From positions 682,001-746,000 of the forward strand of contig JAIQGG010000001.1 in NCBI GenBank assembly GCA_020072785.1: a stretch of DNA of 64,000 bases, in the 5' to 3' direction. The stretch comes from Terriglobia bacterium. GTDB taxonomy: Bacteria > Acidobacteriota > Terriglobia > Acidiferrales > UBA7541. Of the stretch, positions 1 through 64,000 are shown in pieces (the stretch's first letter is position 1; each line of letters begins with the position of its first letter). The translations under genes were made by a program, and so were the position numbers. The notes below the pieces were generated by a model. That model ran no database searches, was not told the DNA's origin, and saw only the letters and a program-made list of their open reading frames with translations.

Positions 1-352
1 CCTCCGAAACACCCACTCCAATCTCCTTTCTTACAGGCAAAGAGAAAAAACATAGCCAGGATGGGCTGTGCCACGGGCAATTTCTCGCGCAGCGGAGCTG
101 CGGGCGCGCCGGGGGCGGCGAGGAACGCCGGGCGCAAGCGGGTGTGCCGGCGCGGCACGAGTGATCGCATCTGGAACAGTTCGAAAAATTTCGTCGCAAG
201 CCCCCGATTTGGCAGGCTGCCGCATTGTGCGGAAAGGTCTGTGCCGGACGCGAGGTTTTTTGCCCCGGGCCTTCCATTGACTCCGGCTCTCACGCTATGC
301 TAGCCATAAGAATTTGAAGTCAAGGGGTAGCGCTTTCGGTAACAGGCCAGGG
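1..352. other. Non-coding or unassigned left edge
   Basis: No convincing gene was seen. The short open frames here have no recognisable domain and no good ribosome site, and a gene entering from the left is not evident. The sequence TTGACT at 277-282 could be a -35 element for the partner-switching genes that follow, but no good -10 lies at the right distance. Confidence 0.4.
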
Positions 353-829
353 ATGGAGCCAGAGAGCAAGCATCTCGAACTGACGCTGCAGACCAAGGTG
401 GAGAGCGTGAGCCTCGCCGAGGAGGCGTGTCTGCGCGTGGCGGAGGCTGCGGGGTTCGGGGAAGACGAGTGCTACCGAATCGGGATGTCGGTGCGGGAAG
501 GCGTGATCAACGCGTTTCATTACGGGAATGAGGAGCGCCCGGAGAAGAAGATTTATCTGTCCGTGGAGATGACGCCGGAAAAGATGGTCATTCGCGTGCT
601 GGATGAAGGGGCGGGGTTCGACGTAAAAAATGTGCCGGACCCGCTGGCTGAAGAGAACCTTCTAAGCACCTCGGGACGCGGCATTTTTCTGATGCGCGCC
701 TTCATGGATGAGTTTGAAGTGGCGCAGGGCCGCACGGGCGGGGCCGAAGTGATCATGAGCAAGCGACTGCCGGGGCCGGCCGCTGCGTCGCCGAACGGCG
801 ATGGCGCTGCGCCGCATCGCGAATCGTAG
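353..829 (+). CDS. Anti-sigma factor serine kinase (RsbW/SpoIIAB-like ATP-binding protein)
   Basis: This 158-residue protein is a GHKL-type ATPase of the anti-sigma kinase class. In partner switching such kinases bind a sigma factor and phosphorylate a STAS antagonist. The N box is seen in VREGVINAFHYGN and the G1 box in DEGAGFDVKNVPDP. The glycine-rich lid and G2 region follow as STSGRGIFLMRAFMD. The ATG at 353 is preceded by a purine-rich stretch and fits the family length; a TTG at 314 in frame would add 13 residues without homology. The STAS gene begins 15 bases downstream, so the two are almost certainly co-transcribed. No sigma factor lies nearby, so the target is unknown. Confidence 0.85.
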   Translation: MEPESKHLELTLQTKVESVSLAEEACLRVAEAAGFGEDECYRIGMSVREGVINAFHYGNEERPEKKIYLSVEMTPEKMVIRVLDEGAGFDVKNVPDPLAEENLLSTSGRGIFLMRAFMDEFEVAQGRTGGAEVIMSKRLPGPAAASPNGDGAAPHRES

Positions 830-844
830 CCGGTCGAAAACGGT

Positions 845-1189
845 ATGAACATGCGGGCCACAGCGCGCGAGGCGGGAGGGGTCCTGGTGGTGGACCTGAG
901 CGGGCGCATCCTGCTGGGCGATGACAGCGCCTACCTGCGCAAAATGATCCGCAGTTTGCTGGACGAGGGCCGCACGCGCATTGTCCTCAATCTCGCCGAC
1001 GTGGACTACATTGACAGTTCGGGCATCGGGGAACTGGTGAACGGCTATTCCACGGTGCGCAGCCGGGGCGGGGAGCTGAAGCTGCTGAACCTGAACCAGC
1101 GCGTGCGCGATCTCCTGCAGCTCACCAAGCTGTACACGGTCTTCGACGTGCACACCGAAGAAGCCATGGCTCTGCGCAGTTTCCTCTAG
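845..1189 (+). CDS. Anti-sigma factor antagonist, STAS domain (RsbV/SpoIIAA-like)
   Basis: The 114-residue protein is a single STAS domain. The motif [13 protein letters not shown] carries the serine that the partner kinase phosphorylates in this family. The unphosphorylated form sequesters the kinase and frees the sigma factor. It follows the kinase gene directly, in the reverse order to many Bacillus operons. The matching phosphatase could be the SpoIIE-type protein at 12221-13378, but that link is only inferred. Confidence 0.88.
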
Positions 1190-1361
1190 CCCGGCGCTCT
1201 CCGCATCTGAATCTGGACAGACGGCTGGGTTTTGTGCCAAGATGCGCCCGCGTTTTCGAGCTGTGGAGTTCCGTGGTCCCTCGAGGAGCTGCGCGAGCGG
1301 TTCTTCCCGGTGTGCGGTGCGCCTGGCACGACGCTATTCTACCCGCAGAGGAGTACCGAAG

Positions 1362-1571
1362 TTGAGCAGAGAGCAAGGTGTGGTGAAGTGGTTTAACGCA
1401 TCCAAAGGCTACGGCTTCATCCAACGTCAGTCGGGCGAGGACGTCTTTGTCCACTTTTCGGCAATCCAGATGGACGGATACAAGACGCTTTCCGAGGGAC
1501 AGCAGGTTGAATTCGAGGTCAAGCAGGGTCCCAAGGGCTACCAGGCCGAAAACGTAACCGGCGTCAGCTGA
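1362..1571 (+). CDS. Cold-shock domain protein
   Basis: A 69-residue CspA-family protein that would bind single-stranded RNA or DNA. Both nucleic-acid-binding motifs are visible: RNP1 as KGYGFIQ and RNP2 as VFVHFSAI, after the typical start [14 protein letters not shown]. The start chosen is TTG at 1362, because GAGGAG at 1346-1351 sits at a suitable distance and the family is normally 65-70 residues. An in-frame ATG at 1242 would add 40 residues rich in arginine and serine with no family match. A strong terminator follows immediately. Confidence 0.9.
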
Positions 1572-1587
1572 CGCTCCTTCCGATAGA

Positions 1588-1621
1588 GGCCCCGCCGTCA
1601 GCGGCAGGGCCTTTTTCTTTT
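1588..1621 (+). terminator. Rho-independent terminator of the cold-shock gene
   Basis: A GC-rich stem (GGCCCCGCCG paired with GCGGCAGGGCC, one mismatch, loop TCA) is followed by TTTTTCTTTT. It lies 16 bases after the cold-shock stop codon. Confidence 0.85.
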
Positions 1622-1664
1622 CCGCGGCTCGCCCCCGGCGCGCTTCTGTTGCAGAATCGTAGCC

Positions 1665-2780
1665 GTGCCGAATCTTCCGGATACCGCGTGGATCAACGAG
1701 CGCGCCCGCGCTCTGGGCTTCGCGCTGTGCGGGGTAACGCCGGCGGCGGCCTTGCCTGAGTTGGAACGGCTTGCGGAGTGGCTGGGGCGCGGCTACGCGG
1801 GAGAGATGGGCTATCTCGCGGATGCGCGGCGCGGCGATCCGGCGCGCGTGCTGCCCGGAGTGCGGAGCATCATCGTCTGCGCGCTCCCCTACAACACCGG
1901 AAAGCCATTCTCCACGCACGTCCCCGCAGAAAGCACAGGCGAAGGGCCGCGCGGGTGGATCTCCCGCTACGCCTGGGGCGAGGACTATCACGGGGTGGTG
2001 GGCGGGAAGCTCGAGGAACTGGCCGCGGCGCTGCGCGAGCGCTTTGCGAAACCGTTCGAAGCCCGCTGGTACGTGGATACCGGCGCGATCCACGAGCGGG
2101 CCTACGCGCGGCACGCCGGGCTGGGCTGGCTGGGCAAGAATACGCTGCTGCTCAACGAACAGCTCGGATCACTTTTTTTCCTGGGAGTCATCCTGACGAC
2201 GCTGGAGCTGGCGCCGTCGCTGGGCGCCGCAGAGGCGCCGCCGCCGGACTTGTGCGGAAACTGCCGGCTGTGCCTGGACGCCTGCCCGACGGATGCCTTC
2301 TCCGAGCCGTACGTGCTGGACGCGCGGCGCTGCATCTCCTATCTGACAATCGAGTTGCGCGGGGCTATTCCGGAGGAGTTGCGCGAATCGCTGGGACGGC
2401 ACGTCTTCGGTTGCGACATCTGCCAGGAGGTGTGCCCCTGGAACGCGCGCGCGCCGGTGAGCGAACTAAACGCGTTTCAGCCGCGCGTGAGCGGCGGGGA
2501 ATCGCTGTTTCACCCGCGGCTGGAATGGCTGGCCGCGCTCGGCGAAGAAGAGTTCCGGGAGTTGTTTCGCGGCAGCCCGCTGAAGCGCGCGAAATGGCGC
2601 GGGCTGGTGCGCAACGCGTGCGTGGCGCTGGGCAACGCGGACCTGCATGGCGATGCTGCGGCACAGGCGCGGGTTCGCGCGCTGCTCGAGAGGTTGGCGG
2701 CTTCGCCGGAGGCGCAGGTGGCGGAAAATGCGCGGTGGGCGCTGGCGCGCATGGAAGAGAAAGCGAGCCGGAATTCCTGA
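1665..2780 (+). CDS. queG: Epoxyqueuosine reductase
   Basis: QueG carries out the last step of queuosine synthesis, reducing epoxyqueuosine in tRNA to queuosine with a cobalamin cofactor and two 4Fe-4S clusters. At 371 residues it has the usual length plus a C-terminal HEAT-like tail. The catalytic-type motif WYVDTGAIHERAYA is near residue 140. The ferredoxin-like cysteines are CGNCRLCLDACP (residues 197-208) and CDICQEVCP (250-258). The start is GTG at 1665, which gives the expected N-terminus. No other queuosine gene is nearby. The 3' end is followed 93 bases later by the superoxide dismutase gene. Confidence 0.93.
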   Translation: MPNLPDTAWINERARALGFALCGVTPAAALPELERLAEWLGRGYAGEMGYLADARRGDPARVLPGVRSIIVCALPYNTGKPFSTHVPAESTGEGPRGWISRYAWGEDYHGVVGGKLEELAAALRERFAKPFEARWYVDTGAIHERAYARHAGLGWLGKNTLLLNEQLGSLFFLGVILTTLELAPSLGAAEAPPPDLCGNCRLCLDACPTDAFSEPYVLDARRCISYLTIELRGAIPEELRESLGRHVFGCDICQEVCPWNARAPVSELNAFQPRVSGGESLFHPRLEWLAALGEEEFRELFRGSPLKRAKWRGLVRNACVALGNADLHGDAAAQARVRALLERLAASPEAQVAENARWALARMEEKASRNS

Positions 2781-2873
2781 GCGGCGGGCGGAAACGCGGC
2801 CCGGGCCAGCGGACTGCGCTATAATGCGGTGTCGTACCGCACCCGGCCCCCATTCGCATCCGAGGAGCCCCGC

Positions 2874-3629
<756 letters not shown>

Positions 3630-3660
3630 CGCCGCCCCCGGGCAGCGCTGGAAAGCAGAC

Positions 3661-3698
3661 GGCCCTCCGTTCCTCAGGAACGGAGGGCCGCTGTTTTT
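3661..3698 (+). terminator. Rho-independent terminator of the superoxide dismutase gene
   Basis: A perfect 13-bp stem, GGCCCTCCGTTCC with GGAACGGAGGGCC around a TCA loop, is followed by CGCTGTTTTT. It ends the rightward transcript before the leftward regulator gene. Confidence 0.9.
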
Positions 3699-3724
3699 CC
3701 GGAAGAGTTGGGGGCCACGAAACT

Positions 3725-4306
3725 CTACGCCGTGAGCTGGCGCTTCAGCAGTGTGGCCACCCGGGCACCCGGGTTTGCAGCAAGGCGGCAGGCCGGGAGC
3801 GCCGAATGGCTGCGCAGTTCGCGGTTCACCGCCGGGATGGGAGTGGGTTCGACCGAGGCCGTGGGGTGAAGCGAAACAGACACCCGCGATGCCTCGCGCA
3901 CCAGCTCCATGCGGCCCCGCACGCGGAATTTCGCCAGCAGCGAAGAAACATGGAATTTGATGGTGCGTTCGGAGAGGTTCAATGCAGAAGCGATTTCCTT
4001 GTTGGCCTGACTGCGCAGAATTCCGCGCAGGACTTCTTCCTCGCGGCGGGTGAGCTTCACGCCTGCGTTCACGGCGCGGCCCGCGTGGAGCAATTGCTCG
4101 GCTTTTTCGGTGATGCCGCCGAGCAGATTGCTGCGCACTTCGACCATCACCGCATAATCGCCGGGGGTCTGCCCGCGTACCAGGCAGTGCATGGCCAGCA
4201 GCGCGGCGGCATGCTCGGAGGGCAATTGCCCGTCGGGACCCGCCTGAACGTGGAATTGCGGCATGCCGGTGCGTTTTTCGTAGAAGAAGAATGTTTCCCG
4301 GGTCAT
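3725..4306 (-). CDS. LuxR/GerE-type transcriptional regulator
   Basis: The C-terminal half is a GerE-type helix-turn-helix: LTRREEEVLRGILRSQANKE followed by IASALNLSERTIKFHVSSLL. The N-terminal ~100 residues match no sensor domain I recognise and lack a receiver-type aspartate pocket. The start at 4306 (MTRETFFFYEKR) gives 193 residues; the frame is open well upstream but that part looks non-coding. It is read away from the PuuD-like gene, with a 511-base spacer between their starts. The signal it senses cannot be told from the sequence. Confidence 0.75.
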   Translation of the reverse strand: MTRETFFFYEKRTGMPQFHVQAGPDGQLPSEHAAALLAMHCLVRGQTPGDYAVMVEVRSNLLGGITEKAEQLLHAGRAVNAGVKLTRREEEVLRGILRSQANKEIASALNLSERTIKFHVSSLLAKFRVRGRMELVREASRVSVSLHPTASVEPTPIPAVNRELRSHSALPACRLAANPGARVATLLKRQLTA

Positions 4307-4817
4307 GCGATTTTCGGAATGCAAAGAGGACCGCTGCGTTGCTCTTCTGCGAATAACCCTCACGTGCACCTCGTTGTCGGCGGCAAAGGGAGCAACCCCG
4401 ACATTTCGCTTGGATTGTGTGATCGCCTCTTGTGGAGGCTGGTTGCAACAGTCAGGGTGGTCAGAAAGCTGCTGAGCCGCCCCATGGAAGGCCTGGCGTG
4501 CCAGGCCGCGATCCGCAGGCTGCAGGCGAGGGTGATGAAGAGGAGGTGCCTGGTCCCGCATTTCGCACTTAATACCCCTACGCCCATTACGGAGCAATTT
4601 GCCTTCCTTTCCACAATATGAACATCTATCTGAAACTGAGCGAGTTAGAAGCGAGGAAGAGCTCCTATTGGCGTAATAAATGGGTAGGATTTGCATAGTC
4701 CCCGGAAAATTTCTCCTGTGCAAATCGAACTTGCTTCGAAAATCCCCACATCTCCAGTACAATCAGCGCTCTGCGCAATCTGCCCGCTCTTCAGACCGAA
4801 TATGCAGGAGGTTTGCG
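4307..4817. other. Divergent intergenic region
   Basis: This 511-base spacer separates the leftward LuxR-type gene from the rightward PuuD-like gene and must hold both promoters. The part from about 4560 to 4800 is AT-richer than the flanks. I could not fix a confident promoter. A clear ribosome site, AGGAGG at 4806-4811, sits just before the ATG at 4818. Confidence 0.4.
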
Positions 4818-5591
4818 ATGCACATCGAGGTTATGGCCCTGGCACTCGCCGGCTCCCTGAAAGTACAGTTTCCAGCGCAGGGGGCGGATTTCGAACAGAT
4901 ATTGCTGCGGTGGATTCATTTGGGGGCGGGCATCACCTGGCTCGGGTTACTCTATTTTTTCAATCTGGTGAACGGACCATTTCAGAAAGATTTGGACGAG
5001 GCCACGCGGGGCAAAGTGGTGCCGTTATTAATGCCGCGAGCGCTGTGGTGGTTCCGCTGGTCGGCCGTGGTGACGGTGCTGGCGGGTTTCCGCTACTACA
5101 TGATACTGGCGAAGACGGACGCCCAGAACGCCGGGGTGCCGGGCCTGTTGGGGCGCTGGCTGGGGACGTGGTTTCTAGTGTGGACGCTGGCGTGGCTGGT
5201 GGTCTACCTGTTGCTGAAGTTCGCGAAGGGGCCGCTGGCCAACGGCTGGGTGCTGGCGATAGCTGTGACGCTGGTGCTGGCAGCGGCGTCGTGGGGCATT
5301 TTGGAGCTAGTAGCGGATCCGGCCGCGGGCAACCGCACGCTGGCTATCTCCGTGGGCGGGGGCATGGGCTACTTCATGATGCTGAATGTGTGGGGCGTGA
5401 TCTGGCGCTGCCAGAAGCGGCTGATCGCCTGGACCAAAGCGAGCACCGAGCAGGGCACGCCCATGCCGGCGGAGGCCGCAGCCCTGGCGCGGCTGGCGTT
5501 CCTGACTTCGCGCACCAATTTCTGGCTCTCCTTCCCGATGCTCTTCTTCATGGCCGCTGCGGCGCACTTTCCGTTCCTCAGCGGGCAATAG
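4818..5591 (+). CDS. PuuD-like (urate oxidase N-terminal family) integral membrane protein
   Basis: The 257-residue protein has about seven hydrophobic segments and starts with RWIHLGAGITWLGLLYFFN, which resembles the membrane domain of PuuD-type urate hydroxylases. Conserved membrane His and Arg residues would suit heme or quinone binding. The C-terminal cytochrome c domain of true PuuD is absent, and no purine-catabolism gene is nearby, so urate oxidation is not established. The start is fixed by AGGAGG at 4806-4811. It converges with the glycosyltransferase gene 24 bases downstream. Confidence 0.7.
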   Translation: MHIEVMALALAGSLKVQFPAQGADFEQILLRWIHLGAGITWLGLLYFFNLVNGPFQKDLDEATRGKVVPLLMPRALWWFRWSAVVTVLAGFRYYMILAKTDAQNAGVPGLLGRWLGTWFLVWTLAWLVVYLLLKFAKGPLANGWVLAIAVTLVLAAASWGILELVADPAAGNRTLAISVGGGMGYFMMLNVWGVIWRCQKRLIAWTKASTEQGTPMPAEAAALARLAFLTSRTNFWLSFPMLFFMAAAAHFPFLSGQ

Positions 5592-5614
5592 CGTGGAGCC
5601 GGTGCCGTGGCGGG

Positions 5615-6820
5615 TCAGCCCGGGAGGATTTTCGTCTGGTTGGGGGAGATCAGGCGGTAGCGGATGCCGCGCCAGCGCAGGGTACGGGTGAAGGCGGTAG
5701 CTGCAAAGTTTAGGAGATACAGGAAGGGCACGACAAGGGCCAGCAGCGTCCAGACCCAGGCCAAATCCATGATCTGCGCTTTCCAGGCGGGCAGGAGTTC
5801 GCTGACGCCCGTGGTGCGCTGTACGCCGCGGATGGTCGCCAGGACCAGGGGGAAGAGCGTCAGCATGGCCAGATGCAGGGCGGGGCGCGCGGCGATCAGG
5901 TTGCTGAGGACGAGGCCGGCGCCGAGCAGGAGCGTGGCGCAGTAGAGCAGGTGCGTGGCCACGGCGCGCCACCACATATTCGGGGCGTAGACGCGGGTGA
6001 TGAGCATCTGGCGGTTGGTGAATTCCAGCAGCCCGGCGAAGTCCGTGGCCGGGAAGGAAGGCGTGAGGCACTCGGGCACGAAAAGAATGGGCTTGCCGGC
6101 GTGCTGCAGCATGCGGGTCATCGAATAATCGTCGCTCAGCGAAGTGCGCCATTCCTCGTAGATGCGGGCCTGCAGGAAGACGTCTCGGCGGATGGCCGTG
6201 CCGCCGCCCCAGCAGAAATTGCGGTGGGGGTTGCCGAGCAGGGTAACGACCGGGGCGTTCCAGGCGGCCAGGAGGGCCGTGGCCAGGTTGTCGCGCGCGG
6301 GGAGAAACCAGCGCATGGTGGTGGCCGCACCAAGCTTGGGATCGTTCAGCGGAGCCACCAGCTGCTGCAGCCAGTGGCGGCCCGGGCGGCCGTCGGAATC
6401 CGCGAAGACGAAGACCTCGAACTCCTCGGGAAGCTGCTCGAGCGCCACGCGCAGGTTGTTCACCTTCTCGCCGCAATCCACAGGCGCGCCGGCAATGACC
6501 ATGTGCGCTTTGTTTTTGGCGCCCTCGATGACGCGCTGCAGGATGCCGTGCGCGGGATCCGCCGCCGCGGCCAGGATGAAGAAGACCTCGTAGTTGGGAT
6601 AATCGAATTCGCACAGGGCGCGGAGGTTCTGCTCCAGGCCGGCTTCCAGGCCCTTGCAGGGACAGAGCACGGCGACGCGCGGGGCGTAGAAGCCGGAGTG
6701 CGAGCGCATCCGCTGGCGGAGATAGGCGAGCCAGCGCACGCCATCGGCGGCCAGGTAAAGGCCGGCGAGGATCTGCAGTCCCGCCAAGAGATAGAAAAGT
6801 TCCAACATTACCGCGAGCAT
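5615..6820 (-). CDS. GT21-like membrane glycosyltransferase (ceramide glucosyltransferase/HpnI type)
   Basis: About 401 residues. An N-terminal membrane helix is followed by a GT-A catalytic domain and three or more C-terminal helices. Features of the ceramide-glucosyltransferase-like family are CPCKGLE near the start, the metal site in FADSDGRPG and the SLSDDYSMTRML motif. The acceptor is probably a lipid. HpnI of hopanoid synthesis belongs to this fold, but no hopanoid gene is in the window, so that name is not applied. ATGs at 6820 and 6808 are both possible and neither has a good ribosome site. Confidence 0.72.
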   Translation of the reverse strand: MLAVMLELFYLLAGLQILAGLYLAADGVRWLAYLRQRMRSHSGFYAPRVAVLCPCKGLEAGLEQNLRALCEFDYPNYEVFFILAAAADPAHGILQRVIEGAKNKAHMVIAGAPVDCGEKVNNLRVALEQLPEEFEVFVFADSDGRPGRHWLQQLVAPLNDPKLGAATTMRWFLPARDNLATALLAAWNAPVVTLLGNPHRNFCWGGGTAIRRDVFLQARIYEEWRTSLSDDYSMTRMLQHAGKPILFVPECLTPSFPATDFAGLLEFTNRQMLITRVYAPNMWWRAVATHLLYCATLLLGAGLVLSNLIAARPALHLAMLTLFPLVLATIRGVQRTTGVSELLPAWKAQIMDLAWVWTLLALVVPFLYLLNFAATAFTRTLRWRGIRYRLISPNQTKILPG

Positions 6821-6900
6821 AACAGAGCCGCGGGGGTCGCGCACAGCCCGCAAGACAGATAGAATCGCAGCGGTAAACGCCCCGCGAGGAGGGGGAGTGC

Positions 6901-7245
6901 ATGTCCGGACGAGTGGATTCGAGTATGGTGACGACGGCGAACGAACTGCCGGGCTACCGCATCGTGCACAATTTCGGGATCGTGCGCGGCATCGTGGTGC
7001 GTTCGCGCAGCGTGATCGGGACGCTGGGCGCCGCGCTGCAGACCTTTTTCGGGGGCAACATCACAATCCTGACCAACCTCTGCGAACAGACCCGCGAGGA
7101 TGCCTACGAACTGCTGCTGCAGCATGCGGCGCAGCACGGCGCCAACGCCGTGGTGGCCATGCGCTATGACGCCACGGACGTGATGCAGGGCGTCACCGAG
7201 GTGCTGGCCTACGGCACGGCGGTGCAGGTCGAACGCCTCCCCTGA
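6901..7245 (+). CDS. YbjQ/UPF0145 family protein
   Basis: A 114-residue protein of the YbjQ family, whose members form ring-shaped oligomers and have no settled function. Family features are the start [12 protein letters not shown], the central [15 protein letters not shown] and the end [14 protein letters not shown]...[10 protein letters not shown] strong ribosome site, AGGAGGGGG, lies just before the ATG at 6901. It is read away from the glycosyltransferase gene. Confidence 0.85.
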
Positions 7246-7271
7246 GGGATCGCCGCGCGAAAATTCGGCGC

Positions 7272-7883
7272 TCAGGGTGCGGGCGTTTTGCCGGGTGGAT
7301 GGAGGATGGATTCGGCGACCTGCGCGGTGAGGCGCTCGATGTCGTTGAGCGCGCGGGTGGCGGCCACGCGGGCCTTCTCGAGGAAAGATGTGTCAAGGAG
7401 GAAGGCGCAGCGGTCGACGAAGGGGTGGTTGGTAGTGTCGAAGGGCTTGCGGTTGCGCCGCGCAGGAGCCGCCGCGGCCACCAGATCCTCGTACATGCGC
7501 AGGCCGTTCTGAAACTCCAGGGCGTCTCCCGCGGTCCATTTCTGGCGGTGCGCTAGGGCGCTGAGGAATGTGCGGCGGAAGCCGGCATCCCGCGCGGCGG
7601 CGCGTTTTTTCGATTTTTGCGCAGCGGGTCTTTGGACGGCGACGATCTCGAGGGCCCGCACGGTCATGGCCAGCAGGGCCTCGCGTTGCAGCAGGTAGAG
7701 CAGGTCGCGGTAGAGCGCGGCGTGTACCTGCAGGCCGAAGCGGCCGTGCTCGACGACGTAGGAGTCCACGAAGCGCGGCACGATGCGCTCGCGGTGCAGG
7801 GCTTCGGCCAGGCGCTCGGCGAGTTCCGCGGGAAGATCGCGTCCGGGCCGAGCGGCCCGTGCGGGTTGTTTTCGGGCAGGCAT
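7272..7883 (-). CDS. Hypothetical protein, mostly helical
   Basis: This 203-residue product is not recognised. It is rich in Ala, Arg and Leu, predicted mainly alpha-helical, with no signal peptide or membrane segment. It ends in a proline-rich tail (HPPGKTPAP). Motifs that might mark a family are VDSYVVEHGRFGLQVHAALY and DTTNHPFVDRCAFLLDTSFL. It converges with the YbjQ gene 26 bases away and lies downstream of lon, separated by a terminator. Coding bias matches its neighbours, so it is probably a real gene. Confidence 0.6.
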   Translation of the reverse strand: MPARKQPARAARPGRDLPAELAERLAEALHRERIVPRFVDSYVVEHGRFGLQVHAALYRDLLYLLQREALLAMTVRALEIVAVQRPAAQKSKKRAAARDAGFRRTFLSALAHRQKWTAGDALEFQNGLRMYEDLVAAAAPARRNRKPFDTTNHPFVDRCAFLLDTSFLEKARVAATRALNDIERLTAQVAESILHPPGKTPAP

Positions 7884-8016
7884 CGGACGTGTCCATGGTA
7901 GCAGGAGAGCGGACAGGCGGAAGAGCGAAGCCGTGAGGGCGGCCCGTAGTCAATTGGGCTGAGGGATCGCGGCTTGGTGGCCCAGGCTGAATATTGTGCC
8001 ACGGGCGGTGCAAAAG

Positions 8017-8047
8017 AAAAGGCCCCGCGATTCGCGCGGGGCCTTTT
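8017..8047 (-). terminator. Terminator downstream of lon
   Basis: A stem AAAAGGCCCCGCG/CGCGGGGCCTTTT with a five-base loop is flanked on the minus strand by TTTTCTTTTG. It lies 24 bases past the lon stop codon. The symmetric A and T tracts would let it work in both directions. Confidence 0.85.
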
Positions 8048-8070
8048 CTTTGCGATCGTAGAAACGCTGG

Positions 8071-10503
<2,433 letters not shown>

Positions 10504-10630
10504 GGTGTCTCCCGCAAAGCTCAAACCGCTGAAGGCCTGAGCCGAACAAAAAAATTAGATGCGCCGTAGAGGTAAAAGGTTCGGCGACATGTGCTTGCAA
10601 TCATCAATAAATATGAGTATGCACGACTAA

Positions 10631-10659
10631 AGTATATACAGCGTGCCGTAAAATGTCTA
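10631..10659 (-). promoter_or_regulatory. Candidate sigma-70 promoter of lon
   Basis: On the minus strand TAGACA (10659-10654) and TATACT (10636-10631) are separated by exactly 17 bases. The predicted start would be near 10624, giving a leader of about 120 bases before the lon ATG at 10503. It lies in an AT-rich island at about 10600-10740. It looks like a housekeeping promoter rather than a heat-shock one. Confidence 0.55.
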
Positions 10660-10761
10660 TAATTTTCTATATCATAATCATTCTGCACGCTTTACATTGA
10701 TAATCCTACAAAACTGTGCCTACTTTTTATCCGCCAAAAGTGTTTTATCGGACAGAGGCTC

Positions 10762-12099
10762 TTACGCCTTAGCCTTTGCCCGGCCATACTCCCGGAGCAC
10801 CAACGCCAGAGCCTCCTCCCGGTTGCGCACCTGCCCATCCAGCTGCGCATCTTCAACAACGCGCAGGATGGTGGAAAAGACCGGCCCGGGAGCAAAACCC
10901 AACTCCTTGAGGTCTTCCCCGGTGAGCAGGCGTTCCGGGCGGACCTGGCTGGGCGGGGTTTCGGCCAGAAAACGCTGCACAAAGTCGTAGGCGTCGAGCT
11001 TGCGGTGGCTGGAGAGGCAGTCCAGGCGGTGCAACTCGAGATGCTCGTCGAAGCGAGGCAGGCGCAGGAAGCGCTTGAGTGTGGCCACGCGCATCTGCTC
11101 GACGTCCTTGAAGCGCAGGTGGTTGGCCACCAGGGCCACGATCTGTTGGGTATCGTCATGGGAAAAGCGCAAACGCTTACAGATCTCCTCGGTCATCCGC
11201 GAGCCCACTTCCACGTGGCCGTCGAATCGGATGCGGTCGCCGGTCTCGGCGGCGGAACGGAAAGTGGGCGGCTTTCCCACGTCATGCAGGAGCACGCCCC
11301 ATGCCAAAGTGGGCGGCGTTCCGGCCGGGAGCTGTTCCAGCATCATCCGGGTGTGAATCCAGACATCGCCTTCCGGGTGGTACTGCGGAGGCTGCGCCAC
11401 GCCCTGCATCCGGGCGACCTCCGGCAGGACCGCCTCCAGCAGGCGGCCCTCGTCCAGCAGTTCGAAGCCGCGGCGCGCAGCGCCTTCGATGAGCAGCTTG
11501 GTCAGCTCCTCGCGAATGCGCTCGGCGGAAACCTGCACGATCTCCGGGGCGTGCTGCTGCACGGCGGCGAAGGTGGCCGGATCGATGGCGTAGGCGAACC
11601 GCGCGGCGAAGCGCACGGCGCGCAGCAAACGCAGCTTGTCCTCGGCGAAGCGCCGGGCCGGCTCGCCGATGGCGCGGAGGATTCCCGCGCGCAGGTCGGC
11701 CTGCCCGCCGACGTGGTCCAGTATCTCGCCGGTTTCCGGACGCATGAGCAGGCCGTTGATGGTGAAGTCGCGGCGCTGCACATCCTCCTCCGGGGTGCGC
11801 GCATAGACGACGCGGTCGGGATGGCGGCCGTCGGAATAACCGACGTCGGAGCGGAAGGTGGCGACTTCGACCTTCGCGCCCTCTTGCTGCACGAGGACCA
11901 CGCCGAACTGCGCGCCCACGGCAATGCTCTCGGGAAACAGCTCCAGCACGGCGCTGGGCGGCGCGTCGGTGGTGACGTCGTAGTCGGCTGGCTCGCGGCC
12001 CAGCAGCAGGTCGCGCACACACCCGCCCACCAGCAGCGCTTGAAAACCGTTGCGGCGGAGAAGTTCGCAGATCGATTGGGCCAGCTGGCGCGAGTTCAC
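10762..12099 (-). CDS. cca: CCA tRNA nucleotidyltransferase / poly(A) polymerase family, HD-containing
   Basis: The 445-residue class II nucleotidyltransferase would add or repair the CCA end of tRNA. The active site is VGGCVRDLLLGREPADYDVT with its two metal-binding aspartates, followed by RRDFTINGLLM and the RNA-binding motif AEDKLRLLRAVRFAARF. An HD phosphohydrolase domain follows (WGVLLHDVGKP), as in many CCA-adding enzymes. The start is taken as GTG at 12099, right before the conserved region; more upstream sequence is open but not conserved-looking. Poly(A) polymerase activity cannot be excluded by sequence alone. Confidence 0.88.
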   Translation of the reverse strand: MNSRQLAQSICELLRRNGFQALLVGGCVRDLLLGREPADYDVTTDAPPSAVLELFPESIAVGAQFGVVLVQQEGAKVEVATFRSDVGYSDGRHPDRVVYARTPEEDVQRRDFTINGLLMRPETGEILDHVGGQADLRAGILRAIGEPARRFAEDKLRLLRAVRFAARFAYAIDPATFAAVQQHAPEIVQVSAERIREELTKLLIEGAARRGFELLDEGRLLEAVLPEVARMQGVAQPPQYHPEGDVWIHTRMMLEQLPAGTPPTLAWGVLLHDVGKPPTFRSAAETGDRIRFDGHVEVGSRMTEEICKRLRFSHDDTQQIVALVANHLRFKDVEQMRVATLKRFLRLPRFDEHLELHRLDCLSSHRKLDAYDFVQRFLAETPPSQVRPERLLTGEDLKELGFAPGPVFSTILRVVEDAQLDGQVRNREEALALVLREYGRAKAKA

Positions 12100-12220
12100 G
12101 CCCCGATTATGCTCCACGCGCCCCACGGGAGAAACGCCTGCTTTGTGGAAAGTTCCTTGTGGGGGTCCGGCACTGCGGGCGCGGCGGTCGCCGGACAAAT
12201 TCCGCACCAGGAGGCTGGGT

Positions 12221-13378
12221 TCAGGGCTTGCGGCGGAAGACGAGGCAGGTGATATCGTCGGACTGGCGCGTGGTGCCGACGAATTCGTCGACGCGCTGCA
12301 TCAGCGACTGCAGCATCTCCGCGGCGGACGCTTGCGGCAGGGCGCGGATGGCCGCGAACCAGCGCTCGTTGCCGAATTCGCTGCCGCTGGCGTCGAAGGC
12401 CTCGACGACGCCGTCGGTGTAGAACACGGCCACATCGTCCTTTTCCAGGACCAGGCTGCCGGTTTCGTATTTTGCGCCGGGCTGGATGCCGAAGGGGAGG
12501 CCGCCTTGGGAGAGAAATTCCAGGCTGCCGTTGGCGCGGCGCAGGACAGGCGCGTTGTGGCCGGCGTTGACGTAGACGAACGCGCCCGTGGCGGGGTCGT
12601 ATTCGGCGAGCACGGCGGTGGTGAAGCGGCGGCCGTCGAGGCTGTGCGCGCAGGCGTAGCGGTTTAAGCGCGTGACCAGCGCCTGCAGCGGAACCCTTTC
12701 GCTGGCAATGGTGTGCAGGCTGGCCTGCAGGGTGGCCATCAGCAGCGCGGCGGGAACGCTTTTCCCGGCGACGTCGGCGATCACCACAAGCAGCGGGCCG
12801 TTTGCAGCGGCGGCGTCCGCGCCGGGATAGAAGGCGTCGTAGTAGTCGCCGGCGACGGTGTTCTGCGGGCGCGCGGCAAAGGCGATCTCCGCGCCGGGAA
12901 CTTCCGGAGGCGCGGCGGGCACGAGCCAGCTCTGGATCTCGCGGGCGATCTCCAGGTCGCGCTTCATGGTGATTTTGTCGGTCAGCTCCAGCGCCAGGAG
13001 CACAAAGAGCGTTGCGGCAGCGAGAAACTTGAAATCCAGGCTGAAACCGCTGCTGCCGGAGCGGAAGTCGATGCCGGAAAGCGCCAGCATGACGAGCGCC
13101 GCCAGCAGGAGGACGCGGCGCGCCGCGGACAGTTTCATGAGCATGGCCTGGAATAGGGCCCAGGCGACGTGGAAGGGGCGGCGCCAGCGCGAGGCAGCTT
13201 TGAATTCGTCCCAGTCCACTTCGCGGGAGTAGAAGCCGTAGCTTTCCCGGGCGTCGGCGGCAAACTGCGCCCACAGGTCATCGACCTGGCGGCCTTCGCT
13301 CACGCGCTGCCAGAAGTGGCGCGAGCGGGCGCGCAGGCCGGGGCGGCGCGAAGCTTTGGGATGGGGCGTGCTGCTCAT
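12221..13378 (-). CDS. Membrane-associated SpoIIE-type (PP2C-like) serine phosphatase
   Basis: The 385-residue protein has two hydrophobic segments around residues 85-135, then a SpoIIE/RsbU phosphatase domain. Visible motifs are EIQSWLVP at the domain entry, VAGDYYDAF and VVIADVAGKSVPAALLMA with metal-binding aspartates, and FYTDGVVEAFD and SDDITCLVF near the end. Such enzymes dephosphorylate STAS antagonists in partner switching. The STAS and kinase pair at 353-1189 is a possible partner, though 11 kb away. Start at 13378 (MSSTPHPK). Confidence 0.87.
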   Translation of the reverse strand: MSSTPHPKASRRPGLRARSRHFWQRVSEGRQVDDLWAQFAADARESYGFYSREVDWDEFKAASRWRRPFHVAWALFQAMLMKLSAARRVLLLAALVMLALSGIDFRSGSSGFSLDFKFLAAATLFVLLALELTDKITMKRDLEIAREIQSWLVPAAPPEVPGAEIAFAARPQNTVAGDYYDAFYPGADAAAANGPLLVVIADVAGKSVPAALLMATLQASLHTIASERVPLQALVTRLNRYACAHSLDGRRFTTAVLAEYDPATGAFVYVNAGHNAPVLRRANGSLEFLSQGGLPFGIQPGAKYETGSLVLEKDDVAVFYTDGVVEAFDASGSEFGNERWFAAIRALPQASAAEMLQSLMQRVDEFVGTTRQSDDITCLVFRRKP

Positions 13379-13428
13379 CAGCGTGAAGTATAGAGCATCA
13401 GCGGGCCTTCGCGGGCGCGGCGGCGGGC

Positions 13429-14649
13429 TCAGGAGCCGTCGCGGGGGAGCGAGCCGCCAAAGCGCACGGAGCCGAAGCCGAAGCGGTCGCGCAGGCGGTC
13501 GGCGGCGCGTGTGAGCTTCTCCAGTTTTTCCTGGCCTTCGGTGTCCAGCAGATTGAGCTGCTGGACGCCGTGTTCCAGGCCGCTGAGCGAGACGCCGAGG
13601 AGGCGGATTTTTCTCCGGCGGTCCCAATTGGCGCGGAACAGCTCCAGGAAGACGCGGAAGATGCCGGCATCGAGGCGGGCCGCCGCGGGCAGGGTGCGCG
13701 AGCGCGTGTGCGTTTCGAAGCCGGCGTAGCGGATGGTCAGGGTGAGCGTGCGCGCGTCGAGGCCCGCCTCGCGCAGGCGCTTGCAGGCCTTCTGCGAGAG
13801 GTGGCTGAGCATTCCTTCGAGCGCCTGGGCGTCGCCGGTGTCTTCACCGAAAGTGTGGTTCTGGGAGATGGACTTGGGCTCGGCGTCGATCACGAATTCG
13901 TAGGCGTCGCCGCCGCGGGCCTTGCGGTGCAGGGCCGTGCCCCACTGCCCGAAAACTTTTTCCAGTTTTTCCTGCGGAAGGGCGGCGAGCTGCGCCACCG
14001 TCTCAATGCTCAGGGCGCGCAGGGCGCGCTCGGTGACTTCGCCGATTCCGGGAATCTTGCGCACCGGCAGCGGCGCCAGGAAGCGCTCTTCGCTGCCCGC
14101 CGGGACCCACAGCAGACCGCGGGGCTTGGCCTGGTCGGAGGCGACTTTCGCCACCAGGCGCGTCGCGGCCAGTCCGCCGGAGCACGGCAGATGGGTGGTG
14201 CGCGTGATTTCGGTGAGCAGCTTGTGCGCGGCGGCCAGCGGCGGGCCGTGCAGGCGCTGCGTTCCGGCGAGGTCCAGATAGGCTTCGTCGATCGAGGCCA
14301 TCTCGACGACCGGAGAAAATTTCGCGAGGATGGCGGCCACGCGGTCGCTCCACAGTCCGTACTTGGCGTGGTCGCCGTCGAGAAAGACGGCGTGGGGGCA
14401 GAGCCGCGCGGCGGTGCGCAGCGGCAGCGCGGAGTGAATGCCGAATTTGCGGGCCTCGTAACTGGCCGCGGAGACCACGCCGCGGGCGTCGGGCCGGCCG
14501 CCCACCACCACCGGCTTGCCGCGCAGCTCGGGGCGCTCGAGCAATTCGACGGAGACGAAAAAGGCGTCCATGTCCACGTGCAGGATGGCGGCTTCGGCGG
14601 GGAGCGCCGCTTCGGTCTGTAATCCGCGGAGTCGGGCGAGTTGGGTCAT
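13429..14649 (-). CDS. dinB: DNA polymerase IV (Y-family, DinB)
   Basis: This 406-residue translesion polymerase shows the Y-family signature HVDMDAFFVSVE and the catalytic SIDEAYLDL. The helix-hairpin-helix segment is VRKIPGIGEVTERAL and the little-finger domain is at the C-terminus. It copies past damaged bases with low fidelity. It lies downstream of prmC in the same direction, 97 bases away with a small inverted repeat between. No LexA-type operator was recognised upstream. Confidence 0.93.
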   Translation of the reverse strand: MTQLARLRGLQTEAALPAEAAILHVDMDAFFVSVELLERPELRGKPVVVGGRPDARGVVSAASYEARKFGIHSALPLRTAARLCPHAVFLDGDHAKYGLWSDRVAAILAKFSPVVEMASIDEAYLDLAGTQRLHGPPLAAAHKLLTEITRTTHLPCSGGLAATRLVAKVASDQAKPRGLLWVPAGSEERFLAPLPVRKIPGIGEVTERALRALSIETVAQLAALPQEKLEKVFGQWGTALHRKARGGDAYEFVIDAEPKSISQNHTFGEDTGDAQALEGMLSHLSQKACKRLREAGLDARTLTLTIRYAGFETHTRSRTLPAAARLDAGIFRVFLELFRANWDRRRKIRLLGVSLSGLEHGVQQLNLLDTEGQEKLEKLTRAADRLRDRFGFGSVRFGGSLPRDGS

Positions 14650-14703
14650 GGCGTTGCTACAGGGAAGAGTACGCCGGTCGCGGCGCGGCGACAATAACCT
14701 GCG

Positions 14704-14720
14704 TGCCCGTAGCACGGGCA
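14704..14720. repeat. Short inverted repeat between prmC and dinB
   Basis: TGCCCGT and ACGGGCA pair around a three-base loop. There is no T tract, so it is not a standard terminator. It resembles the larger palindrome inside prmC (15095-15114) in its GCCCG/CGGGC core. Confidence 0.4.
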
Positions 14721-14746
14721 ACATGCTGCGGGGGGTGAAGAGCGGA

Positions 14747-15691
14747 CTATCGGTGCGTGCGCTCGGCGGAGATGACGCGGGGGATGCCGGCGAGATCGTT
14801 GGTCACGGCGACGTTGGCCCATGCCGGGAAGTCGAAGAGCGGGCGCACGGCGGGCAGGCTGTCATGGCCCAGCTCGAGGACGAGCAGGCCGCCGGGCTTG
14901 AGGCGCGCCGCGGCCTGGGAGATGAGATCGGCGTAAAACTCGTAGCCCTCTTCGCCGCCGAAGAGCGCCAGTTCGGGTTCATGCTCGCGCACCTCGCGGG
15001 GCAGCGCCGGCGCTTCGCGGCGTCCGATATAGGGGGGATTGCTGATGATGAGATCGAGAAAACGTGACTCGTGCTCTGCATCCTGCGGTTGTAGGGGCAC
15101 GGCTCGCCGTGCCCGTCCAGCAGTGGCAACACCTTCCAGAAGATTACACCGAAGGAAGTGGATGCGGGCGGCGACGCCGTGGCGTTTGGCATTGCGACGG
15201 GCGACGGCGAGGGCCGCTGCGGAAACGTCCGTGGCGAAGATTGTCGCGCCGGGGAGCTCCTTGGCCAGCGTGACGGCGAGGCAGCCGGAGCCGGTGCCCA
15301 CGTCGGCGATGAGCAGCCCCGCGCCCTGCGTCTTCTGCGGGCGGGAGGCGCGGAGTTCGCGGACGGCGAGGCGGTCGAGGGCCACTTCGATGAGATGTTC
15401 GGTTTCCGGGCGGGGGATCAGGACGTCCGGGGTGACCTCGAACTCCAGGCCCCAGAACTCCTGCTTGCCGGTGAGATGCTGCGTGGGTTCGCCAGCGGCG
15501 CGGCGCGTGAGGAACGCGGCGAAGCGCTGGGCATCGGCCGGCGCGAGCTCCGCTTCGGGATGCGCGTAGAGCCAGGCGCGGTCGCGCCCCAGCACGTGCA
15601 GGAGCAGCAGCTCCGCGGCTAGCGTATAGGAAGGCACATGCGCCTCGCGCAGTTGGGCGATGCCCTGCTTCAGTGCGGTGCGTACATCCAT
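14747..15691 (-). CDS. prmC: Release factor glutamine methyltransferase
   Basis: PrmC methylates the GGQ glutamine of release factors. The 314-residue protein has the N-terminal helical domain, the SAM-binding motif ADVGTGSGCLAVTLA and the catalytic NPPY in LIISNPPYIG. It is placed directly after prfA, the usual pairing with its substrate gene, 24 bases away. About 22 extra residues (TAGRARRAVPLQPQDAEHES) sit between CNLLEGVA and FLDLIISNPPY, where the family normally has a short link. The DNA for this insert contains a perfect 9-bp inverted repeat, so a small palindromic element seems to have entered in frame. Confidence 0.92.
   Translation of the reverse strand: MDVRTALKQGIAQLREAHVPSYTLAAELLLLHVLGRDRAWLYAHPEAELAPADAQRFAAFLTRRAAGEPTQHLTGKQEFWGLEFEVTPDVLIPRPETEHLIEVALDRLAVRELRASRPQKTQGAGLLIADVGTGSGCLAVTLAKELPGATIFATDVSAAALAVARRNAKRHGVAARIHFLRCNLLEGVATAGRARRAVPLQPQDAEHESRFLDLIISNPPYIGRREAPALPREVREHEPELALFGGEEGYEFYADLISQAAARLKPGGLLVLELGHDSLPAVRPLFDFPAWANVAVTNDLAGIPRVISAERTHR
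15095..15114. repeat. Palindromic element inside prmC
   Basis: GGGCACGGC and GCCGTGCCC pair perfectly around a two-base centre. The element lies within the prmC reading frame and encodes part of a poorly conserved insertion. Such hairpins resemble dispersed extragenic palindromes that occasionally land in genes. Confidence 0.6.
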
Positions 15692-15715
15692 ACGATTCGT
15701 GTTTCCGCCGAAGTA

Positions 15716-16807
15716 TCAGGCCTCGGCCAGCTCCTGCTGCAGGCGCTCCGATTCGTAGTGCGTGACCAGGCCGTCCACCAGCGCGCCGAGTTTGCCCTCC
15801 ATCACGTCCGTGAGCTGGTGCAGGGTCAGGCCGATGCGGTGGTCGGTCACGCGGTTCTGCGGGAAATTGTAGGTACGGATTTTCTCGGAGCGGTCCCCGG
15901 TCTTTATCTGCCCGCGGCGCTCGGCGGCAATCGCGGCGTGCTGCTTTTCCAGCTCCATCTCGTAGAGGCGCGCGCGGAGGACGCGCATGGCCTTGGCGCG
16001 GTTCTTGATCTGCGACTTTTCGTCCTGCTGGGAGACGACCAGGCCGGTGGGGAGGTGCGTGATGCGTACGGCGGAGTAGGTGGTGTTCACCGACTGCCCG
16101 CCCGGCCCGGAGGAGCAGAAGGTATCGATGCGCAGGTCCTTGGGCTCGATCTTGATGTCGATTTCGTCGGCTTCCGGGAGCACGGCCACGGTCGCGGCGG
16201 AAGTATGGATGCGCCCCTGCTGTTCGGTGGCGGGCACGCGCTGCACGCGGTGCACGCCGCTTTCATACTTGAGCTTGGAATAGACCATCTTGCCCTGAAT
16301 GGCCGCGACGATGTCCTTCAGCCCGCCGAGCGAGGAGGGCGAGCTTTCCAGCACCTCGACGCGCCAGCCCTGGCTTTCCGCGTAGCGCGCATACATGCGG
16401 TAGAGCTCTCCGGCGAAGAGCGCGGCCTCGTCGCCGCCGGTGCCCGCGCGGATCTCCAGGATCACGTTCTTGTCGTCGTTGGGGTCTTTCGGCAGCAGCA
16501 GGAATTTCAATTCGCGCTCGACGTTTTCCTTCTTGGCCAGGAGCTGCTTTTCCTCGTCGTAGGCCATCTGCTTCATCTCGGCGTCTTCGGCCTCGAGGAT
16601 CATCAGCTGCGCCCCGGCGAGGTCTTTTTCGATCTGCTTGTACGCGCGGTGCTTCTCGACGATGGCCTGCAGGTCGGAGTGCGACTTGGCGAGCTTCTGG
16701 AAGCGCGCGGAGTCCCCGATCACCTGGGGATCGGAGAGCTGCTGGGTCATCTCCTCGTAGCGCGTCTCGATCTGGTCCAATTTTTCCGACAATGTCAAAG
16801 CAGCCAT
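15716..16807 (-). CDS. prfA: Peptide chain release factor 1
   Basis: RF1 reads UAA and UAG stop codons. The 363-residue protein carries the peptidyl-tRNA hydrolysis motif [16 protein letters not shown] and the codon-recognition tripeptide PAT within [17 protein letters not shown]. Length and N-terminal coiled-coil are normal. It leads the prfA-prmC-dinB gene row. The upstream stretch to 17026 has no other gene. Confidence 0.96.
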
Positions 16808-17026
16808 GGCAAATCCTTCTGAGTAAAGAAACTCAAAAAACGAAATTCGAAAACCGCGGGAACAAACGAATGAGATGGCTCCGGGAGCCGGAGTCCGTGG
16901 CGGGCGCTAATAGAAGGCGGCGTACATCGAATTCATCTGTATTAATAATAGCGTGGATTGGCGTTCCGCGCAAACCGTGCGGCGCGGTTGCTCCGGCGCG
17001 CCGCGATGTACTAGGATGCGGCCTGC

Positions 17027-18151
17027 ATGAGCGAAACCGCACAAGAGATCCTGGCGGGCGGCAGCGCACCCGTAAACGAAGGCGATCCCGGATTTCTGTG
17101 GGATTTCTGGTATCCGGCGCTGCGCAGCGAAGCGATTCGCGGGCGGAAGCTGGCCACGGCGATGCTGTTGGAAGTGCCGCTGGTGCTGGGCCGCACCAGC
17201 GAGGGGCGCGCCTTTGCCATGCGCGATTCCTGCCCGCACCGCGGCATCCCCCTCTCCTACGGGCGCTTCGACGGGCAGACCGTGGAGTGCAGCTATCACG
17301 GCTGGAAGTTTGACGGCTGCAGCGCGCGCTGCACGGCGATTCCTTCACTCACCAGCCAGGACAAGCTCAAGGTCGAGCGCATCTCCGCCGGGCACTATCC
17401 CTGCGAGGAGCGCGATGGCTACGTCTGGGTGTACATGAGCGCGCCGCGGCAAGCCGGAGCGGGGCCAGGGACGCGGCTGCCGGAAACGCTGCCGCCGGCG
17501 CCCGAACTGCCGAAGTTCAGCGATAAATACAAGATCACGCATCTGGAGTGCGATCTCCCCGCGCATATCGATCACGGCATCATCGGGCTGATGGACCCGG
17601 CGCACGGGCCGTTCGTGCACCAATCCTGGTACTGGCGGAGCCGGCGCAGCATTCACGAGAAGACCAAGAAGTTCGAACCCATTCCCAACGGCTTTCGGAT
17701 GAGCCGGCACGAACCTTCCTCGAACAGCGCGCCGTACAAAATCCTGCGTTATTTTTCGGGCGCAGCGACGACGACGATGATCGATTTCCTGCTGCCAAAC
17801 ATGCGCTTCGAAGAGATCCGCAGCGGGCACCTGTGGTTCTCCAGCCGCGCCACGGTGACGCCGGTGCGGCGCGATCTCTGCCGCATCGATTTCGTGGCCG
17901 CGTGGAACGTGTTACTGCCGGTGACGGTGTTCCGCATGTTTGCCAAGCCGTTTCTGCGCCAGGACCAGGTGACCATGATCCAGCAGGCCGAGGGCCTGAA
18001 GCACAATCCAAACCTGATGCTGATTGACGACGCGGACCGCCCGGCCAAGTGGTATTTTGCGCTGAAAGCCAACCTGCTAGACTCGCGGCGCACCGGCGCG
18101 CCCATGGTGCATCCGATGAGCGAACCGGTCACGCTGCACTGGCGCAGTTGA
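17027..18151 (+). CDS. Rieske-type aromatic ring-hydroxylating oxygenase, alpha-subunit-like
   Basis: The 374-residue protein has an N-terminal Rieske 2Fe-2S domain with CPHRGIPLSYG and CSYHGWKFDG. The C-terminal catalytic domain follows, with HIDHGIIGLMDPAHGPFVH offering the Asp/His ligands of a mononuclear iron. Such enzymes oxidise aromatic or sterol-like substrates with electrons from a reductase. No reductase or ferredoxin gene is adjacent, so the substrate is unknown. It stands alone between prfA (divergent) and a convergent small secreted-protein gene. Confidence 0.85.
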   Translation: MSETAQEILAGGSAPVNEGDPGFLWDFWYPALRSEAIRGRKLATAMLLEVPLVLGRTSEGRAFAMRDSCPHRGIPLSYGRFDGQTVECSYHGWKFDGCSARCTAIPSLTSQDKLKVERISAGHYPCEERDGYVWVYMSAPRQAGAGPGTRLPETLPPAPELPKFSDKYKITHLECDLPAHIDHGIIGLMDPAHGPFVHQSWYWRSRRSIHEKTKKFEPIPNGFRMSRHEPSSNSAPYKILRYFSGAATTTMIDFLLPNMRFEEIRSGHLWFSSRATVTPVRRDLCRIDFVAAWNVLLPVTVFRMFAKPFLRQDQVTMIQQAEGLKHNPNLMLIDDADRPAKWYFALKANLLDSRRTGAPMVHPMSEPVTLHWRS

Positions 18152-18185
18152 CGACCCGCCGGGGGCCGTCGAGGGCTCTCTCTTT

Positions 18186-18863
18186 CTAGCGCAGCTTCCC
18201 CAGGTCGAATTTGGCGGTGACGTGCTGGCCGTCAGGCGTGACCACTTCCATCTCCACCATTTCAGAGGCCACCTCGGCCGCGTCGTATTCCAGCCATACC
18301 TGCGCGCCGGCCAGTCCGCCCGAACCGCGTGCGTCGTGCTGATAGACCGGCGCGCCGTGCACGTCGAGCGGCGTGAGTGTGCCGTCTCTCTGGCGCAACT
18401 GGAACTGGAAGTCCTGCCAGAAATCATCGGGGCGCAGCTCGAGCCCCTGGCGGTCCGCGGCATCCTGCGCGGATTTGCGGGCCATGGCGAAGGAGTAGGT
18501 GGGGGTGAGGTTGAGGACGATGTGGATGCGGACGGTATCCCCGCGCTCCTGGTAGTCCGCTTCGGCCTGCTGCGCGCTGTAGCCGATGCTTCGTGCGCGG
18601 GAGAGCTCCACGACTTGGGCGTAGGGCGTGAGCAGCGCAATTTCGGCGACGTGCGGGCCGCTCGGGGGCAAGGGCAGCCGCTTCTGGTAGGGCGCGAAAA
18701 ACTCCGCGGTCTTCTGATCGTTGCGCTGTCCGAGGAAATAGGCTTCGCGCACCGCGTGCGCGGAGAGCGGCACCTCGTAGGCGAAGAGGGCCTGCGCCGC
18801 GAGCAGCAACGTGGCCAGGGCCAGGGCGTTCCGGCGGACGGCGGGTTTGCGATTCATGATCAT
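18186..18863 (-). CDS. Secreted hypothetical protein
   Basis: The 225-residue product is not recognised. The N-terminus (two Arg, then NALALATLLLAAQALFAYE) is a clear Sec-type signal peptide. The rest is hydrophilic, with motifs such as SAHAVREAYFLGQRNDQKTA and HIVLNLTPTYSFAM, and no cysteine-based lipobox. It lies 23 bases after thyX in the same direction and is probably co-transcribed. ATGs at 18863 and 18857 are both possible starts. Confidence 0.65.
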   Translation of the reverse strand: MIMNRKPAVRRNALALATLLLAAQALFAYEVPLSAHAVREAYFLGQRNDQKTAEFFAPYQKRLPLPPSGPHVAEIALLTPYAQVVELSRARSIGYSAQQAEADYQERGDTVRIHIVLNLTPTYSFAMARKSAQDAADRQGLELRPDDFWQDFQFQLRQRDGTLTPLDVHGAPVYQHDARGSGGLAGAQVWLEYDAAEVASEMVEMEVVTPDGQHVTAKFDLGKLR

Positions 18864-18886
18864 CGTTAAAGCCGGGCCGCTGGGGG

Positions 18887-20476
18887 TCAGATGCGGCGCT
18901 GGATGTTCGGGAAGTCGAGCCACACTTTTACTCCGCAGAAGTGCGAGCCTTCGGTGCAAATGGGCGTGGTAATGCCTGCGCGCACGTGGCACGGCGGGCC
19001 GATGAAGCGCGTCAGCTCCGGGTGCACCTCGCGCAGTTGCGCGATCTCCTCCATGGAGGCCTGGTAGATCTCCTCCTGGGCGTTGAAGCAGGTGCGCATG
19101 GTCCACTTGTGCAGCAGATGCAGGAGCGAGCCGCTTTCGACGAGGCGGATGGCCTTGGCGTTGGGCAGGAGGTACAGGGCAATCTCCTGGGACACGCCGC
19201 GGTCGATGAGAGCGTTCTTCGCGGCCCAGGCCTCGGCCATGGCGCGCTCGTAGACCTCTTTGGCGCGGGCGTTGCCCTGGATGAGCGAGGGGGTAATGTA
19301 ATCCGGCTCGCGGGTATCGGTCAGGGTGAGCAGAGGGCGCGAGCCGGGCACCATGCGGTGGCGCTGGTCCTGGCTGTCGGCGGTATGGCTGATTTTCTTG
19401 GCGAAGGTGTACGTGGCGTGCTGCAGCGCGCGGAGCATGGGGGCGTGCACGCCGATATTCAAAGTTTCCAGACGGTAGAGGTTGCGCGCGGGATTAAACA
19501 GGCGATCGATGGCCTCGGCGTCGCTGCACTGCGCTTCGGTGAGGCCCAGGACGGCGCGGTAGGAGTCGGCCATGACGCGCACCGCGTTCGCGGAATAGTC
19601 CACGAGGCGCGAGGTCCTGCCGGCGAGACGCGCGTCGAATTCGCGGGTGAAGGCCTCGCCGGCGCTTGCGTCTTTGGGCGCGTCGCGCCATTCCGGGCGC
19701 TCCTCGAGCGGCTCGATGGCGAAGCGATCGAAGAACTCGGGATCCACTTCCCGTGCGCGCGCCACCATCTCGGCGATGACCTGGCGCGCTTCGCTGGGCG
19801 TGTCCGAGGCCGCATGCATGCGCCACAGGCGGTGCAGGACGATGCCGGAAACGGTGTGTACCATGGTGGTGAAGGCGGCGACCGGGAGGACGTAGCGCGC
19901 CACCTCGATGGCCCGCTTTTCCGCGGCGCGCTCAACTTTGTGCACGCGCTTGGGGTGGGACATCGCGCTGATATTCCAGATTTCGCCGAGGATGCCGCGC
20001 GCGTCGTTCACCAACAGGGCCGCGAGCTGGCGGTAGTAGTCCCAGGCGCGGGCGATGGCCCGCTCGTAGATGCCACGCGCCGCCTGGTCAAAGAAAAGCG
20101 AGGCTGGCGGCACGTAGGCCTGTGGGCGGTCCAGACGCACGTAGCGCTGGCTCTGCTGCTCGGAGTTGTAGAAGGGATGGGCGTGCAGAAAGGACCAGAC
20201 GAACTGGCGGCTGACGTTCTCCAGGCCGAATTCGAAATGGGCGTGCTGGAAGACGGTGTGGTGGCCGCTGTAGAAGGTGGCCGCGCCGATGTTCACGCGG
20301 TGCTTTTCGGTGGTCTCTTCGGGGCCGATCAGGCGCGAGGCGTAGCAGGTGCGCGCGGCGGCGATGGCCGAGTCATAGGGATGGGCGAAGGCGTTGCGCA
20401 GAGTGACGCGCGGCGGCGCCGTCTCCACCAGAGCGCCGGCGCGCATTCCGTCGAACATGGGGGATTGAGTAGCCAC
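18887..20476 (-). CDS. thyX: FAD-dependent thymidylate synthase, tandem (double-domain) form
   Basis: ThyX makes dTMP from dUMP with methylene-tetrahydrofolate and FAD. At 529 residues this protein is about twice the usual 210-250. The N-terminal half contains CYASRLIG, the motif region RQFVWSFLHAHPFYN followed by SEQQSQRYV, and MSHPKRVHKVERAAEKRAIE. The C-terminal half repeats the plan with NIGVHAPMLRALQHATYTFA, SQDQRHRMVPGSRPL, LPNAKAIRL and LLHKWTMRTCFNAQEEI. The canonical RHR is clear only in the second half, and the Ser/Arg-rich motif end is clear only in the first. The two halves may therefore build composite active sites. It is predicted to function, since no thyA was seen. Confidence 0.88.
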   Translation of the reverse strand: MATQSPMFDGMRAGALVETAPPRVTLRNAFAHPYDSAIAAARTCYASRLIGPEETTEKHRVNIGAATFYSGHHTVFQHAHFEFGLENVSRQFVWSFLHAHPFYNSEQQSQRYVRLDRPQAYVPPASLFFDQAARGIYERAIARAWDYYRQLAALLVNDARGILGEIWNISAMSHPKRVHKVERAAEKRAIEVARYVLPVAAFTTMVHTVSGIVLHRLWRMHAASDTPSEARQVIAEMVARAREVDPEFFDRFAIEPLEERPEWRDAPKDASAGEAFTREFDARLAGRTSRLVDYSANAVRVMADSYRAVLGLTEAQCSDAEAIDRLFNPARNLYRLETLNIGVHAPMLRALQHATYTFAKKISHTADSQDQRHRMVPGSRPLLTLTDTREPDYITPSLIQGNARAKEVYERAMAEAWAAKNALIDRGVSQEIALYLLPNAKAIRLVESGSLLHLLHKWTMRTCFNAQEEIYQASMEEIAQLREVHPELTRFIGPPCHVRAGITTPICTEGSHFCGVKVWLDFPNIQRRI

Positions 20477-20592
20477 GATGCGCCGTCATTCTACACCGAG
20501 CACGCTCGCGGAGCACACGGCTCCTCGCTGGCCGGACAAGAGCCGGCCAGGTGCGGTGGTGAAGTGCGCGCAAACGGAAACGTTTCGGACGG

Positions 20593-20838
20593 TTACTTCT
20601 TGTTGCCGGCCTGGATGGCGGCCTGTGCGGCCTGGGCGCTGGCGTACTTCTTCTGGAAGCGCTCGACGCGGCCCGCGGTGTCCACCAACTTCTGTTTGCC
20701 GGTGAAGAAGGGGTGACAGTTCGAGCAGATTTCCACCTTCAGCAGCTCGCCCTTCATGGTCGAGCGTGTCGGAAAGGTGTGGCCGCAAGCGCAGTGCACG
20801 GTCACGGGATGGTAGTCGGGGTGAATGCCGGGCTTCAT
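20593..20838 (-). CDS. rpmE: 50S ribosomal protein L31
   Basis: An 81-residue L31 of the zinc-binding type, with CACGH and [22 protein letters not shown] giving four metal-binding cysteines. The start at 20838 ([12 protein letters not shown]) is preceded by GGGAGC. The frame stays open upstream but without coding character. L31 binds the central protuberance of the large subunit. A stem (TGGCCGG/CCGGCCA, 20529-20549) lies downstream but has no T tract. Confidence 0.94.
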
Positions 20839-21065
20839 GGATGCTCCCTTTCGTCGCGGCCGGTCTGCACGGCTCCCCAAGGGGACTCCAGCCGCGTCGC
20901 TAGGCCACAAGACAATTCCTAATTGTACGCGAATTCCTGGGATTCCGCCAATCCCCTGCCGTACAGTGCCCTCCGGCGAAAGCAACGGCGGGGAGTCCCG
21001 CGGCCTGGAAGCAGGCCACGGATTTCCGCTTGTCGCACGCGGATTCTTCGCGTAATTTCGCGGAT

Positions 21066-21560
21066 ATGCGAGTGGAAATCCTGCCCCATGTCGTTGTTCC
21101 GGACGCTTCGCGGCCGGCCGCGGATAACCGCGCACTGCAGGTCTTTCTGGCATCACTCAAGAGCGAAGACTCGCTGTTCCGTGCCACGCCGTGTACGTTG
21201 CAGCCGGGGGCTTCAGCCCCGGCCGAGACGCCGTCGTTTTCGGGGGGCGTGGTTCTTTCCTTCGCCAATGAGGCCCACAACAGGGATCGCGGCCTGTACT
21301 ACGTGCTCATCGAAAAACTGACCGAACTGCTGAAAGAAGCCGGATCCGCCGATGCGCTGGAAGTCCGCCTGGGATTGTGCAACCAGGCCGAGCCCGGCGC
21401 ACTTGCGGCCCGGAATTCCCTGGTGCTGGAGCTCATCGCCCGGGGGAATTCGCGGGAGCAGGCGGAGTTGCGCTGGGGGCTGGGTGTCGCGCATCTCCAG
21501 CAGGCGCTGCTGTTCACCTCCCGCCTTCTTCGCCAGCAACTCTCCGCGCGCAGCGAGTAG
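21066..21560 (+). CDS. Hypothetical protein with palindrome-encoded insert
   Basis: A 164-residue protein that I do not recognise. It is predicted alpha/beta, with [21 protein letters not shown] in the middle and a helical C-terminus ([20 protein letters not shown]). The segment around [11 protein letters not shown] is encoded by a GC-rich hairpin (21203-21223), suggesting a small palindromic element inside the gene. A TTG at 21030 could extend it by 12 residues, but the ATG at 21066 looks more natural. It is read away from rpmE and converges with the GGDEF gene. Confidence 0.55.
21203..21223. repeat. GC-rich hairpin inside a coding sequence
   Basis: GCCGGGG and CCCCGGC pair around a seven-base loop GCTTCAG. 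It lies in the reading frame of the hypothetical gene at 21066-21560. This hairpin type looks like a dispersed repeat, but only this copy was found in the window. Confidence 0.5.
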
Positions 21561-21625
21561 ATCGAAGGGCGTTGCGCAGCGATAACCGGAAAAAGAACGA
21601 AGGGAAGTGCAGCGCAGGGCTGGGG

Positions 21626-22909
21626 TCAGGAGACGAAGCAGCAGCCAACGCGAACGTTGCCTTCGGGACTGCGCGCGGACCAAACGGCTCGCAGATTCAC
21701 GCGCACCGGGGGCAGAATCGGCACATGCAGGATGGCGAAGACGTTCGGGGGCAGCTCTTCGGGGGAATCGAGCTCGAGGGCGACGCCGCCAAAACCCAGG
21801 TCGAGAACGCGTGCGCGGCGCCCGCCTTGTTCGCCCAGTACGGCGTAGGCATTGGTGCCGGCCATGGTCACGCGCTCGCCTTTGCGCTGCATGCTGTAAC
21901 TGAGCGCCGGGGCCGCAGCTCCGGGGCCTGCGGCCGGAATGCCCGCCGCCGAAATGTCTGGAATTGGAAGTTCTGTGACGAACGGCGCTTCCGTCTTTTC
22001 CGCCGCTTTCTTCGATTCGATGGAAATGGTTTTCGGCGCGGGCGCAGCGCGTTCCGGTGCGGGCCGCTCGTGGACCGCCGCTGCGGGTTGCGCCTCGGCG
22101 GTTGCGCCGCGCAAATGGTTGGCGTGCTTCAGCTGGTAGAGCCGTTCATCGGCCACGCGAATCAGGACGTCGCCCTGATCGCCGTCCTGCGGACAGGTGG
22201 AGATGCCGTGATCCATGCTCACGCGCACGCTCAACTGCAGAGGGCGGACAGCCTCCGCGAAAACGGTCTCGATGCGGCGGCTCAGCGCCAGCGCCTGAGC
22301 TGCGTCCGTCTGCGGAAGAATCAGGGCGAATTCATCGCCGCCGATGCGGAAGGCGGAGTCCGACGAGCGCATGGCTTTGCGCAGGGTGGCGGCCGCGGCG
22401 CGCAGCACCTCATCCCCCTTGGGATGGCCGTGCATATCGTTCACTTCCTTGAAGCGATGCAGATCCAGGATCACCAGCGTCACGGGATGCTCGTAGCGCT
22501 TGGCCCGGGTCATCTCTTTTTCCAGCGATTCGCTGAACAGCCGGCGGTTGTAAAGTCCGGTGAGGGGATCGGTCACGGCGTTGAGCTGCAGTTTTTTCAG
22601 CTCGTCGTATTCGATGACCACCGGCACGCGGATCAGTCCGGCCGTGGAGAGCGCTTCCATGAGCGCGGTCTTCAGAGAAACGGGCCGTCCGAGATGTTCG
22701 GAGAACTGGCGGCGGCTCTTGAGCGCTTCTTCCCAGAGCTGCAGGCACTGGCTTTCGCGAAGTTCGAGGTGCGTAGTCGTGCGGAAGTAGCGCTGCAGAA
22801 ACTGCCCGCGTGCGGGCAGATCGAGCGACTCCAGTGTATCGGCGAGGAGCTCGAGGTACGAGTCCTCAATGGTCAGGCGCGGGGCGACCGCGCCACCTGG
22901 GCTGGGCAT
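21626..22909 (-). CDS. Diguanylate cyclase (GGDEF) with C-terminal PilZ-like domain
   Basis: The protein (about 427 residues) has a helical N-terminal region of about 120 residues, then a GGDEF domain (DPLTGLYNRRLFSESLEKEM ... FRIGGDEFALIL). An RSSD inhibition site sits five residues before GGDEF, so product feedback is likely. After a proline/alanine linker comes a PilZ-like domain (RKGERVTMAG...RARVLDLGFGGVALEL) whose usual DxSxxG is changed to DLGFGG, so c-di-GMP binding there is doubtful. It should make c-di-GMP in the cytoplasm. The start at 22909 is favoured by AGGTGG at good spacing; an ATG at 22936 has its purine tract too close. Confidence 0.88.
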   Translation of the reverse strand: MPSPGGAVAPRLTIEDSYLELLADTLESLDLPARGQFLQRYFRTTTHLELRESQCLQLWEEALKSRRQFSEHLGRPVSLKTALMEALSTAGLIRVPVVIEYDELKKLQLNAVTDPLTGLYNRRLFSESLEKEMTRAKRYEHPVTLVILDLHRFKEVNDMHGHPKGDEVLRAAAATLRKAMRSSDSAFRIGGDEFALILPQTDAAQALALSRRIETVFAEAVRPLQLSVRVSMDHGISTCPQDGDQGDVLIRVADERLYQLKHANHLRGATAEAQPAAAVHERPAPERAAPAPKTISIESKKAAEKTEAPFVTELPIPDISAAGIPAAGPGAAAPALSYSMQRKGERVTMAGTNAYAVLGEQGGRRARVLDLGFGGVALELDSPEELPPNVFAILHVPILPPVRVNLRAVWSARSPEGNVRVGCCFVS

Positions 22910-23180
22910 TAAAGTTTTCCACCTGACGTCCGCCATTCCCTGCGGGGACAGGGGGAGGGCACATCACCTACTGCTTGGAAGCTGCAAACCAGAGTCCAAT
23001 CCTACCAGTTTTCCGAGTAGCCTATAGGGTTCTTCAATTTTATGCCAATCTGCAAATATCTTGCTAGTTATGATGCAGATAGAGCGGGCAAAGTCAGATG
23101 ACCCTGCCGCGCAGACCTCCTGAGCTTTCGCATTTTGAGAACAAAGTTTCCTCTCCAACCGCACCGACGAGAAATATTTT

Positions 23181-23498
23181 CTATCCCAGGGGGCGCAAGA
23201 ATTCCAGTCCAAAAAGACGAACATCGCCTGCCGCTTCCTGACGGAGTACGCGTGCTGAAATCGGGGGAGTTTCGCTGGGGACCATGCTGGATGAGATAGG
23301 CGAGGGCGCAGGGAAAGTTAGCTGTACAGGATGATCCATCTGCAGAGCCCGCGTGCAAGCAATACACGCGCCAGTACCGCTGATATTGAGTGTCTTCGTG
23401 AGTTCGATGAACTCCATCCCCGCCGCATCCGTGCCGCGCAACAAGACGGGAACTTGAAGACGAATTCGCTCTGCTCGACGTCGCTCGGCAGGATTCAA
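23181..23498 (-). CDS. PilZ domain protein
   Basis: A 105-residue single-domain protein. Both c-di-GMP-binding motifs are present: an arginine cluster at the start (AERRRAERIRLQVPV) and NISGTGACI matching the N/DxSxxG pattern. It would act as a c-di-GMP effector. It lies upstream of the GGDEF-PilZ gene in the same direction, with a spacer of about 270 bases. Confidence 0.85.
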   Translation of the reverse strand: MNPAERRRAERIRLQVPVLLRGTDAAGMEFIELTKTLNISGTGACIACTRALQMDHPVQLTFPAPSPISSSMVPSETPPISARVLRQEAAGDVRLFGLEFLRPLG

Positions 23499-23849
23499 AG
23501 GATGCCTTTCGCAATAGAAATCTAAATATAGAATGACATTCTAGTACTCGGGCACTAGTACCAACTCTTGCAGATTTCGTGCCAGAATCGCGCTTCCGGA
23601 GTCATTTATAAACATTGTATTTTCAGTGCATTATCCTATGCCAAGCATCGGGAATGCTAGATGCATGATACTAACCACCCCGGGAACTGCATTTCCTTTC
23701 CCATATTGTGCAAATGGAACGTATTTACCATTGACGTTTGTTGCGGGCGTCTGCGACGATGTGCATCCAGAGACGGGAAAAGATTTACCACTTGAAGCGC
23801 AAAGCGCAAAAATCTCTGTTTTCGTGACGGTGAAGCGGTCAAGACTGCA
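23499..23849. other. Intergenic region upstream of the histidine kinase
   Basis: This 351-base AT-rich spacer separates the leftward PilZ gene from the rightward kinase gene and should carry both promoters. A small frame (GTG 23626 to TGA 23853) overlaps the kinase start by four bases but has no recognisable domain. A short inverted repeat, CTAGTACTCGGGCACTAG, lies at about 23542-23559. No promoter was assigned. Confidence 0.4.
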
Positions 23850-25073
23850 ATGACCTCTCTCCCTACATTACCGGTTGAGCGTGTTTCGCAAGGCCTGCCG
23901 TTAGGCCTGGTCACATCGCTTCTGGATACGCTGGAGAAGCCCCTGCTGGTCATCGAGCGGAGCGGGCGCTTCGTGTTGGCGACCCTGCAGGCACGCCAAT
24001 GCTTGGAAGCGCGGGGGATTGTGGATCTCGCGAGCAAGGATCTTTTTTCACAAATGCTGGGCATCGAACCCAAGGTAATTTTCGAGCAGTTCGAAAGCGG
24101 TGAGCGGGAAGTGAACCTGCATGTGGTAGGCGGGGGAAAAAAGGCCCGCGCGCGCATCCAGTGGCTGCCGGAGCCGGACTGGCTGCTCGTGCAGTTCGAC
24201 CCGCAACCCGAAGCCGCGGAGGTGGAGGAAGGGTCCTCCGTGCTGACCATCCAGGACCTGCTGCAGGAACGCGAAGTGACGTACCGCAACCTGCTGGCGG
24301 CCTATCTGCGGCTGCAGGATGTAAACCGGCAGAAAACGGTGTTCTTGGGTTCAGCGGCGCACGAATTGAAGACGCCCCTGGCAGTCATCAAGGGCTACTA
24401 CGATCTGCTGCTCACCGGCTCTCTGGGGCGGCTGAACGACAAGCAGCGCGAGATTCTCGAGGAATCGAAAGAGAGCTGCGAGCGGCTGGTGCGGCTGGTT
24501 TCCATGTTCCTCAATTATTCCGCGCTGGAAAGCGGCCGGCTGGTGCTGCAGCTGCGGGAGAACGACCTGAAGGATTGTTTGGAAGAGCTGGGCAAGCGCT
24601 GGCAGGAAGCCTTTCAACGCAAGGGCGTGCGCCTGGAAACACAGATCGATTCCGCGCTGCCGGTGTTCCGCTTTGACTATCAGAAGGTGCAACAGGCGGC
24701 GGGCAACTTGCTGGATAATGCGCTCAAGCACACGCCGCCGGGCGGCTGCGTTACGCTGCTGGCCGCGCCGCATTTCTGGGAAAGGCGTCTGGCGGCCAAC
24801 AAGCCGCTTCAGGAGCGCCGCGGCGGGCGCGCGCCGCGGGCCAACAGCGTACAAGTTTCTGTCTCGGATACCGGGCCAGGGCTGGCCGCCGAATTTCATC
24901 AGGAAATATTCGAAGATTTCATGCGCGTGGATCGCAACACGTCGGGCATGGGCCTGGGTCTGGCCATCGCCAAACGGCTGGTGCAGGCGCATCGGGGAAA
25001 GATCTGGGTCGATAGTGAAGCACGGCAGGGCAGTACATTCACCTTTCTCCTGCCCATAGAGCAGGGCCAGTAG
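23850..25073 (+). CDS. Cytoplasmic sensor histidine kinase
   Basis: The 407-residue kinase has an N-terminal PAS-like region (residues 20-120, no membrane helix), a DHp helix pair and an HATPase domain. The phospho-accepting residue is His171 in SAAHELKTPLAVIKGYY. ATP-binding boxes are NLLDNALKHT (N), VSDTGPGL (G1) and GMGLGLAIAKRL (G2). The NtrC-type regulator gene starts 21 bases downstream, so the two form a two-component pair. The kinase senses something inside the cell, but the signal is unknown. Confidence 0.92.
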   Translation: MTSLPTLPVERVSQGLPLGLVTSLLDTLEKPLLVIERSGRFVLATLQARQCLEARGIVDLASKDLFSQMLGIEPKVIFEQFESGEREVNLHVVGGGKKARARIQWLPEPDWLLVQFDPQPEAAEVEEGSSVLTIQDLLQEREVTYRNLLAAYLRLQDVNRQKTVFLGSAAHELKTPLAVIKGYYDLLLTGSLGRLNDKQREILEESKESCERLVRLVSMFLNYSALESGRLVLQLRENDLKDCLEELGKRWQEAFQRKGVRLETQIDSALPVFRFDYQKVQQAAGNLLDNALKHTPPGGCVTLLAAPHFWERRLAANKPLQERRGGRAPRANSVQVSVSDTGPGLAAEFHQEIFEDFMRVDRNTSGMGLGLAIAKRLVQAHRGKIWVDSEARQGSTFTFLLPIEQGQ

Positions 25074-25094
25074 CGCGGTCCCGAGGGAGTAATT

Positions 25095-26546
25095 ATGAGC
25101 ATAGCGGAAAGAATTCTGGTGGTGGACGACGAGCCGAGCATCCGCAAATACTTGCAGACGCTGCTCGAGGTGGACGGCTTCCATGTCGAGACGGTGTGCT
25201 CGGGCAGGGAAGCGCTCGAGAAAGTCAGCACGGGCGAACGGCCGGACTTCATCATTCTCGACGTGCTCATGCCCGAGATGAACGGGATCGAGACGCTCAA
25301 GGAACTGATGCAAGTGGACCGTTCCTTGAACGTTATCATGCTCTCCTGCTCCAACGAAGTGGGCACCGTCGTGGACGCGATCCGCCTGGGAGCTCACGAT
25401 TACCTGACCAAGCCCTTCGAAAAGGGCGAACTCGATGCGGCCATGCTCAAGTGCCGCAAGAAGAAGCAGCTGCACGAGGAGAACCAAGCGCTGCGCGAAT
25501 ATTGCGAACAGCTCACCGAGGACCTCAGCTTCCTGGCCGCCAGCCCGCAGATGGTGCGTATCCGCCAGCAGATCCTGCAGATTGCTCCGGTGGACGTGCC
25601 AGTGTTCATCTGCGGGGAGAGTGGTGTCGGCAAGGAAGTGGTGGCGCGCATGATCCACCTGCGCTCCAAGCGGCGCAATCAGGCCTTCGTCAAAGTAAAT
25701 TGCGCGGCGCTGCCGGGGGAGCTCCTGGAATCGGAACTGTTCGGCTATGAGCAGGGCGCGTTTACCGGAGCGGTGCGCGCCAAGCCCGGCAAGTTCGAGC
25801 TGGCCAACAAGGGCACCATCTTCCTCGACGAAATTGCGGAGATGAGCACGCACCTGCAGGCCAAGCTTCTGCACGTTCTGCAGGATCACCAGTATTCGCG
25901 GCTGGGCGGCCGTCAGGTGGTGGACATGGACGTGCGCGTTCTGGCCGCGACCAATGTGGACGTCCAAGAAGCCATGAAGGACGGGCGCTTCCGCGAGGAT
26001 CTCTATTACCGCCTCAACGTGCTGTCCATCAACGTGCCGCCGTTGCGCGAACGCCAGACGGAAATTCCCCTGCTCTTCCGCCACTTTCTCCAGAAATACG
26101 CCGAGAAATTCGGCAAGACCGCGATCGAGCCGTCGCACTATCTGCTGGAAGCGGCCGCGCGCTATCCGTGGCCGGGCAATCTGCGGGAGCTGGAAAATTT
26201 CGTGAAACGTTACGTCATTCTCGATGATGAGGAAGGCAGCCTGCGCGAGCTGGTCGAGATGTCCACGGCGCGGCAGCGCACCGCGCCGCGCGTGGAAGCA
26301 CCGCCCCCCCGCGAGCAGGGGCTTAAGGCGCTGGTCCGGGGCTTGAAAGACGAAGCGGAGATGGAAGCGATTGCCAACGCCCTGGAAAAGACGCGCTGGT
26401 GCCGCAAGGATGCGGCGAAAATGCTGGGAATCAGTTACAAGGCATTGCTCTACAAGATGCGGCAATTCAATCTGGACACACCGCGGAACCGTCGTGGCGC
26501 CGCGACGGAAGAGACACGGCGCGAGCCGGCGATTCGGAACGTCTAG
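25095..26546 (+). CDS. NtrC-family sigma-54-dependent response regulator
   Basis: The 483-residue protein has three parts. The receiver has Asp56 in FIILDVLMPEMNG and Lys106 in YLTKPF. The AAA+ domain has Walker A CGESGVGKE, the sigma-54 contact loop GAFTGA and FLDEIAEM as Walker B. The third part is a Fis-type helix-turn-helix (CRKDAAKMLGISYKALLYKM). When phosphorylated by the neighbouring kinase it should activate sigma-54 promoters from upstream sites. Candidate target promoters lie at 35629, 40987 and, less surely, on the minus strand at 40808 and 35325. Confidence 0.94.
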   Translation: MSIAERILVVDDEPSIRKYLQTLLEVDGFHVETVCSGREALEKVSTGERPDFIILDVLMPEMNGIETLKELMQVDRSLNVIMLSCSNEVGTVVDAIRLGAHDYLTKPFEKGELDAAMLKCRKKKQLHEENQALREYCEQLTEDLSFLAASPQMVRIRQQILQIAPVDVPVFICGESGVGKEVVARMIHLRSKRRNQAFVKVNCAALPGELLESELFGYEQGAFTGAVRAKPGKFELANKGTIFLDEIAEMSTHLQAKLLHVLQDHQYSRLGGRQVVDMDVRVLAATNVDVQEAMKDGRFREDLYYRLNVLSINVPPLRERQTEIPLLFRHFLQKYAEKFGKTAIEPSHYLLEAAARYPWPGNLRELENFVKRYVILDDEEGSLRELVEMSTARQRTAPRVEAPPPREQGLKALVRGLKDEAEMEAIANALEKTRWCRKDAAKMLGISYKALLYKMRQFNLDTPRNRRGAATEETRREPAIRNV

Positions 26547-27024
26547 CCTTCCCAGTCCGCCGGGTATTGCTCCTTTTAGGCACACGGCGACACTTTATTT
26601 CTTTCCAGCTCGCTTGGGATTACGCTACTGTTCCGTCCCGGTATGGGAAATTTGAGGGTGCCTGCTTGCAAGGAATTTCCCTTCGCTCGCCAGTAATCTT
26701 GCTTGGAGTTCCATGAAAAGAGATTGCGGCGCTGCTTGCGAAAGATAAACACCTTAAGAATTAGTGAGTTAAATTGGATGCGATACTTGAAAATTGGAAG
26801 ATTGCGGAATTGGTCTGAAACGTGCACCTCTCTTTGTAAGTTTTGTGATCTGCGATCCATCCACGGTGACGCCGAAGGCAGGACCTTATAGTGCGGAAAG
26901 TGCACGACGCGAGAGACCGGGGGATAGGCCTCTCGTAGCAGAAGCAATTTGCCAAATGCGGGTAACGCTGATAGAACCTTCGGACAGCGGATGCCACGCT
27001 TAGAGGCGGGGGGATGGACTGGGG
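26547..27024. other. Intergenic region before the PilZ gene
   Basis: A 478-base AT-rich spacer with no credible gene. A weak sigma-54-like match (TGG-N10-GC, 26811-26825) is present but lacks most consensus bases. No terminator with a T tract was found after the regulator gene. Confidence 0.4.
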
Positions 27025-27372
27025 ATGGGCCTGATGACTGAACGTCGTACGGCACGACGCTATGATTTGACTTTGCCGGTCGTCATACGCATTCCGACCG
27101 AGCGCAAGGCGGAGACGCAGCGCGGCAAAACGCGGGATATTTCCACGCGCGGCCTCTATTTCGTGATTGATCAGGACCTCCAAGCCGGTTCCGAACTCGA
27201 CATTACGCTCACGCTCCCGGCTGAGGTTACCCAGGGCTCGGAAGTGCTTGTGCGCGCAATCGGGAAGGTCATCCGCGTCGAGCAACGTCTGGAAGACGGC
27301 AATACACGCATGGGCGTGGCGGCCGTGATCGAACGCTACGACATCATCCGCGGGGAAACTTCCAAGAACTGA
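27025..27372 (+). CDS. PilZ domain protein
   Basis: A 115-residue single PilZ domain. The binding motifs are clear: RRTARRYDLTLPV at the start and RDISTRGLYFVI matching DxSxxG. It is expected to bind c-di-GMP. ATGs at 27025 and 27034 are both possible. It lies between two sigma-54 activator genes, in the same direction. Confidence 0.87.
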   Translation: MGLMTERRTARRYDLTLPVVIRIPTERKAETQRGKTRDISTRGLYFVIDQDLQAGSELDITLTLPAEVTQGSEVLVRAIGKVIRVEQRLEDGNTRMGVAAVIERYDIIRGETSKN

Positions 27373-27768
27373 ACTCCGTTTTATAGCCGGCAGCTCTCTG
27401 CTGGCGTCTGCAGTTCTCTCTTTGCTTCGAGACAACACAAGCAAGGGCTTCCCCTTTCTGCACACTTGCTGTTTGGGGAGTCCGCTCGATTTGGGGATAT
27501 CTCAGGCCTTATCACGGGAATGGCCAGGCTGTCCTGGCAAGGGGAAAGAGAAAAAGCTTCCCAAATCAGGAGCAAATATTTTCTCTGCTGTACCCACAAC
27601 TCGTTCAATTTTTCCGGGATTAGTACTGGGACCACCTTGTCCATTGCACCTGTAACATATAGATAATGCATTCGTTAGCCGATTACGGATCTTGTCTTCA
27701 GTTTTCGAACATGTCCCTCCGGTTGGCCGAATATGTGCATCTTCTCTGGATCAGGCAGATGCCTGTGT
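27373..27768. other. Intergenic region before the second sigma-54 activator
   Basis: A 396-base spacer. I see no gene, no terminator and no confident promoter in it. Confidence 0.4.
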
Positions 27769-28845
27769 ATGCCTACGGAACCCACAACTAGAAGCTGCAG
27801 GGCGGAGCCGATCAGCCAGATCCCTCCGGATGAGGTCCTTTTTGGCTGTTCGGCGGCGATGGCCGAAGTACGGCAGCGCGCCGAAAAGATCTGCAATACC
27901 AATATCCCCGTGCTGCTCAATGGCGATGGCGGGACGGGCAAGGAAGCGCTGGCGCGGTGGATTCACGCGCGCTCTTCCTACCGCAACGGTCAGTTCATCA
28001 AGGTCAACTGCGCGGCCATCCCCGGAACGCTGCTCGAGAGCGAGCTTTTCGGTTACGAGCGGGGCGCGTTCACCGGGGCGCAGGTCAGCAAGTGCGGGCG
28101 CGTAGAACTGGCGCATAACGGCACGCTATTTCTGGATGAGATCGCAGACCTGGATCTGAGTCTGCAAGGCAAGCTTCTGCATTTTCTCCAGGACGGCAGG
28201 TTCACGCGAATCGGCGACAACGAAGAGAGAACCGTAGAGACGCGCATCTTGTGCGCGACGAACAAGGATCTGGAGCGGGAGATAGCCGCGGGCATATTCC
28301 GCGCCGATCTGTTCTACCGCATCAATGGGATGCGGTTGTGGTTGCCGCGGCTGCGCGAGCGCAAGGACGACATTCCGGCGCTTGCGAATTATCTCCGCGC
28401 ATTTTACGAGAAACAGTTCGCCAAAGAATCCCCTCCGTTGAGTGCGGAATTTCTCGCCTATCTGCGGGAGTTGGATTGGCCGGGGAACGTGCGGGAATTG
28501 TCCAACGGAATGGCACGCTATGTCTTGATCGGTCCCGAAGAGGTGATTGCCGAAGAGCCGCCGCGCAAGCGCAGTTTGCGGATGTCCGGCGCGTCTTCCG
28601 AGGCTGCCCCTGTTCCGCTGAAGCACCTTGCGAGGGAAGCGACCCGGGAGATGGAGCGCAATATCATCCTGGAAACGCTGCAAGCCAACCGCTGGAATCG
28701 CCGGAAGACGGCGGAGGCGCTGCAAATCAGTTACCGCGCACTCATCTACAAGATCCGCGATGCCGGGTTGCTGGCGCGGAGCACGGAAGTCCTGGCGGAC
28801 GTACCCGAAAAAAAATCTCCCGCTTCGCAGTCCTCCCGCGACTAA
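27769..28845 (+). CDS. Sigma-54-dependent activator without receiver domain
   Basis: The 358-residue protein goes almost directly into the AAA+ domain after about 25 residues. It keeps the GAFTGA loop (YERGAFTGAQ), the FLDEIADLDLSLQ motif and a Fis-type helix-turn-helix (NRRKTAEALQISYRALIYKI). The Walker A is GDGGTGKE instead of the usual GESGTGKE. With no sensory domain it may be constitutively active, or controlled by its level or a partner protein. The start is taken as ATG 27769; an in-frame start at 27733 is possible. A hairpin terminator overlaps its stop codon. Confidence 0.9.
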   Translation: MPTEPTTRSCRAEPISQIPPDEVLFGCSAAMAEVRQRAEKICNTNIPVLLNGDGGTGKEALARWIHARSSYRNGQFIKVNCAAIPGTLLESELFGYERGAFTGAQVSKCGRVELAHNGTLFLDEIADLDLSLQGKLLHFLQDGRFTRIGDNEERTVETRILCATNKDLEREIAAGIFRADLFYRINGMRLWLPRLRERKDDIPALANYLRAFYEKQFAKESPPLSAEFLAYLRELDWPGNVRELSNGMARYVLIGPEEVIAEEPPRKRSLRMSGASSEAAPVPLKHLAREATREMERNIILETLQANRWNRRKTAEALQISYRALIYKIRDAGLLARSTEVLADVPEKKSPASQSSRD

Positions 28846-28870
28846 CTGTCCCTGAGGACAGTTCCGTTTT
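28844..28870 (+). terminator. Terminator of the receiver-less activator gene
   Basis: AACTGTCC and GGACAGTT pair perfectly around CTGA and are followed by CCGTTTTCTCC. The left arm includes the last two bases of the TAA stop codon. Confidence 0.65.
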
Positions 28871-29143
28871 CTCCCTCTTCGGCAACTCTCTCACGGCTGT
28901 CTTGCGCCATTTTTCTGCGTGAAAAGCCTTGCAAATGCGAACATCCGGGAGTTGCGGAAATTTTCCGAAGTTCAGGAAAAGCGCCGCGCGCCACGCATTG
29001 GAAAATCCTAAGAATTAGGCCGGTACAGCTTCCAGTTCATGCGGACAGGCAGTGTGGCTGTCCCTTAATTGGACGTCTCACCAGTATTTTTCGCAGCTCG
29101 CGGTCCCTTACTCTGCTCACGGCGAGCAGTGGGAGGGAAAGCG

Positions 29144-30817
29144 ATGACGAACCGGGGGCGGTTCAGTCCTGAGAAACGGGACAGAGATCTACGCGCTGGG
29201 AACACCCGTCAACTGCAAGGGCTCGCGCTACTGGGACTGGCTGTATTGCTGCCACTGGTGGTTCTGAGCGGTTGCGTCGGCGTGGCCGGCCAGGGGGTGA
29301 ATCCAGCGGGGGGGCAGGCCGTGATTCAGGCCAGTCCTGCAACTGTAAATTTTGGAAATGTGACCGTGGGGACGAAAAGCAGTTTGCCAGTTACGCTGAG
29401 CAATACAGGCGGTAGCGACCTTACGATTTCGGTGCTCACGCTGAGCGGCGCGTCCTTCAGCGTCTCGGGAATTGCGGCGCCCAAGACCATTTCTGCCGGG
29501 CAGTCGGCCACGATGAACGTGACCTACGCGCCATCGAGTGCGGGGAGCAACTCCGGGTCCATTGTGATCACCAGCAATGATTCGAAGTCTCCTGCGACAA
29601 TTGCGCTTTCGGGAACGGCAACGACCGCGTCTGTGGGGCAACTTACGCTGAGCCCGGCCAGCCTGAATTTCGGGAACGTGAACGTGGGCGGCAGCAGCAC
29701 GCTCACCTCGACATTGACCAATTCCGGGCAGGCTGCCGCCAACATTTCGCAGGTGAACGTTACGGGGACCGGTTTTACGGTAAGCGGCCTGACAGTTCCG
29801 GCGACTTTGAATCCGGGGAATTCCGTGACGTTGCAGGTGAAGTACGCGCCGGGGTCGGCAGGAGCGGCGAGCGGCAGCGTGTCCATCATCAGCGATGCAC
29901 AGGGCTCGCCGACGACCCTCGCGCTATCCGGCACCGGCCTGCAGCCCGGGCTGAGTCTGTTGCCGGCGAGCATCAGTTTTGGCAATGTCGTCGTGGGCAT
30001 GATCAATTCCCAGACGGTAAAGATCACGAACAGCGGGAACGCCAGTCTGACGATTTCCCAGGCCACCCTGACGGGCAGTGGTTTCAGCACCAGCGGGCTG
30101 ACCACGCCGCTCACGCTGGCGGCAGGACAGGCCAGCACGTTTACGGTGCTGTTCGCACCGGCGGCGGCAGGCAGCGTGAGCGGAAGCCTTGCGCTGACCA
30201 GCAACGCGCCGAACTCTCCGGCTTCGATTCCGCTGAGCGGCAGCGGCGTTGCCGCCACCTATACGCTATCGGTCAGTCCGACCAGCTTGAGCTTCGGCAA
30301 CGTCAACACGGGCAGCTCGGCTTCGCAGAGCGTCAGCATCGCGAACACCGGGAACTCGAACGTGACCATTTCGCAGATCAGCGTGTCCGGCGCAGGCTTT
30401 TCTGCAACCGGCGTGGGCGTCCCGGTTACGCTTTCGCCGTCGCAGAAGGTAACGCTGACCATACAATTCAGCCCGTCCGTGGCCGGAAGCGTAAGCGGGA
30501 CGATCTCCGTGGTGAGCAATGCCAGCGGATCGCCGGCGGTGATTTCCGCGAGCGGAACGGGTGTGACTCCGACGGTGGCCCATTCCGTGGCCCTGACGTG
30601 GAATGCCAGCAGCTCGACGATCTCCGGCTATAACGTGTACCGCAGCACGGTGAGCGGAAGTTCTTACGCCAAGGTCAGCTCGACGCTAGTCACCGGATTG
30701 ACCTACACGGATGGGACCGTTCAGAGCGCCCTGACCTACTACTATGTGACGACGGCGGTAGATGCCAGCGGCAACGAGAGCGCCTATTCCAACGAAGCAC
30801 AGGCCGTCATTCCGTAG
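29144..30817 (+). CDS. Choice-of-anchor-D repeat lipoprotein with C-terminal fibronectin type III-like domain
   Basis: A 557-residue surface protein. An Arg-rich N-terminus leads to a membrane segment ending in the lipobox VVLSGC. Four immunoglobulin-like ASPM/SPD-2/Hydin repeats follow, each starting with a phrase such as SPATVNFGNVTVG and holding a TxSNxG strand. The last ~95 residues form a fibronectin type III-like unit (VALTWNASSSTISGYNVYRS ... YYYVTTAVDASGNESAYSNE). The start at 29144 has GGGAGGG in front. A shorter relative is encoded at 39482-40510. It probably acts outside the cell in adhesion or matrix binding, but this is inferred. Confidence 0.85.
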   Translation: MTNRGRFSPEKRDRDLRAGNTRQLQGLALLGLAVLLPLVVLSGCVGVAGQGVNPAGGQAVIQASPATVNFGNVTVGTKSSLPVTLSNTGGSDLTISVLTLSGASFSVSGIAAPKTISAGQSATMNVTYAPSSAGSNSGSIVITSNDSKSPATIALSGTATTASVGQLTLSPASLNFGNVNVGGSSTLTSTLTNSGQAAANISQVNVTGTGFTVSGLTVPATLNPGNSVTLQVKYAPGSAGAASGSVSIISDAQGSPTTLALSGTGLQPGLSLLPASISFGNVVVGMINSQTVKITNSGNASLTISQATLTGSGFSTSGLTTPLTLAAGQASTFTVLFAPAAAGSVSGSLALTSNAPNSPASIPLSGSGVAATYTLSVSPTSLSFGNVNTGSSASQSVSIANTGNSNVTISQISVSGAGFSATGVGVPVTLSPSQKVTLTIQFSPSVAGSVSGTISVVSNASGSPAVISASGTGVTPTVAHSVALTWNASSSTISGYNVYRSTVSGSSYAKVSSTLVTGLTYTDGTVQSALTYYYVTTAVDASGNESAYSNEAQAVIP

Positions 30818-30828
30818 CCTTTAATGGT

Positions 30829-31329
30829 CTACGCTTCTTCCCGCGCTGCGTCTGCCGGTGCTGCGGGAGGGGCTGGGGAGCGCCACTTGCGCAGGGCGTA
30901 GAGCCAGACCAGGACTTGTGCAAGCAGGGCCCCGGTGGCATCGATGGCCACGTCGCGCGGCCGGGCTCCGCGCAGCGGCACGAACGACTGGTGCCACTCG
31001 TCGAGACCGGCGTAGGCGACGGCGATGGTCAGAGTCGCGAGAGCCCAGTTCAGGCGCCAGCCCGTCCGGCCTGCGCGCACCCCGCGAAACACCAGAATGC
31101 TGAACAATCCGAATTCGCTTACGTGCGCCAGCTTGCGGATGCCGACATGCATCAGGTGCAGGGTGTGCCGCGTGGCCCACGGAAAGAGCCAGTGCAGGAA
31201 GGGAATCAGGATGCTCCCTGTCTCCTCCGCGCTGAAATAGTGCGTGGAGAAAACAGAAATCAGGATGGCGGCGAGAATCGCTGGGATCCAATAGGTGAAG
31301 CGAGATTGTCTCTCAGAGTAATCAATCAT
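30829..31329 (-). CDS. VanZ-family membrane protein
   Basis: A 166-residue protein with about four membrane helices. VanZ-like motifs are RKLAHVSEFGLFSILV and DEWHQSFVPLRGARPRDVAI. The role of this family outside glycopeptide resistance is unclear; it is common in exosortase-linked polysaccharide loci. It ends the leftward TPR-rfbC-rfbD row, about 110 bases after rfbD, and converges with the repeat lipoprotein gene. Confidence 0.87.
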   Translation of the reverse strand: MIDYSERQSRFTYWIPAILAAILISVFSTHYFSAEETGSILIPFLHWLFPWATRHTLHLMHVGIRKLAHVSEFGLFSILVFRGVRAGRTGWRLNWALATLTIAVAYAGLDEWHQSFVPLRGARPRDVAIDATGALLAQVLVWLYALRKWRSPAPPAAPADAAREEA

Positions 31330-31437
31330 CGGTCGTGTCCCGGCTATGGCACCCAGTCTTCCCGGCGCAGATTACTGGCAGCGCGCTGTGTTGCGTTCGG
31401 CAAATCCTGGAATGGCGAACCAGGGGAAGCCGATCCC

Positions 31438-32292
31438 TCAAGTTAGCTTACCCTGTTCCCGCAATTCTTTCAGGTAAGCGGCCAGGGCGTCACGCCAGTG
31501 GCGCAAGCGCAGGCCGCGGGCATGCAAGCTGGCCGGGGAAAGCACGGAGTAGGCCGGCCGTCTTGCCGGGCGCGCAGTTTCCGCCGTCGTAGTGGGCAGC
31601 ACGGAGACCGAGGCGCGGCCGGCTTGGCGGAGAATTTCGCGGGCAAATTCGAACCAGGAGCAGGATCCTTCGTTGGTCACGTGCAAGGTTCCGCGGGCAT
31701 CGCTGCGCACGAGGTCGCGGATGGCCTGCGCCAAATCGCGGGTAAAGGTCGGCGAACCTACCTGATCGGCGACGACGGTCAATTCCGGCCGGGAATCCGC
31801 GGCGCGCAGGATCTTTTCCGGAAAGCACACACCCGATGCGCCGAACAGCCAGGAAGTGCGGGCGATGCACCAATTGATGTGGTTCTCGCGCACGGCCTTT
31901 TCCCCCGCGGCCTTGGATTGTCCGTAGACGTTGAGAGGCGCAATCGGATCCTCCGGTTCGTAGGGGCGCGTCGCGGTGCCGTCAAAGAGATAGTCGGTGC
32001 TGACGAAGAACAGGCGCGAGCCGCATGCCTGCGCGGCGCGGGCCACGTTTTCGGCGCCGGCGGCGTTCACCGCAAAGGCCTGCTCCGGATTGCGCTCGCT
32101 CCCGTCGACATCGGTATAGGCCGCTGTCAGGACGGTCCAGTCCGGGCGTGTGCGGGCAAGCAGGCTGCGCACCTGCTGCGGATCGCGGATATCGGCGTCT
32201 TGCGAGGTCGCGGGAATCACCTCGTCCGTCTTCCATTCCTGCAGAAGATCGGTTCCGAGCATCCCCCGCGCACCAATGATGAGAATGCGCAT
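31438..32292 (-). CDS. rfbD: dTDP-4-dehydrorhamnose reductase
   Basis: The 284-residue short-chain-dehydrogenase-type protein makes dTDP-L-rhamnose, the last step of that pathway. The nucleotide-binding start is MRILIIGARGMLGTDLL and the catalytic YxxxK is in YGQSKAAGEKAV. FVSTDYLFDG and QVGSPTFTRDLA are family motifs. It starts five bases after the rfbC-like gene. rfbA and rfbB are not in the window, so the first steps must be encoded elsewhere. Confidence 0.92.
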   Translation of the reverse strand: MRILIIGARGMLGTDLLQEWKTDEVIPATSQDADIRDPQQVRSLLARTRPDWTVLTAAYTDVDGSERNPEQAFAVNAAGAENVARAAQACGSRLFFVSTDYLFDGTATRPYEPEDPIAPLNVYGQSKAAGEKAVRENHINWCIARTSWLFGASGVCFPEKILRAADSRPELTVVADQVGSPTFTRDLAQAIRDLVRSDARGTLHVTNEGSCSWFEFAREILRQAGRASVSVLPTTTAETARPARRPAYSVLSPASLHARGLRLRHWRDALAAYLKELREQGKLT

Positions 32293-32297
32293 TGGAT

Positions 32298-32909
32298 TTA
32301 CTTGTGCTGGGTTTCCCAGTCATAGGCGATGTCCGGATGATTGTAGGGCAAGCGGAGCTCGTCCGCGGGATTGTAGTGGCGGTCGGTCATATAGAGAAGC
32401 TGGATGGCGTCCATGCCCAGCGCCTTGTAGCCATGTCCGACCCCCGGGGGAATCAGGATTTGCCAAGGGCGAAAGCGTCCGACATAGAGCGTATTAATCA
32501 AGCCAAAGGTTTTCGACTGGCGGCGCAAGTCGTAGAGGAAGACCTGGAGCATGCCGATGACAGGGGCCCACAGATCGGTCTGTTCGCAATGATAGTGAAT
32601 GGCTTTGATGGTGCCGGGGTAGGTCAGCGTGAACGACACCTGAATCTTGCGCGTGGCGTCCGGCACCATATTCGTGGCGAGCCCTTTGCCGAGCCGCGCG
32701 ATTTCGGTAAAAAAGCCGCGGTCGTCGGGAAAAATCTGGAGCGGCTCGATGCGCACGCCGTCAATCAGATCCGCCGAGTCGTGCTTGGCGATCACCTTGC
32801 CGAGCGTCTTTTCGGAACGCTTGAGAATCGCCAGCTCGATACCATTGCGGGTGCCGAGCGAGACGATGCCCTCTGCACTCTTCTGTGTTGCGGATGGTTC
32901 AGCCGCCAT
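32298..32909 (-). CDS. rfbC: dTDP-4-dehydrorhamnose 3,5-epimerase-like cupin
   Basis: A 203-residue RmlC-family protein. The epimerase fold shows in EPLQIFPDDRGFFTEIARLG, KAIHYHCEQTDLWAPVIG and ILIPPGVGHGYKALG. The active-site region differs from typical RmlC, where LRGLHYQ is usual: here it is IKAIHYHCEQ. The first ~50 residues, before DGVRIEPLQ, are also extra. It may act on another sugar nucleotide. It lies between the TPR and rfbD genes in a tight row. Confidence 0.78.
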   Translation of the reverse strand: MAAEPSATQKSAEGIVSLGTRNGIELAILKRSEKTLGKVIAKHDSADLIDGVRIEPLQIFPDDRGFFTEIARLGKGLATNMVPDATRKIQVSFTLTYPGTIKAIHYHCEQTDLWAPVIGMLQVFLYDLRRQSKTFGLINTLYVGRFRPWQILIPPGVGHGYKALGMDAIQLLYMTDRHYNPADELRLPYNHPDIAYDWETQHK

Positions 32910-32968
32910 GTGCGTGCCTCTCTCGAAAGGATTCTGAAAGTCTTCCCGGAATCACTCGCCGGGCCAAG

Positions 32969-35257
32969 TTATCTGCCGGAGCTCTGTCCTAGGGCTCGGC
33001 GGGCGTTCTCGGCGATGAAAGAATTTGGATCGAGGCTGACGGCCATCTCGAATTCCGCGCGCGCCCGCCCGGGCTTGTTCAGTTTCTGATAGATCAACCC
33101 GAGATGGTAGCGGTAGGCCGCATTGGCGGGGGCCTGCCTAACGGCTTCTTCGAGCAGCTGCGCAGCCAGCGAAAAAGCGCCGTTGTGGTAGTAGGCCCAG
33201 CCCAGGGTGTCGGCGGAATTCGGCAGGCTGGGCAGGCCGCGGCGCGCGATTTGCGCGAGCGACAGGGCGACGTTGACGTTGCCGCCGTGTTCCAGCAACA
33301 GGTAGGCCAGATTGTTGGCCGCAAATGCGTCGTCTGGCTGGATCGAAAGCGCCTTTTGGTAAAGCGACTGCGCCTGCTGCCAGTTGCCCTTGGCTTCGAA
33401 GAGACTGCCTTGCGCGACATAGAGTCGCACATTGGATGGTGCCAGCTTGAGGGCCCGCTGGTAGCTGGAGATGGCCTGCTCGGCCTCGCCGCGGGACGCC
33501 TGGACGTCTGCGAGGAGAATTGCTGCATTCGAATTGCTGGAATCGAGCTGCACAGAGCGGGCCAGCGCCTGTTCGGCTTCCGCAGGCATTTTGTTCGTGA
33601 ATTGCGCCTGGCCGAGCAGAAAATACAGGGCCGCATTTTCCGGCCTGCGCGCGATCTGCGCTTGGATCTTCTGAATGGCATCCGCAGGCCGTTTCCGGCG
33701 GAGATCGAGGTCCACGAGGCCGCGCAGCGCTTCCAGGGAGTCCGGTTCGTGAGTCAGCGCTTGGCGGTAAAACGATTCCGCTTCGTTCCAGCGTTTTTGC
33801 CGGGCGCGCAGCAGGCCGAGCTGTACATAGCCGAGGGCGCCCTGCGGGGCAAGCTCGACCAGGCGGTGGAAGTCGGCTTCTGCCGCAGCGGCGTCCCCTT
33901 CGTTGAATCTTGCGGTGGCATGAAACAGATACCCCTCGGCGGCCGCTGGTGCAATCTTCCTGAGCTGATCGCCGGCCGATTCGAGCGCATTCCAATCCTG
34001 GCGCTGCATGGCGCTATAGCCCAGCGCGCGCCAGGCTTCGGAAAGGTCAGGGCGCAAGCGCACGGCTTCGTGCCATTCGCTTTCTGCCTGGCTGGAATTC
34101 CCCTGGCCTTGAAATGCAAGACCCAGCTGATAGTGGCCTGCCGCATTGTCCGGAGCGTACTTGACGGCCTGCTGCAGCGTGGCGACGGCCTCGGCAAAGT
34201 TTTTCTGCTGCACCTGAATCTGCCCCCGCAGAACGAGCGCGGTCGCGTCCTGCGGCTCCTTTTTGAGGATATCGTCATTGAGTTGCGCGGCTTCGGCGAT
34301 GCGCTGGGTCAAAATGAGGAGCTCGATGTACGTTTTCTTGAGCGGAAGGTCCTTCGGATGCGCTGCGGACAAGGCAGCAAATTCGGCGAGGGCCTTGGCC
34401 TGATCATTCCGGCGAAGATAGTAGTCGCCGAGCATGCGGTATGCAGCAGGATCGTCCGGCAATTGCTGTTTGGCATCGGCCAGAACTTTCTCCGCGAGAT
34501 CGTTCTTTCCCTGCATGGCGTACAAGCCCGCCAGGGCCGCGCGGGGAAGAGCATTCTTTGGAGCGAGAGTGATAGCGGATTGCACTTGTTCTTCCGCCTC
34601 CGCCCAGCGCTGCTGCCGCTCGTACAAATTCCCCAGGGCCATGAGGGGAGCAAGTGAGCCTGGCTCCAGTGTATGTGCTTTTTGAAGATGTGTTTCGGCG
34701 TCCGGAAGTGCGCCGGCCCTCTCCTCGATCAGGGCCAGATTGAGGTAGGGGAGGGAACGCTCGGGAGCCATGCGCACCGCGTCGTTGGCTTCCTGCAGCG
34801 CGTCCTGCAAATTTCCAAGCGCGGCATCCGCATTGGAAAGGAGAATTTGCGCTTCGAAGTGCGCAGGATTGCTGCGCAGGATCAGTACGGCCTGCTCTTT
34901 GGCCTCCTGCTTCTTCCCGCCCGTGAGGAGGAGTTGGCCGAGATCGAGTTGTGCGGCCCAGTTATCCGGCTGAAAATGAACGGTGCGCAGAAGTTCCTGG
35001 TATGCCCCTGCCGCGTTGCCTTGCTGGAGAAAGCACTGTGCCATCTTGTAGTGCGCTTCGGCGTAACGCGGGTCGAGCTGCAAGGCCCGGGAGAAAGAGA
35101 TGATGGCTTCCGGGTATCTGCCGCGATCAAAATCCTGGCTTCCCTGGTGGAAGTACCTCTGCTTGCGTGTATTGACGTCCCGCGAGCAACCACCACCCAG
35201 TGCGCCGGCGAGAAGAAACAGCCCTAAGAACAGACCTAGCTTTGTCGTACGCTGCAT
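32969..35257 (-). CDS. Large TPR-repeat lipoprotein (PrsT-like, EPS-associated)
   Basis: The 762-residue protein begins with a signal peptide and a cysteine at GALGGGCSR that could be lipidated, though the lipobox is loose. The rest is roughly 17-20 tetratricopeptide repeats, recognised by recurring ...A...LG..Y...G....A...Y..AL...P patterns, such as NNLAYLLLEHGGNVNVALSL. Such proteins in exosortase loci are thought to scaffold polysaccharide export at the envelope. It leads a leftward operon and shares a 504-base spacer with the divergent Wzz-type gene. Confidence 0.85.
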   Translation of the reverse strand: MQRTTKLGLFLGLFLLAGALGGGCSRDVNTRKQRYFHQGSQDFDRGRYPEAIISFSRALQLDPRYAEAHYKMAQCFLQQGNAAGAYQELLRTVHFQPDNWAAQLDLGQLLLTGGKKQEAKEQAVLILRSNPAHFEAQILLSNADAALGNLQDALQEANDAVRMAPERSLPYLNLALIEERAGALPDAETHLQKAHTLEPGSLAPLMALGNLYERQQRWAEAEEQVQSAITLAPKNALPRAALAGLYAMQGKNDLAEKVLADAKQQLPDDPAAYRMLGDYYLRRNDQAKALAEFAALSAAHPKDLPLKKTYIELLILTQRIAEAAQLNDDILKKEPQDATALVLRGQIQVQQKNFAEAVATLQQAVKYAPDNAAGHYQLGLAFQGQGNSSQAESEWHEAVRLRPDLSEAWRALGYSAMQRQDWNALESAGDQLRKIAPAAAEGYLFHATARFNEGDAAAAEADFHRLVELAPQGALGYVQLGLLRARQKRWNEAESFYRQALTHEPDSLEALRGLVDLDLRRKRPADAIQKIQAQIARRPENAALYFLLGQAQFTNKMPAEAEQALARSVQLDSSNSNAAILLADVQASRGEAEQAISSYQRALKLAPSNVRLYVAQGSLFEAKGNWQQAQSLYQKALSIQPDDAFAANNLAYLLLEHGGNVNVALSLAQIARRGLPSLPNSADTLGWAYYHNGAFSLAAQLLEEAVRQAPANAAYRYHLGLIYQKLNKPGRARAEFEMAVSLDPNSFIAENARRALGQSSGR

Positions 35258-35310
35258 ATGCCTCAGGAAGAGTGCTACGCAAACTTTTCCTCTTCAAAAT
35301 ACTGAGAGAT

Positions 35311-35325
35311 GCAATTTTGCACCCT
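35311..35325 (-). promoter_or_regulatory. Weak sigma-54-like promoter of the TPR operon
   Basis: On the minus strand AGGGTGCAAAATTGC keeps the GG and TTGC cores at the right 10-base distance and is followed by A, but the -24 half is otherwise poor. The predicted start is near 35299, about 40 bases before the TPR gene. Confidence 0.3.
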
Positions 35326-35628
35326 GAAACCAAGGAATTGCCAGCTCGTTCTCAAAACAGACGTATATAACAGATAATAAAGGCATTAAATGCTGGTCAC
35401 CGGACTTTCTGCCATGATTCAGGGAGGCTTTGGAATTCTAGATACCGATCAAATGCCAGGAAAAGGCAAATTCAATGGACAATGTGGATAGAATAGTTCC
35501 ACTTCATGGCCGGATTATAGCTGCAGGATAGGCAAGAATTTGACTATGCCGATCACGTTTGCGCCGATTACTTCATGATAATAAAAGACATGGATTGATT
35601 TTCAGAGTCTAGGCAAGCTTTGCTTTCT

Positions 35629-35644
35629 TGGCAAGGCCCGTGCT
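35629..35644 (+). promoter_or_regulatory. Candidate sigma-54 promoter of the Wzz/BY-kinase genes
   Basis: TGGCAAGGCCCGTGCT matches the -24/-12 consensus TGGCACGNNNNTTGCW at nine of eleven fixed bases, with GG and GC exactly ten bases apart. The predicted start is about 35655, about 107 bases before the ATG at 35762. Confidence 0.55.
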
Positions 35645-35701
35645 TTAGTCTCTCTCGTAGCGACCTGTGTCTCGGTAGTAGAATGTCCAGAGGCACTGGA
35701 A

Positions 35702-35730
35702 GCGGGAATTCATCCCGCTCTTTGAAGAGC
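35702..35730 (+). other. Paired hairpins in the Wzz-type leader
   Basis: GCGGGA/TCCCGC (35702-35718) is followed at once by GCTCTT/AAGAGC (35717-35730), the two sharing two bases. Neither has a T tract. They lie between the predicted start and the ribosome site and could be mutually exclusive RNA structures. Confidence 0.35.
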
Positions 35731-35761
35731 GGCGTTCGGGAAGGGCAGGAGCGAGGTAACG

Positions 35762-37273
35762 ATGGTCCGGAACGGCGAAATCAGCATTGGCGATGCGAAG
35801 AGGGTCCTCCGGGGCTACTGGTGGATTTTGCCTATCACCTCCGTGGGCTGCGCGGTTCTTGCGCTGGCGGCCGCGCTGATGCTGCCGAAGCGCTATACCT
35901 CGGGGACGATGGTCCTGGTCGAACAACCGACAGTGTCGTCAGATTATGTGAAACCCGTGGTTACCGAAGACCTCAATCATCGTCTGGCATCGATGAAGGA
36001 ACAGATTCTCAGCCGCACACGTCTAGAGCCGATTATCGAAAAGTTCGATCTGTATGCCGTGGACCGCGACCGTGTGCACATGGACGATCTTGTGGAGCGC
36101 TTGCGCTCAGCGGTGACGATTCCCCCGATGGAGCCTATGCCAGGAACGCAGAACCGCCAATTGCCGGGTTTCTACGTCAACGTCACCTTTGATAATCCCC
36201 AGATCGCGCAACAGATTTGCACGGAAATCACCTCGATGTTTCTGGAGCAGAACTCCCGGGAGCGCGAACAGCAGGCTTCGCGGACCACTTCCTTCCTCAG
36301 CCGGCAATTGGACGAAGCCAAGGCCAAGCTGGACGCACAGGATGCCAAGCTGGCCCAGTTCAAGCGGCAATATCTGGGCTCGCTTCCTGACGAAGAACAG
36401 ACCAATCTCAGCCTACTCCTGGGAATGAACTCCCAACTCGAAGCCAACACCCAGGCGTTGAGCCGGGCACAACAGGACAAGGTCTTCAATGAGTCCTTGC
36501 TTGGTCAGCAGGAAGCTATCTGGAAGGCCGCGCAGTCCGGACAGAGTCCAGAGACGACCGAACAGCAGCTCAACGCGCTGCAGGAACAGCTGACCGCTCT
36601 GCAGGCACGCTACACGCCGGAGCATCCGGATGTCATCAAGATCCAAAGCCAGATCGATGAATTGAAGAAGCGCATGGCCCAGACTCCCAAGACGAAAGAT
36701 GTGGAGAATAAGGCCGCGCAGCTAGCCCCCAGCGAGCCGCCCCAGCTGCAGCAACTCCGCGCCAAACGGCGGCAGGATGAATTGAACATCGCCGATCTCA
36801 CCCGCCGGCAGGGACAGATCCAGGAGCAGATCCGCATCCTGCAGGGACGCGTGCAGGCCAGCCCGATGGTGGAGCAGCAGTATAAGGAATTGACGCGGAA
36901 CTATCAGAGCGCACTGGATTTCTACAATGATCTTCTGAAAAAGCGTGAACAATCCGCAATGGCCACGGATCTCGAACACCAGCAGGAGAGCGAGCAATTT
37001 CGCGTGTACGATCCGCCCAGCCTGCCGGATAAACCTTCCTTTCCGAAGAAGACCTATTTTGCGGGTGGCGGGTTGGGGGCGGGGCTAGCCCTGGGGTTGG
37101 GCATCCTGTTCGTAATCGCGGTGAGCGACAAGGCGATGTATACCGGGCAGGATGTGGAGCTCTGCTTGAAGGTTCCGGTTCTCGCGCTGGTTCCGAGATT
37201 GGAGACAGCTTCTGCCCCGGGAGGCATAACCGGAACGGTCGGAAGTACCTATCCGGCGGGCAAGAAGATCTGA
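35762..37273 (+). CDS. Polysaccharide chain-length determinant (Wzz / EPS co-polymerase family)
   Basis: The 503-residue inner-membrane protein has a first membrane helix near residues 22-42 and a second near 430-450. Between them is a long periplasmic part rich in coiled coil (residues 160-400, many Gln and Glu). The N-terminal RVLRGYWWILP and the proline-rich PPSLPDKPSFPKK before the last helix are typical. It controls the length and export of EPS with the tyrosine kinase encoded 36 bases downstream. It belongs to the type seen in exosortase-linked EPS loci. Confidence 0.9.
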   Translation: MVRNGEISIGDAKRVLRGYWWILPITSVGCAVLALAAALMLPKRYTSGTMVLVEQPTVSSDYVKPVVTEDLNHRLASMKEQILSRTRLEPIIEKFDLYAVDRDRVHMDDLVERLRSAVTIPPMEPMPGTQNRQLPGFYVNVTFDNPQIAQQICTEITSMFLEQNSREREQQASRTTSFLSRQLDEAKAKLDAQDAKLAQFKRQYLGSLPDEEQTNLSLLLGMNSQLEANTQALSRAQQDKVFNESLLGQQEAIWKAAQSGQSPETTEQQLNALQEQLTALQARYTPEHPDVIKIQSQIDELKKRMAQTPKTKDVENKAAQLAPSEPPQLQQLRAKRRQDELNIADLTRRQGQIQEQIRILQGRVQASPMVEQQYKELTRNYQSALDFYNDLLKKREQSAMATDLEHQQESEQFRVYDPPSLPDKPSFPKKTYFAGGGLGAGLALGLGILFVIAVSDKAMYTGQDVELCLKVPVLALVPRLETASAPGGITGTVGSTYPAGKKI

Positions 37274-37309
37274 ACGGGACATGCAGGGGAGCAGTTCTTT
37301 GAGGAAACG

Positions 37310-38218
37310 ATGAGCCGGATTCACGAAGCACTGAAGAAGGCAGCACAAGAAAGATCGTCGCAGTTGGCGACCGGCGTGGTGCCGGATCTTTCCGGGCTTG
37401 GGGCCGATATACAGCGGCCGGTGGTTCCCCCGGCCGCGGTGTCGGAGGCGGCGGCCGCGGATCTCCGCGCGGCCGCGGATTTGCCGTTCCTGCGTTTCGA
37501 GGAACTCACTAGGCGTTGTGCTCGCCCCACGTGGCACTTCGATCCGCGGATGAGCGTTTTTCATGGCGCGACCGTTGAAAAGATCGCTGCAGAGCATTTC
37601 CGCACGCTGCGCTCCCGCCTCTATCAGATTGCAGGTATTCAGCCGCTGCGCCGGGTCCTGGTAACGAGCAGCGTGGCCGGGGAAGGAAAGACATTTGTGG
37701 CTGCGAATCTTGCGCAGTCCATTGTGCGGCAGCCTGAACGGCGAGTACTGCTGATCGATGCTGATTTGCGGGTACCCACTCTGCATCAGGCGTTAGGTGC
37801 GCCCAGCACTCCGGGATTAACCGAATTTCTCCGCGGCGAAGCGGATGAATACGCGGTGATCCAGAAAGGCACGGAGGGGAATCTCTGCTTCATTCCCGGT
37901 GGCAGCCTGGTGTCCAACCCCAGTGAATTGCTTCTGAGCGATCGCATGGCGCAACTGCTGGACCTGGTAACCCCTGTTTTTGACTGGATCATTCTCGATT
38001 CGCCGCCGACATTGCCCGTACACGATGCCAGCATGCTGGCTGATCGTTGCGATGGCGTGCTGTTTGTGGTGGGCGCGGGGAGCACGGATTACGAGGTAGC
38101 GGAAAAGGCCATCGCGGAATTTCGCGAAAAGAACCTGCTGGGCGCGATCCTCAACCGCACCTCCGATAGAGATTCCTACGGCGGGTATTACGGCTATAGG
38201 CGAAGAGAGAACAAATAG
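37310..38218 (+). CDS. Bacterial tyrosine autokinase (CpsD/CapB/BY-kinase type)
   Basis: The 302-residue cytoplasmic kinase acts with the Wzz-type protein to control polymerisation. It has Walker A SSVAGEGKTFVAANLAQS, Walker A' VLLIDADLRVPTL and Walker B DWIILDSPPTLP. The C-terminus carries a tyrosine cluster (YGGYYGYRRRENK), the expected autophosphorylation tail. The N-terminal MSRIHEALKKAA is a family hallmark in exosortase loci. Confidence 0.92.
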   Translation: MSRIHEALKKAAQERSSQLATGVVPDLSGLGADIQRPVVPPAAVSEAAAADLRAAADLPFLRFEELTRRCARPTWHFDPRMSVFHGATVEKIAAEHFRTLRSRLYQIAGIQPLRRVLVTSSVAGEGKTFVAANLAQSIVRQPERRVLLIDADLRVPTLHQALGAPSTPGLTEFLRGEADEYAVIQKGTEGNLCFIPGGSLVSNPSELLLSDRMAQLLDLVTPVFDWIILDSPPTLPVHDASMLADRCDGVLFVVGAGSTDYEVAEKAIAEFREKNLLGAILNRTSDRDSYGGYYGYRRRENK

Positions 38219-38386
38219 CCCGATTCCCGGTCTGGATTGCAGCGCGAAGAACTGTCCTGACTTAAGCTCTGGAACTATCCTCCAAGCGGCATGCCGGGGA
38301 TGCAGGAGTGGGTGTGCGCCAGGCGCGCGCGGCTGTCTCTCCCATATCTAATACAACTCTCTGAAAATAAAAGCCTTGTTCTAAAT

Positions 38387-39286
38387 TTAAGCTGACGGAA
38401 TTTCCGCCGTTTTCCTCCTGGGTTTCTCTCCGCGCTGCAGTAGCCACAGCACCGGAACAAGAAGGAGCAGGCCCAGCAGGAAAAACACGACGCCGCCTTC
38501 GCGGTGCAGATTGCCATAGAGGAATCCCGGATTCACGTAGTTGGCGAGAAGGGTCAGAGTCACGATTCGAACGCCATTTTTCACGATCATCACGAAGACA
38601 CCGCAGAGGACAAAAACGAGCTGCTTCCAGAAGGGGCGAAGAAGGAAATGGCCCACGAGCACCGCCAGGATGAGAAGAGCCATGCTCGAGCGGATACCGC
38701 TGCACTCGCTGGCTACCTCGATGTTCACCCGCGAAAGATGAAAGACAAATCCCTCGCGCAGGACGGGCACGCCCGTCAGGTCAAAGAGGGTCCCCGCAAT
38801 CTCGGCCGATCCTTTCTGCAGGAAAAAAACGGTTCGTGCGAGCAAGGCATCCGGCAAGGGCACGGATAGAAACAGAAAGAGCATCGCAAAGCGGTTAGCT
38901 TGGAGCGCTTCTCTTCCGAAGACGAGCGCAAATCCCGCGATCCAGAAGAAGACGAGCGCGACGGCATAACTCGCCAGGGAGTTGCCCAGACTCCATTGCG
39001 CAGCGGAGTGCAGCGTCCAGCTATAGACGGTGGCGGCCACAGCGAAGAGACCCGCCGTAACTCCCCAATCGCAGGACTTCCGCTCCAAGATCTGGCGGCG
39101 CTTCTGAAAGATCAGCCATGCGCTGATGAAGGGAATCAGCAGGATGTGCGAGGCGTTGTCGTTGGCGAGCGCATGACGGACGAGCAGCATGCCAGGCCGC
39201 CAAAAAATCGCAAGCGACAGGACTACCCACAAACCGTAAAACAGCCAGCGCTGGTTGCTTCCTTGTGGTGTATCCGTCAATTCCAC
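38387..39286 (-). CDS. Exosortase (EpsH/Xrt family membrane cysteine protease-transpeptidase)
   Basis: The 299-residue protein has about eight membrane helices. The catalytic set is visible: Cys195 in ASECSGIRSS, Arg240 in KNGVRIVTLTLLANY and His261 in GNLHREGGVV. Exosortases cut proteins with a C-terminal PEP-CTERM-type sorting signal and help place them at the surface. No EpsI domain is fused and no sorting-signal protein was found in the window. The start is GTG at 39286. It lies opposite in direction to the Wzz/kinase pair. Confidence 0.92.
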   Translation of the reverse strand: MELTDTPQGSNQRWLFYGLWVVLSLAIFWRPGMLLVRHALANDNASHILLIPFISAWLIFQKRRQILERKSCDWGVTAGLFAVAATVYSWTLHSAAQWSLGNSLASYAVALVFFWIAGFALVFGREALQANRFAMLFLFLSVPLPDALLARTVFFLQKGSAEIAGTLFDLTGVPVLREGFVFHLSRVNIEVASECSGIRSSMALLILAVLVGHFLLRPFWKQLVFVLCGVFVMIVKNGVRIVTLTLLANYVNPGFLYGNLHREGGVVFFLLGLLLLVPVLWLLQRGEKPRRKTAEIPSA

Positions 39287-39330
39287 ATTACCCCTGCCCG
39301 GCGAGGTCTTGCCAGCGTAGCGCGGGTGGA

Positions 39331-39349
39331 CGGCGGCACGCTGCCGCCG
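39331..39349. repeat. GC-rich inverted repeat upstream of the exosortase
   Basis: CGGCGGCA and TGCCGCCG pair around CGC, with outer GTAGCG (39317) and CGCTAC (39348) also complementary. It resembles an extragenic palindrome and has no T tract. Confidence 0.45.
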
Positions 39350-39481
39350 CTACCGGAGTGTACCAAAGAAAGGAGTGTAACGAGGGCCGGACCAAACAAG
39401 GACTGCAAGCGTTGTGCTGGAAATTCCTAGAGGGGCGCGAATCCGAGATGCAGAATCAAGGAGCCTGTTGCACTGGGAGAC

Positions 39482-40510
39482 TCAAGGGTTGGGGATGATG
39501 GCGGAGGTCGCGTTCGAGGGCGCACTCTCTTGCCCGGCACCGTTCACAGCGGTGACGTAGTAGGTGTAGCTATTCCCGGAGACCACCGTCGAATCTGTAT
39601 AGGAGAGGCCGGCCAGAAGGGACGCTGTGAGACGCGTAAAAGGGCCGTTCAAGGAACCACCACGATAGACATAGTAACCATTGACTGTGCTTGCACTGGC
39701 GTTCCAGCTGAGCTTGACCGAATGCGACGTGGCGGAAGCTGTGATACCAGCACCCGTGAGAGCCATGCTCAAAGAGGGCGAAATGCTGGAGCTAGCCAGC
39801 GTCAGGGTACCCTTCAGGGTGCCTACGACTGGCGGTTGAAACGTAACCTGAAACGTGATCTGTTGCTGTGGCGCCAGCTTAAGGCCCGGCGTGAGGCCCG
39901 CATAACCGAACCCCGTACCAGTCACGGAGATACCGCTTACCGTGACATCGATGTTGCCGGTGTTGGACAGTGTGACGTTTTGCAAAGTCGAGTTTTGGAC
40001 GACTTCGTTTCCGAAATTCAGCGAGGATGGACTTAGTTGCAGATGAGCCGAGGCTTGCTGTGCGCTTCCCTGCAAGGGAACTGTTTCCGGAGAGGGTAGG
40101 TCGGCACTGCTGATCGTGAGCGTAGCGGATACTCCTCCCGGGGTCTGCGGAGCAAACGCCACGGTGATATTCAGGGCAGCGCCCGCTGCCAGGGAAGCCG
40201 GCAATGCCGGCGCAGAGACAGTGAAGCTGGCGTTGGAAACCTGTATTTGACTAATTGTAATCGTGGTTTTACCCGCATTGGCGATCTGAAGGGTCTGCGT
40301 GTTGCGCTGCCCGACGACGACATTCGCGAAATTCACGGTCCCGGGAGTGATCACCAACTGCGGCACCAGTCCGGACTGCGAAGCCATTCCACTACAACCC
40401 GAAAGGGCGACTGCGATAATCACGGCGGAGGCAGCAACACAGAAGACCGTCCACGGTCGGAAGTGACCGGGAAATCTCTCCCCCAGGTTTGCACGCCCCT
40501 CAGCACGCAT
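39482..40510 (-). CDS. Choice-of-anchor-D repeat lipoprotein, short relative
   Basis: A 342-residue surface lipoprotein with the lipobox VALSGC near residue 39. Two ASPM/SPD-2/Hydin repeats follow (TPGTVNFANVVVG; SPSSLNFGNEVV), then a fibronectin type III-like end (VKLSWNASASTVNGYYVYRG). The layout and end closely parallel the protein at 29144-30817, which has four repeats. It lies upstream of the exosortase gene, 195 bases away, in the same direction. No PEP-CTERM-like tail is present. Confidence 0.85.
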   Translation of the reverse strand: MRAEGRANLGERFPGHFRPWTVFCVAASAVIIAVALSGCSGMASQSGLVPQLVITPGTVNFANVVVGQRNTQTLQIANAGKTTITISQIQVSNASFTVSAPALPASLAAGAALNITVAFAPQTPGGVSATLTISSADLPSPETVPLQGSAQQASAHLQLSPSSLNFGNEVVQNSTLQNVTLSNTGNIDVTVSGISVTGTGFGYAGLTPGLKLAPQQQITFQVTFQPPVVGTLKGTLTLASSSISPSLSMALTGAGITASATSHSVKLSWNASASTVNGYYVYRGGSLNGPFTRLTASLLAGLSYTDSTVVSGNSYTYYVTAVNGAGQESAPSNATSAIIPNP

Positions 40511-40557
40511 ACATCGTACGGTACGCGCTGACTCCCGAATGAGACAACCTGTCCGCC

Positions 40558-40588
40558 GTACAGTTGTGGGACAGTCTGTTAACTGTAC
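40558..40588. promoter_or_regulatory. Inverted repeat, possible operator or leader hairpin
   Basis: GTACAGTT and AACTGTAC are perfect 8-base arms with a 15-base spacer, 48 bases before the short repeat-lipoprotein gene. It could bind a dimeric regulator, or form a hairpin in a transcript begun at the leftward sigma-54-like site. Confidence 0.35.
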
Positions 40589-40793
40589 TTTCGGGCAGGA
40601 AAAATAGCGTCTTCAGATGGCTTGTGCGCTCCCGAAAAGCATACTGATTGGGTGAGATTCTAGATCAGATACATGATGGATTTTCAATCTGCAAAAATGA
40701 CAAAATAGGCTATTTTTCTCCTCTTTACGAGGCCGGGAATTGTCAATAAACTCTTATAATTCTGTTATTTACGACAAATTCTTTGCGACAAAA

Positions 40794-40808
40794 GCAAAAG
40801 AATTGCCT
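40794..40808 (-). promoter_or_regulatory. Candidate leftward sigma-54 promoter
   Basis: On the minus strand AGGCAATTCTTTTGCT matches GGCA and TTGCT of the consensus at the correct spacing (eight of eleven fixed bases). The predicted start is about 40782, leaving a leader of about 270 bases before the gene at 40510. Confidence 0.42.
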
Positions 40809-40986
40809 CTCCCCAGGAATCTGTTTACAACAATCGGGCAGGTGTTTTCTCTAGTTTCCGGATATGTCTAAAAGTCGAGGCTAGCAGCCATTTTCTTAGT
40901 TGACCATTGTTGCTGTAATGCAATGTAAATAAAAGACTTAACCATGGACATGAAAATTGTTCAAAATTGGGACGAGTCTTTGGTTC

Positions 40987-41002
40987 TGGCAGATGAATTG
41001 CC
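40987..41002 (+). promoter_or_regulatory. Candidate sigma-54 promoter of the EPS assembly operon
   Basis: TGGCAGATGAATTGCC matches TGGCA and TTGC of the -24/-12 consensus (nine of eleven fixed bases), with GG and GC ten bases apart. The predicted start is about 41013. The transcript would carry the ops-like element at about +30 to +40 and then the NusG-paralog gene. Confidence 0.58.
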
Positions 41003-41041
41003 CCGTTCTATCTGCAACAGGCTGTCGACTGGGACTTTTAT

Positions 41042-41052
41042 GGCGGTAGCCT
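41042..41052 (+). promoter_or_regulatory. ops-like element (RfaH/NusG-paralog recruitment site)
   Basis: GGCGGTAGCCT fits the ops pattern GGCGGTAGCNT known from RfaH-controlled polysaccharide operons, including the small GC-GGTA-GC hairpin. It lies in non-coding AT-rich DNA, in the sense strand, 46 bases before the NusG-paralog start. It is the only full match I saw in the window. Confidence 0.5.
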
Positions 41053-41098
41053 ATCAAGAGCAATTAGGTCCATTGCAGTGCATTCCTGGAGAGGCCCC

Positions 41099-41695
41099 TT
41101 GAACGGACTCGCAGTGCACCCAGAACCAAAAGTAGTGAGGTTTCCTTGGTTTGCCTTGCAAGTGCGCTCGCGGAAGGAAGACTGGGTCGCCTCCCAGCTG
41201 GCAGGGCAAGGCTTCGAGTGTTTTCTCCCGAAATACAAGACAATTCGGCGGTGGTCCGATCGTATGAAGGAGCTGGAGCAGCCACTCTTCCCGGGCTACC
41301 TGTTTTGCCGGTTCGATTATCAGAATCGCCGGCCCCTCGTGATGACACCTGGCGTGATGCAAGTCATCGGCGTTGGTCGCACCCCAATACCGATCGAAGA
41401 GCGGGAAATAGAGGCGATTCAGCTGGCCGTTTCTTCCGGTTTGCCAAGCCAGCCCTGGCCGTACCTCGAAGTCGGTGAACGAGTGCGGGTCAATTACGGG
41501 AACCTCGATGGCCTGGAAGGTATCCTGGTCAACTTTAAGGGCAATCATCGGGTCGTTCTTTCGGTAACCCTGCTTCAGCGTTCGGTTGCCATGGAAGTCG
41601 ATCTCAGCTGGATTACTGCGGTGCAAGAACAGCGGAGTGCGCAGGCAGCAAGACATGCAGTGCGCCCGGCGGTCAGTGTCCCCGTCGCGGGCTGA
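41099..41695 (+). CDS. NusG-paralog transcription antiterminator (UpxY/RfaH type)
   Basis: About 198 residues. The NGN domain starts WFALQVRSRKEDWVASQL and includes FLPKYKTIRRWSDRMKELE, PLFPGYLFCRFD and VMTPGVMQVIGVG. A KOW domain follows (VGERVRVNYGNLDGLEGILV). Specialised NusG relatives of this kind ride on RNA polymerase and stop premature termination in polysaccharide operons. The TTG at 41099 is preferred, with GGAGAGG five bases upstream; GTG at 41078 is an alternative. As first gene of the EPS row, with an ops-like site just upstream, it probably controls its own operon. Confidence 0.87.
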   Translation: MNGLAVHPEPKVVRFPWFALQVRSRKEDWVASQLAGQGFECFLPKYKTIRRWSDRMKELEQPLFPGYLFCRFDYQNRRPLVMTPGVMQVIGVGRTPIPIEEREIEAIQLAVSSGLPSQPWPYLEVGERVRVNYGNLDGLEGILVNFKGNHRVVLSVTLLQRSVAMEVDLSWITAVQEQRSAQAARHAVRPAVSVPVAG

Positions 41696-41734
41696 GATTC
41701 AAGTGCAACGTATTGATATCGAGAGATAAAGACC

Positions 41735-42913
41735 ATGAGCCCACTGAACACCGATCTACGAAAAGAAGAGCGACGGGAGAAACGGAGAATCACCACGCAC
41801 GTGCCAGTCCGGAACGCACGTCGTGTGCCGGCGCGGGTGTTGCTGGCGGAGGAGCCGTTTGTCTCTATGCTCTACCTCGAACGGCGGCGCGCAGAACGGG
41901 CCCCAAAACGCTTCGTCCTGATGTTGATGGACGTGAAGCAGGTTCTTGCAGATCATCAGAAAAAATCCACGATCGCCAACATCAGCGCCGCGTTGATGGA
42001 ATCGATTCGCGAAACCGATATCATCGGCTGGTACCTTGAAGATCATCTGATTGGCGTAATTGGGACGGAGATAGGAGAAACCACTCCGAAGATGGTCCAG
42101 ACACGGATGCTGGACAAAGTACGCCAGGCATTGCACAAGTCACTAGGCGCGGACAAGACCCGGCTGATCCCCTTCTCCTTCCACTTTTTTCCGGAGGAAA
42201 ACGACGAAAACAATACGGATCATTCCGCCAACATCACACTGTATCCGGATCTTTCCCGGCAGGATGCATCGAGAAAATTTGCGTTGAGCGTCAAGCGCGT
42301 CATGGACGTCGCCGGCAGTGCGGCCGCTCTTGTGATCCTGTCCCCCATCTATGCAGCGATTGCCCTGGCGATCAAGATGAATTCAAAGGGGCCTGTGCTT
42401 TTCCGGCAGGAGAGACTCGGGCAGTACGGCAAGCCATTCACGGTTTTGAAGTTCCGTTCGATGCGCACCGACTGTGACCCCCGAATTCACCAGGAGTACG
42501 TGAATCAATTCATCGCGGGGCAGGTGGAGGGAAAAGCGAGCGATGGCAGCGCGCCAGTATTCAAGATTCAAAAAGATCCGCGCGTGACACCCATTGGGCG
42601 CTTCCTGCGCAAGACCAGCCTGGACGAATTGCCGCAGTTCTGGAATGTGCTGCGCGGGGACATGTCCCTGGTGGGGCCGCGCCCCCCGATCGCCTACGAA
42701 TTCAAGGTTTACGACGTGTGGCATCGCCGCCGCGTCTTGGAGATCAAGCCGGGAATCACTGGCCTCTGGCAGGTGCATGGCCGGAGCAGGACGCGTTTTG
42801 ACGACATGGTGCGGCTGGATCTGAAGTATGCGCGCGTATGGTCCATCTGGCTGGACCTCAAGATTCTCGTGCAAACGCCGGCTGCGGTATTCAACGGTGA
42901 AGGCGCTCATTAG
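41735..42913 (+). CDS. Initiating sugar-phosphate transferase with degenerate GGDEF-like N-terminal domain
   Basis: The 392-residue protein has a C-terminal bacterial sugar transferase domain (from about residue 188). It has one membrane-entering helix ([20 protein letters not shown]), [31 protein letters not shown] and [10 protein letters not shown]. It would load the first sugar onto undecaprenyl phosphate. Residues ~40-155 resemble a cyclase-type GGDEF fold ([10 protein letters not shown] ... [20 protein letters not shown]), with the signature replaced by YLEDHL, so no catalysis is expected. The usual multi-helix N-terminus of WcaJ/WbaP-type enzymes is missing. It starts 39 bases after the antiterminator gene. 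Confidence 0.88.
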
Positions 42914-43126
42914 AAACTGAAAAAGTTCCTCAGCGGGCCTGTCCGAGAAGCGTAACGCGCTCGCTCCACACCCGGACGCGCAGGTGCAGTTCCGATACAT
43001 GCGATGCATCTCCACGAGCCATAGCTTTGAACGTCCCTACAGTATCTCGCTGAAAGGCGGCGCAGTGTCCCCCTGCGCCAGTTGAATTGCGAGTCACGCA
43101 AACCGCGTGCTGTTCTAAGGAGCACC

Positions 43127-44131
43127 ATGATCCGAGTTGGCATAATCGGTTACGGGTATTGGGGTCCGAACATCGTCAGGAATTTTCATGCCCATGATTC
43201 CTCCGAAGTCGTGATGGTCTGCGACAAAAGCACAAAATGCCGGGAACGGCTGGAGAAGACCTATCCTTTGATACCGTTCACAACGGACGAGAACGAAATT
43301 CTGAAATCACGGAATGTCGACGTGGTCGCCGTGGTGACGCCCGTCTGGACGCACTTCGAACTGGCCAAAAAGGCCCTGGAGAACGGCAAGCATGTCTTTG
43401 TCGAGAAGCCTTTCACCAGCAGTGTGGCCCAGGCAGAAGAACTGATCGAGCTTGCGGACCGCAAGAATCTGAAGATCATGGTGGATCACACCTTTCTGTT
43501 TACGGGCGCAGTCAAGAAGATCCGGCAGCTGGTGGACGAGAAAGCGCTCGGAGATCTCTATTACTATGACTCGCTGCGTGTGAACTTGGGCCTGTTTCAA
43601 CATGACGTGAACGTCATTTGGGATCTTGCGCCGCATGACCTCTCCATCATGGACTACGTGATTCGCGAGAAGCCCGAAGCCGTGGTCGCTACCGGGGAGA
43701 AGCATTTGAACGGCGTGGAGGACGTGGCGTTCATCACGGTCTACTTCCCGAAGCGCATCATCGCGCACGTGAACGTCAACTGGCTCTCCCCCGTAAAGGT
43801 CCGCACCACGCTGATCGGCGGAGAAAAGAAAATGCTCGTGTGGAACGATCTCGAGGCCGACGAAAAAATCAAGCTTTACGACAAGGGCGTAAGTATGTCC
43901 ACGAACCCGAGTAACCTGCACCAACTCCTGGTGAGCTACCGTTCCGGAGATATGTGGGCGCCGCAAGTGGAGCAGATTGAAGCGCTGCGTGCGGAAACTG
44001 CGTACTTCCTGGAATGCATCGAGAAGAGCAAGACACCGTTCAACGACGGGGCAGCCGGACTGCGCGTCGTGCGAATTCTGGAAGCCGCGGACAAGTCGGT
44101 GCGCAAGCGCGGCGAGGCGGTGTCCCTGTGA
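43127..44131 (+). CDS. Gfo/Idh/MocA-family sugar dehydrogenase (WbpB-like)
   Basis: A 334-residue NAD-dependent oxidoreductase with the nucleotide site VGIIGYGYWGPNIVRNF and the catalytic-type EKPF (VFVEKPFTSSV). Together with the next two genes it matches the WbpB-WbpD-WbpE set. That set turns UDP-GlcNAc-uronic acid into UDP-2,3-diacetamido-glucuronic acid; WbpB oxidises C3. The start at 43127 has AAGGAG in front. The stop overlaps the next start (GTGA). Confidence 0.88.
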   Translation: MIRVGIIGYGYWGPNIVRNFHAHDSSEVVMVCDKSTKCRERLEKTYPLIPFTTDENEILKSRNVDVVAVVTPVWTHFELAKKALENGKHVFVEKPFTSSVAQAEELIELADRKNLKIMVDHTFLFTGAVKKIRQLVDEKALGDLYYYDSLRVNLGLFQHDVNVIWDLAPHDLSIMDYVIREKPEAVVATGEKHLNGVEDVAFITVYFPKRIIAHVNVNWLSPVKVRTTLIGGEKKMLVWNDLEADEKIKLYDKGVSMSTNPSNLHQLLVSYRSGDMWAPQVEQIEALRAETAYFLECIEKSKTPFNDGAAGLRVVRILEAADKSVRKRGEAVSL

Positions 44132-44625
44132 ATGAATTCGTCTGCATTGCTCCCGACGTCAAGCTCGGCAAGGGCGTCAAGCTGTCCAAGTTTATTAATC
44201 TGTACGGGTGCGAAATCGGCGACGATACAAAGATTGGGGCCTTTGTCGAGGTCCAGAAGAACGCGCGCGTCGGCCGCCGCTGCAAGATCTCCAGCCACAC
44301 CTTCATCTGCGAGGGAGTGGACATTGAAGACAACGTGTTCATCGGCCACAGCGTGGTGTTCATCAATGACTCCTATCCCCGTGCCACCACGGCCGACGGC
44401 GGGCTTCAGACGGAAGCCGACTGGAAGGTCGAGAAGACAGTCGTGAAGAAGGGGGCATCGATCGGCTCCGGCTCGACCATCCTGAGCAACGTGACCATCG
44501 GGGAAAACGCGATCGTCGGAGCGGGCAGCGTAGTAACGAAAGACGTTCCGGCCAACGCGATTGTCGTCGGCAATCCGGCAAAGTTTCGGCGGTTTATTTC
44601 TGAAGAGAAGAGAGCAGCGCAATGA
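44128..44625 (+). CDS. Hexapeptide-repeat acetyltransferase (WbpD-like)
   Basis: A 165-residue left-handed beta-helix transferase with repeats such as VKLGKGVKLSKF and a C-terminal AIVGAGSVVTKDVPANAIVV. WbpD-type enzymes N-acetylate the 3-amino sugar made by the partner aminotransferase. The GTG start at 44128 overlaps the preceding stop by four bases, and its own stop overlaps the next ATG (ATGA). The three genes are therefore translationally coupled. Confidence 0.88.
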   Translation: MNEFVCIAPDVKLGKGVKLSKFINLYGCEIGDDTKIGAFVEVQKNARVGRRCKISSHTFICEGVDIEDNVFIGHSVVFINDSYPRATTADGGLQTEADWKVEKTVVKKGASIGSGSTILSNVTIGENAIVGAGSVVTKDVPANAIVVGNPAKFRRFISEEKRAAQ

Positions 44626-45833
44626 CGAGCACAGCGAAAATCCCATTCCTCGATCTCATTACTCCCCATCAAGAGCTGCATGCGGAACTCCTCGGGGTTG
44701 TCGAGAAGGTGCTGAGCACGGCCGGCTTCATTGGCGGTCCGATGCTCGACGCATTTGAACGCGAGTTTGCGCTCTTTTGCGGCGCGAAACATTGCGTCGG
44801 CGTGAACAGCGGTACGGATGCGTTGCGTTTTGCCTTCCTGGCGGCGGGCATTGAGCCCGGCGGCATCATTGTCACCGTGCCGCATACGTTCATCGCCACG
44901 ACCGAGGCGATTTCGCAAGCCGGCGCGCACGTCGCCTTCGTGGATATCAGCGAGTCCACCTACACGATGGATCCGGAAAGACTGCGCGAATATCTGGAGA
45001 CGCAGTGCGAATTTGACAGCAAGCGCGGAAAGTTGAACGAGCGGGCGTCGAAACGTCCGGTTTCTGCGATTGTTCCGGTGCACCTCTACGGACAGACCGC
45101 CGACATGGATCCGATCCTGGAGCTGGCGGCGCGCTACAACCTCATCGTGGTCGAGGATGCCTGTCAGGCGCACGGTGCGGAGTATTTTTCGAAACGCGAT
45201 AACGTCTGGAAGAAAGCCGGTTCGATGGGACAGGCCGCGGCGTTCAGTTTTTATCCAGGCAAGAACCTCGGGGCCTGTGGCGAAGCGGGCGCAACCATAA
45301 CCAACGACGAAGCCATGGCGCAGCGCATGAAGATGATCCGCGACCACGGTCAGGCCAAAAAGTACTACCACGACGTGGAGGGCTATAACGGGCGTCTCGA
45401 TGCGCTGCAGGCCGGGATCCTGTCGGTGAAATTGCGCCACCTGACAAAGTGGAATGAAGCGCGCCGTGACCTGGCGCACCGTTATCACGAGCTCTTCGCG
45501 GAAGCCAAAGGCGCGGTCGTTGTGCCGCGCGAAGCGCCGTGGACCAAGGGGATTTATCACCTCTACGTCGTGCGCGTGCAGGATCGCGAAGCGCTGCAGG
45601 CCCATCTTGCCGCTGCCGGGATCGGCACCGGCATCCACTATCCGATCCCGCTGCACCTGCAAAAGGCGTATCAGCACCTCGGCTACAAGAAGGGCGACTT
45701 CCCCGTGACCGAGCGTGTTGCGGCGGAGATTGTTTCGCTCCCCATGTTCCCGCAGCTCACGGCCGACCAGCAGAGGGAAGTCGCCGGCAAGGTGACCGAA
45801 TTCGTTACGTCGAAGGTCGGCGCCTCCCACTAA
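44622..45833 (+). CDS. DegT/DnrJ/EryC1/StrS aminotransferase (WbpE-like)
   Basis: The 403-residue PLP enzyme puts an amino group on C3 of the keto sugar made by the WbpB-like protein. Family landmarks are CVGVNSGTDALRFAFLAAG, VVEDACQAHGAEY and the Schiff-base lysine in SFYPGKNLGACGEAGA. The C-terminus has GIHYPIPLHLQKAYQHLGY. It overlaps the acetyltransferase gene by four bases. A weak hairpin follows its stop (CTTGCA/TGCAAG, about 45834-45852). Confidence 0.92.
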   Translation: MTSTAKIPFLDLITPHQELHAELLGVVEKVLSTAGFIGGPMLDAFEREFALFCGAKHCVGVNSGTDALRFAFLAAGIEPGGIIVTVPHTFIATTEAISQAGAHVAFVDISESTYTMDPERLREYLETQCEFDSKRGKLNERASKRPVSAIVPVHLYGQTADMDPILELAARYNLIVVEDACQAHGAEYFSKRDNVWKKAGSMGQAAAFSFYPGKNLGACGEAGATITNDEAMAQRMKMIRDHGQAKKYYHDVEGYNGRLDALQAGILSVKLRHLTKWNEARRDLAHRYHELFAEAKGAVVVPREAPWTKGIYHLYVVRVQDREALQAHLAAAGIGTGIHYPIPLHLQKAYQHLGYKKGDFPVTERVAAEIVSLPMFPQLTADQQREVAGKVTEFVTSKVGASH

Positions 45834-45979
45834 GCTTGCAGAGCGCATGCAAGGGTTTCGGGTCTGTCTCGATATCCGTCGCGGACGATGCCCTCGGCCC
45901 GCCCGCCTAGCGCGCTCACGGGGCCGCATCACGCGGTCTGAATCGGCCAACCGCCGCAACATTTCAGGTTGAAACGTAT

Positions 45980-46864
45980 ATGCCTCGCTTAGATCGCTTG
46001 GCCACACTTTATCTCTGTCATCCGTTCATGCGACTCTTTGGACGGAATGCGGGGAGGTGCGTGCCGATTTTGATGTATCACAGCATCTCGGACAACCTTT
46101 TCGCCAAATCCCATCCGTACTATCAAATCAATACGTCGCCGAAGGTCTTTGCGCGCCAAATGAGATGGTTGAAACAGGCTGGCTATCGCACGATGGATCT
46201 GACGGAAATGCTTACCGCATTGGAAGCAGGCAAAGATCTTTCCCGGACTGTGGTTATCACGTTTGACGATGGCTACCGGGATTTCTATACAGACGGTCTT
46301 CCCGTGATGAAGCAGTGCGGTTTTACCGCAACGATTTTCCTGGCAACAGACCGGATCCAAAACACTTCGGCCCGAATAGAGGGCGCGGATTATCTGACGT
46401 GGCGCGATGTCCGAGAATTGCATGCCGAGGGCGTCCGGTTCGGCTCGCACACGGTGACTCATCCAGACCTGCGCTCGCTCGGCCCGGAGCAGATTGATTA
46501 CGAACTGGGCTATTCGAAAGAAACGATCGAACAGAAACTTGGCACCCCTGTGGATTCCTTCTCCTATCCGTCTGCTTTTCCGGAAGAAGATCGTGACTTT
46601 ACACGTTTTCTGTTTGATGCCCTGGAAAACCAGGGTTTCGAGAGCGGCGTATCAACGATCATCGGCCGCACCAGCCTCGGCAACAACCGTTTCTTTTTGC
46701 CACGCCTCCCGGTGAACTCCTGGGACGATCCGCGACTGCTCCGGGCGAAACTGGAAGGCGGTTATGACTGGCTGCATCTGCCGCAGTGGTTTGCCAAGGT
46801 CGTGTACCATAATGTTTCACTGATGCAACGTTCGAGCTGGATTGAGTCGGAAGAGGCGAAATGA
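45980..46864 (+). CDS. Polysaccharide deacetylase family protein (NodB domain)
   Basis: A 294-residue cytoplasmic-looking protein with the metal-binding aspartates in VVITFDDGYRDF and the His pair in FGSHTVTHPDLRSL. It would remove N-acetyl groups from a sugar or glycan. Deacetylases of this type are regular members of exosortase-linked EPS loci. No signal peptide is obvious. The 146-base gap before it suggests a new translation block but not clearly a new promoter. Confidence 0.88.
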   Translation: MPRLDRLATLYLCHPFMRLFGRNAGRCVPILMYHSISDNLFAKSHPYYQINTSPKVFARQMRWLKQAGYRTMDLTEMLTALEAGKDLSRTVVITFDDGYRDFYTDGLPVMKQCGFTATIFLATDRIQNTSARIEGADYLTWRDVRELHAEGVRFGSHTVTHPDLRSLGPEQIDYELGYSKETIEQKLGTPVDSFSYPSAFPEEDRDFTRFLFDALENQGFESGVSTIIGRTSLGNNRFFLPRLPVNSWDDPRLLRAKLEGGYDWLHLPQWFAKVVYHNVSLMQRSSWIESEEAK

Positions 46865-46954
46865 AGACGGGGCACGAATACTGTCGTATTGTTTGATGCC
46901 AATCCACAACGAGACCAACAAGCGTTCTTGCCTCTATACGTGAGTTGAAAGATC

Positions 46955-48049
46955 ATGAAAAAGAAAAAACAAACACCATCACCTGATGCCGGCAAAGTCT
47001 GGATTGATCTGGAGAATTCGCCTCACGTACCGTTTTTTGCGCCCATCATCGACGAATTGGAGAAGCGCGGCTACTCGGTTTTAGTGACTGGGCGCGACTG
47101 TTTCCAGGTTGCTGATTTGACTAAGCTTTTTAACATCGATTGCAAACTCGTGGGACATCACAGCGGCAAGAACAAGATCGCCAAGTTGCTGGGGCTCTGC
47201 CAGCGATCCCTCCAACTAGATCTGGCTGTGCTGGGGAAAAAGCCCAGGCTGGCTTTGTCTCACGGTTCCCGGTCCCACTTGCTTGCTTCTGCGATCCTGG
47301 GTATCCCCCACTTGATGCTATTTGACTACGAGCACGCCAAGCCGATGCCCTTGGTACAGCCAGATTGGGCAATGGTTCCCGAAGTGATCTCGACCGAGGC
47401 CGTACCATTTAATGCAGACCGTGTTCTCAAATACCCTGGGATCAAAGAGGACGTCTATGTTCCCCGATTCAAACCCGATCCGAGTCTTCGAGCCCACTTG
47501 GAAATCAAGGCTGAAGATTTGCTGGTCACCATCCGGCCGCCCGCCAATGAGGCTCATTACCACAACCCGCAGAGCGACGAACTCTATCATGCCGTGATCG
47601 ACTTTCTGGGGGCGAAACCCAATACCAAAGTTGTGCTTCTGCCTCGAAATGACAAGCAGGCGGTTGCAGCGCGAAATAGGTGGCCCGGGCTGTTCGCTGC
47701 CGGGAAGGTCCAAATCCCGAATGAGGTTTTGGATGGCTTGAATCTGATCTGGCATTCGGATCTTGTGATCAGCGGCGGCGGGACGATGAATCGCGAGGCG
47801 GCTGCCCTGGGAGTCCCGGTCTATAGCATTTTTCGCGGTAAGACAGGAGCCGTGGATCGCTACCTCTCCGAGAACGGCCGTATGGTCCTTCTCGAAAGCG
47901 TGGAGGATGTGCGGACCAAAATTGTCTTGGCTCGCCGGTCCCTTCCCAAATCCAAGACGGCAAGTTCCGAGACATTGGAATTCATCGTGAACACTGTGGT
48001 TTCGCTCATGGAGTCGCCGCACCGGCGTCCATCGCCCAGAATTCAATAA
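46955..48049 (+). CDS. DUF354 family protein, copy 1
   Basis: The 364-residue protein belongs to DUF354, a GT-B-like fold related to the epimerase/MurG group. Motifs: VWIDLENSPHVPFFAPII at the start, LLVTIRPPANEAHYHNP in the middle, and SDLVISGGGTMNREAAALG near the C-terminus, like the nucleotide-sugar site of MurG and WecB. The activity is unknown; a glycosyltransferase or sugar-nucleotide role in EPS synthesis is likely. The next gene is a close relative. Confidence 0.82.
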   Translation: MKKKKQTPSPDAGKVWIDLENSPHVPFFAPIIDELEKRGYSVLVTGRDCFQVADLTKLFNIDCKLVGHHSGKNKIAKLLGLCQRSLQLDLAVLGKKPRLALSHGSRSHLLASAILGIPHLMLFDYEHAKPMPLVQPDWAMVPEVISTEAVPFNADRVLKYPGIKEDVYVPRFKPDPSLRAHLEIKAEDLLVTIRPPANEAHYHNPQSDELYHAVIDFLGAKPNTKVVLLPRNDKQAVAARNRWPGLFAAGKVQIPNEVLDGLNLIWHSDLVISGGGTMNREAAALGVPVYSIFRGKTGAVDRYLSENGRMVLLESVEDVRTKIVLARRSLPKSKTASSETLEFIVNTVVSLMESPHRRPSPRIQ

Positions 48050-48301
48050 CGAGCATCGGGATCCCCGGCTGCGGCAAGATAGTAGAGGCCATCGAGCGTC
48101 GCGGGGATCGCTCCCAACCATTGCGCCCGTTAGACACCGCGGTTACTCATGCCCCCATGGCTTTCTTGGTTGGAAAGAAGAGCAAAAGTCAGTGTAGGCA
48201 ATTTAGTTCTGGGAAGAGCTGAAAACATGCTACATCATATGCTAGCAGTGTTTGAGGACCACCCAGCGCCCTCTGAACCGAATTCCGATATGGAGTTTTC
48301 C

Positions 48302-49399
48302 GTGAGAGGATCAGAAGGCCACGTAAATCCAGGGACTCAAAAAAAGATCTGGATTGATCTGGATAACTCTCCTCACGTTCCTTTTTTTATTCCCATCATT
48401 GAGGAGCTTCAGAAGCGGGGTCACCAAATCCTGCTTACGGCTCGAGATTCTTATCAAGTTTGCGAGCTTCTGGAGTTTCATCATCTCGCCTGCAAAGTCA
48501 TTGGGGGTCACTGGGGCAAGAACCGGGCTTTGAAAGCGCTGGGAACCTTATTGCGCGCCGCGCTGCTCATGCCCTTGGCGATCAAAGCGAAGCCGGACCT
48601 GGCCATCTCGCTCGTGTCGCGGGGCCAGCTTTTGACATGCAGCGCCCTGGCTATCCCAACGATTGTGCTGTTTGATTATGAGTTCGTAATGAAGATGCAG
48701 TTTTTGCATCCGGATTGGATCTTTGTACCGGAAGTGATACCGGAATCGGGGGCTGGTACACCCAAAAGAGAAATCTTGCGCTACCCGGGGCTAAAAGAAG
48801 ATGTATATGTGCCGAAGTTCAAGCCGGATTCGACCATAAAAAAGCAGCTCGGAATCAACGAGACAGACTTGCTCGTTACAGTGCGCCCTCCAGCCACGGA
48901 AGCTCATTATCACAATCCAGAAAGCGAGAAGCTGATGAGTGCGGCGCTCGATTTTCTCACTCAGCTGCCCGATGTTCGCGTGGTCTTACTCCCTCGTAAC
49001 GACAGGCAGGCCATAGCATTGCGGAAAGACTGGGGCGATTGGATTGCGAAGGGCAAGATTGTCATTCCGGCGCGTGTAATGGACGGATTGAACCTGATCT
49101 GGTTTTCCGATCTGGTGATTAGCGGGGGCGGGACGATGAATCGCGAAGCGGCGGCCCTGGGCGTCCCGGTCTACAGCATCTTTCGCGGCAAAATCGGAGC
49201 CGTGGACCGGTACCTTGCCGAAAAAGGCCGTCTCGTGCTTCTGGAGCGAGTTGCGGATATCCATACCAAAATTGTCCTCGAACGGAGGGAGCAGGCTCGT
49301 TGTGATTTTTCGACAGACAGCATCGCTCTTCGCTGTATATCGGAAGCAATTATCTCGATCGCGGAGCACCAGTGCCTACCAGCGCAACGCCAAAAGTGA
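48302..49399 (+). CDS. DUF354 family protein, copy 2
   Basis: A paralog of the preceding gene with the same length and motifs (IWIDLDNSPHVPFFIPII; LLVTVRPPATEAHYHNP; SDLVISGGGTMNREAAALG). The C-terminal DNA around 49105-49200 is visibly more alike to copy 1 than the rest, hinting at recent duplication or gene conversion. The GTG at 48302 has GGAG six bases upstream; in-frame ATGs at 48290 and 48149 would lengthen the N-terminus. It overlaps the next gene's GTG by 28 bases. Confidence 0.8.
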   Translation: MRGSEGHVNPGTQKKIWIDLDNSPHVPFFIPIIEELQKRGHQILLTARDSYQVCELLEFHHLACKVIGGHWGKNRALKALGTLLRAALLMPLAIKAKPDLAISLVSRGQLLTCSALAIPTIVLFDYEFVMKMQFLHPDWIFVPEVIPESGAGTPKREILRYPGLKEDVYVPKFKPDSTIKKQLGINETDLLVTVRPPATEAHYHNPESEKLMSAALDFLTQLPDVRVVLLPRNDRQAIALRKDWGDWIAKGKIVIPARVMDGLNLIWFSDLVISGGGTMNREAAALGVPVYSIFRGKIGAVDRYLAEKGRLVLLERVADIHTKIVLERREQARCDFSTDSIALRCISEAIISIAEHQCLPAQRQK

Positions 49400-50538
49400 G
49401 TTCTTCTCAAAAACAAAATCGCTCTAAACTTCCGGGAGCCATGAATCCCGACGTCTGCGAACTGAATCGCATGGCTTTGCGGGGACTCGTCCCCATGTTC
49501 GTTGCGGAGAAGCAACTCTTTTGCCACCGCTTGATCCGCACGAGCCTGGGAATGGTGTGCGAGGGACTTTCTCCGCGATACACGATCATGACTCTTCTGG
49601 GACTCCGCGAGCTCGAGCGCACAGGTGCACGTTCTCCTTTTGACGTGCATGCGCTCTATGCATCGTTCATCCGAGACACAACGTGGGTTCATGGTGCTGG
49701 CGATTTAGGTTTGTTAATTTGGTTGACCGCGGCATGCGCTCCTGATCAGGTCGACGGTCTTTTCCGCCATTTCGACTTGGCGACGGCGCTCGATCGTTAT
49801 GGGGACGCCCGCGAAGCGAGGACGATGGAATTGGCTTGGTTCCTGGCAGGACTGTCTCATGCGGGGCTGGCATGCCCGGAAAAACTTCCAGGTCTCCGGG
49901 ATTTGGCACTCGAAGCATTTCGCCGGCTGGAAAAGAACAAAGGCAAGAGCGGTCTTTTCGGCCACCAAAGCACGACAAAGTCGGTGGCAGGATTCCTCCG
50001 AGGACATATTGGCAGCTTCGCCGATCAAATCTATCCCATCTATGCGATGTCGAAATTTGCGGTCGCGTTTCATCTGGAGGCTCCGTCGAGTTCAGCCCTT
50101 GACTGCGCAGCAGCCATTTGTGGCGCACAGGGTGAGTTGGGTCAATGGTGGTGGCTGTATGACTCTCAAACGGGCCGGGTATCGAGCCGGTTTCCTGTCT
50201 ATTCTGTTCATCAGCAGGGCATGGCACCAATGGGCCTGATCGCTGTCGAAGAAGCTACGGGTCGCAGCTTTCAAGAACCGATTTACAAGGGTCTGCGCTG
50301 GATCACCGGGGCGAATGAGCTCGGAGAGGACATGAGAGACACGTCGCAGAACTTGATCTGGAGATGCATCTATCCACGGCGAAAATACAGTAAGTATCTG
50401 AATGTTGTTCGGAGCCTTGTTCGAACGCCGAGTGACAGATCGTCAGAAGGAGAGCTCAGGATTCTGTATGAGGACCGGCCCTATGAATTGGGCTGGTTGC
50501 TCTATGCCTTCGGAAGGTTTGGAGTAGCAGGAAATTGA
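49372..50538 (+). CDS. Unrecognised EPS-locus protein, probable alpha/alpha toroid
   Basis: A 388-residue protein with no family I recognise. It is strongly helical, with regularly spaced short motifs such as HGAGDLGLLIWLTAACAP, LAWFLAGLSHAGL, GQWWWLYDSQTG and VYSVHQQGMAPMGL. The repeated helix pairs and aromatic-rich GQWWW segment recall alpha/alpha-toroid enzymes acting on glycans, but no catalytic pair can be named. GTG at 49372 overlaps the DUF354 stop; ATG 49441 is another start. Coupled translation with copy 2 suggests a shared task. Confidence 0.6.
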   Translation: MPTSATPKVSSSQKQNRSKLPGAMNPDVCELNRMALRGLVPMFVAEKQLFCHRLIRTSLGMVCEGLSPRYTIMTLLGLRELERTGARSPFDVHALYASFIRDTTWVHGAGDLGLLIWLTAACAPDQVDGLFRHFDLATALDRYGDAREARTMELAWFLAGLSHAGLACPEKLPGLRDLALEAFRRLEKNKGKSGLFGHQSTTKSVAGFLRGHIGSFADQIYPIYAMSKFAVAFHLEAPSSSALDCAAAICGAQGELGQWWWLYDSQTGRVSSRFPVYSVHQQGMAPMGLIAVEEATGRSFQEPIYKGLRWITGANELGEDMRDTSQNLIWRCIYPRRKYSKYLNVVRSLVRTPSDRSSEGELRILYEDRPYELGWLLYAFGRFGVAGN

Positions 50539-50668
50539 GTCTGAAACAGAAGCTATTTGGTCGCTCCGTCAAGTGGGACGCACGTTCGAAGTGACAGACG
50601 GGTTCCGTGAGCAAGTTTGGAAAGCAAGCCACAATCACAGGGTTTTTCGGAAGCCGGTAAACACCTCC

Positions 50669-51955
50669 ATGCAAATTAAAATTGTCACGGTTGTTGGCGC
50701 TCGGCCCAATTTCATGAAAGCCGCACCGGTCCTTCAAGCCATCCACGAGCGCAACGAGAAAAAAGGTGCGCGGGGACTAAAGATTCAGCATCTGCTTGTG
50801 CACACGGGGCAGCATTACGACGCACTGATGTCCGACCGGTTCTTCTCCGACCTGAACCTGCCCAAGCCGGACGTGTACCTTGGCGTTGGTTCCGGTTCGC
50901 AGGGATCACAAACAGCTGAGATTCTGAGGAAATTCGAGGACGTAGCAGCCCAGGAATGGCCAGACGTCGTGGTTGTCGTGGGTGACGTCAACTCAACGGT
51001 CGCCTGTGCCCTGGCGACCGCGAAGCTTCCAGTAAGCGCAAACAGACGCAGGCCCTTGATCGCCCACATCGAAGCGGGCCTCCGCTCCTTCGATCGCATG
51101 ATGCCGGAAGAAATCAATCGAATTGTGACGGATCACCTCTCCGATCTCCTTTTTGTAACGGAAAAGAGTGGATTGGTGAACCTGCGGCGGGAAGGAATCC
51201 CCAACAAGAAAATATTCTTTGTCGGCAACACAATGATCGACTCGCTTCTGGCGTTCCAAGAGCGCGCCGATGAGTCCCCCATTCTTGATTCATTCGGGTT
51301 GCGCGCGGGAACCAGCCGGAACGGCAGTCGCGGGGCGATCCAACCTTATGCCCTGCTCACCCTGCACCGCCCCTCGAACGTTGACGAAAAGGCAGCGTTC
51401 CTGAAAATCTTAAAAGGCCTTGAATATCTGTCATCCCAGTTGCCGATTATTTTTCCAGTCCATCCGCGGACCCGGAAACGCATCGAGGAATTTGGCCTTC
51501 AGCAATATTTCGAGATTTCGGAAGCCGCCGGTCTTTCACCCATAACCGCGCCGGTTGCGCCAACGGGTGCCAAGGGGATTCATCTGGCCGATCCTCTCGG
51601 ATACATCGATTTCCTTTGCGTGATGAAGCACGCCCGCCTGGTCCTCACCGATTCAGGAGGAATCCAGGAAGAAACAACCTGTCTGGGTGTTCCGTGCGTC
51701 ACCATCCGCGAGAATACGGAGCGCCCCGTGACCGTAGAACGAGGAACAAACGTTGTCGCGGGAACGTCGATTCAAGGAATCCGAAGAGCAATCCGGCAGC
51801 AGATTGGCCGCAAGATCCAGCCTCGGGTCCCGGAGAAGTGGGATGGCAAGACAGCCCAGCGCATTGTGGAAATCCTGGCTCGTGTCGCCAGTAGGCGCCA
51901 TTCCGGCGCTGCAATCGAAGAACAACACGCAGTTGTGGGTGAGGTTCGGACTTGA
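50669..51955 (+). CDS. wecB: UDP-N-acetylglucosamine 2-epimerase family (WecB/WbpI type)
   Basis: The 428-residue non-hydrolysing epimerase has KIVTVVGARPNFMKAAPVL at the start, LVHTGQHYDALMSD, HIEAGLRSFDRMMPEEINRI and LTDSGGIQEETTCLGVPCV. WecB makes UDP-ManNAc; the related WbpI converts UDP-2,3-diacetamido-glucuronate to the manno form. With WbpB/D/E-like genes in the same row, the WbpI role is attractive. Inserts near residues 33-45 and 215-225 make it somewhat longer than usual. The start at 50669 opens directly on the conserved core. Confidence 0.88.
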   Translation: MQIKIVTVVGARPNFMKAAPVLQAIHERNEKKGARGLKIQHLLVHTGQHYDALMSDRFFSDLNLPKPDVYLGVGSGSQGSQTAEILRKFEDVAAQEWPDVVVVVGDVNSTVACALATAKLPVSANRRRPLIAHIEAGLRSFDRMMPEEINRIVTDHLSDLLFVTEKSGLVNLRREGIPNKKIFFVGNTMIDSLLAFQERADESPILDSFGLRAGTSRNGSRGAIQPYALLTLHRPSNVDEKAAFLKILKGLEYLSSQLPIIFPVHPRTRKRIEEFGLQQYFEISEAAGLSPITAPVAPTGAKGIHLADPLGYIDFLCVMKHARLVLTDSGGIQEETTCLGVPCVTIRENTERPVTVERGTNVVAGTSIQGIRRAIRQQIGRKIQPRVPEKWDGKTAQRIVEILARVASRRHSGAAIEEQHAVVGEVRT

Positions 51956-52285
51956 CAAGTAAAGCGCTTACTCGGGTTCGGACAAACAAAAGGCGAAAGC
52001 CCTCGTGGAAGATTCAGAGCGTTCGTCGTTTCTGGTTTTCCCACCGGCAGGGGTCGAATTCGTTCCGCGAGGACCTGAGCAGGACAGGGTGGCTATCCTG
52101 TACTCATTCTGGTCTGGTTGCCAGTTGTCCGGCTTTCGCAAGGGCTGTTACGGTGCCCATGGGGCAGACCAATGGGAGGAACAGGCAGGCTCGCTGTCCT
52201 CAATCTGTTCTCACGACCAGTGGCGACCCAGCCGCCCGATGGAATAGCATTCGGATTGGCGGTAATCGAGGCGGGGGAGACACAA
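51956..52285. other. Spacer before the beta-helix gene
   Basis: A 330-base stretch with no credible gene. The only clear signal is a ribosome site (GGGGGAG, about 52273-52279) in front of the ATG at 52286. No promoter or terminator was assigned. Confidence 0.4.
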
Positions 52286-53920
52286 ATGCGGAATCTAGGT
52301 TTCATCGCGGTTTTCCTGGGCTTTTTCCTTTGCGCTGGCAGTGCCTCGGCGACAACGTATTACGTGGACTACGCGAGCGGAGCGGATACCAACAACGGGA
52401 CCGCGAAGAGCACGCCGTGGAAGCGTGCCCCAGGAATGGTGGGCTGTGCGAATACTTGCTCCTCTACGACCATCGTGGCGGGGGATCATATCGTCCTAAA
52501 GGGCGGTGTGGTCTGGCCCAACGCCGTTATGACCTGGGCATTCGGTAAAAGCGGCTCTGCCGGGAACTACATCGTCATCGGCGGAACGGACCAGACTTGG
52601 TATGACGCTACAGCATGTTCGGCCAAGGGCTATCCCGGATGGTGCCGCCCGGTCTTGGACGCGGGGGGATTAACAGCTGGAACCAACAACTGGATGGTAA
52701 GCGCCCCCCAGTATACCGACTGGGAAAGCATTGAGTTCGCTCGCTTTGCCAACAATGCCGCTGACGGTGCCTATGGCCACAATGGAATGTTTTATATAGG
52801 CGGAACGCCGAATGTGACCATGAATGACTTGTATTTCCACAACTGGATTCACGCTGCCGGGCAGGATGGTGGCTGGGCCATCATGGCAGATTCGCACTAC
52901 CCGTCAGGAAATGCTGGTTCCATTCTATCCAATTCCGTCTTCGACAATTCCGATAGTGCCGATGCCGGCTATATGAATTGTGGACCTGGGAACAACCAGC
53001 AATGCTCAACGGGTTCGGGTATTTGGGGCAGCATTCCTGATGTTCACAACTCCGTTTTCCGCTGGCTATCGAACGGGATCATCGGTCAAACCGAACTTTA
53101 CTACAACAATCTCGTTGAATACTTCTATTTTTCCCCGGACACGGGCACGCACTCGAACGGATTTGAAACGAACGGCAGTACATCGCTCATCTATAACAAC
53201 CTGTTCCGGCATTATCCCAACTACAGCGGATTTCCGCTGGCGACCAATCCGTGCTGCGACAGCTCCAGACCAAACGGAATCACCTACGTTTTCAACAACG
53301 TGTTTTATGATATGTCGAACTCGAATAACATTTTTGTCACGTCCCACTCTGGGACACAGAGTACGACCACGAACTATCAAAAAGTTTTCAACAATACACT
53401 GGAGTGCGGGCCAGATAGTGGTAGTCCTGGCAACACTTGCGGGAATTGTGACAACTACTATGCTGGGTGCGATTGGCAAAACAATCATTGGATTACCAGT
53501 CTCGCCACTCCTATCGTGCAGAACGGTGCTCCATCGAATTGCCTTTGGAACCAGAGCGGATGCGGGAACATCGTCCAGACGAAGGCCCAGGCGAACGCGC
53601 AAGGCTACAACTCCGGGCAGACCTATGGGTTTTCTCCGACCAGTTCGGGGAATGCCACCGTTAATGCCGGGGCCAATCTCACGAGTGCCTGCTCTGCTAC
53701 TTTCACCTACACGAACGGAACCGTGAACTTGGCCCCACTGTGCTCTGACACTGGCTATGCCTGCACCTACAGTAGCGTGACACACACGGTAAGCTGCCCG
53801 GCGAGGAAGACGAACACGAGACCTGCGGCCCCAACATTGTGGGATGTGGGAGCCTATTATATCAGTTCAATGGCAAGCGCTCCGGCGGCTCCAATAGGGC
53901 TCACAGCCTTAGTTCAATAG
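52286..53920 (+). CDS. Secreted right-handed beta-helix-like protein, cysteine-rich
   Basis: The 544-residue protein has a clear signal peptide (FIAVFLGFFLCAGSASA). It continues with TTYYVDYASGADTNNGTAKS, a start shared by many secreted parallel beta-helix proteins. Repeated Asn/Gly-rich strands (SNSVFDNS, YNNLVEYFYF, YNNLFRHYP, FNNVFYDM) fit a helix of stacked coils. About 20 cysteines, often in pairs, suggest disulfide bonds. Such folds include polysaccharide lyases and C5-epimerases, so it may trim or modify the EPS. The C-terminus has no sorting signal. Confidence 0.75.
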   Translation: MRNLGFIAVFLGFFLCAGSASATTYYVDYASGADTNNGTAKSTPWKRAPGMVGCANTCSSTTIVAGDHIVLKGGVVWPNAVMTWAFGKSGSAGNYIVIGGTDQTWYDATACSAKGYPGWCRPVLDAGGLTAGTNNWMVSAPQYTDWESIEFARFANNAADGAYGHNGMFYIGGTPNVTMNDLYFHNWIHAAGQDGGWAIMADSHYPSGNAGSILSNSVFDNSDSADAGYMNCGPGNNQQCSTGSGIWGSIPDVHNSVFRWLSNGIIGQTELYYNNLVEYFYFSPDTGTHSNGFETNGSTSLIYNNLFRHYPNYSGFPLATNPCCDSSRPNGITYVFNNVFYDMSNSNNIFVTSHSGTQSTTTNYQKVFNNTLECGPDSGSPGNTCGNCDNYYAGCDWQNNHWITSLATPIVQNGAPSNCLWNQSGCGNIVQTKAQANAQGYNSGQTYGFSPTSSGNATVNAGANLTSACSATFTYTNGTVNLAPLCSDTGYACTYSSVTHTVSCPARKTNTRPAAPTLWDVGAYYISSMASAPAAPIGLTALVQ

Positions 53921-54187
53921 GCCCAGGCGTGATCCGGCTTGTGCCCAAAAGACCTTTCAAATCGTCATTCCAGTAGTTAGTCGCTCAACGCAAGCGTCGG
54001 GTCGATGGGGGAACTAGAGTCTCCCGTGGATGAGCACGACGCGGGTAAAGCAGAATCTCAAGCGTAAATCGATTGACCTGCTTGATCCCTGCATCACTGA
54101 TTCGAGCGATCGATCCACTCCATTCATATAGTGTCCCGACTACCTTCTGGTTGCCAACGCATAGAGTGGCAGCCCACAGGAGAAGTG

Positions 54188-55363
54188 ATGGAATCAGGTG
54201 TCCATGTCAGAATTCTGAGGACCCTGGCCGAGGTTGAAGACATCCGCCAAACTTGGGAATCCTGGCCAGGCAATCGGGATTCTGACATAGATTTCTATCT
54301 GACAGTTCTACGCTCCTGTCCAGAAACTGTGCGCCCTCACATCGTCATGATCGGCCGTGGGGGCCAGCCCGATGCCATGCTCGTCGGACGGATAGACGAC
54401 AGGCAGATTGATTTCAGAGTCGGCTATCTCCATTTGAAGTCTAAGGCCCGCATCCTGTATTTTGTTTACGGCGCCTTGCGAGGAAATCCGACAGCCGAAA
54501 ACAGCGAACTATTGGTCCGCGAGGTTTGCAAATCGTTGTCTCAGGGAGAGGCAGACGTCGCATACCTCAATTTCCTCCGGACAGACTCTCATGTTTACGG
54601 GTTCGGGAGAAAAATCCCTGGAATTTTGACCCGCGACTACGTCCCCGCTACCCAACTGCACTTCAGCAGGACCATCCCGAAGAGTGCAGATGAGTTCTAT
54701 CAGAGCCTTTCGTCCAATGCCCGATGGCAAGCAAAAAGCAAGCAGAAAAAGCTTGTGAAAGCGTTTTCTGGTGCAGTAAACGTGCGCTGTTTTCGGGAGG
54801 TCGGAGAACTCGACAACCTGATTCAAGATGTAGAGCGGGTCGCGAAGAGTTCTTACCAGCGTGGTTTAGGAGTCGGGTTCGTTGACAGTCCGGAGATGCG
54901 AGAGCGGTTGCGACTGAAGGCCCACAAGGGGTGGCTCCGTGCTTATGTCCTTTATGTTGCACAACGCCCATGTGCATTCTGGATAGGAGATCTCAATGGG
55001 GAGACCTTCGGCAGCGATTATCTAGCCTACGATGCAGATCTCGCAAAGTACTCACCGGGAATGTATTTAATCCTGAAAGTAATCGAGAGCTTTTGCAGTG
55101 GCAATGAGGACCGAGTGACCGAGGTGGACTTTGCGACGGGGCATGCTCAGTACAAGGAAGTGCTGGGAAACCGGCGATGGACGGAATCTGCGGTTTATAT
55201 ATTCGCGCCATCCCTCAGGGGATTTAAATTGAACGCTTTCAAGTGCTTCACGGGCGGAATCGAGCAAGTGCTGAGGCGAACCCTGGATGAAACCGGCCTG
55301 CTGCAGATGATCAAAAAGAGGTGGCGTGACCGCCTGAGGCAGAAAACATCAGGCGAGGATTAA
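54188..55363 (+). CDS. GNAT/FemAB-type acyltransferase (CelD/BcsL-like)
   Basis: The 391-residue protein has two GNAT-like halves. The second includes SNARWQAKSKQKKLVKAFSG, VLYVAQRPCAFWIGDLNG and DYLAYDADLAKYSPGMYLIL. Relatives annotated as FemAB-like or CelD-like occur in exosortase and cellulose loci and may acylate EPS precursors. The ATG at 54188 has AGGAG upstream. A 267-base gap precedes it with no other gene. The donor and acceptor cannot be read from the sequence. Confidence 0.75.
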   Translation: MESGVHVRILRTLAEVEDIRQTWESWPGNRDSDIDFYLTVLRSCPETVRPHIVMIGRGGQPDAMLVGRIDDRQIDFRVGYLHLKSKARILYFVYGALRGNPTAENSELLVREVCKSLSQGEADVAYLNFLRTDSHVYGFGRKIPGILTRDYVPATQLHFSRTIPKSADEFYQSLSSNARWQAKSKQKKLVKAFSGAVNVRCFREVGELDNLIQDVERVAKSSYQRGLGVGFVDSPEMRERLRLKAHKGWLRAYVLYVAQRPCAFWIGDLNGETFGSDYLAYDADLAKYSPGMYLILKVIESFCSGNEDRVTEVDFATGHAQYKEVLGNRRWTESAVYIFAPSLRGFKLNAFKCFTGGIEQVLRRTLDETGLLQMIKKRWRDRLRQKTSGED

Positions 55364-55427
55364 GTGTACTGCCTTCCTGCAGAGAAGGCTGTGCTTGATG
55401 GATCGTTGCATGTACGGAGCTAAGATA

Positions 55428-56216
55428 ATGTCGACTACGATGCCAATCACGTTCGCGATCGCGGTGAATAACAGAGCGGTATTGGAGCGCAACTTCTTGG
55501 CATCCCCTTGCCTCCGCGGGACTCACCCTCATCAGATACTTATTCAAGAGGGCTTCAGCTCTGCCGCGAAGGCCTATAATGACGCGATTGACAGATCCCA
55601 TAACGACCTCATCGTATTCTGTCATCAGGATATTATTTTCCCTGAGTACTGGCTATTACAACTGGGACGCGCGCTTGATTATTTGGAGTCGGAGGACCCC
55701 CCGTGGGGAGTGTTGGGATGCTACGGCGAAACGAGCGATTATAAAGGGAGAGGACACATCTACTCCTCCGGCCGAGGTGTATTGGGAATGCCTTTTGACC
55801 GTCCCGTTCCGATTCAGACTCTCGACGAAATCGTCTTGATCTTGAGAAAATCGTCAGGTTTGAGATTCGATGAACGCTTACCCCACTTTCATCTCTACGG
55901 CGCCGACATTTGTATGGCCGCGATGAAAAAAGGAATGAAGAATTATGCGATTTCCGCCTTTTGCATACATAACACTCATCAGTATCTAGTCCTTCCCAAG
56001 GAGTTCTACGAGTGCTACAGAAGCCTCAAGCGAAGCTGGAAGAAAAACCTGCCGATCCAGACTACCTGCATTAAAGTCACTAAATTTGATCTCCCGATGT
56101 ACAAGAGAAGACTTCAAGAGGTTTATCTGCGATATATCCGTCGAAAGGAAGTCGGGGCAACCCGTGAAGATAACGTGCAGCGACTGCTGGAGGAATTTAG
56201 AACTTCGTCCAACTAG
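55428..56216 (+). CDS. Glycosyltransferase-like protein (GT-A, GT2-like)
   Basis: About 262 residues. The segment IVFCHQDIIFPEYWLLQL places a His-Gln-Asp where GT2 enzymes have their metal-binding DxD, and GLRFDERLPHFHLYGADICM fits the later acceptor motif. It is a divergent family member with no membrane segment. The ATG at 55428 has GGAG eight bases upstream; ATG 55398 is possible. It follows the GNAT gene by 64 bases. Confidence 0.72.
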   Translation: MSTTMPITFAIAVNNRAVLERNFLASPCLRGTHPHQILIQEGFSSAAKAYNDAIDRSHNDLIVFCHQDIIFPEYWLLQLGRALDYLESEDPPWGVLGCYGETSDYKGRGHIYSSGRGVLGMPFDRPVPIQTLDEIVLILRKSSGLRFDERLPHFHLYGADICMAAMKKGMKNYAISAFCIHNTHQYLVLPKEFYECYRSLKRSWKKNLPIQTTCIKVTKFDLPMYKRRLQEVYLRYIRRKEVGATREDNVQRLLEEFRTSSN

Positions 56217-56390
56217 CTTGTGCGCTATCGCTTCTGCTTGATTTTTGGCATGAGCTTCGTTTGCGCTAATCTGAAGGTCCAGACCGCAAGTGAAAAGCCT
56301 TCCCCATTAATTAGTTTGTCCGTCCCACACGCAAGGACATTCCAGGAACGGACTTCTACAGTACGATAGAAGCTGCACGCAAACTCAGAC

Positions 56391-57893
56391 ATGATGATAA
56401 ATCAAAGACAAGAAAATATGGTTACGCGGGTGTATGGGCGAATCAAGCAGTCCGCGTCTTCTGTTTTTCAGGGGGAAAATCTCAAAGCCAAGGTTTTTCG
56501 CGGCGGAGCATGGCTGGGGGGCGCAAGCTTCGCGGAGCAGATGGCCCGGTTTGCAAGGAACATGATCCTGACTCGGGTGCTGGCTCCCGAGGCCTTTGGA
56601 ATGATGGCAATTGTTATGTCCGCAGGCTCCCTGATTGACACATTCACAGACATAGGAATCAAGGACGCGATCATCCAAAACCCCCGCGGAGGAGAAGACA
56701 GATATCTGAACGCGGGCTGGTGGATGGTCGTGGCACGCGGGATTGTTATTTATTCTCTGATTTTTTCGCTCGCGCCCTGGCTCGCGCGGTTCTATGGAAA
56801 TCCAGAACTGGCTCCCCTGATCCGGGTCGCGCTGCTCAGCGTTCTGTTCTATAGCTTTATGAGCGCCGGGGCGTACCTCGGGCTCAAACAGATGAAGTTT
56901 GGGAAGTGGGCGACGCTTTATCACGGCGGCGGGATTTTCGGCGTCGTGACTACCGTCATTTTGAGCTTTTATATCCCGAATGTCTGGGCGCTGGTGATTG
57001 GGTACTGTGCGGAAGCCGCTGGCCGCTGCCTCCTGTCCTATTTACTCTGTCCGTACCTTCCGCGATTCAGGTGGAACAACGATGCTGGCCGGGACCTGTT
57101 TAAGTTTTCAAGGGGCCTGTTCGGCCTGTCCCTCTTGAATCTCATCTTTGCCCGCGCCGACATTTTCGTGCTGGCAAAATTGTACTCCGCTGCGGAGCTT
57201 GGGCTGTACTCGATGGCCGTCTACTTGATTCAGACTCCCATAGGTTTCCTCATGGGTTTACTCGGACAAACTCTCCTGCCAACGCTCTCCCAAATACAGG
57301 GAGACGAAGGCCGTGTAAATCGGATATTTCTTCAAGTAACGTCGCTCCTCGTGATGCTCGGGATGCCTGCCTTCGTTTTTGTGTTCTTTTGTGGGCGTTC
57401 CGTCCTCACCCTCATGTACGGACACCCCTATAGTGCGGCTGCGGCGCCATTGATCGCTGCTTCGGCGGTTGCTCTCTTCAATACATTAAATGGACAGATA
57501 ACCAGCGTCTTCTATGCACGGGGACTTCCGCAGCTCCATCGGACCTGTGTCCTGATTATGGCGATCGCGATGATTGCGTTGATCTATCCATTCGCGAAAT
57601 GGTTCGGGTTTGTAGGCGCCCAACTGGCATGTCTCGTATCAGTTCTTCTTGGCTTTCTATTTCAAATGGCTCGCTTGCGTGCGCTCACTCGATTTGACCT
57701 ATCACAATTTGGGAAACCCCTTCTTCTTTCCGGTGTCATATCCGTCAGTGCAGTCGCAGTCTGTCTTTGTGCCCGGCCCTTCTCCATATTTGCCAGCCCC
57801 GTTCCAAACATTCTGATCGGGACCTTGGGTTGCCTTGTCGCCTATGGGCTCGGCGGTGCGCTCTTCTTTCGGAGTGAAAAGGGAACCGCGTAG
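56391..57893 (+). CDS. Polysaccharide flippase (Wzx, PST/MOP family)
   Basis: The 500-residue integral membrane protein has about 12-14 helices. The start of the conserved domain, FRGGAWLGGASFAEQMARFA, and RNMILTRVLAPEAFGMMAIV are typical of Wzx/RfbX-like flippases. It would move undecaprenyl-linked repeat units across the inner membrane. It sits before the candidate polymerase gene, a usual arrangement. Confidence 0.9.
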   Translation: MMINQRQENMVTRVYGRIKQSASSVFQGENLKAKVFRGGAWLGGASFAEQMARFARNMILTRVLAPEAFGMMAIVMSAGSLIDTFTDIGIKDAIIQNPRGGEDRYLNAGWWMVVARGIVIYSLIFSLAPWLARFYGNPELAPLIRVALLSVLFYSFMSAGAYLGLKQMKFGKWATLYHGGGIFGVVTTVILSFYIPNVWALVIGYCAEAAGRCLLSYLLCPYLPRFRWNNDAGRDLFKFSRGLFGLSLLNLIFARADIFVLAKLYSAAELGLYSMAVYLIQTPIGFLMGLLGQTLLPTLSQIQGDEGRVNRIFLQVTSLLVMLGMPAFVFVFFCGRSVLTLMYGHPYSAAAAPLIAASAVALFNTLNGQITSVFYARGLPQLHRTCVLIMAIAMIALIYPFAKWFGFVGAQLACLVSVLLGFLFQMARLRALTRFDLSQFGKPLLLSGVISVSAVAVCLCARPFSIFASPVPNILIGTLGCLVAYGLGGALFFRSEKGTA

Positions 57894-57975
57894 GTTACTT
57901 CGTCGTCAATGCAAGAGAATTGCAAAGGCCGATTGGGAGGCCACTAGGCCTTGAAACTTCTTCGAGAGGGATTCA

Positions 57976-59445
57976 GTGCAAGCTGACAATTTGAAATTCG
58001 GTGGTGGCGCCAGCGAAACGGCGCTCAACCCCCTCGTGGCGGTCGCAATGGTCATCACGATCGCACTGATCTGCGTCCTGCGGCGGAAATACGTGATCGC
58101 ACCGTTACTTGCAGCGGCCTTTCTGATCCCCATGGACCAGGTGATTGTGGTCGGTCCCTTCCATTTCATGATGCTCCGCGTGTTGATCCTGGCCGGTTGG
58201 ATCCGTCTCATCTGGACAAAGCTCTCCTCAAAGACGGAGATCTTCAGCGGGGGCATGAATGGGATTGACAAGGCCATGATTCTCTCCACTCTCATCGGCG
58301 GCGCGGATATCGTTCTGCTGTGGGGGAGTTCAGGAGCCTTAATCAATCAATTGGGGAATCTTTACACGGTCTTCGGCATGTACTTCCTGTTGCGCTTTCT
58401 GATCCGGGACGAGGAAGACATCGAGCGTGCCATACGAGTGTTTGCCTACGTAGCAGCCGTGATTGCCGTCGTGATGATGACTGAACAAGCGACTGGCAGA
58501 AATCCGTATAGCTTCCTCGGCGGACCACGTGAAGCGGTGCGCCAGCAGTTGATGGAACGAGATGACCGCTTTCGCGCGATGGCCGCCTTCGCACACCCGA
58601 TTCTGGCAGGGGCATTTGGAGCAATTCTATTGCCGATTTTCATCGGCTTGTGGTCCCGAGGCAGGAAATTTCGAATCAGTGCGTTGGTGGGAATTTTTGC
58701 CGCCACGATCATTACCATCGCCTCCGTTTCCAGCACCCCTGCGTTGACTTATCTGGCGGGCATCGGCGCTCTCTGTCTGTGGCCCTTGCGCAAGCGGATG
58801 CGCCTCCTGCGGTGGGGCATGGTTACAACGTTGGTGTCGCTTCACTTGGTGATGAAAGCCCCGGTTTGGGCCCTGATCGCCCGAGTGGATGTGATCGGAG
58901 GGTCTTCCGGATATCATCGGTATTTCCTTGTGGACCAGTTCATCCGGCACTTTTGGGACTGGTGGCTTCTGGGCGTGAAGAGCTACGCGGAGTGGGGCTG
59001 GGACTCGTGGGATCTTGCCAACCAATACGTGGCCGTCGGTGAAGGTTCGGGTCTCATACCGTTCATCTTTTTTCTTGCCGTCATCGTGTACGGTTTCAAG
59101 TATGTGGGCTTGGCAAGAAAGGCAGTGGAGGGAGACAAAAGGAAGGAATTTTTCTTTTGGGCGTTGGGTGCGGCTCTTTTTTCCAATGTGATCGCCTTCT
59201 TTGGAATCTCTTACTTCGACCAAACAGTGGTCGCCTGGTACGCTTTCTTGGCCATGATCTCCACGGCAACCGCTCCCTTTCTTGTGTCGTTTGCCCGACC
59301 CAAGGATGATGCTGCCATCCAATCTTCACCTGCCGGTTTATTTCACACCTTTCCTTCGATGTCGCGTTCTAGGGAGAGGGGATCACCTTACGGAGGCGAG
59401 AGGCGACTGAAGGCAATCGATACCGCTAAGGAGCGAATTGGATGA
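57976..59445 (+). CDS. O-antigen ligase/polymerase-like membrane protein (Wzy candidate)
   Basis: The 489-residue protein has about ten membrane helices and the large loop of Wzy/WaaL-type proteins. RFRAMAAFAHPILAGAFGAI and GGSSGYHRYFLVDQFIRHFW (an Arg/Tyr/His region in the loop) match this class. It most likely polymerises the EPS repeat. The start is GTG at 57976 with GAGAGGG upstream. Its stop overlaps the next start (ATGA), coupling it to the GT4 gene. Confidence 0.85.
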   Translation: MQADNLKFGGGASETALNPLVAVAMVITIALICVLRRKYVIAPLLAAAFLIPMDQVIVVGPFHFMMLRVLILAGWIRLIWTKLSSKTEIFSGGMNGIDKAMILSTLIGGADIVLLWGSSGALINQLGNLYTVFGMYFLLRFLIRDEEDIERAIRVFAYVAAVIAVVMMTEQATGRNPYSFLGGPREAVRQQLMERDDRFRAMAAFAHPILAGAFGAILLPIFIGLWSRGRKFRISALVGIFAATIITIASVSSTPALTYLAGIGALCLWPLRKRMRLLRWGMVTTLVSLHLVMKAPVWALIARVDVIGGSSGYHRYFLVDQFIRHFWDWWLLGVKSYAEWGWDSWDLANQYVAVGEGSGLIPFIFFLAVIVYGFKYVGLARKAVEGDKRKEFFFWALGAALFSNVIAFFGISYFDQTVVAWYAFLAMISTATAPFLVSFARPKDDAAIQSSPAGLFHTFPSMSRSRERGSPYGGERRLKAIDTAKERIG

Positions 59446-60635
59446 AGATCATGCTCATCTGCAACGAGTACCCCCCGCGGCCCCATGGCGGCATCGGCAC
59501 TTTCGTTCAAACTCTCGCGAGGGGCTTACATCGGAGGGGACACGAAGTGACCGTGGTCGGTATGGGCCTCGAAAGCGAGGAGAGCACAGACGAAGGGATC
59601 CCGGTAATTATTCTCCGCAAATGCAAAATACGATATGTAGGGAATCTTATATCCCGTCTCCGCATGCGCAGGTGGATATTCTCGCGTGTGAAGGCTGGCC
59701 AGGTTGATGTAATCGAATCGCCCGACTACTCAGGAATGTTGCCTTTCGGAGTCAACGGATGTCCAGTTGTAGTACGCTTGCATCAAACGGGAACCGCCCT
59801 CCGCTTAGATCGAGGGCAGAAGAAAGCCCGCGGTATCGCCTTCTATGAACGACGAGCACTTATGGCAAATCCCAACTGGATTGGTGTGTCTCACTACATA
59901 GTGGACTTGACCCAGCGGGTTTTCGGCGTTTTTCCCGGACGATCCACAGTAATTTACAATCCAGTTTCCATGCCACCCTCCGATCTCCCCGAGGTGGCTG
60001 GGTTGCCTGCCAACTACGTGCTCTACGCCGCTCAGGTTTCGCGGAGAAAAGGGGCGCTAATGCTAGCGGAAGCCGCTCGCGAGTTTCTGAGTCGCCACCC
60101 AGGCTTGCATTTGGTGTACGCCGGAGGCGAAATTTCCGAAGGAAGAAACCGCCCCATTTCAGAGGACATCCGGGAAATCGTGGGGCCCGATCTGTCTAAG
60201 CGTATCCACTTTCTCGGTCATGTGGATCGCGGAGTCGTTCTGGCTTGCATGAAGCGGGCCAGAGTTTTTGCGTTTCCCAGCCGGCTTGAGGCTTTTGGGC
60301 TCGTAGTCTTGGAGGCGATGAGCTGTGGTCTCCCCGTTGTGTTTTCAAAGAACCCGCCTGGTCCTGAAGTCATCGAGGATGGCATAACCGGGCTGCTTGC
60401 CGATCCAAATTCTCCGAAGGACTTCAGCGAAAAAATCAGCCGGATACTCGACGACCCTGAGCTTGCGCGCCGCCTCGTCGAAAACGCCCGCAGGTCGCTT
60501 GCAGAACGTTTTTCCGTGGGAAAGTGCATTGAGGAAACAGAGCGGTTTTACGGGGAGTGTCTGGACGCGGTGAAAAGCCCCGCACAAACATCGGCACCGG
60601 AGCTGCAGTCCGCGAGGACAAGAATCCGTAACTGA
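59442..60635 (+). CDS. Glycosyltransferase family 4
   Basis: A 397-residue GT-B enzyme. The N-terminal glycine loop PRPHGGIGTFVQTLARGL binds the donor, and the C-terminal domain has YAAQVSRRKGALMLAEAA and the EX7E motif in PSRLEAFGLVVLEAMSCGLP. It adds a sugar to the growing EPS unit on the cytoplasmic face. It overlaps the polymerase gene by four bases. Confidence 0.92.
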   Translation: MKIMLICNEYPPRPHGGIGTFVQTLARGLHRRGHEVTVVGMGLESEESTDEGIPVIILRKCKIRYVGNLISRLRMRRWIFSRVKAGQVDVIESPDYSGMLPFGVNGCPVVVRLHQTGTALRLDRGQKKARGIAFYERRALMANPNWIGVSHYIVDLTQRVFGVFPGRSTVIYNPVSMPPSDLPEVAGLPANYVLYAAQVSRRKGALMLAEAAREFLSRHPGLHLVYAGGEISEGRNRPISEDIREIVGPDLSKRIHFLGHVDRGVVLACMKRARVFAFPSRLEAFGLVVLEAMSCGLPVVFSKNPPGPEVIEDGITGLLADPNSPKDFSEKISRILDDPELARRLVENARRSLAERFSVGKCIEETERFYGECLDAVKSPAQTSAPELQSARTRIRN

Positions 60636-60824
60636 GAGGCAGGCTAGAGCGAAAAGAGATGCGGGCCGCTCGCGAAAACAGCTCTATCCTAGGCAAGCGG
60701 AGCGCAATGACTGTAATGGATCCCTGAAGGCTATAGCTCCGAAGACGGACACGGGGGTCTCGATGAGAGGTACCGAACACCGAGAGCAACCGGATTGAAG
60801 ATTTTTCAGAAGTCCAATTATCCC

Positions 60825-61691
60825 ATGGACATAAAATACGTAGTCATCACACCGGTGCGGGATGAAGAAGCTCATCTGAGATACACGATGGAGAGTATGG
60901 TTGCGCAAACCGTCCGTCCTCGAGAATGGGTGCTCGTGAATGACGGTTCGCGGGACCAGACAGGGAATATCATTGATGAATATGCGCGGCGCTATCCGTG
61001 GATTCGCGCTGTACACCGAGGGAACCGCGGTCATCGAAAGGCGGGCGGCGGGGTGGTCGAGGCATTCAACGACGGATACCACAGTTTAACTTACCCAGAT
61101 TGGGAATTCATCGTCAAGTTAGATGGGGATTTGTCCTTCGAGTCCGGTTATTTCGAAAAATGTATCGACTATTTTCAGCGGGAACCCCGGCTGGGCGTGG
61201 GGGGAGGGGCCATTTATCACATTTTTAACGGAAAACAAGTGCTGGAAGAGTGCCCCGCATTTCACGTTCGGGGTGCTACAAAAATCTACCGGAGGACCTG
61301 TTGGGAAGCCATTGGTGGGTATTGGCCAGCACCGGGATGGGACACGATCGATGAGATAAAGGCCAACATGCTTGGCTGGACTACAAGGAGCTTCCCGGAT
61401 CTGCATCTTATTCATCATCGATACACTGGGTCGGCTGACGGCCGGTGGGGTGGAATGGTTAAGAATGGGAGATCGGACTACGTTTGTGGATACCATCCGC
61501 TGTATATGCTACTAAAATGCATTTATCGCCTTACTCGCAGGCCTTACGTCATCGGCTCCATTGCGTTGCTGTATGGGTTCGTTACGGGTTACCTGAAACG
61601 GATTCCACGGGTAAATGACGCGGAACTAATCAAATATCTTCGGCGTCAACAACTCGGTCGGCTTACCGGAAGAGAGACTATTTGGAGATGA
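60825..61691 (+). CDS. Glycosyltransferase family 2
   Basis: A 288-residue GT-A enzyme with VVITPVRDEEAHLRYTMESM, VLVNDGSRDQTG and the metal site FIVKLDGDLSF. APGWDTIDEIKANMLGW fits the acceptor-side motif. A short hydrophobic stretch near residues 245-262 may touch the membrane. The ATG at 60825 is preferred over a TTG at 60795. Gap to the previous gene: 189 bases without a gene. Confidence 0.88.
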   Translation: MDIKYVVITPVRDEEAHLRYTMESMVAQTVRPREWVLVNDGSRDQTGNIIDEYARRYPWIRAVHRGNRGHRKAGGGVVEAFNDGYHSLTYPDWEFIVKLDGDLSFESGYFEKCIDYFQREPRLGVGGGAIYHIFNGKQVLEECPAFHVRGATKIYRRTCWEAIGGYWPAPGWDTIDEIKANMLGWTTRSFPDLHLIHHRYTGSADGRWGGMVKNGRSDYVCGYHPLYMLLKCIYRLTRRPYVIGSIALLYGFVTGYLKRIPRVNDAELIKYLRRQQLGRLTGRETIWR

Positions 61692-62000
61692 CGAGAGGCC
61701 TCTCCAAGCATCCCATGACCGGGTAAGTTTCTTGGAAAGAGTCATGGTCCGTATGTTCTCGCAGCCGCTCCTTTTCGGAGCTATCGCAAGGACAATTGAC
61801 CATGCCGATTTGCATCCGATGATGTTCGGTGATTTGCCGCGCACGTGGAGAGGCTGGCCGGCTCGGGATTTATAAGACTGGGATTAGTGGTTTTGAGCTC
61901 CCCCTGCGATGCGGACTTATTCGGGACGGGGCTTGGAGAGATCACCAAGGCTGTAGCACCCACTGAATCAGGGACGCAGAGCAGGCCATTCAAACCTCAC
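61692..62000. other. Spacer between two GT2 genes
   Basis: A 309-base stretch. The downstream gene's frame stays open back to a GTG at 61845, but that part shows no GT2 homology and is treated as non-coding. Nothing else is seen. Confidence 0.4.
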
Positions 62001-62945
62001 ATGGACCTTTCAATCATTTGCGTGAACTGGAACTCATTGGGCTACCTCCGAGAATGCATCGTCAGTATCTACGAATACACGCACGGGATCTCGTTTGAAG
62101 TCATCGTTGTCGATAATGCGTCATCAGAGGTGGGGGTGGAAACGCTCAAGGATTTCTTCCCGAATATCTCCATCGTACAGAGCAGCGAAAATCTTGGATT
62201 TTCACGCGCCAATAATCTTGGATTCGCTCATTCTTCCGGCCGATACGTGCTTTTTCTCAATCCCGACACGCAGCTAATCAGTCCGGCGATCAATATCCTG
62301 CTGGGATCTCTCCAATCGTTACCGGATGCGGGCGTCCTAGGAGCCAAGCTATTAAATAGCGATCTCACCATCCAGACGAGTTGCATCCAGAAATTTCCCG
62401 GGATTCTGAATCAGATCCTGGAGATCGAGTATCTGCGGCTGCGCTGGCCAGAATGTCCCTTGTGGGGAATTGCTCCGCTCTTCTCCAACGATGAGAAACC
62501 AATTCGTGTGGAAGTGATTTCTGGTGCGTGCATGATGTTGAAACGCGAAGTATTCGAGCAAGTGGGGATGTTTAGCGATGAATATTTCATGTACGCTGAT
62601 GATTTGGATCTTTGCTACAAGGTCGAACGGGCCGGATGGACGAATTACTATGTGGGTGGGGCAGTGGTGATCCACCATGGAGGAAAGAGCACGAGTCAGC
62701 GCACGGCCAACCAGTGGGCGACAATCATGAAGTTCAAATCAATTATACAATTCTGTACAAAGACCCGGGGACGAGCGTACGGATTGCTCTATCGTGCCGC
62801 GATGGGTTGCGCTGCCTTAGGGCGCCTGACGATTCTCGGACTCATGTACCCTCTTGGCAGCATTGTGTGGAATAAGGAAACCCTCCAAGCGGCCTCGTCG
62901 AAGTGGAGTGCTGTACTGAAATGCGCCGTCGGATTGCAGGGTTGA
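62001..62945 (+). CDS. Glycosyltransferase family 2 (rhamnosyltransferase-like)
   Basis: A 314-residue GT-A enzyme. MDLSIICVNWNSLGYLRECI, VIVVDNASSEVG, ENLGFSRANNLGF and FLNPDTQL are the classic start of this WbbL-like group. EVISGACMMLKREVFEQVGM and FMYADDLDLCYKVERAGW complete it. It probably adds rhamnose or a similar deoxysugar, which fits the rfbC/rfbD genes to the left, but the donor is inferred. The start at 62001 opens on the conserved domain. Confidence 0.9.
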   Translation: MDLSIICVNWNSLGYLRECIVSIYEYTHGISFEVIVVDNASSEVGVETLKDFFPNISIVQSSENLGFSRANNLGFAHSSGRYVLFLNPDTQLISPAINILLGSLQSLPDAGVLGAKLLNSDLTIQTSCIQKFPGILNQILEIEYLRLRWPECPLWGIAPLFSNDEKPIRVEVISGACMMLKREVFEQVGMFSDEYFMYADDLDLCYKVERAGWTNYYVGGAVVIHHGGKSTSQRTANQWATIMKFKSIIQFCTKTRGRAYGLLYRAAMGCAALGRLTILGLMYPLGSIVWNKETLQAASSKWSAVLKCAVGLQG

Positions 62946-62990
62946 GAGCCGGAGGACCGATCAAGATCTCTCGGCGCATGTGAGGTGTTT

Positions 62991-64000
62991 GTGTGCGGCT
63001 TCTGCGGAAAATTGATGTTTGATCGTGGAGCGACTGTATCGCCGATTTTGCTGAAGACGATGGCGGATACTATTCGTCATCGAGGACCGGATGACGAAGG
63101 ATTCTATTCCTCCGGGCCGATTGGTTTGGGCTTTCGTCGGCTTTCCATTATTGACTTGCAGACGGGTCACCAGCCGATTCCGAATGAAGATGGCAGTGTG
63201 TGGATAGTCTTTAACGGCGAAATCTACAATTATCAGGAACTCAGAAATGACTTGTTGTCGAAGGGTCATGTTTTCAAGACGCGGACAGATACTGAGGTAA
63301 TCGTCCACCTCTACGAGGAGCTGGGTGAAGACTGCGTAAAGAAACTCCGAGGCATGTTTGCGATCGCGATCTGGGACGACCGCCAGAAGACCCTCTTTCT
63401 CGCAAGAGACCGTGTCGGAATTAAACCTCTTTATTACTGGCTGGGAAAAGACTCTCTGGTCTTTGCTTCGGAGATCAAGGCCATCTTGGCCGATCCAGAA
63501 GTAAAAGCGGAAGTCCAGCCCGCTTTGATCGACAGATTTTTGACTTTCTATTATGTTCCCGGCGAAGAAACATTGTTTCGAAATGTTTACAAACTGGCGC
63601 CGGGATCCAGCATGGTGGTCCGAAAAGGCGAACCACGCGTCCGGCAGTATTGGGATCTGGACTTTCAGCCGGCCGCTCAGGCCCGCGACCTGCGCCAAGC
63701 GCAGAAGCAATTGCTGGATCTGCTTGATGAAACCGTGCAATTGCACATGATCAGCGATGTGCCCGTAGGATTTCTCTTGAGCGGTGGCGTGGACTCTACT
63801 GCGATGCTCAGTTTCGCCACTGGAAAGACGAACCGCCCGATCAGTTCTTACACCGTCGGTTTTGCGGATCCGGGAATCATCGATGAACGCCCTTATGCCC
63901 GGCTGGCCGCCAAGAAGTTCGGCACGAGACATCATGAGATTTCGATATCAAGTAAGGAATTTACGGAGTTTTTGCCAAACTATATCTGGCACATGGAAGA
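62991..64000 (+). CDS. asnB: Asparagine synthase (glutamine-hydrolysing)-like amidotransferase, cut by the window end
   Basis: The first 336 codons are present. The start is GTG at 62991 because Cys2, the glutaminase nucleophile, must follow directly (MCGFCGKLMFD); GAGG lies just upstream. The glutaminase domain shows RHRGPDDEGF, FNGEIYNY and RTDTEVIVHLYEELG. The synthase domain begins with FLLSGGVDSTAML, the PP-loop that binds ATP. In exosortase-linked EPS loci such proteins probably amidate a sugar acid, here perhaps a uronic acid. The gene continues beyond 64000. Confidence 0.92.
   Translation, partial: MCGFCGKLMFDRGATVSPILLKTMADTIRHRGPDDEGFYSSGPIGLGFRRLSIIDLQTGHQPIPNEDGSVWIVFNGEIYNYQELRNDLLSKGHVFKTRTDTEVIVHLYEELGEDCVKKLRGMFAIAIWDDRQKTLFLARDRVGIKPLYYWLGKDSLVFASEIKAILADPEVKAEVQPALIDRFLTFYYVPGEETLFRNVYKLAPGSSMVVRKGEPRVRQYWDLDFQPAAQARDLRQAQKQLLDLLDETVQLHMISDVPVGFLLSGGVDSTAMLSFATGKTNRPISSYTVGFADPGIIDERPYARLAAKKFGTRHHEISISSKEFTEFLPNYIWHME

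Follow-up and report, generated by a model that had tools for sequence, protein, structure and literature searches.

An ops-like leader element conserved before a UpxY-family NusG paralog gene at the head of an acidobacterial EPS operon

How does a NusG paralog encoded within a polysaccharide operon find the operon that it is to serve? For RfaH, the elongation factor that E. coli loads onto RNA polymerase at ops, it is established that the polymerase pauses at this element and that a hairpin in the non-template strand recruits the factor (PMC5995543). For operon-encoded paralogs (UpxY, TaA) a 2020 paper gave the mode of recruitment as unknown (PMC7593976). The question is raised here by a locus in a 64,000-nucleotide stretch of the genome of a Terriglobia bacterium, hereafter the window, in which an ops-like sequence stands in front of a upxY gene.

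The upxY gene and the operon it opens

The gene upxY (41099..41695, plus strand) specifies a UpxY-family NusG paralog of 198 amino acids, and its TTG start is preceded by a Shine-Dalgarno-like GGAGAGG (41088..41094, plus strand). The original prediction had seen in it a NusG paralog of the UpxY/RfaH type, and curated cut-offs now place it in the UpxY family [114.5 bits against NF033644, cut-off 100] and not with RfaH [TIGR01955, 84.4 bits, cut-off 144.5], LoaP [NF033641, 61.6 bits, cut-off 125] or core NusG, for which it also falls below the cut-off. In the AlphaFold2 model (mean pLDDT 74) the NGN domain is confident and the C-terminal KOW part is modelled as strands at low confidence (pLDDT 45–68); the predicted fold matches those of NusG and RfaH. 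A search for UpxY relatives on plasmids gave no match.

upxY is the first gene of a polysaccharide operon. It is followed on the plus strand by a gene for a polyprenyl-phosphate sugar transferase (41735..42913; Bac_transf/EPS_sugtrans domain matches), and a family scan of the rest of the operon (43127..62945, plus strand) yielded a GFO/IDH/MocA oxidoreductase, a hexapeptide acyltransferase, a DegT aminotransferase, a polysaccharide deacetylase, a DUF354 protein, a UDP-GlcNAc 2-epimerase, a GNAT protein, a flippase and glycosyltransferases. The row had been put at more than 22 kb; its rightward course and polysaccharide content stand, but the length was slightly generous, since the genes run to 62945, about 21.8 kb inside the window. 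Upstream of the operon, at 35762–39286, lies an exosortase/XrtA-type cluster, in which a gene for an exosortase-family protein (38387–39286, minus strand) adjoins genes for an XrtA-type chain-length determinant and a tyrosine kinase (35762–38218, plus strand).

An ops-like element in the leader and its conservation

The ops-like core GGCGGTAGCCT occupies 41042..41052 on the plus strand. It carries the core GGCGGTAGC and a T at position 11 (T41052, the predicted pause position), and lies on the sense strand in the leader of a long operon. Per-position counts in relatives extend the same element to an upstream box, TGGGACTT (41030..41037, plus strand; consensus TGGGACTC). The match to the ops pattern, its coordinates and the spacing of 46 bases between GGCGGTAGCCT and upxY were all correctly predicted, provided that the gene starts at TTG 41099; with the alternative GTG start at 41078 the spacer would be only 25 bases. 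Within GGCGGTAGCCT the sequence GC-GGTA-GC can be drawn as a candidate DNA mini-hairpin, with a folding prediction for GGCGGTAGCCT of -2.4 kcal/mol. Rfam families gave no match anywhere in the window.

The pattern GGCGGTAGCNT occurs once in the window, against 0.12 occurrences expected. The bare 11-mer is nevertheless no evidence by itself, because the 3.73-Mb genome holds 8 matches to it and 16 to the reversed pattern that served as a control, that is, no enrichment; leader conservation therefore had to decide. A search of 95 genomes of the order for homologs of the window protein gave genes that were divided, by their score to that protein, into 70 close (clade 1) and 57 more distant ones (clade 2), and their leaders were compared. 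Both clades are drawn from the same genomes, and that of the window has one gene of each.

Exact GGCGGTAG is present in the leaders of 53 of the 70 clade-1 genes and of none of the 57 clade-2 genes, and a weight matrix found the full element TGGGACTCTNAT-GGCGGTAGCNT in 62 of the 70, usually at a distance of 48–116 nt from the conserved domain that follows. Of the 53 exact matches, 50 keep the T of the ops pause position. Where the loop departs from GGTA among the 62 of 70, it mostly reads GATA, GTTA or GTAA, changes that leave the GC stem intact as well as the G and A at the ends of the loop; L048 (GGTG) and L059 (GCCGTAGC) are exceptions to this rule. The mini-hairpin form GC-G(N)NA-GC stands on the sense strand in 60 of the 70 clade-1 leaders and on the antisense strand in 3. 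Elsewhere the element is scarce: a sequence-only model of the extended element (R1) recovers a single site from the genome to which the window belongs, that at 41042–41052. Eight of the 70 genes lack the element. In five clade-1 leaders (L060, L062, L064, L065 and L070) a sigma54-like TGGCA...TTGC box is present and the ops core absent, and there the core has possibly been lost or replaced.

Outside three stretches, namely the element, a promoter and an upstream block, the compared leaders have diverged, and shared ancestry alone therefore does not explain the conserved element. As judged from the aligned leaders, its conservation is far beyond chance. The original prediction had named conservation in orthologous leaders as its check, and the motif came through it, being oriented, clade-specific and placed by the predicted promoter in the early transcribed region. 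That prediction also looked outside the Proteobacteria, and the relatives are Acidobacteriota.

The promoter is a putative sigma54 (-24/-12) promoter, TGGCAGATGAATTGCC (40987..41002, plus strand), which aligned in all 14 leaders compared. In high-scoring leaders its form TGGCAN6TTGC precedes the ops core by 44–59 nt; in the window the distance is 55 nt, so that transcription is predicted to start near 41013 and the core would begin at about +30. Of the clade-1 leaders 45% have a sigma54 score of at least 11, compared with 10% after shuffling; clade 2 has none. No sigma70 promoter was found when one was looked for near upxY. The third conserved island of the leader, the block GAATCTGTTTACAACAATCGGGCAGGTGTTTTCTC (40817..40851, plus strand), may be an enhancer for a sigma54 activator. 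RpoN (rpoN) is encoded in this genome, as are numerous activators of the NtrC type. Two lie in the window: an NtrC-type (sigma54-activating) response regulator [25113..26471, plus strand, G000:C1:707113-708471; TIGR02915, 375.5 bits, below the cut-off], which is a possible activator of this promoter, and a second gene with a sigma54-activator AAA+ domain [27838..28752, plus strand, G000:C1:709838-710752; TIGR02915, 273.5 bits]. Orthology to PrsR was considered and rejected; the best PrsR-like protein scores 427.6 against a cut-off of 502.6, in a genome with many NtrC-type regulators.

A sister clade with another loop, and further possible targets

At the corresponding place in the leader, GC-GAA-GC or GC-GGA-GC is found in 53 of the 57 clade-2 genes but in only 3 of the 70 of clade 1. 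The clade-1 core GGCGGTAGC has the counterpart GGCGGAGC with the clade-2 loop. The second UpxY paralog of the window's genome belongs to clade 2; it lies outside the window (G000:C3:102963-103572, L111) and has a leader element of its own, CCCTGTAAGTGACGGG-GCGGAGC. Clade-2 leaders with GGGTTAGGTCACA (e.g. L092, L111 and L120) share one more conserved sequence, GGGTTAGGTCACAAAT, which precedes the core by about 20 nt. DNA of the GCGAAGC type forms an unusually stable mini-hairpin (for the concept, PMC10527192). Nearest-neighbour DNA folding assigns no stability to the GAA triloop.

Additional leaders came from 59 genes of other families of the phylum. In this set GGTA stands before clade-1 proteins, and loops GATA, GTGA and GAGA follow a TGGGAC-like box before proteins near the clade boundary; many distant homologs in the set have none of these loop elements. 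Four of these leaders (L213, L215, L216 and L229) carry GAGA, GTGA or GATA in a GC-GNNA-GC frame, three of the four at the clade boundary. On the protein tree (186 proteins, FastTree; 130 labelled genes counted) the two main element types switch once, against at least 35 switches for shuffled labels, with clade-1 labels that come partly from a matrix trained on these leaders, though exact-match counts agree, and with two labels (L223 and L225) picked by hand, each from two candidates.

It is about as likely as not that these loops amount to a hairpin code, in which non-template-strand DNA mini-hairpins with one GC stem but different loops (GGTA; GAA or GGA; and GATA, GTGA or GAGA at the clade boundary) would steer the UpxY clades to separate operons, within the phylum and within one cell. 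On the same reading each paralog would have evolved in step with its loop, which would prevent crosstalk.

Relatives also carry the element where no upxY lies directly behind it. There are 18 such orphan sites (E <= 0.016, a per-genome value at which one or two false ones are expected), 3 of which share a cluster with a upxY and lie downstream in it. The first genes after 17 of the sites were scanned: 13 belong to polysaccharide synthesis or saccharide export (sugar transferases, DegT aminotransferases, a GFO/IDH oxidoreductase, a UDP-GlcNAc epimerase, a polysaccharide synthesis protein, an ABC-2 exporter and an asparagine synthase), and of the other four, one encodes a different oxidoreductase and three match no Pfam family. 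As these sites stand at operons without upxY, UpxY may act in trans in the relatives. The self-controlled circuit originally proposed would fit the window's genome, with its single site at upxY, whereas relatives have extra sites. In distant families of the phylum the same element precedes clade-1 upxY in two genomes (GC 0.53 and 0.69), and low-GC genomes have related sites before an ABC-2 exporter and a polysaccharide-export region. Three low-GC sites (L194, L196 and L198) show TTGCAACTCTAACGGCGGTAGCTTATT or similar before saccharide export genes, where no adjacent UpxY relative was found. Another low-GC site (L195; ops-like, E 0.002) precedes a nitronate monooxygenase gene, which is not an obvious polysaccharide target.

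Proposed mechanism, alternatives and known systems

Sequence comparison establishes the element, its conservation, orientation and position, its clade specificity and the extra sites. From these we infer pausing, a DNA hairpin, UpxY binding, antitermination and autoregulation, and it is likely that the leader contains an acidobacterial ops element at which a pause and a non-template mini-hairpin recruit UpxY for antitermination of the EPS operon. RNA polymerase would initiate at the sigma54 promoter (about 41013), reach GGCGGTAGCCT after some 40 nt and pause there. The exposed non-template strand would fold into the mini-hairpin GC-GGTA-GC, and UpxY would read this, load onto the polymerase and displace NusG. 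The polymerase so equipped would then stay processive over the operon of about 22 kb, which starts with upxY itself, so that positive feedback would result. In the relatives the same element would load UpxY at other polysaccharide operons.

Some features of the protein count against this reading. The RfaH side chains which contact ops bases are K10, H20, R23 and R73 (PMC5995543), and at these positions the window protein has R, Q, G and P; three of the four are not retained, nor is the autoinhibition residue E48. Among clade-1 proteins the K10 position is R or K in 63 of 69 and the R73 position is P in 65 of 69, with the H20 and R23 positions variable. With the RfaH residues mostly lost UpxY must, if it is a hairpin reader, use partly different ones. 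Co-change of the RfaH contact residues with the element type was considered and dropped, as differences between clades 1 and 2 are not concentrated at these positions (p = 0.20).

The missing read-out residues might also be taken to mean that the element does no more than provide a pause (or an early-elongation checkpoint) for the polymerase, at which UpxY, made beside its target, loads without sequence recognition. Monomorphic RfaH homologs can act without ops, and those encoded beside their targets do so (PMC13015549). A generic pause, however, gives no explanation for a loop type that follows the paralog clades and switches a single time on the tree, and orphan sites stand at operons without an adjacent upxY; we regard this reading as distinctly improbable. 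Unlikely, too, is that the element acts in the nascent RNA and that UpxY binds an RNA hairpin there, as LoaP does with dfn (PMC12691694), rather than non-template DNA. In 33 of 62 clade-1 leaders the TGGGACTC box forms the 3' arm of a possible stem, in which some of the changes are paired (A-T and C-G at -10), and such stems exceed those of shuffled upstream sequence. Yet no clear RNA hairpin is seen in the window or its nearest relatives, the clade-2 hairpin visible by eye shows covariation not above shuffles, and the invariant part is the ops core, with the bases that match the RfaH DNA element.

Recurrence before several EPS operons is also what one would expect of an operator through which a conventional DNA-binding protein regulates these operons. 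The site nonetheless lies downstream of the predicted start and keeps one orientation (60 sense against 3 antisense among 70), and its sequence is that of ops and changes from one UpxY clade to the other, which leaves an operator very improbable. A chance match, to which the lack of genome enrichment of the bare 11-mer might point, has a negligible probability and is ruled out by the leader conservation, exact or in full, and by the single model site in the genome.

Among the open-licence papers searched, none was found in which UpxY or Acidobacteriota are connected with an ops element. If the proposed recruitment of UpxY at an ops element is true, ops is not a proteobacterial peculiarity bound to the residues of RfaH; the same hairpin is then read by a second family through a different set of residues and another loop by a sister clade, and natural factor–element pairs are at hand for testing antitermination specificity. 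A conserved signal together with a sister-group variant suggests how NusG-paralog factors find the right operon.

Four known systems invite comparison. Like PEP-CTERM/exosortase EPS loci under sigma54 (PrsK-PrsR), the locus has an exosortase gene adjoining and a putative sigma54 promoter with a conserved upstream block (PMC1569441). Unlike here, the motif of Haft et al. was found only in Proteobacteria (PMC1569441), and the PrsR-like protein of this genome is below the cut-off. LoaP with dfn is likewise a NusG paralog directed by a leader element, and about half of the relatives have a possible leader hairpin; LoaP, however, reads an RNA hairpin of the UNCG type, the invariant part here is the ops core, and the window protein falls short of the LoaP profile (61.6 against 125). 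With RfaH and ops of the Proteobacteria the locus shares the core GGCGGTAGC, the T at the pause position, sense orientation, the leaders of long polysaccharide operons, a NusG paralog as partner and, in some genomes, several target operons. It differs in that the partner is of the UpxY family and has lost the H20, R23 and R73 read-out and E48 autoinhibition residues, in the upstream box TGGGACTC, in a site at about +30 of a predicted sigma54 promoter, in the place of upxY inside its target operon, and in a sister clade which uses GC-G(A/G)A-GC. UpxY of the Bacteroides fragilis capsule operons is of the same family (NF033644) as the window protein, likewise encoded by the first gene of a polysaccharide operon that it probably controls and with the leader region implicated; there the recruitment element was described as unknown (PMC7593976), whereas in the acidobacterial leaders a conserved element has been identified.
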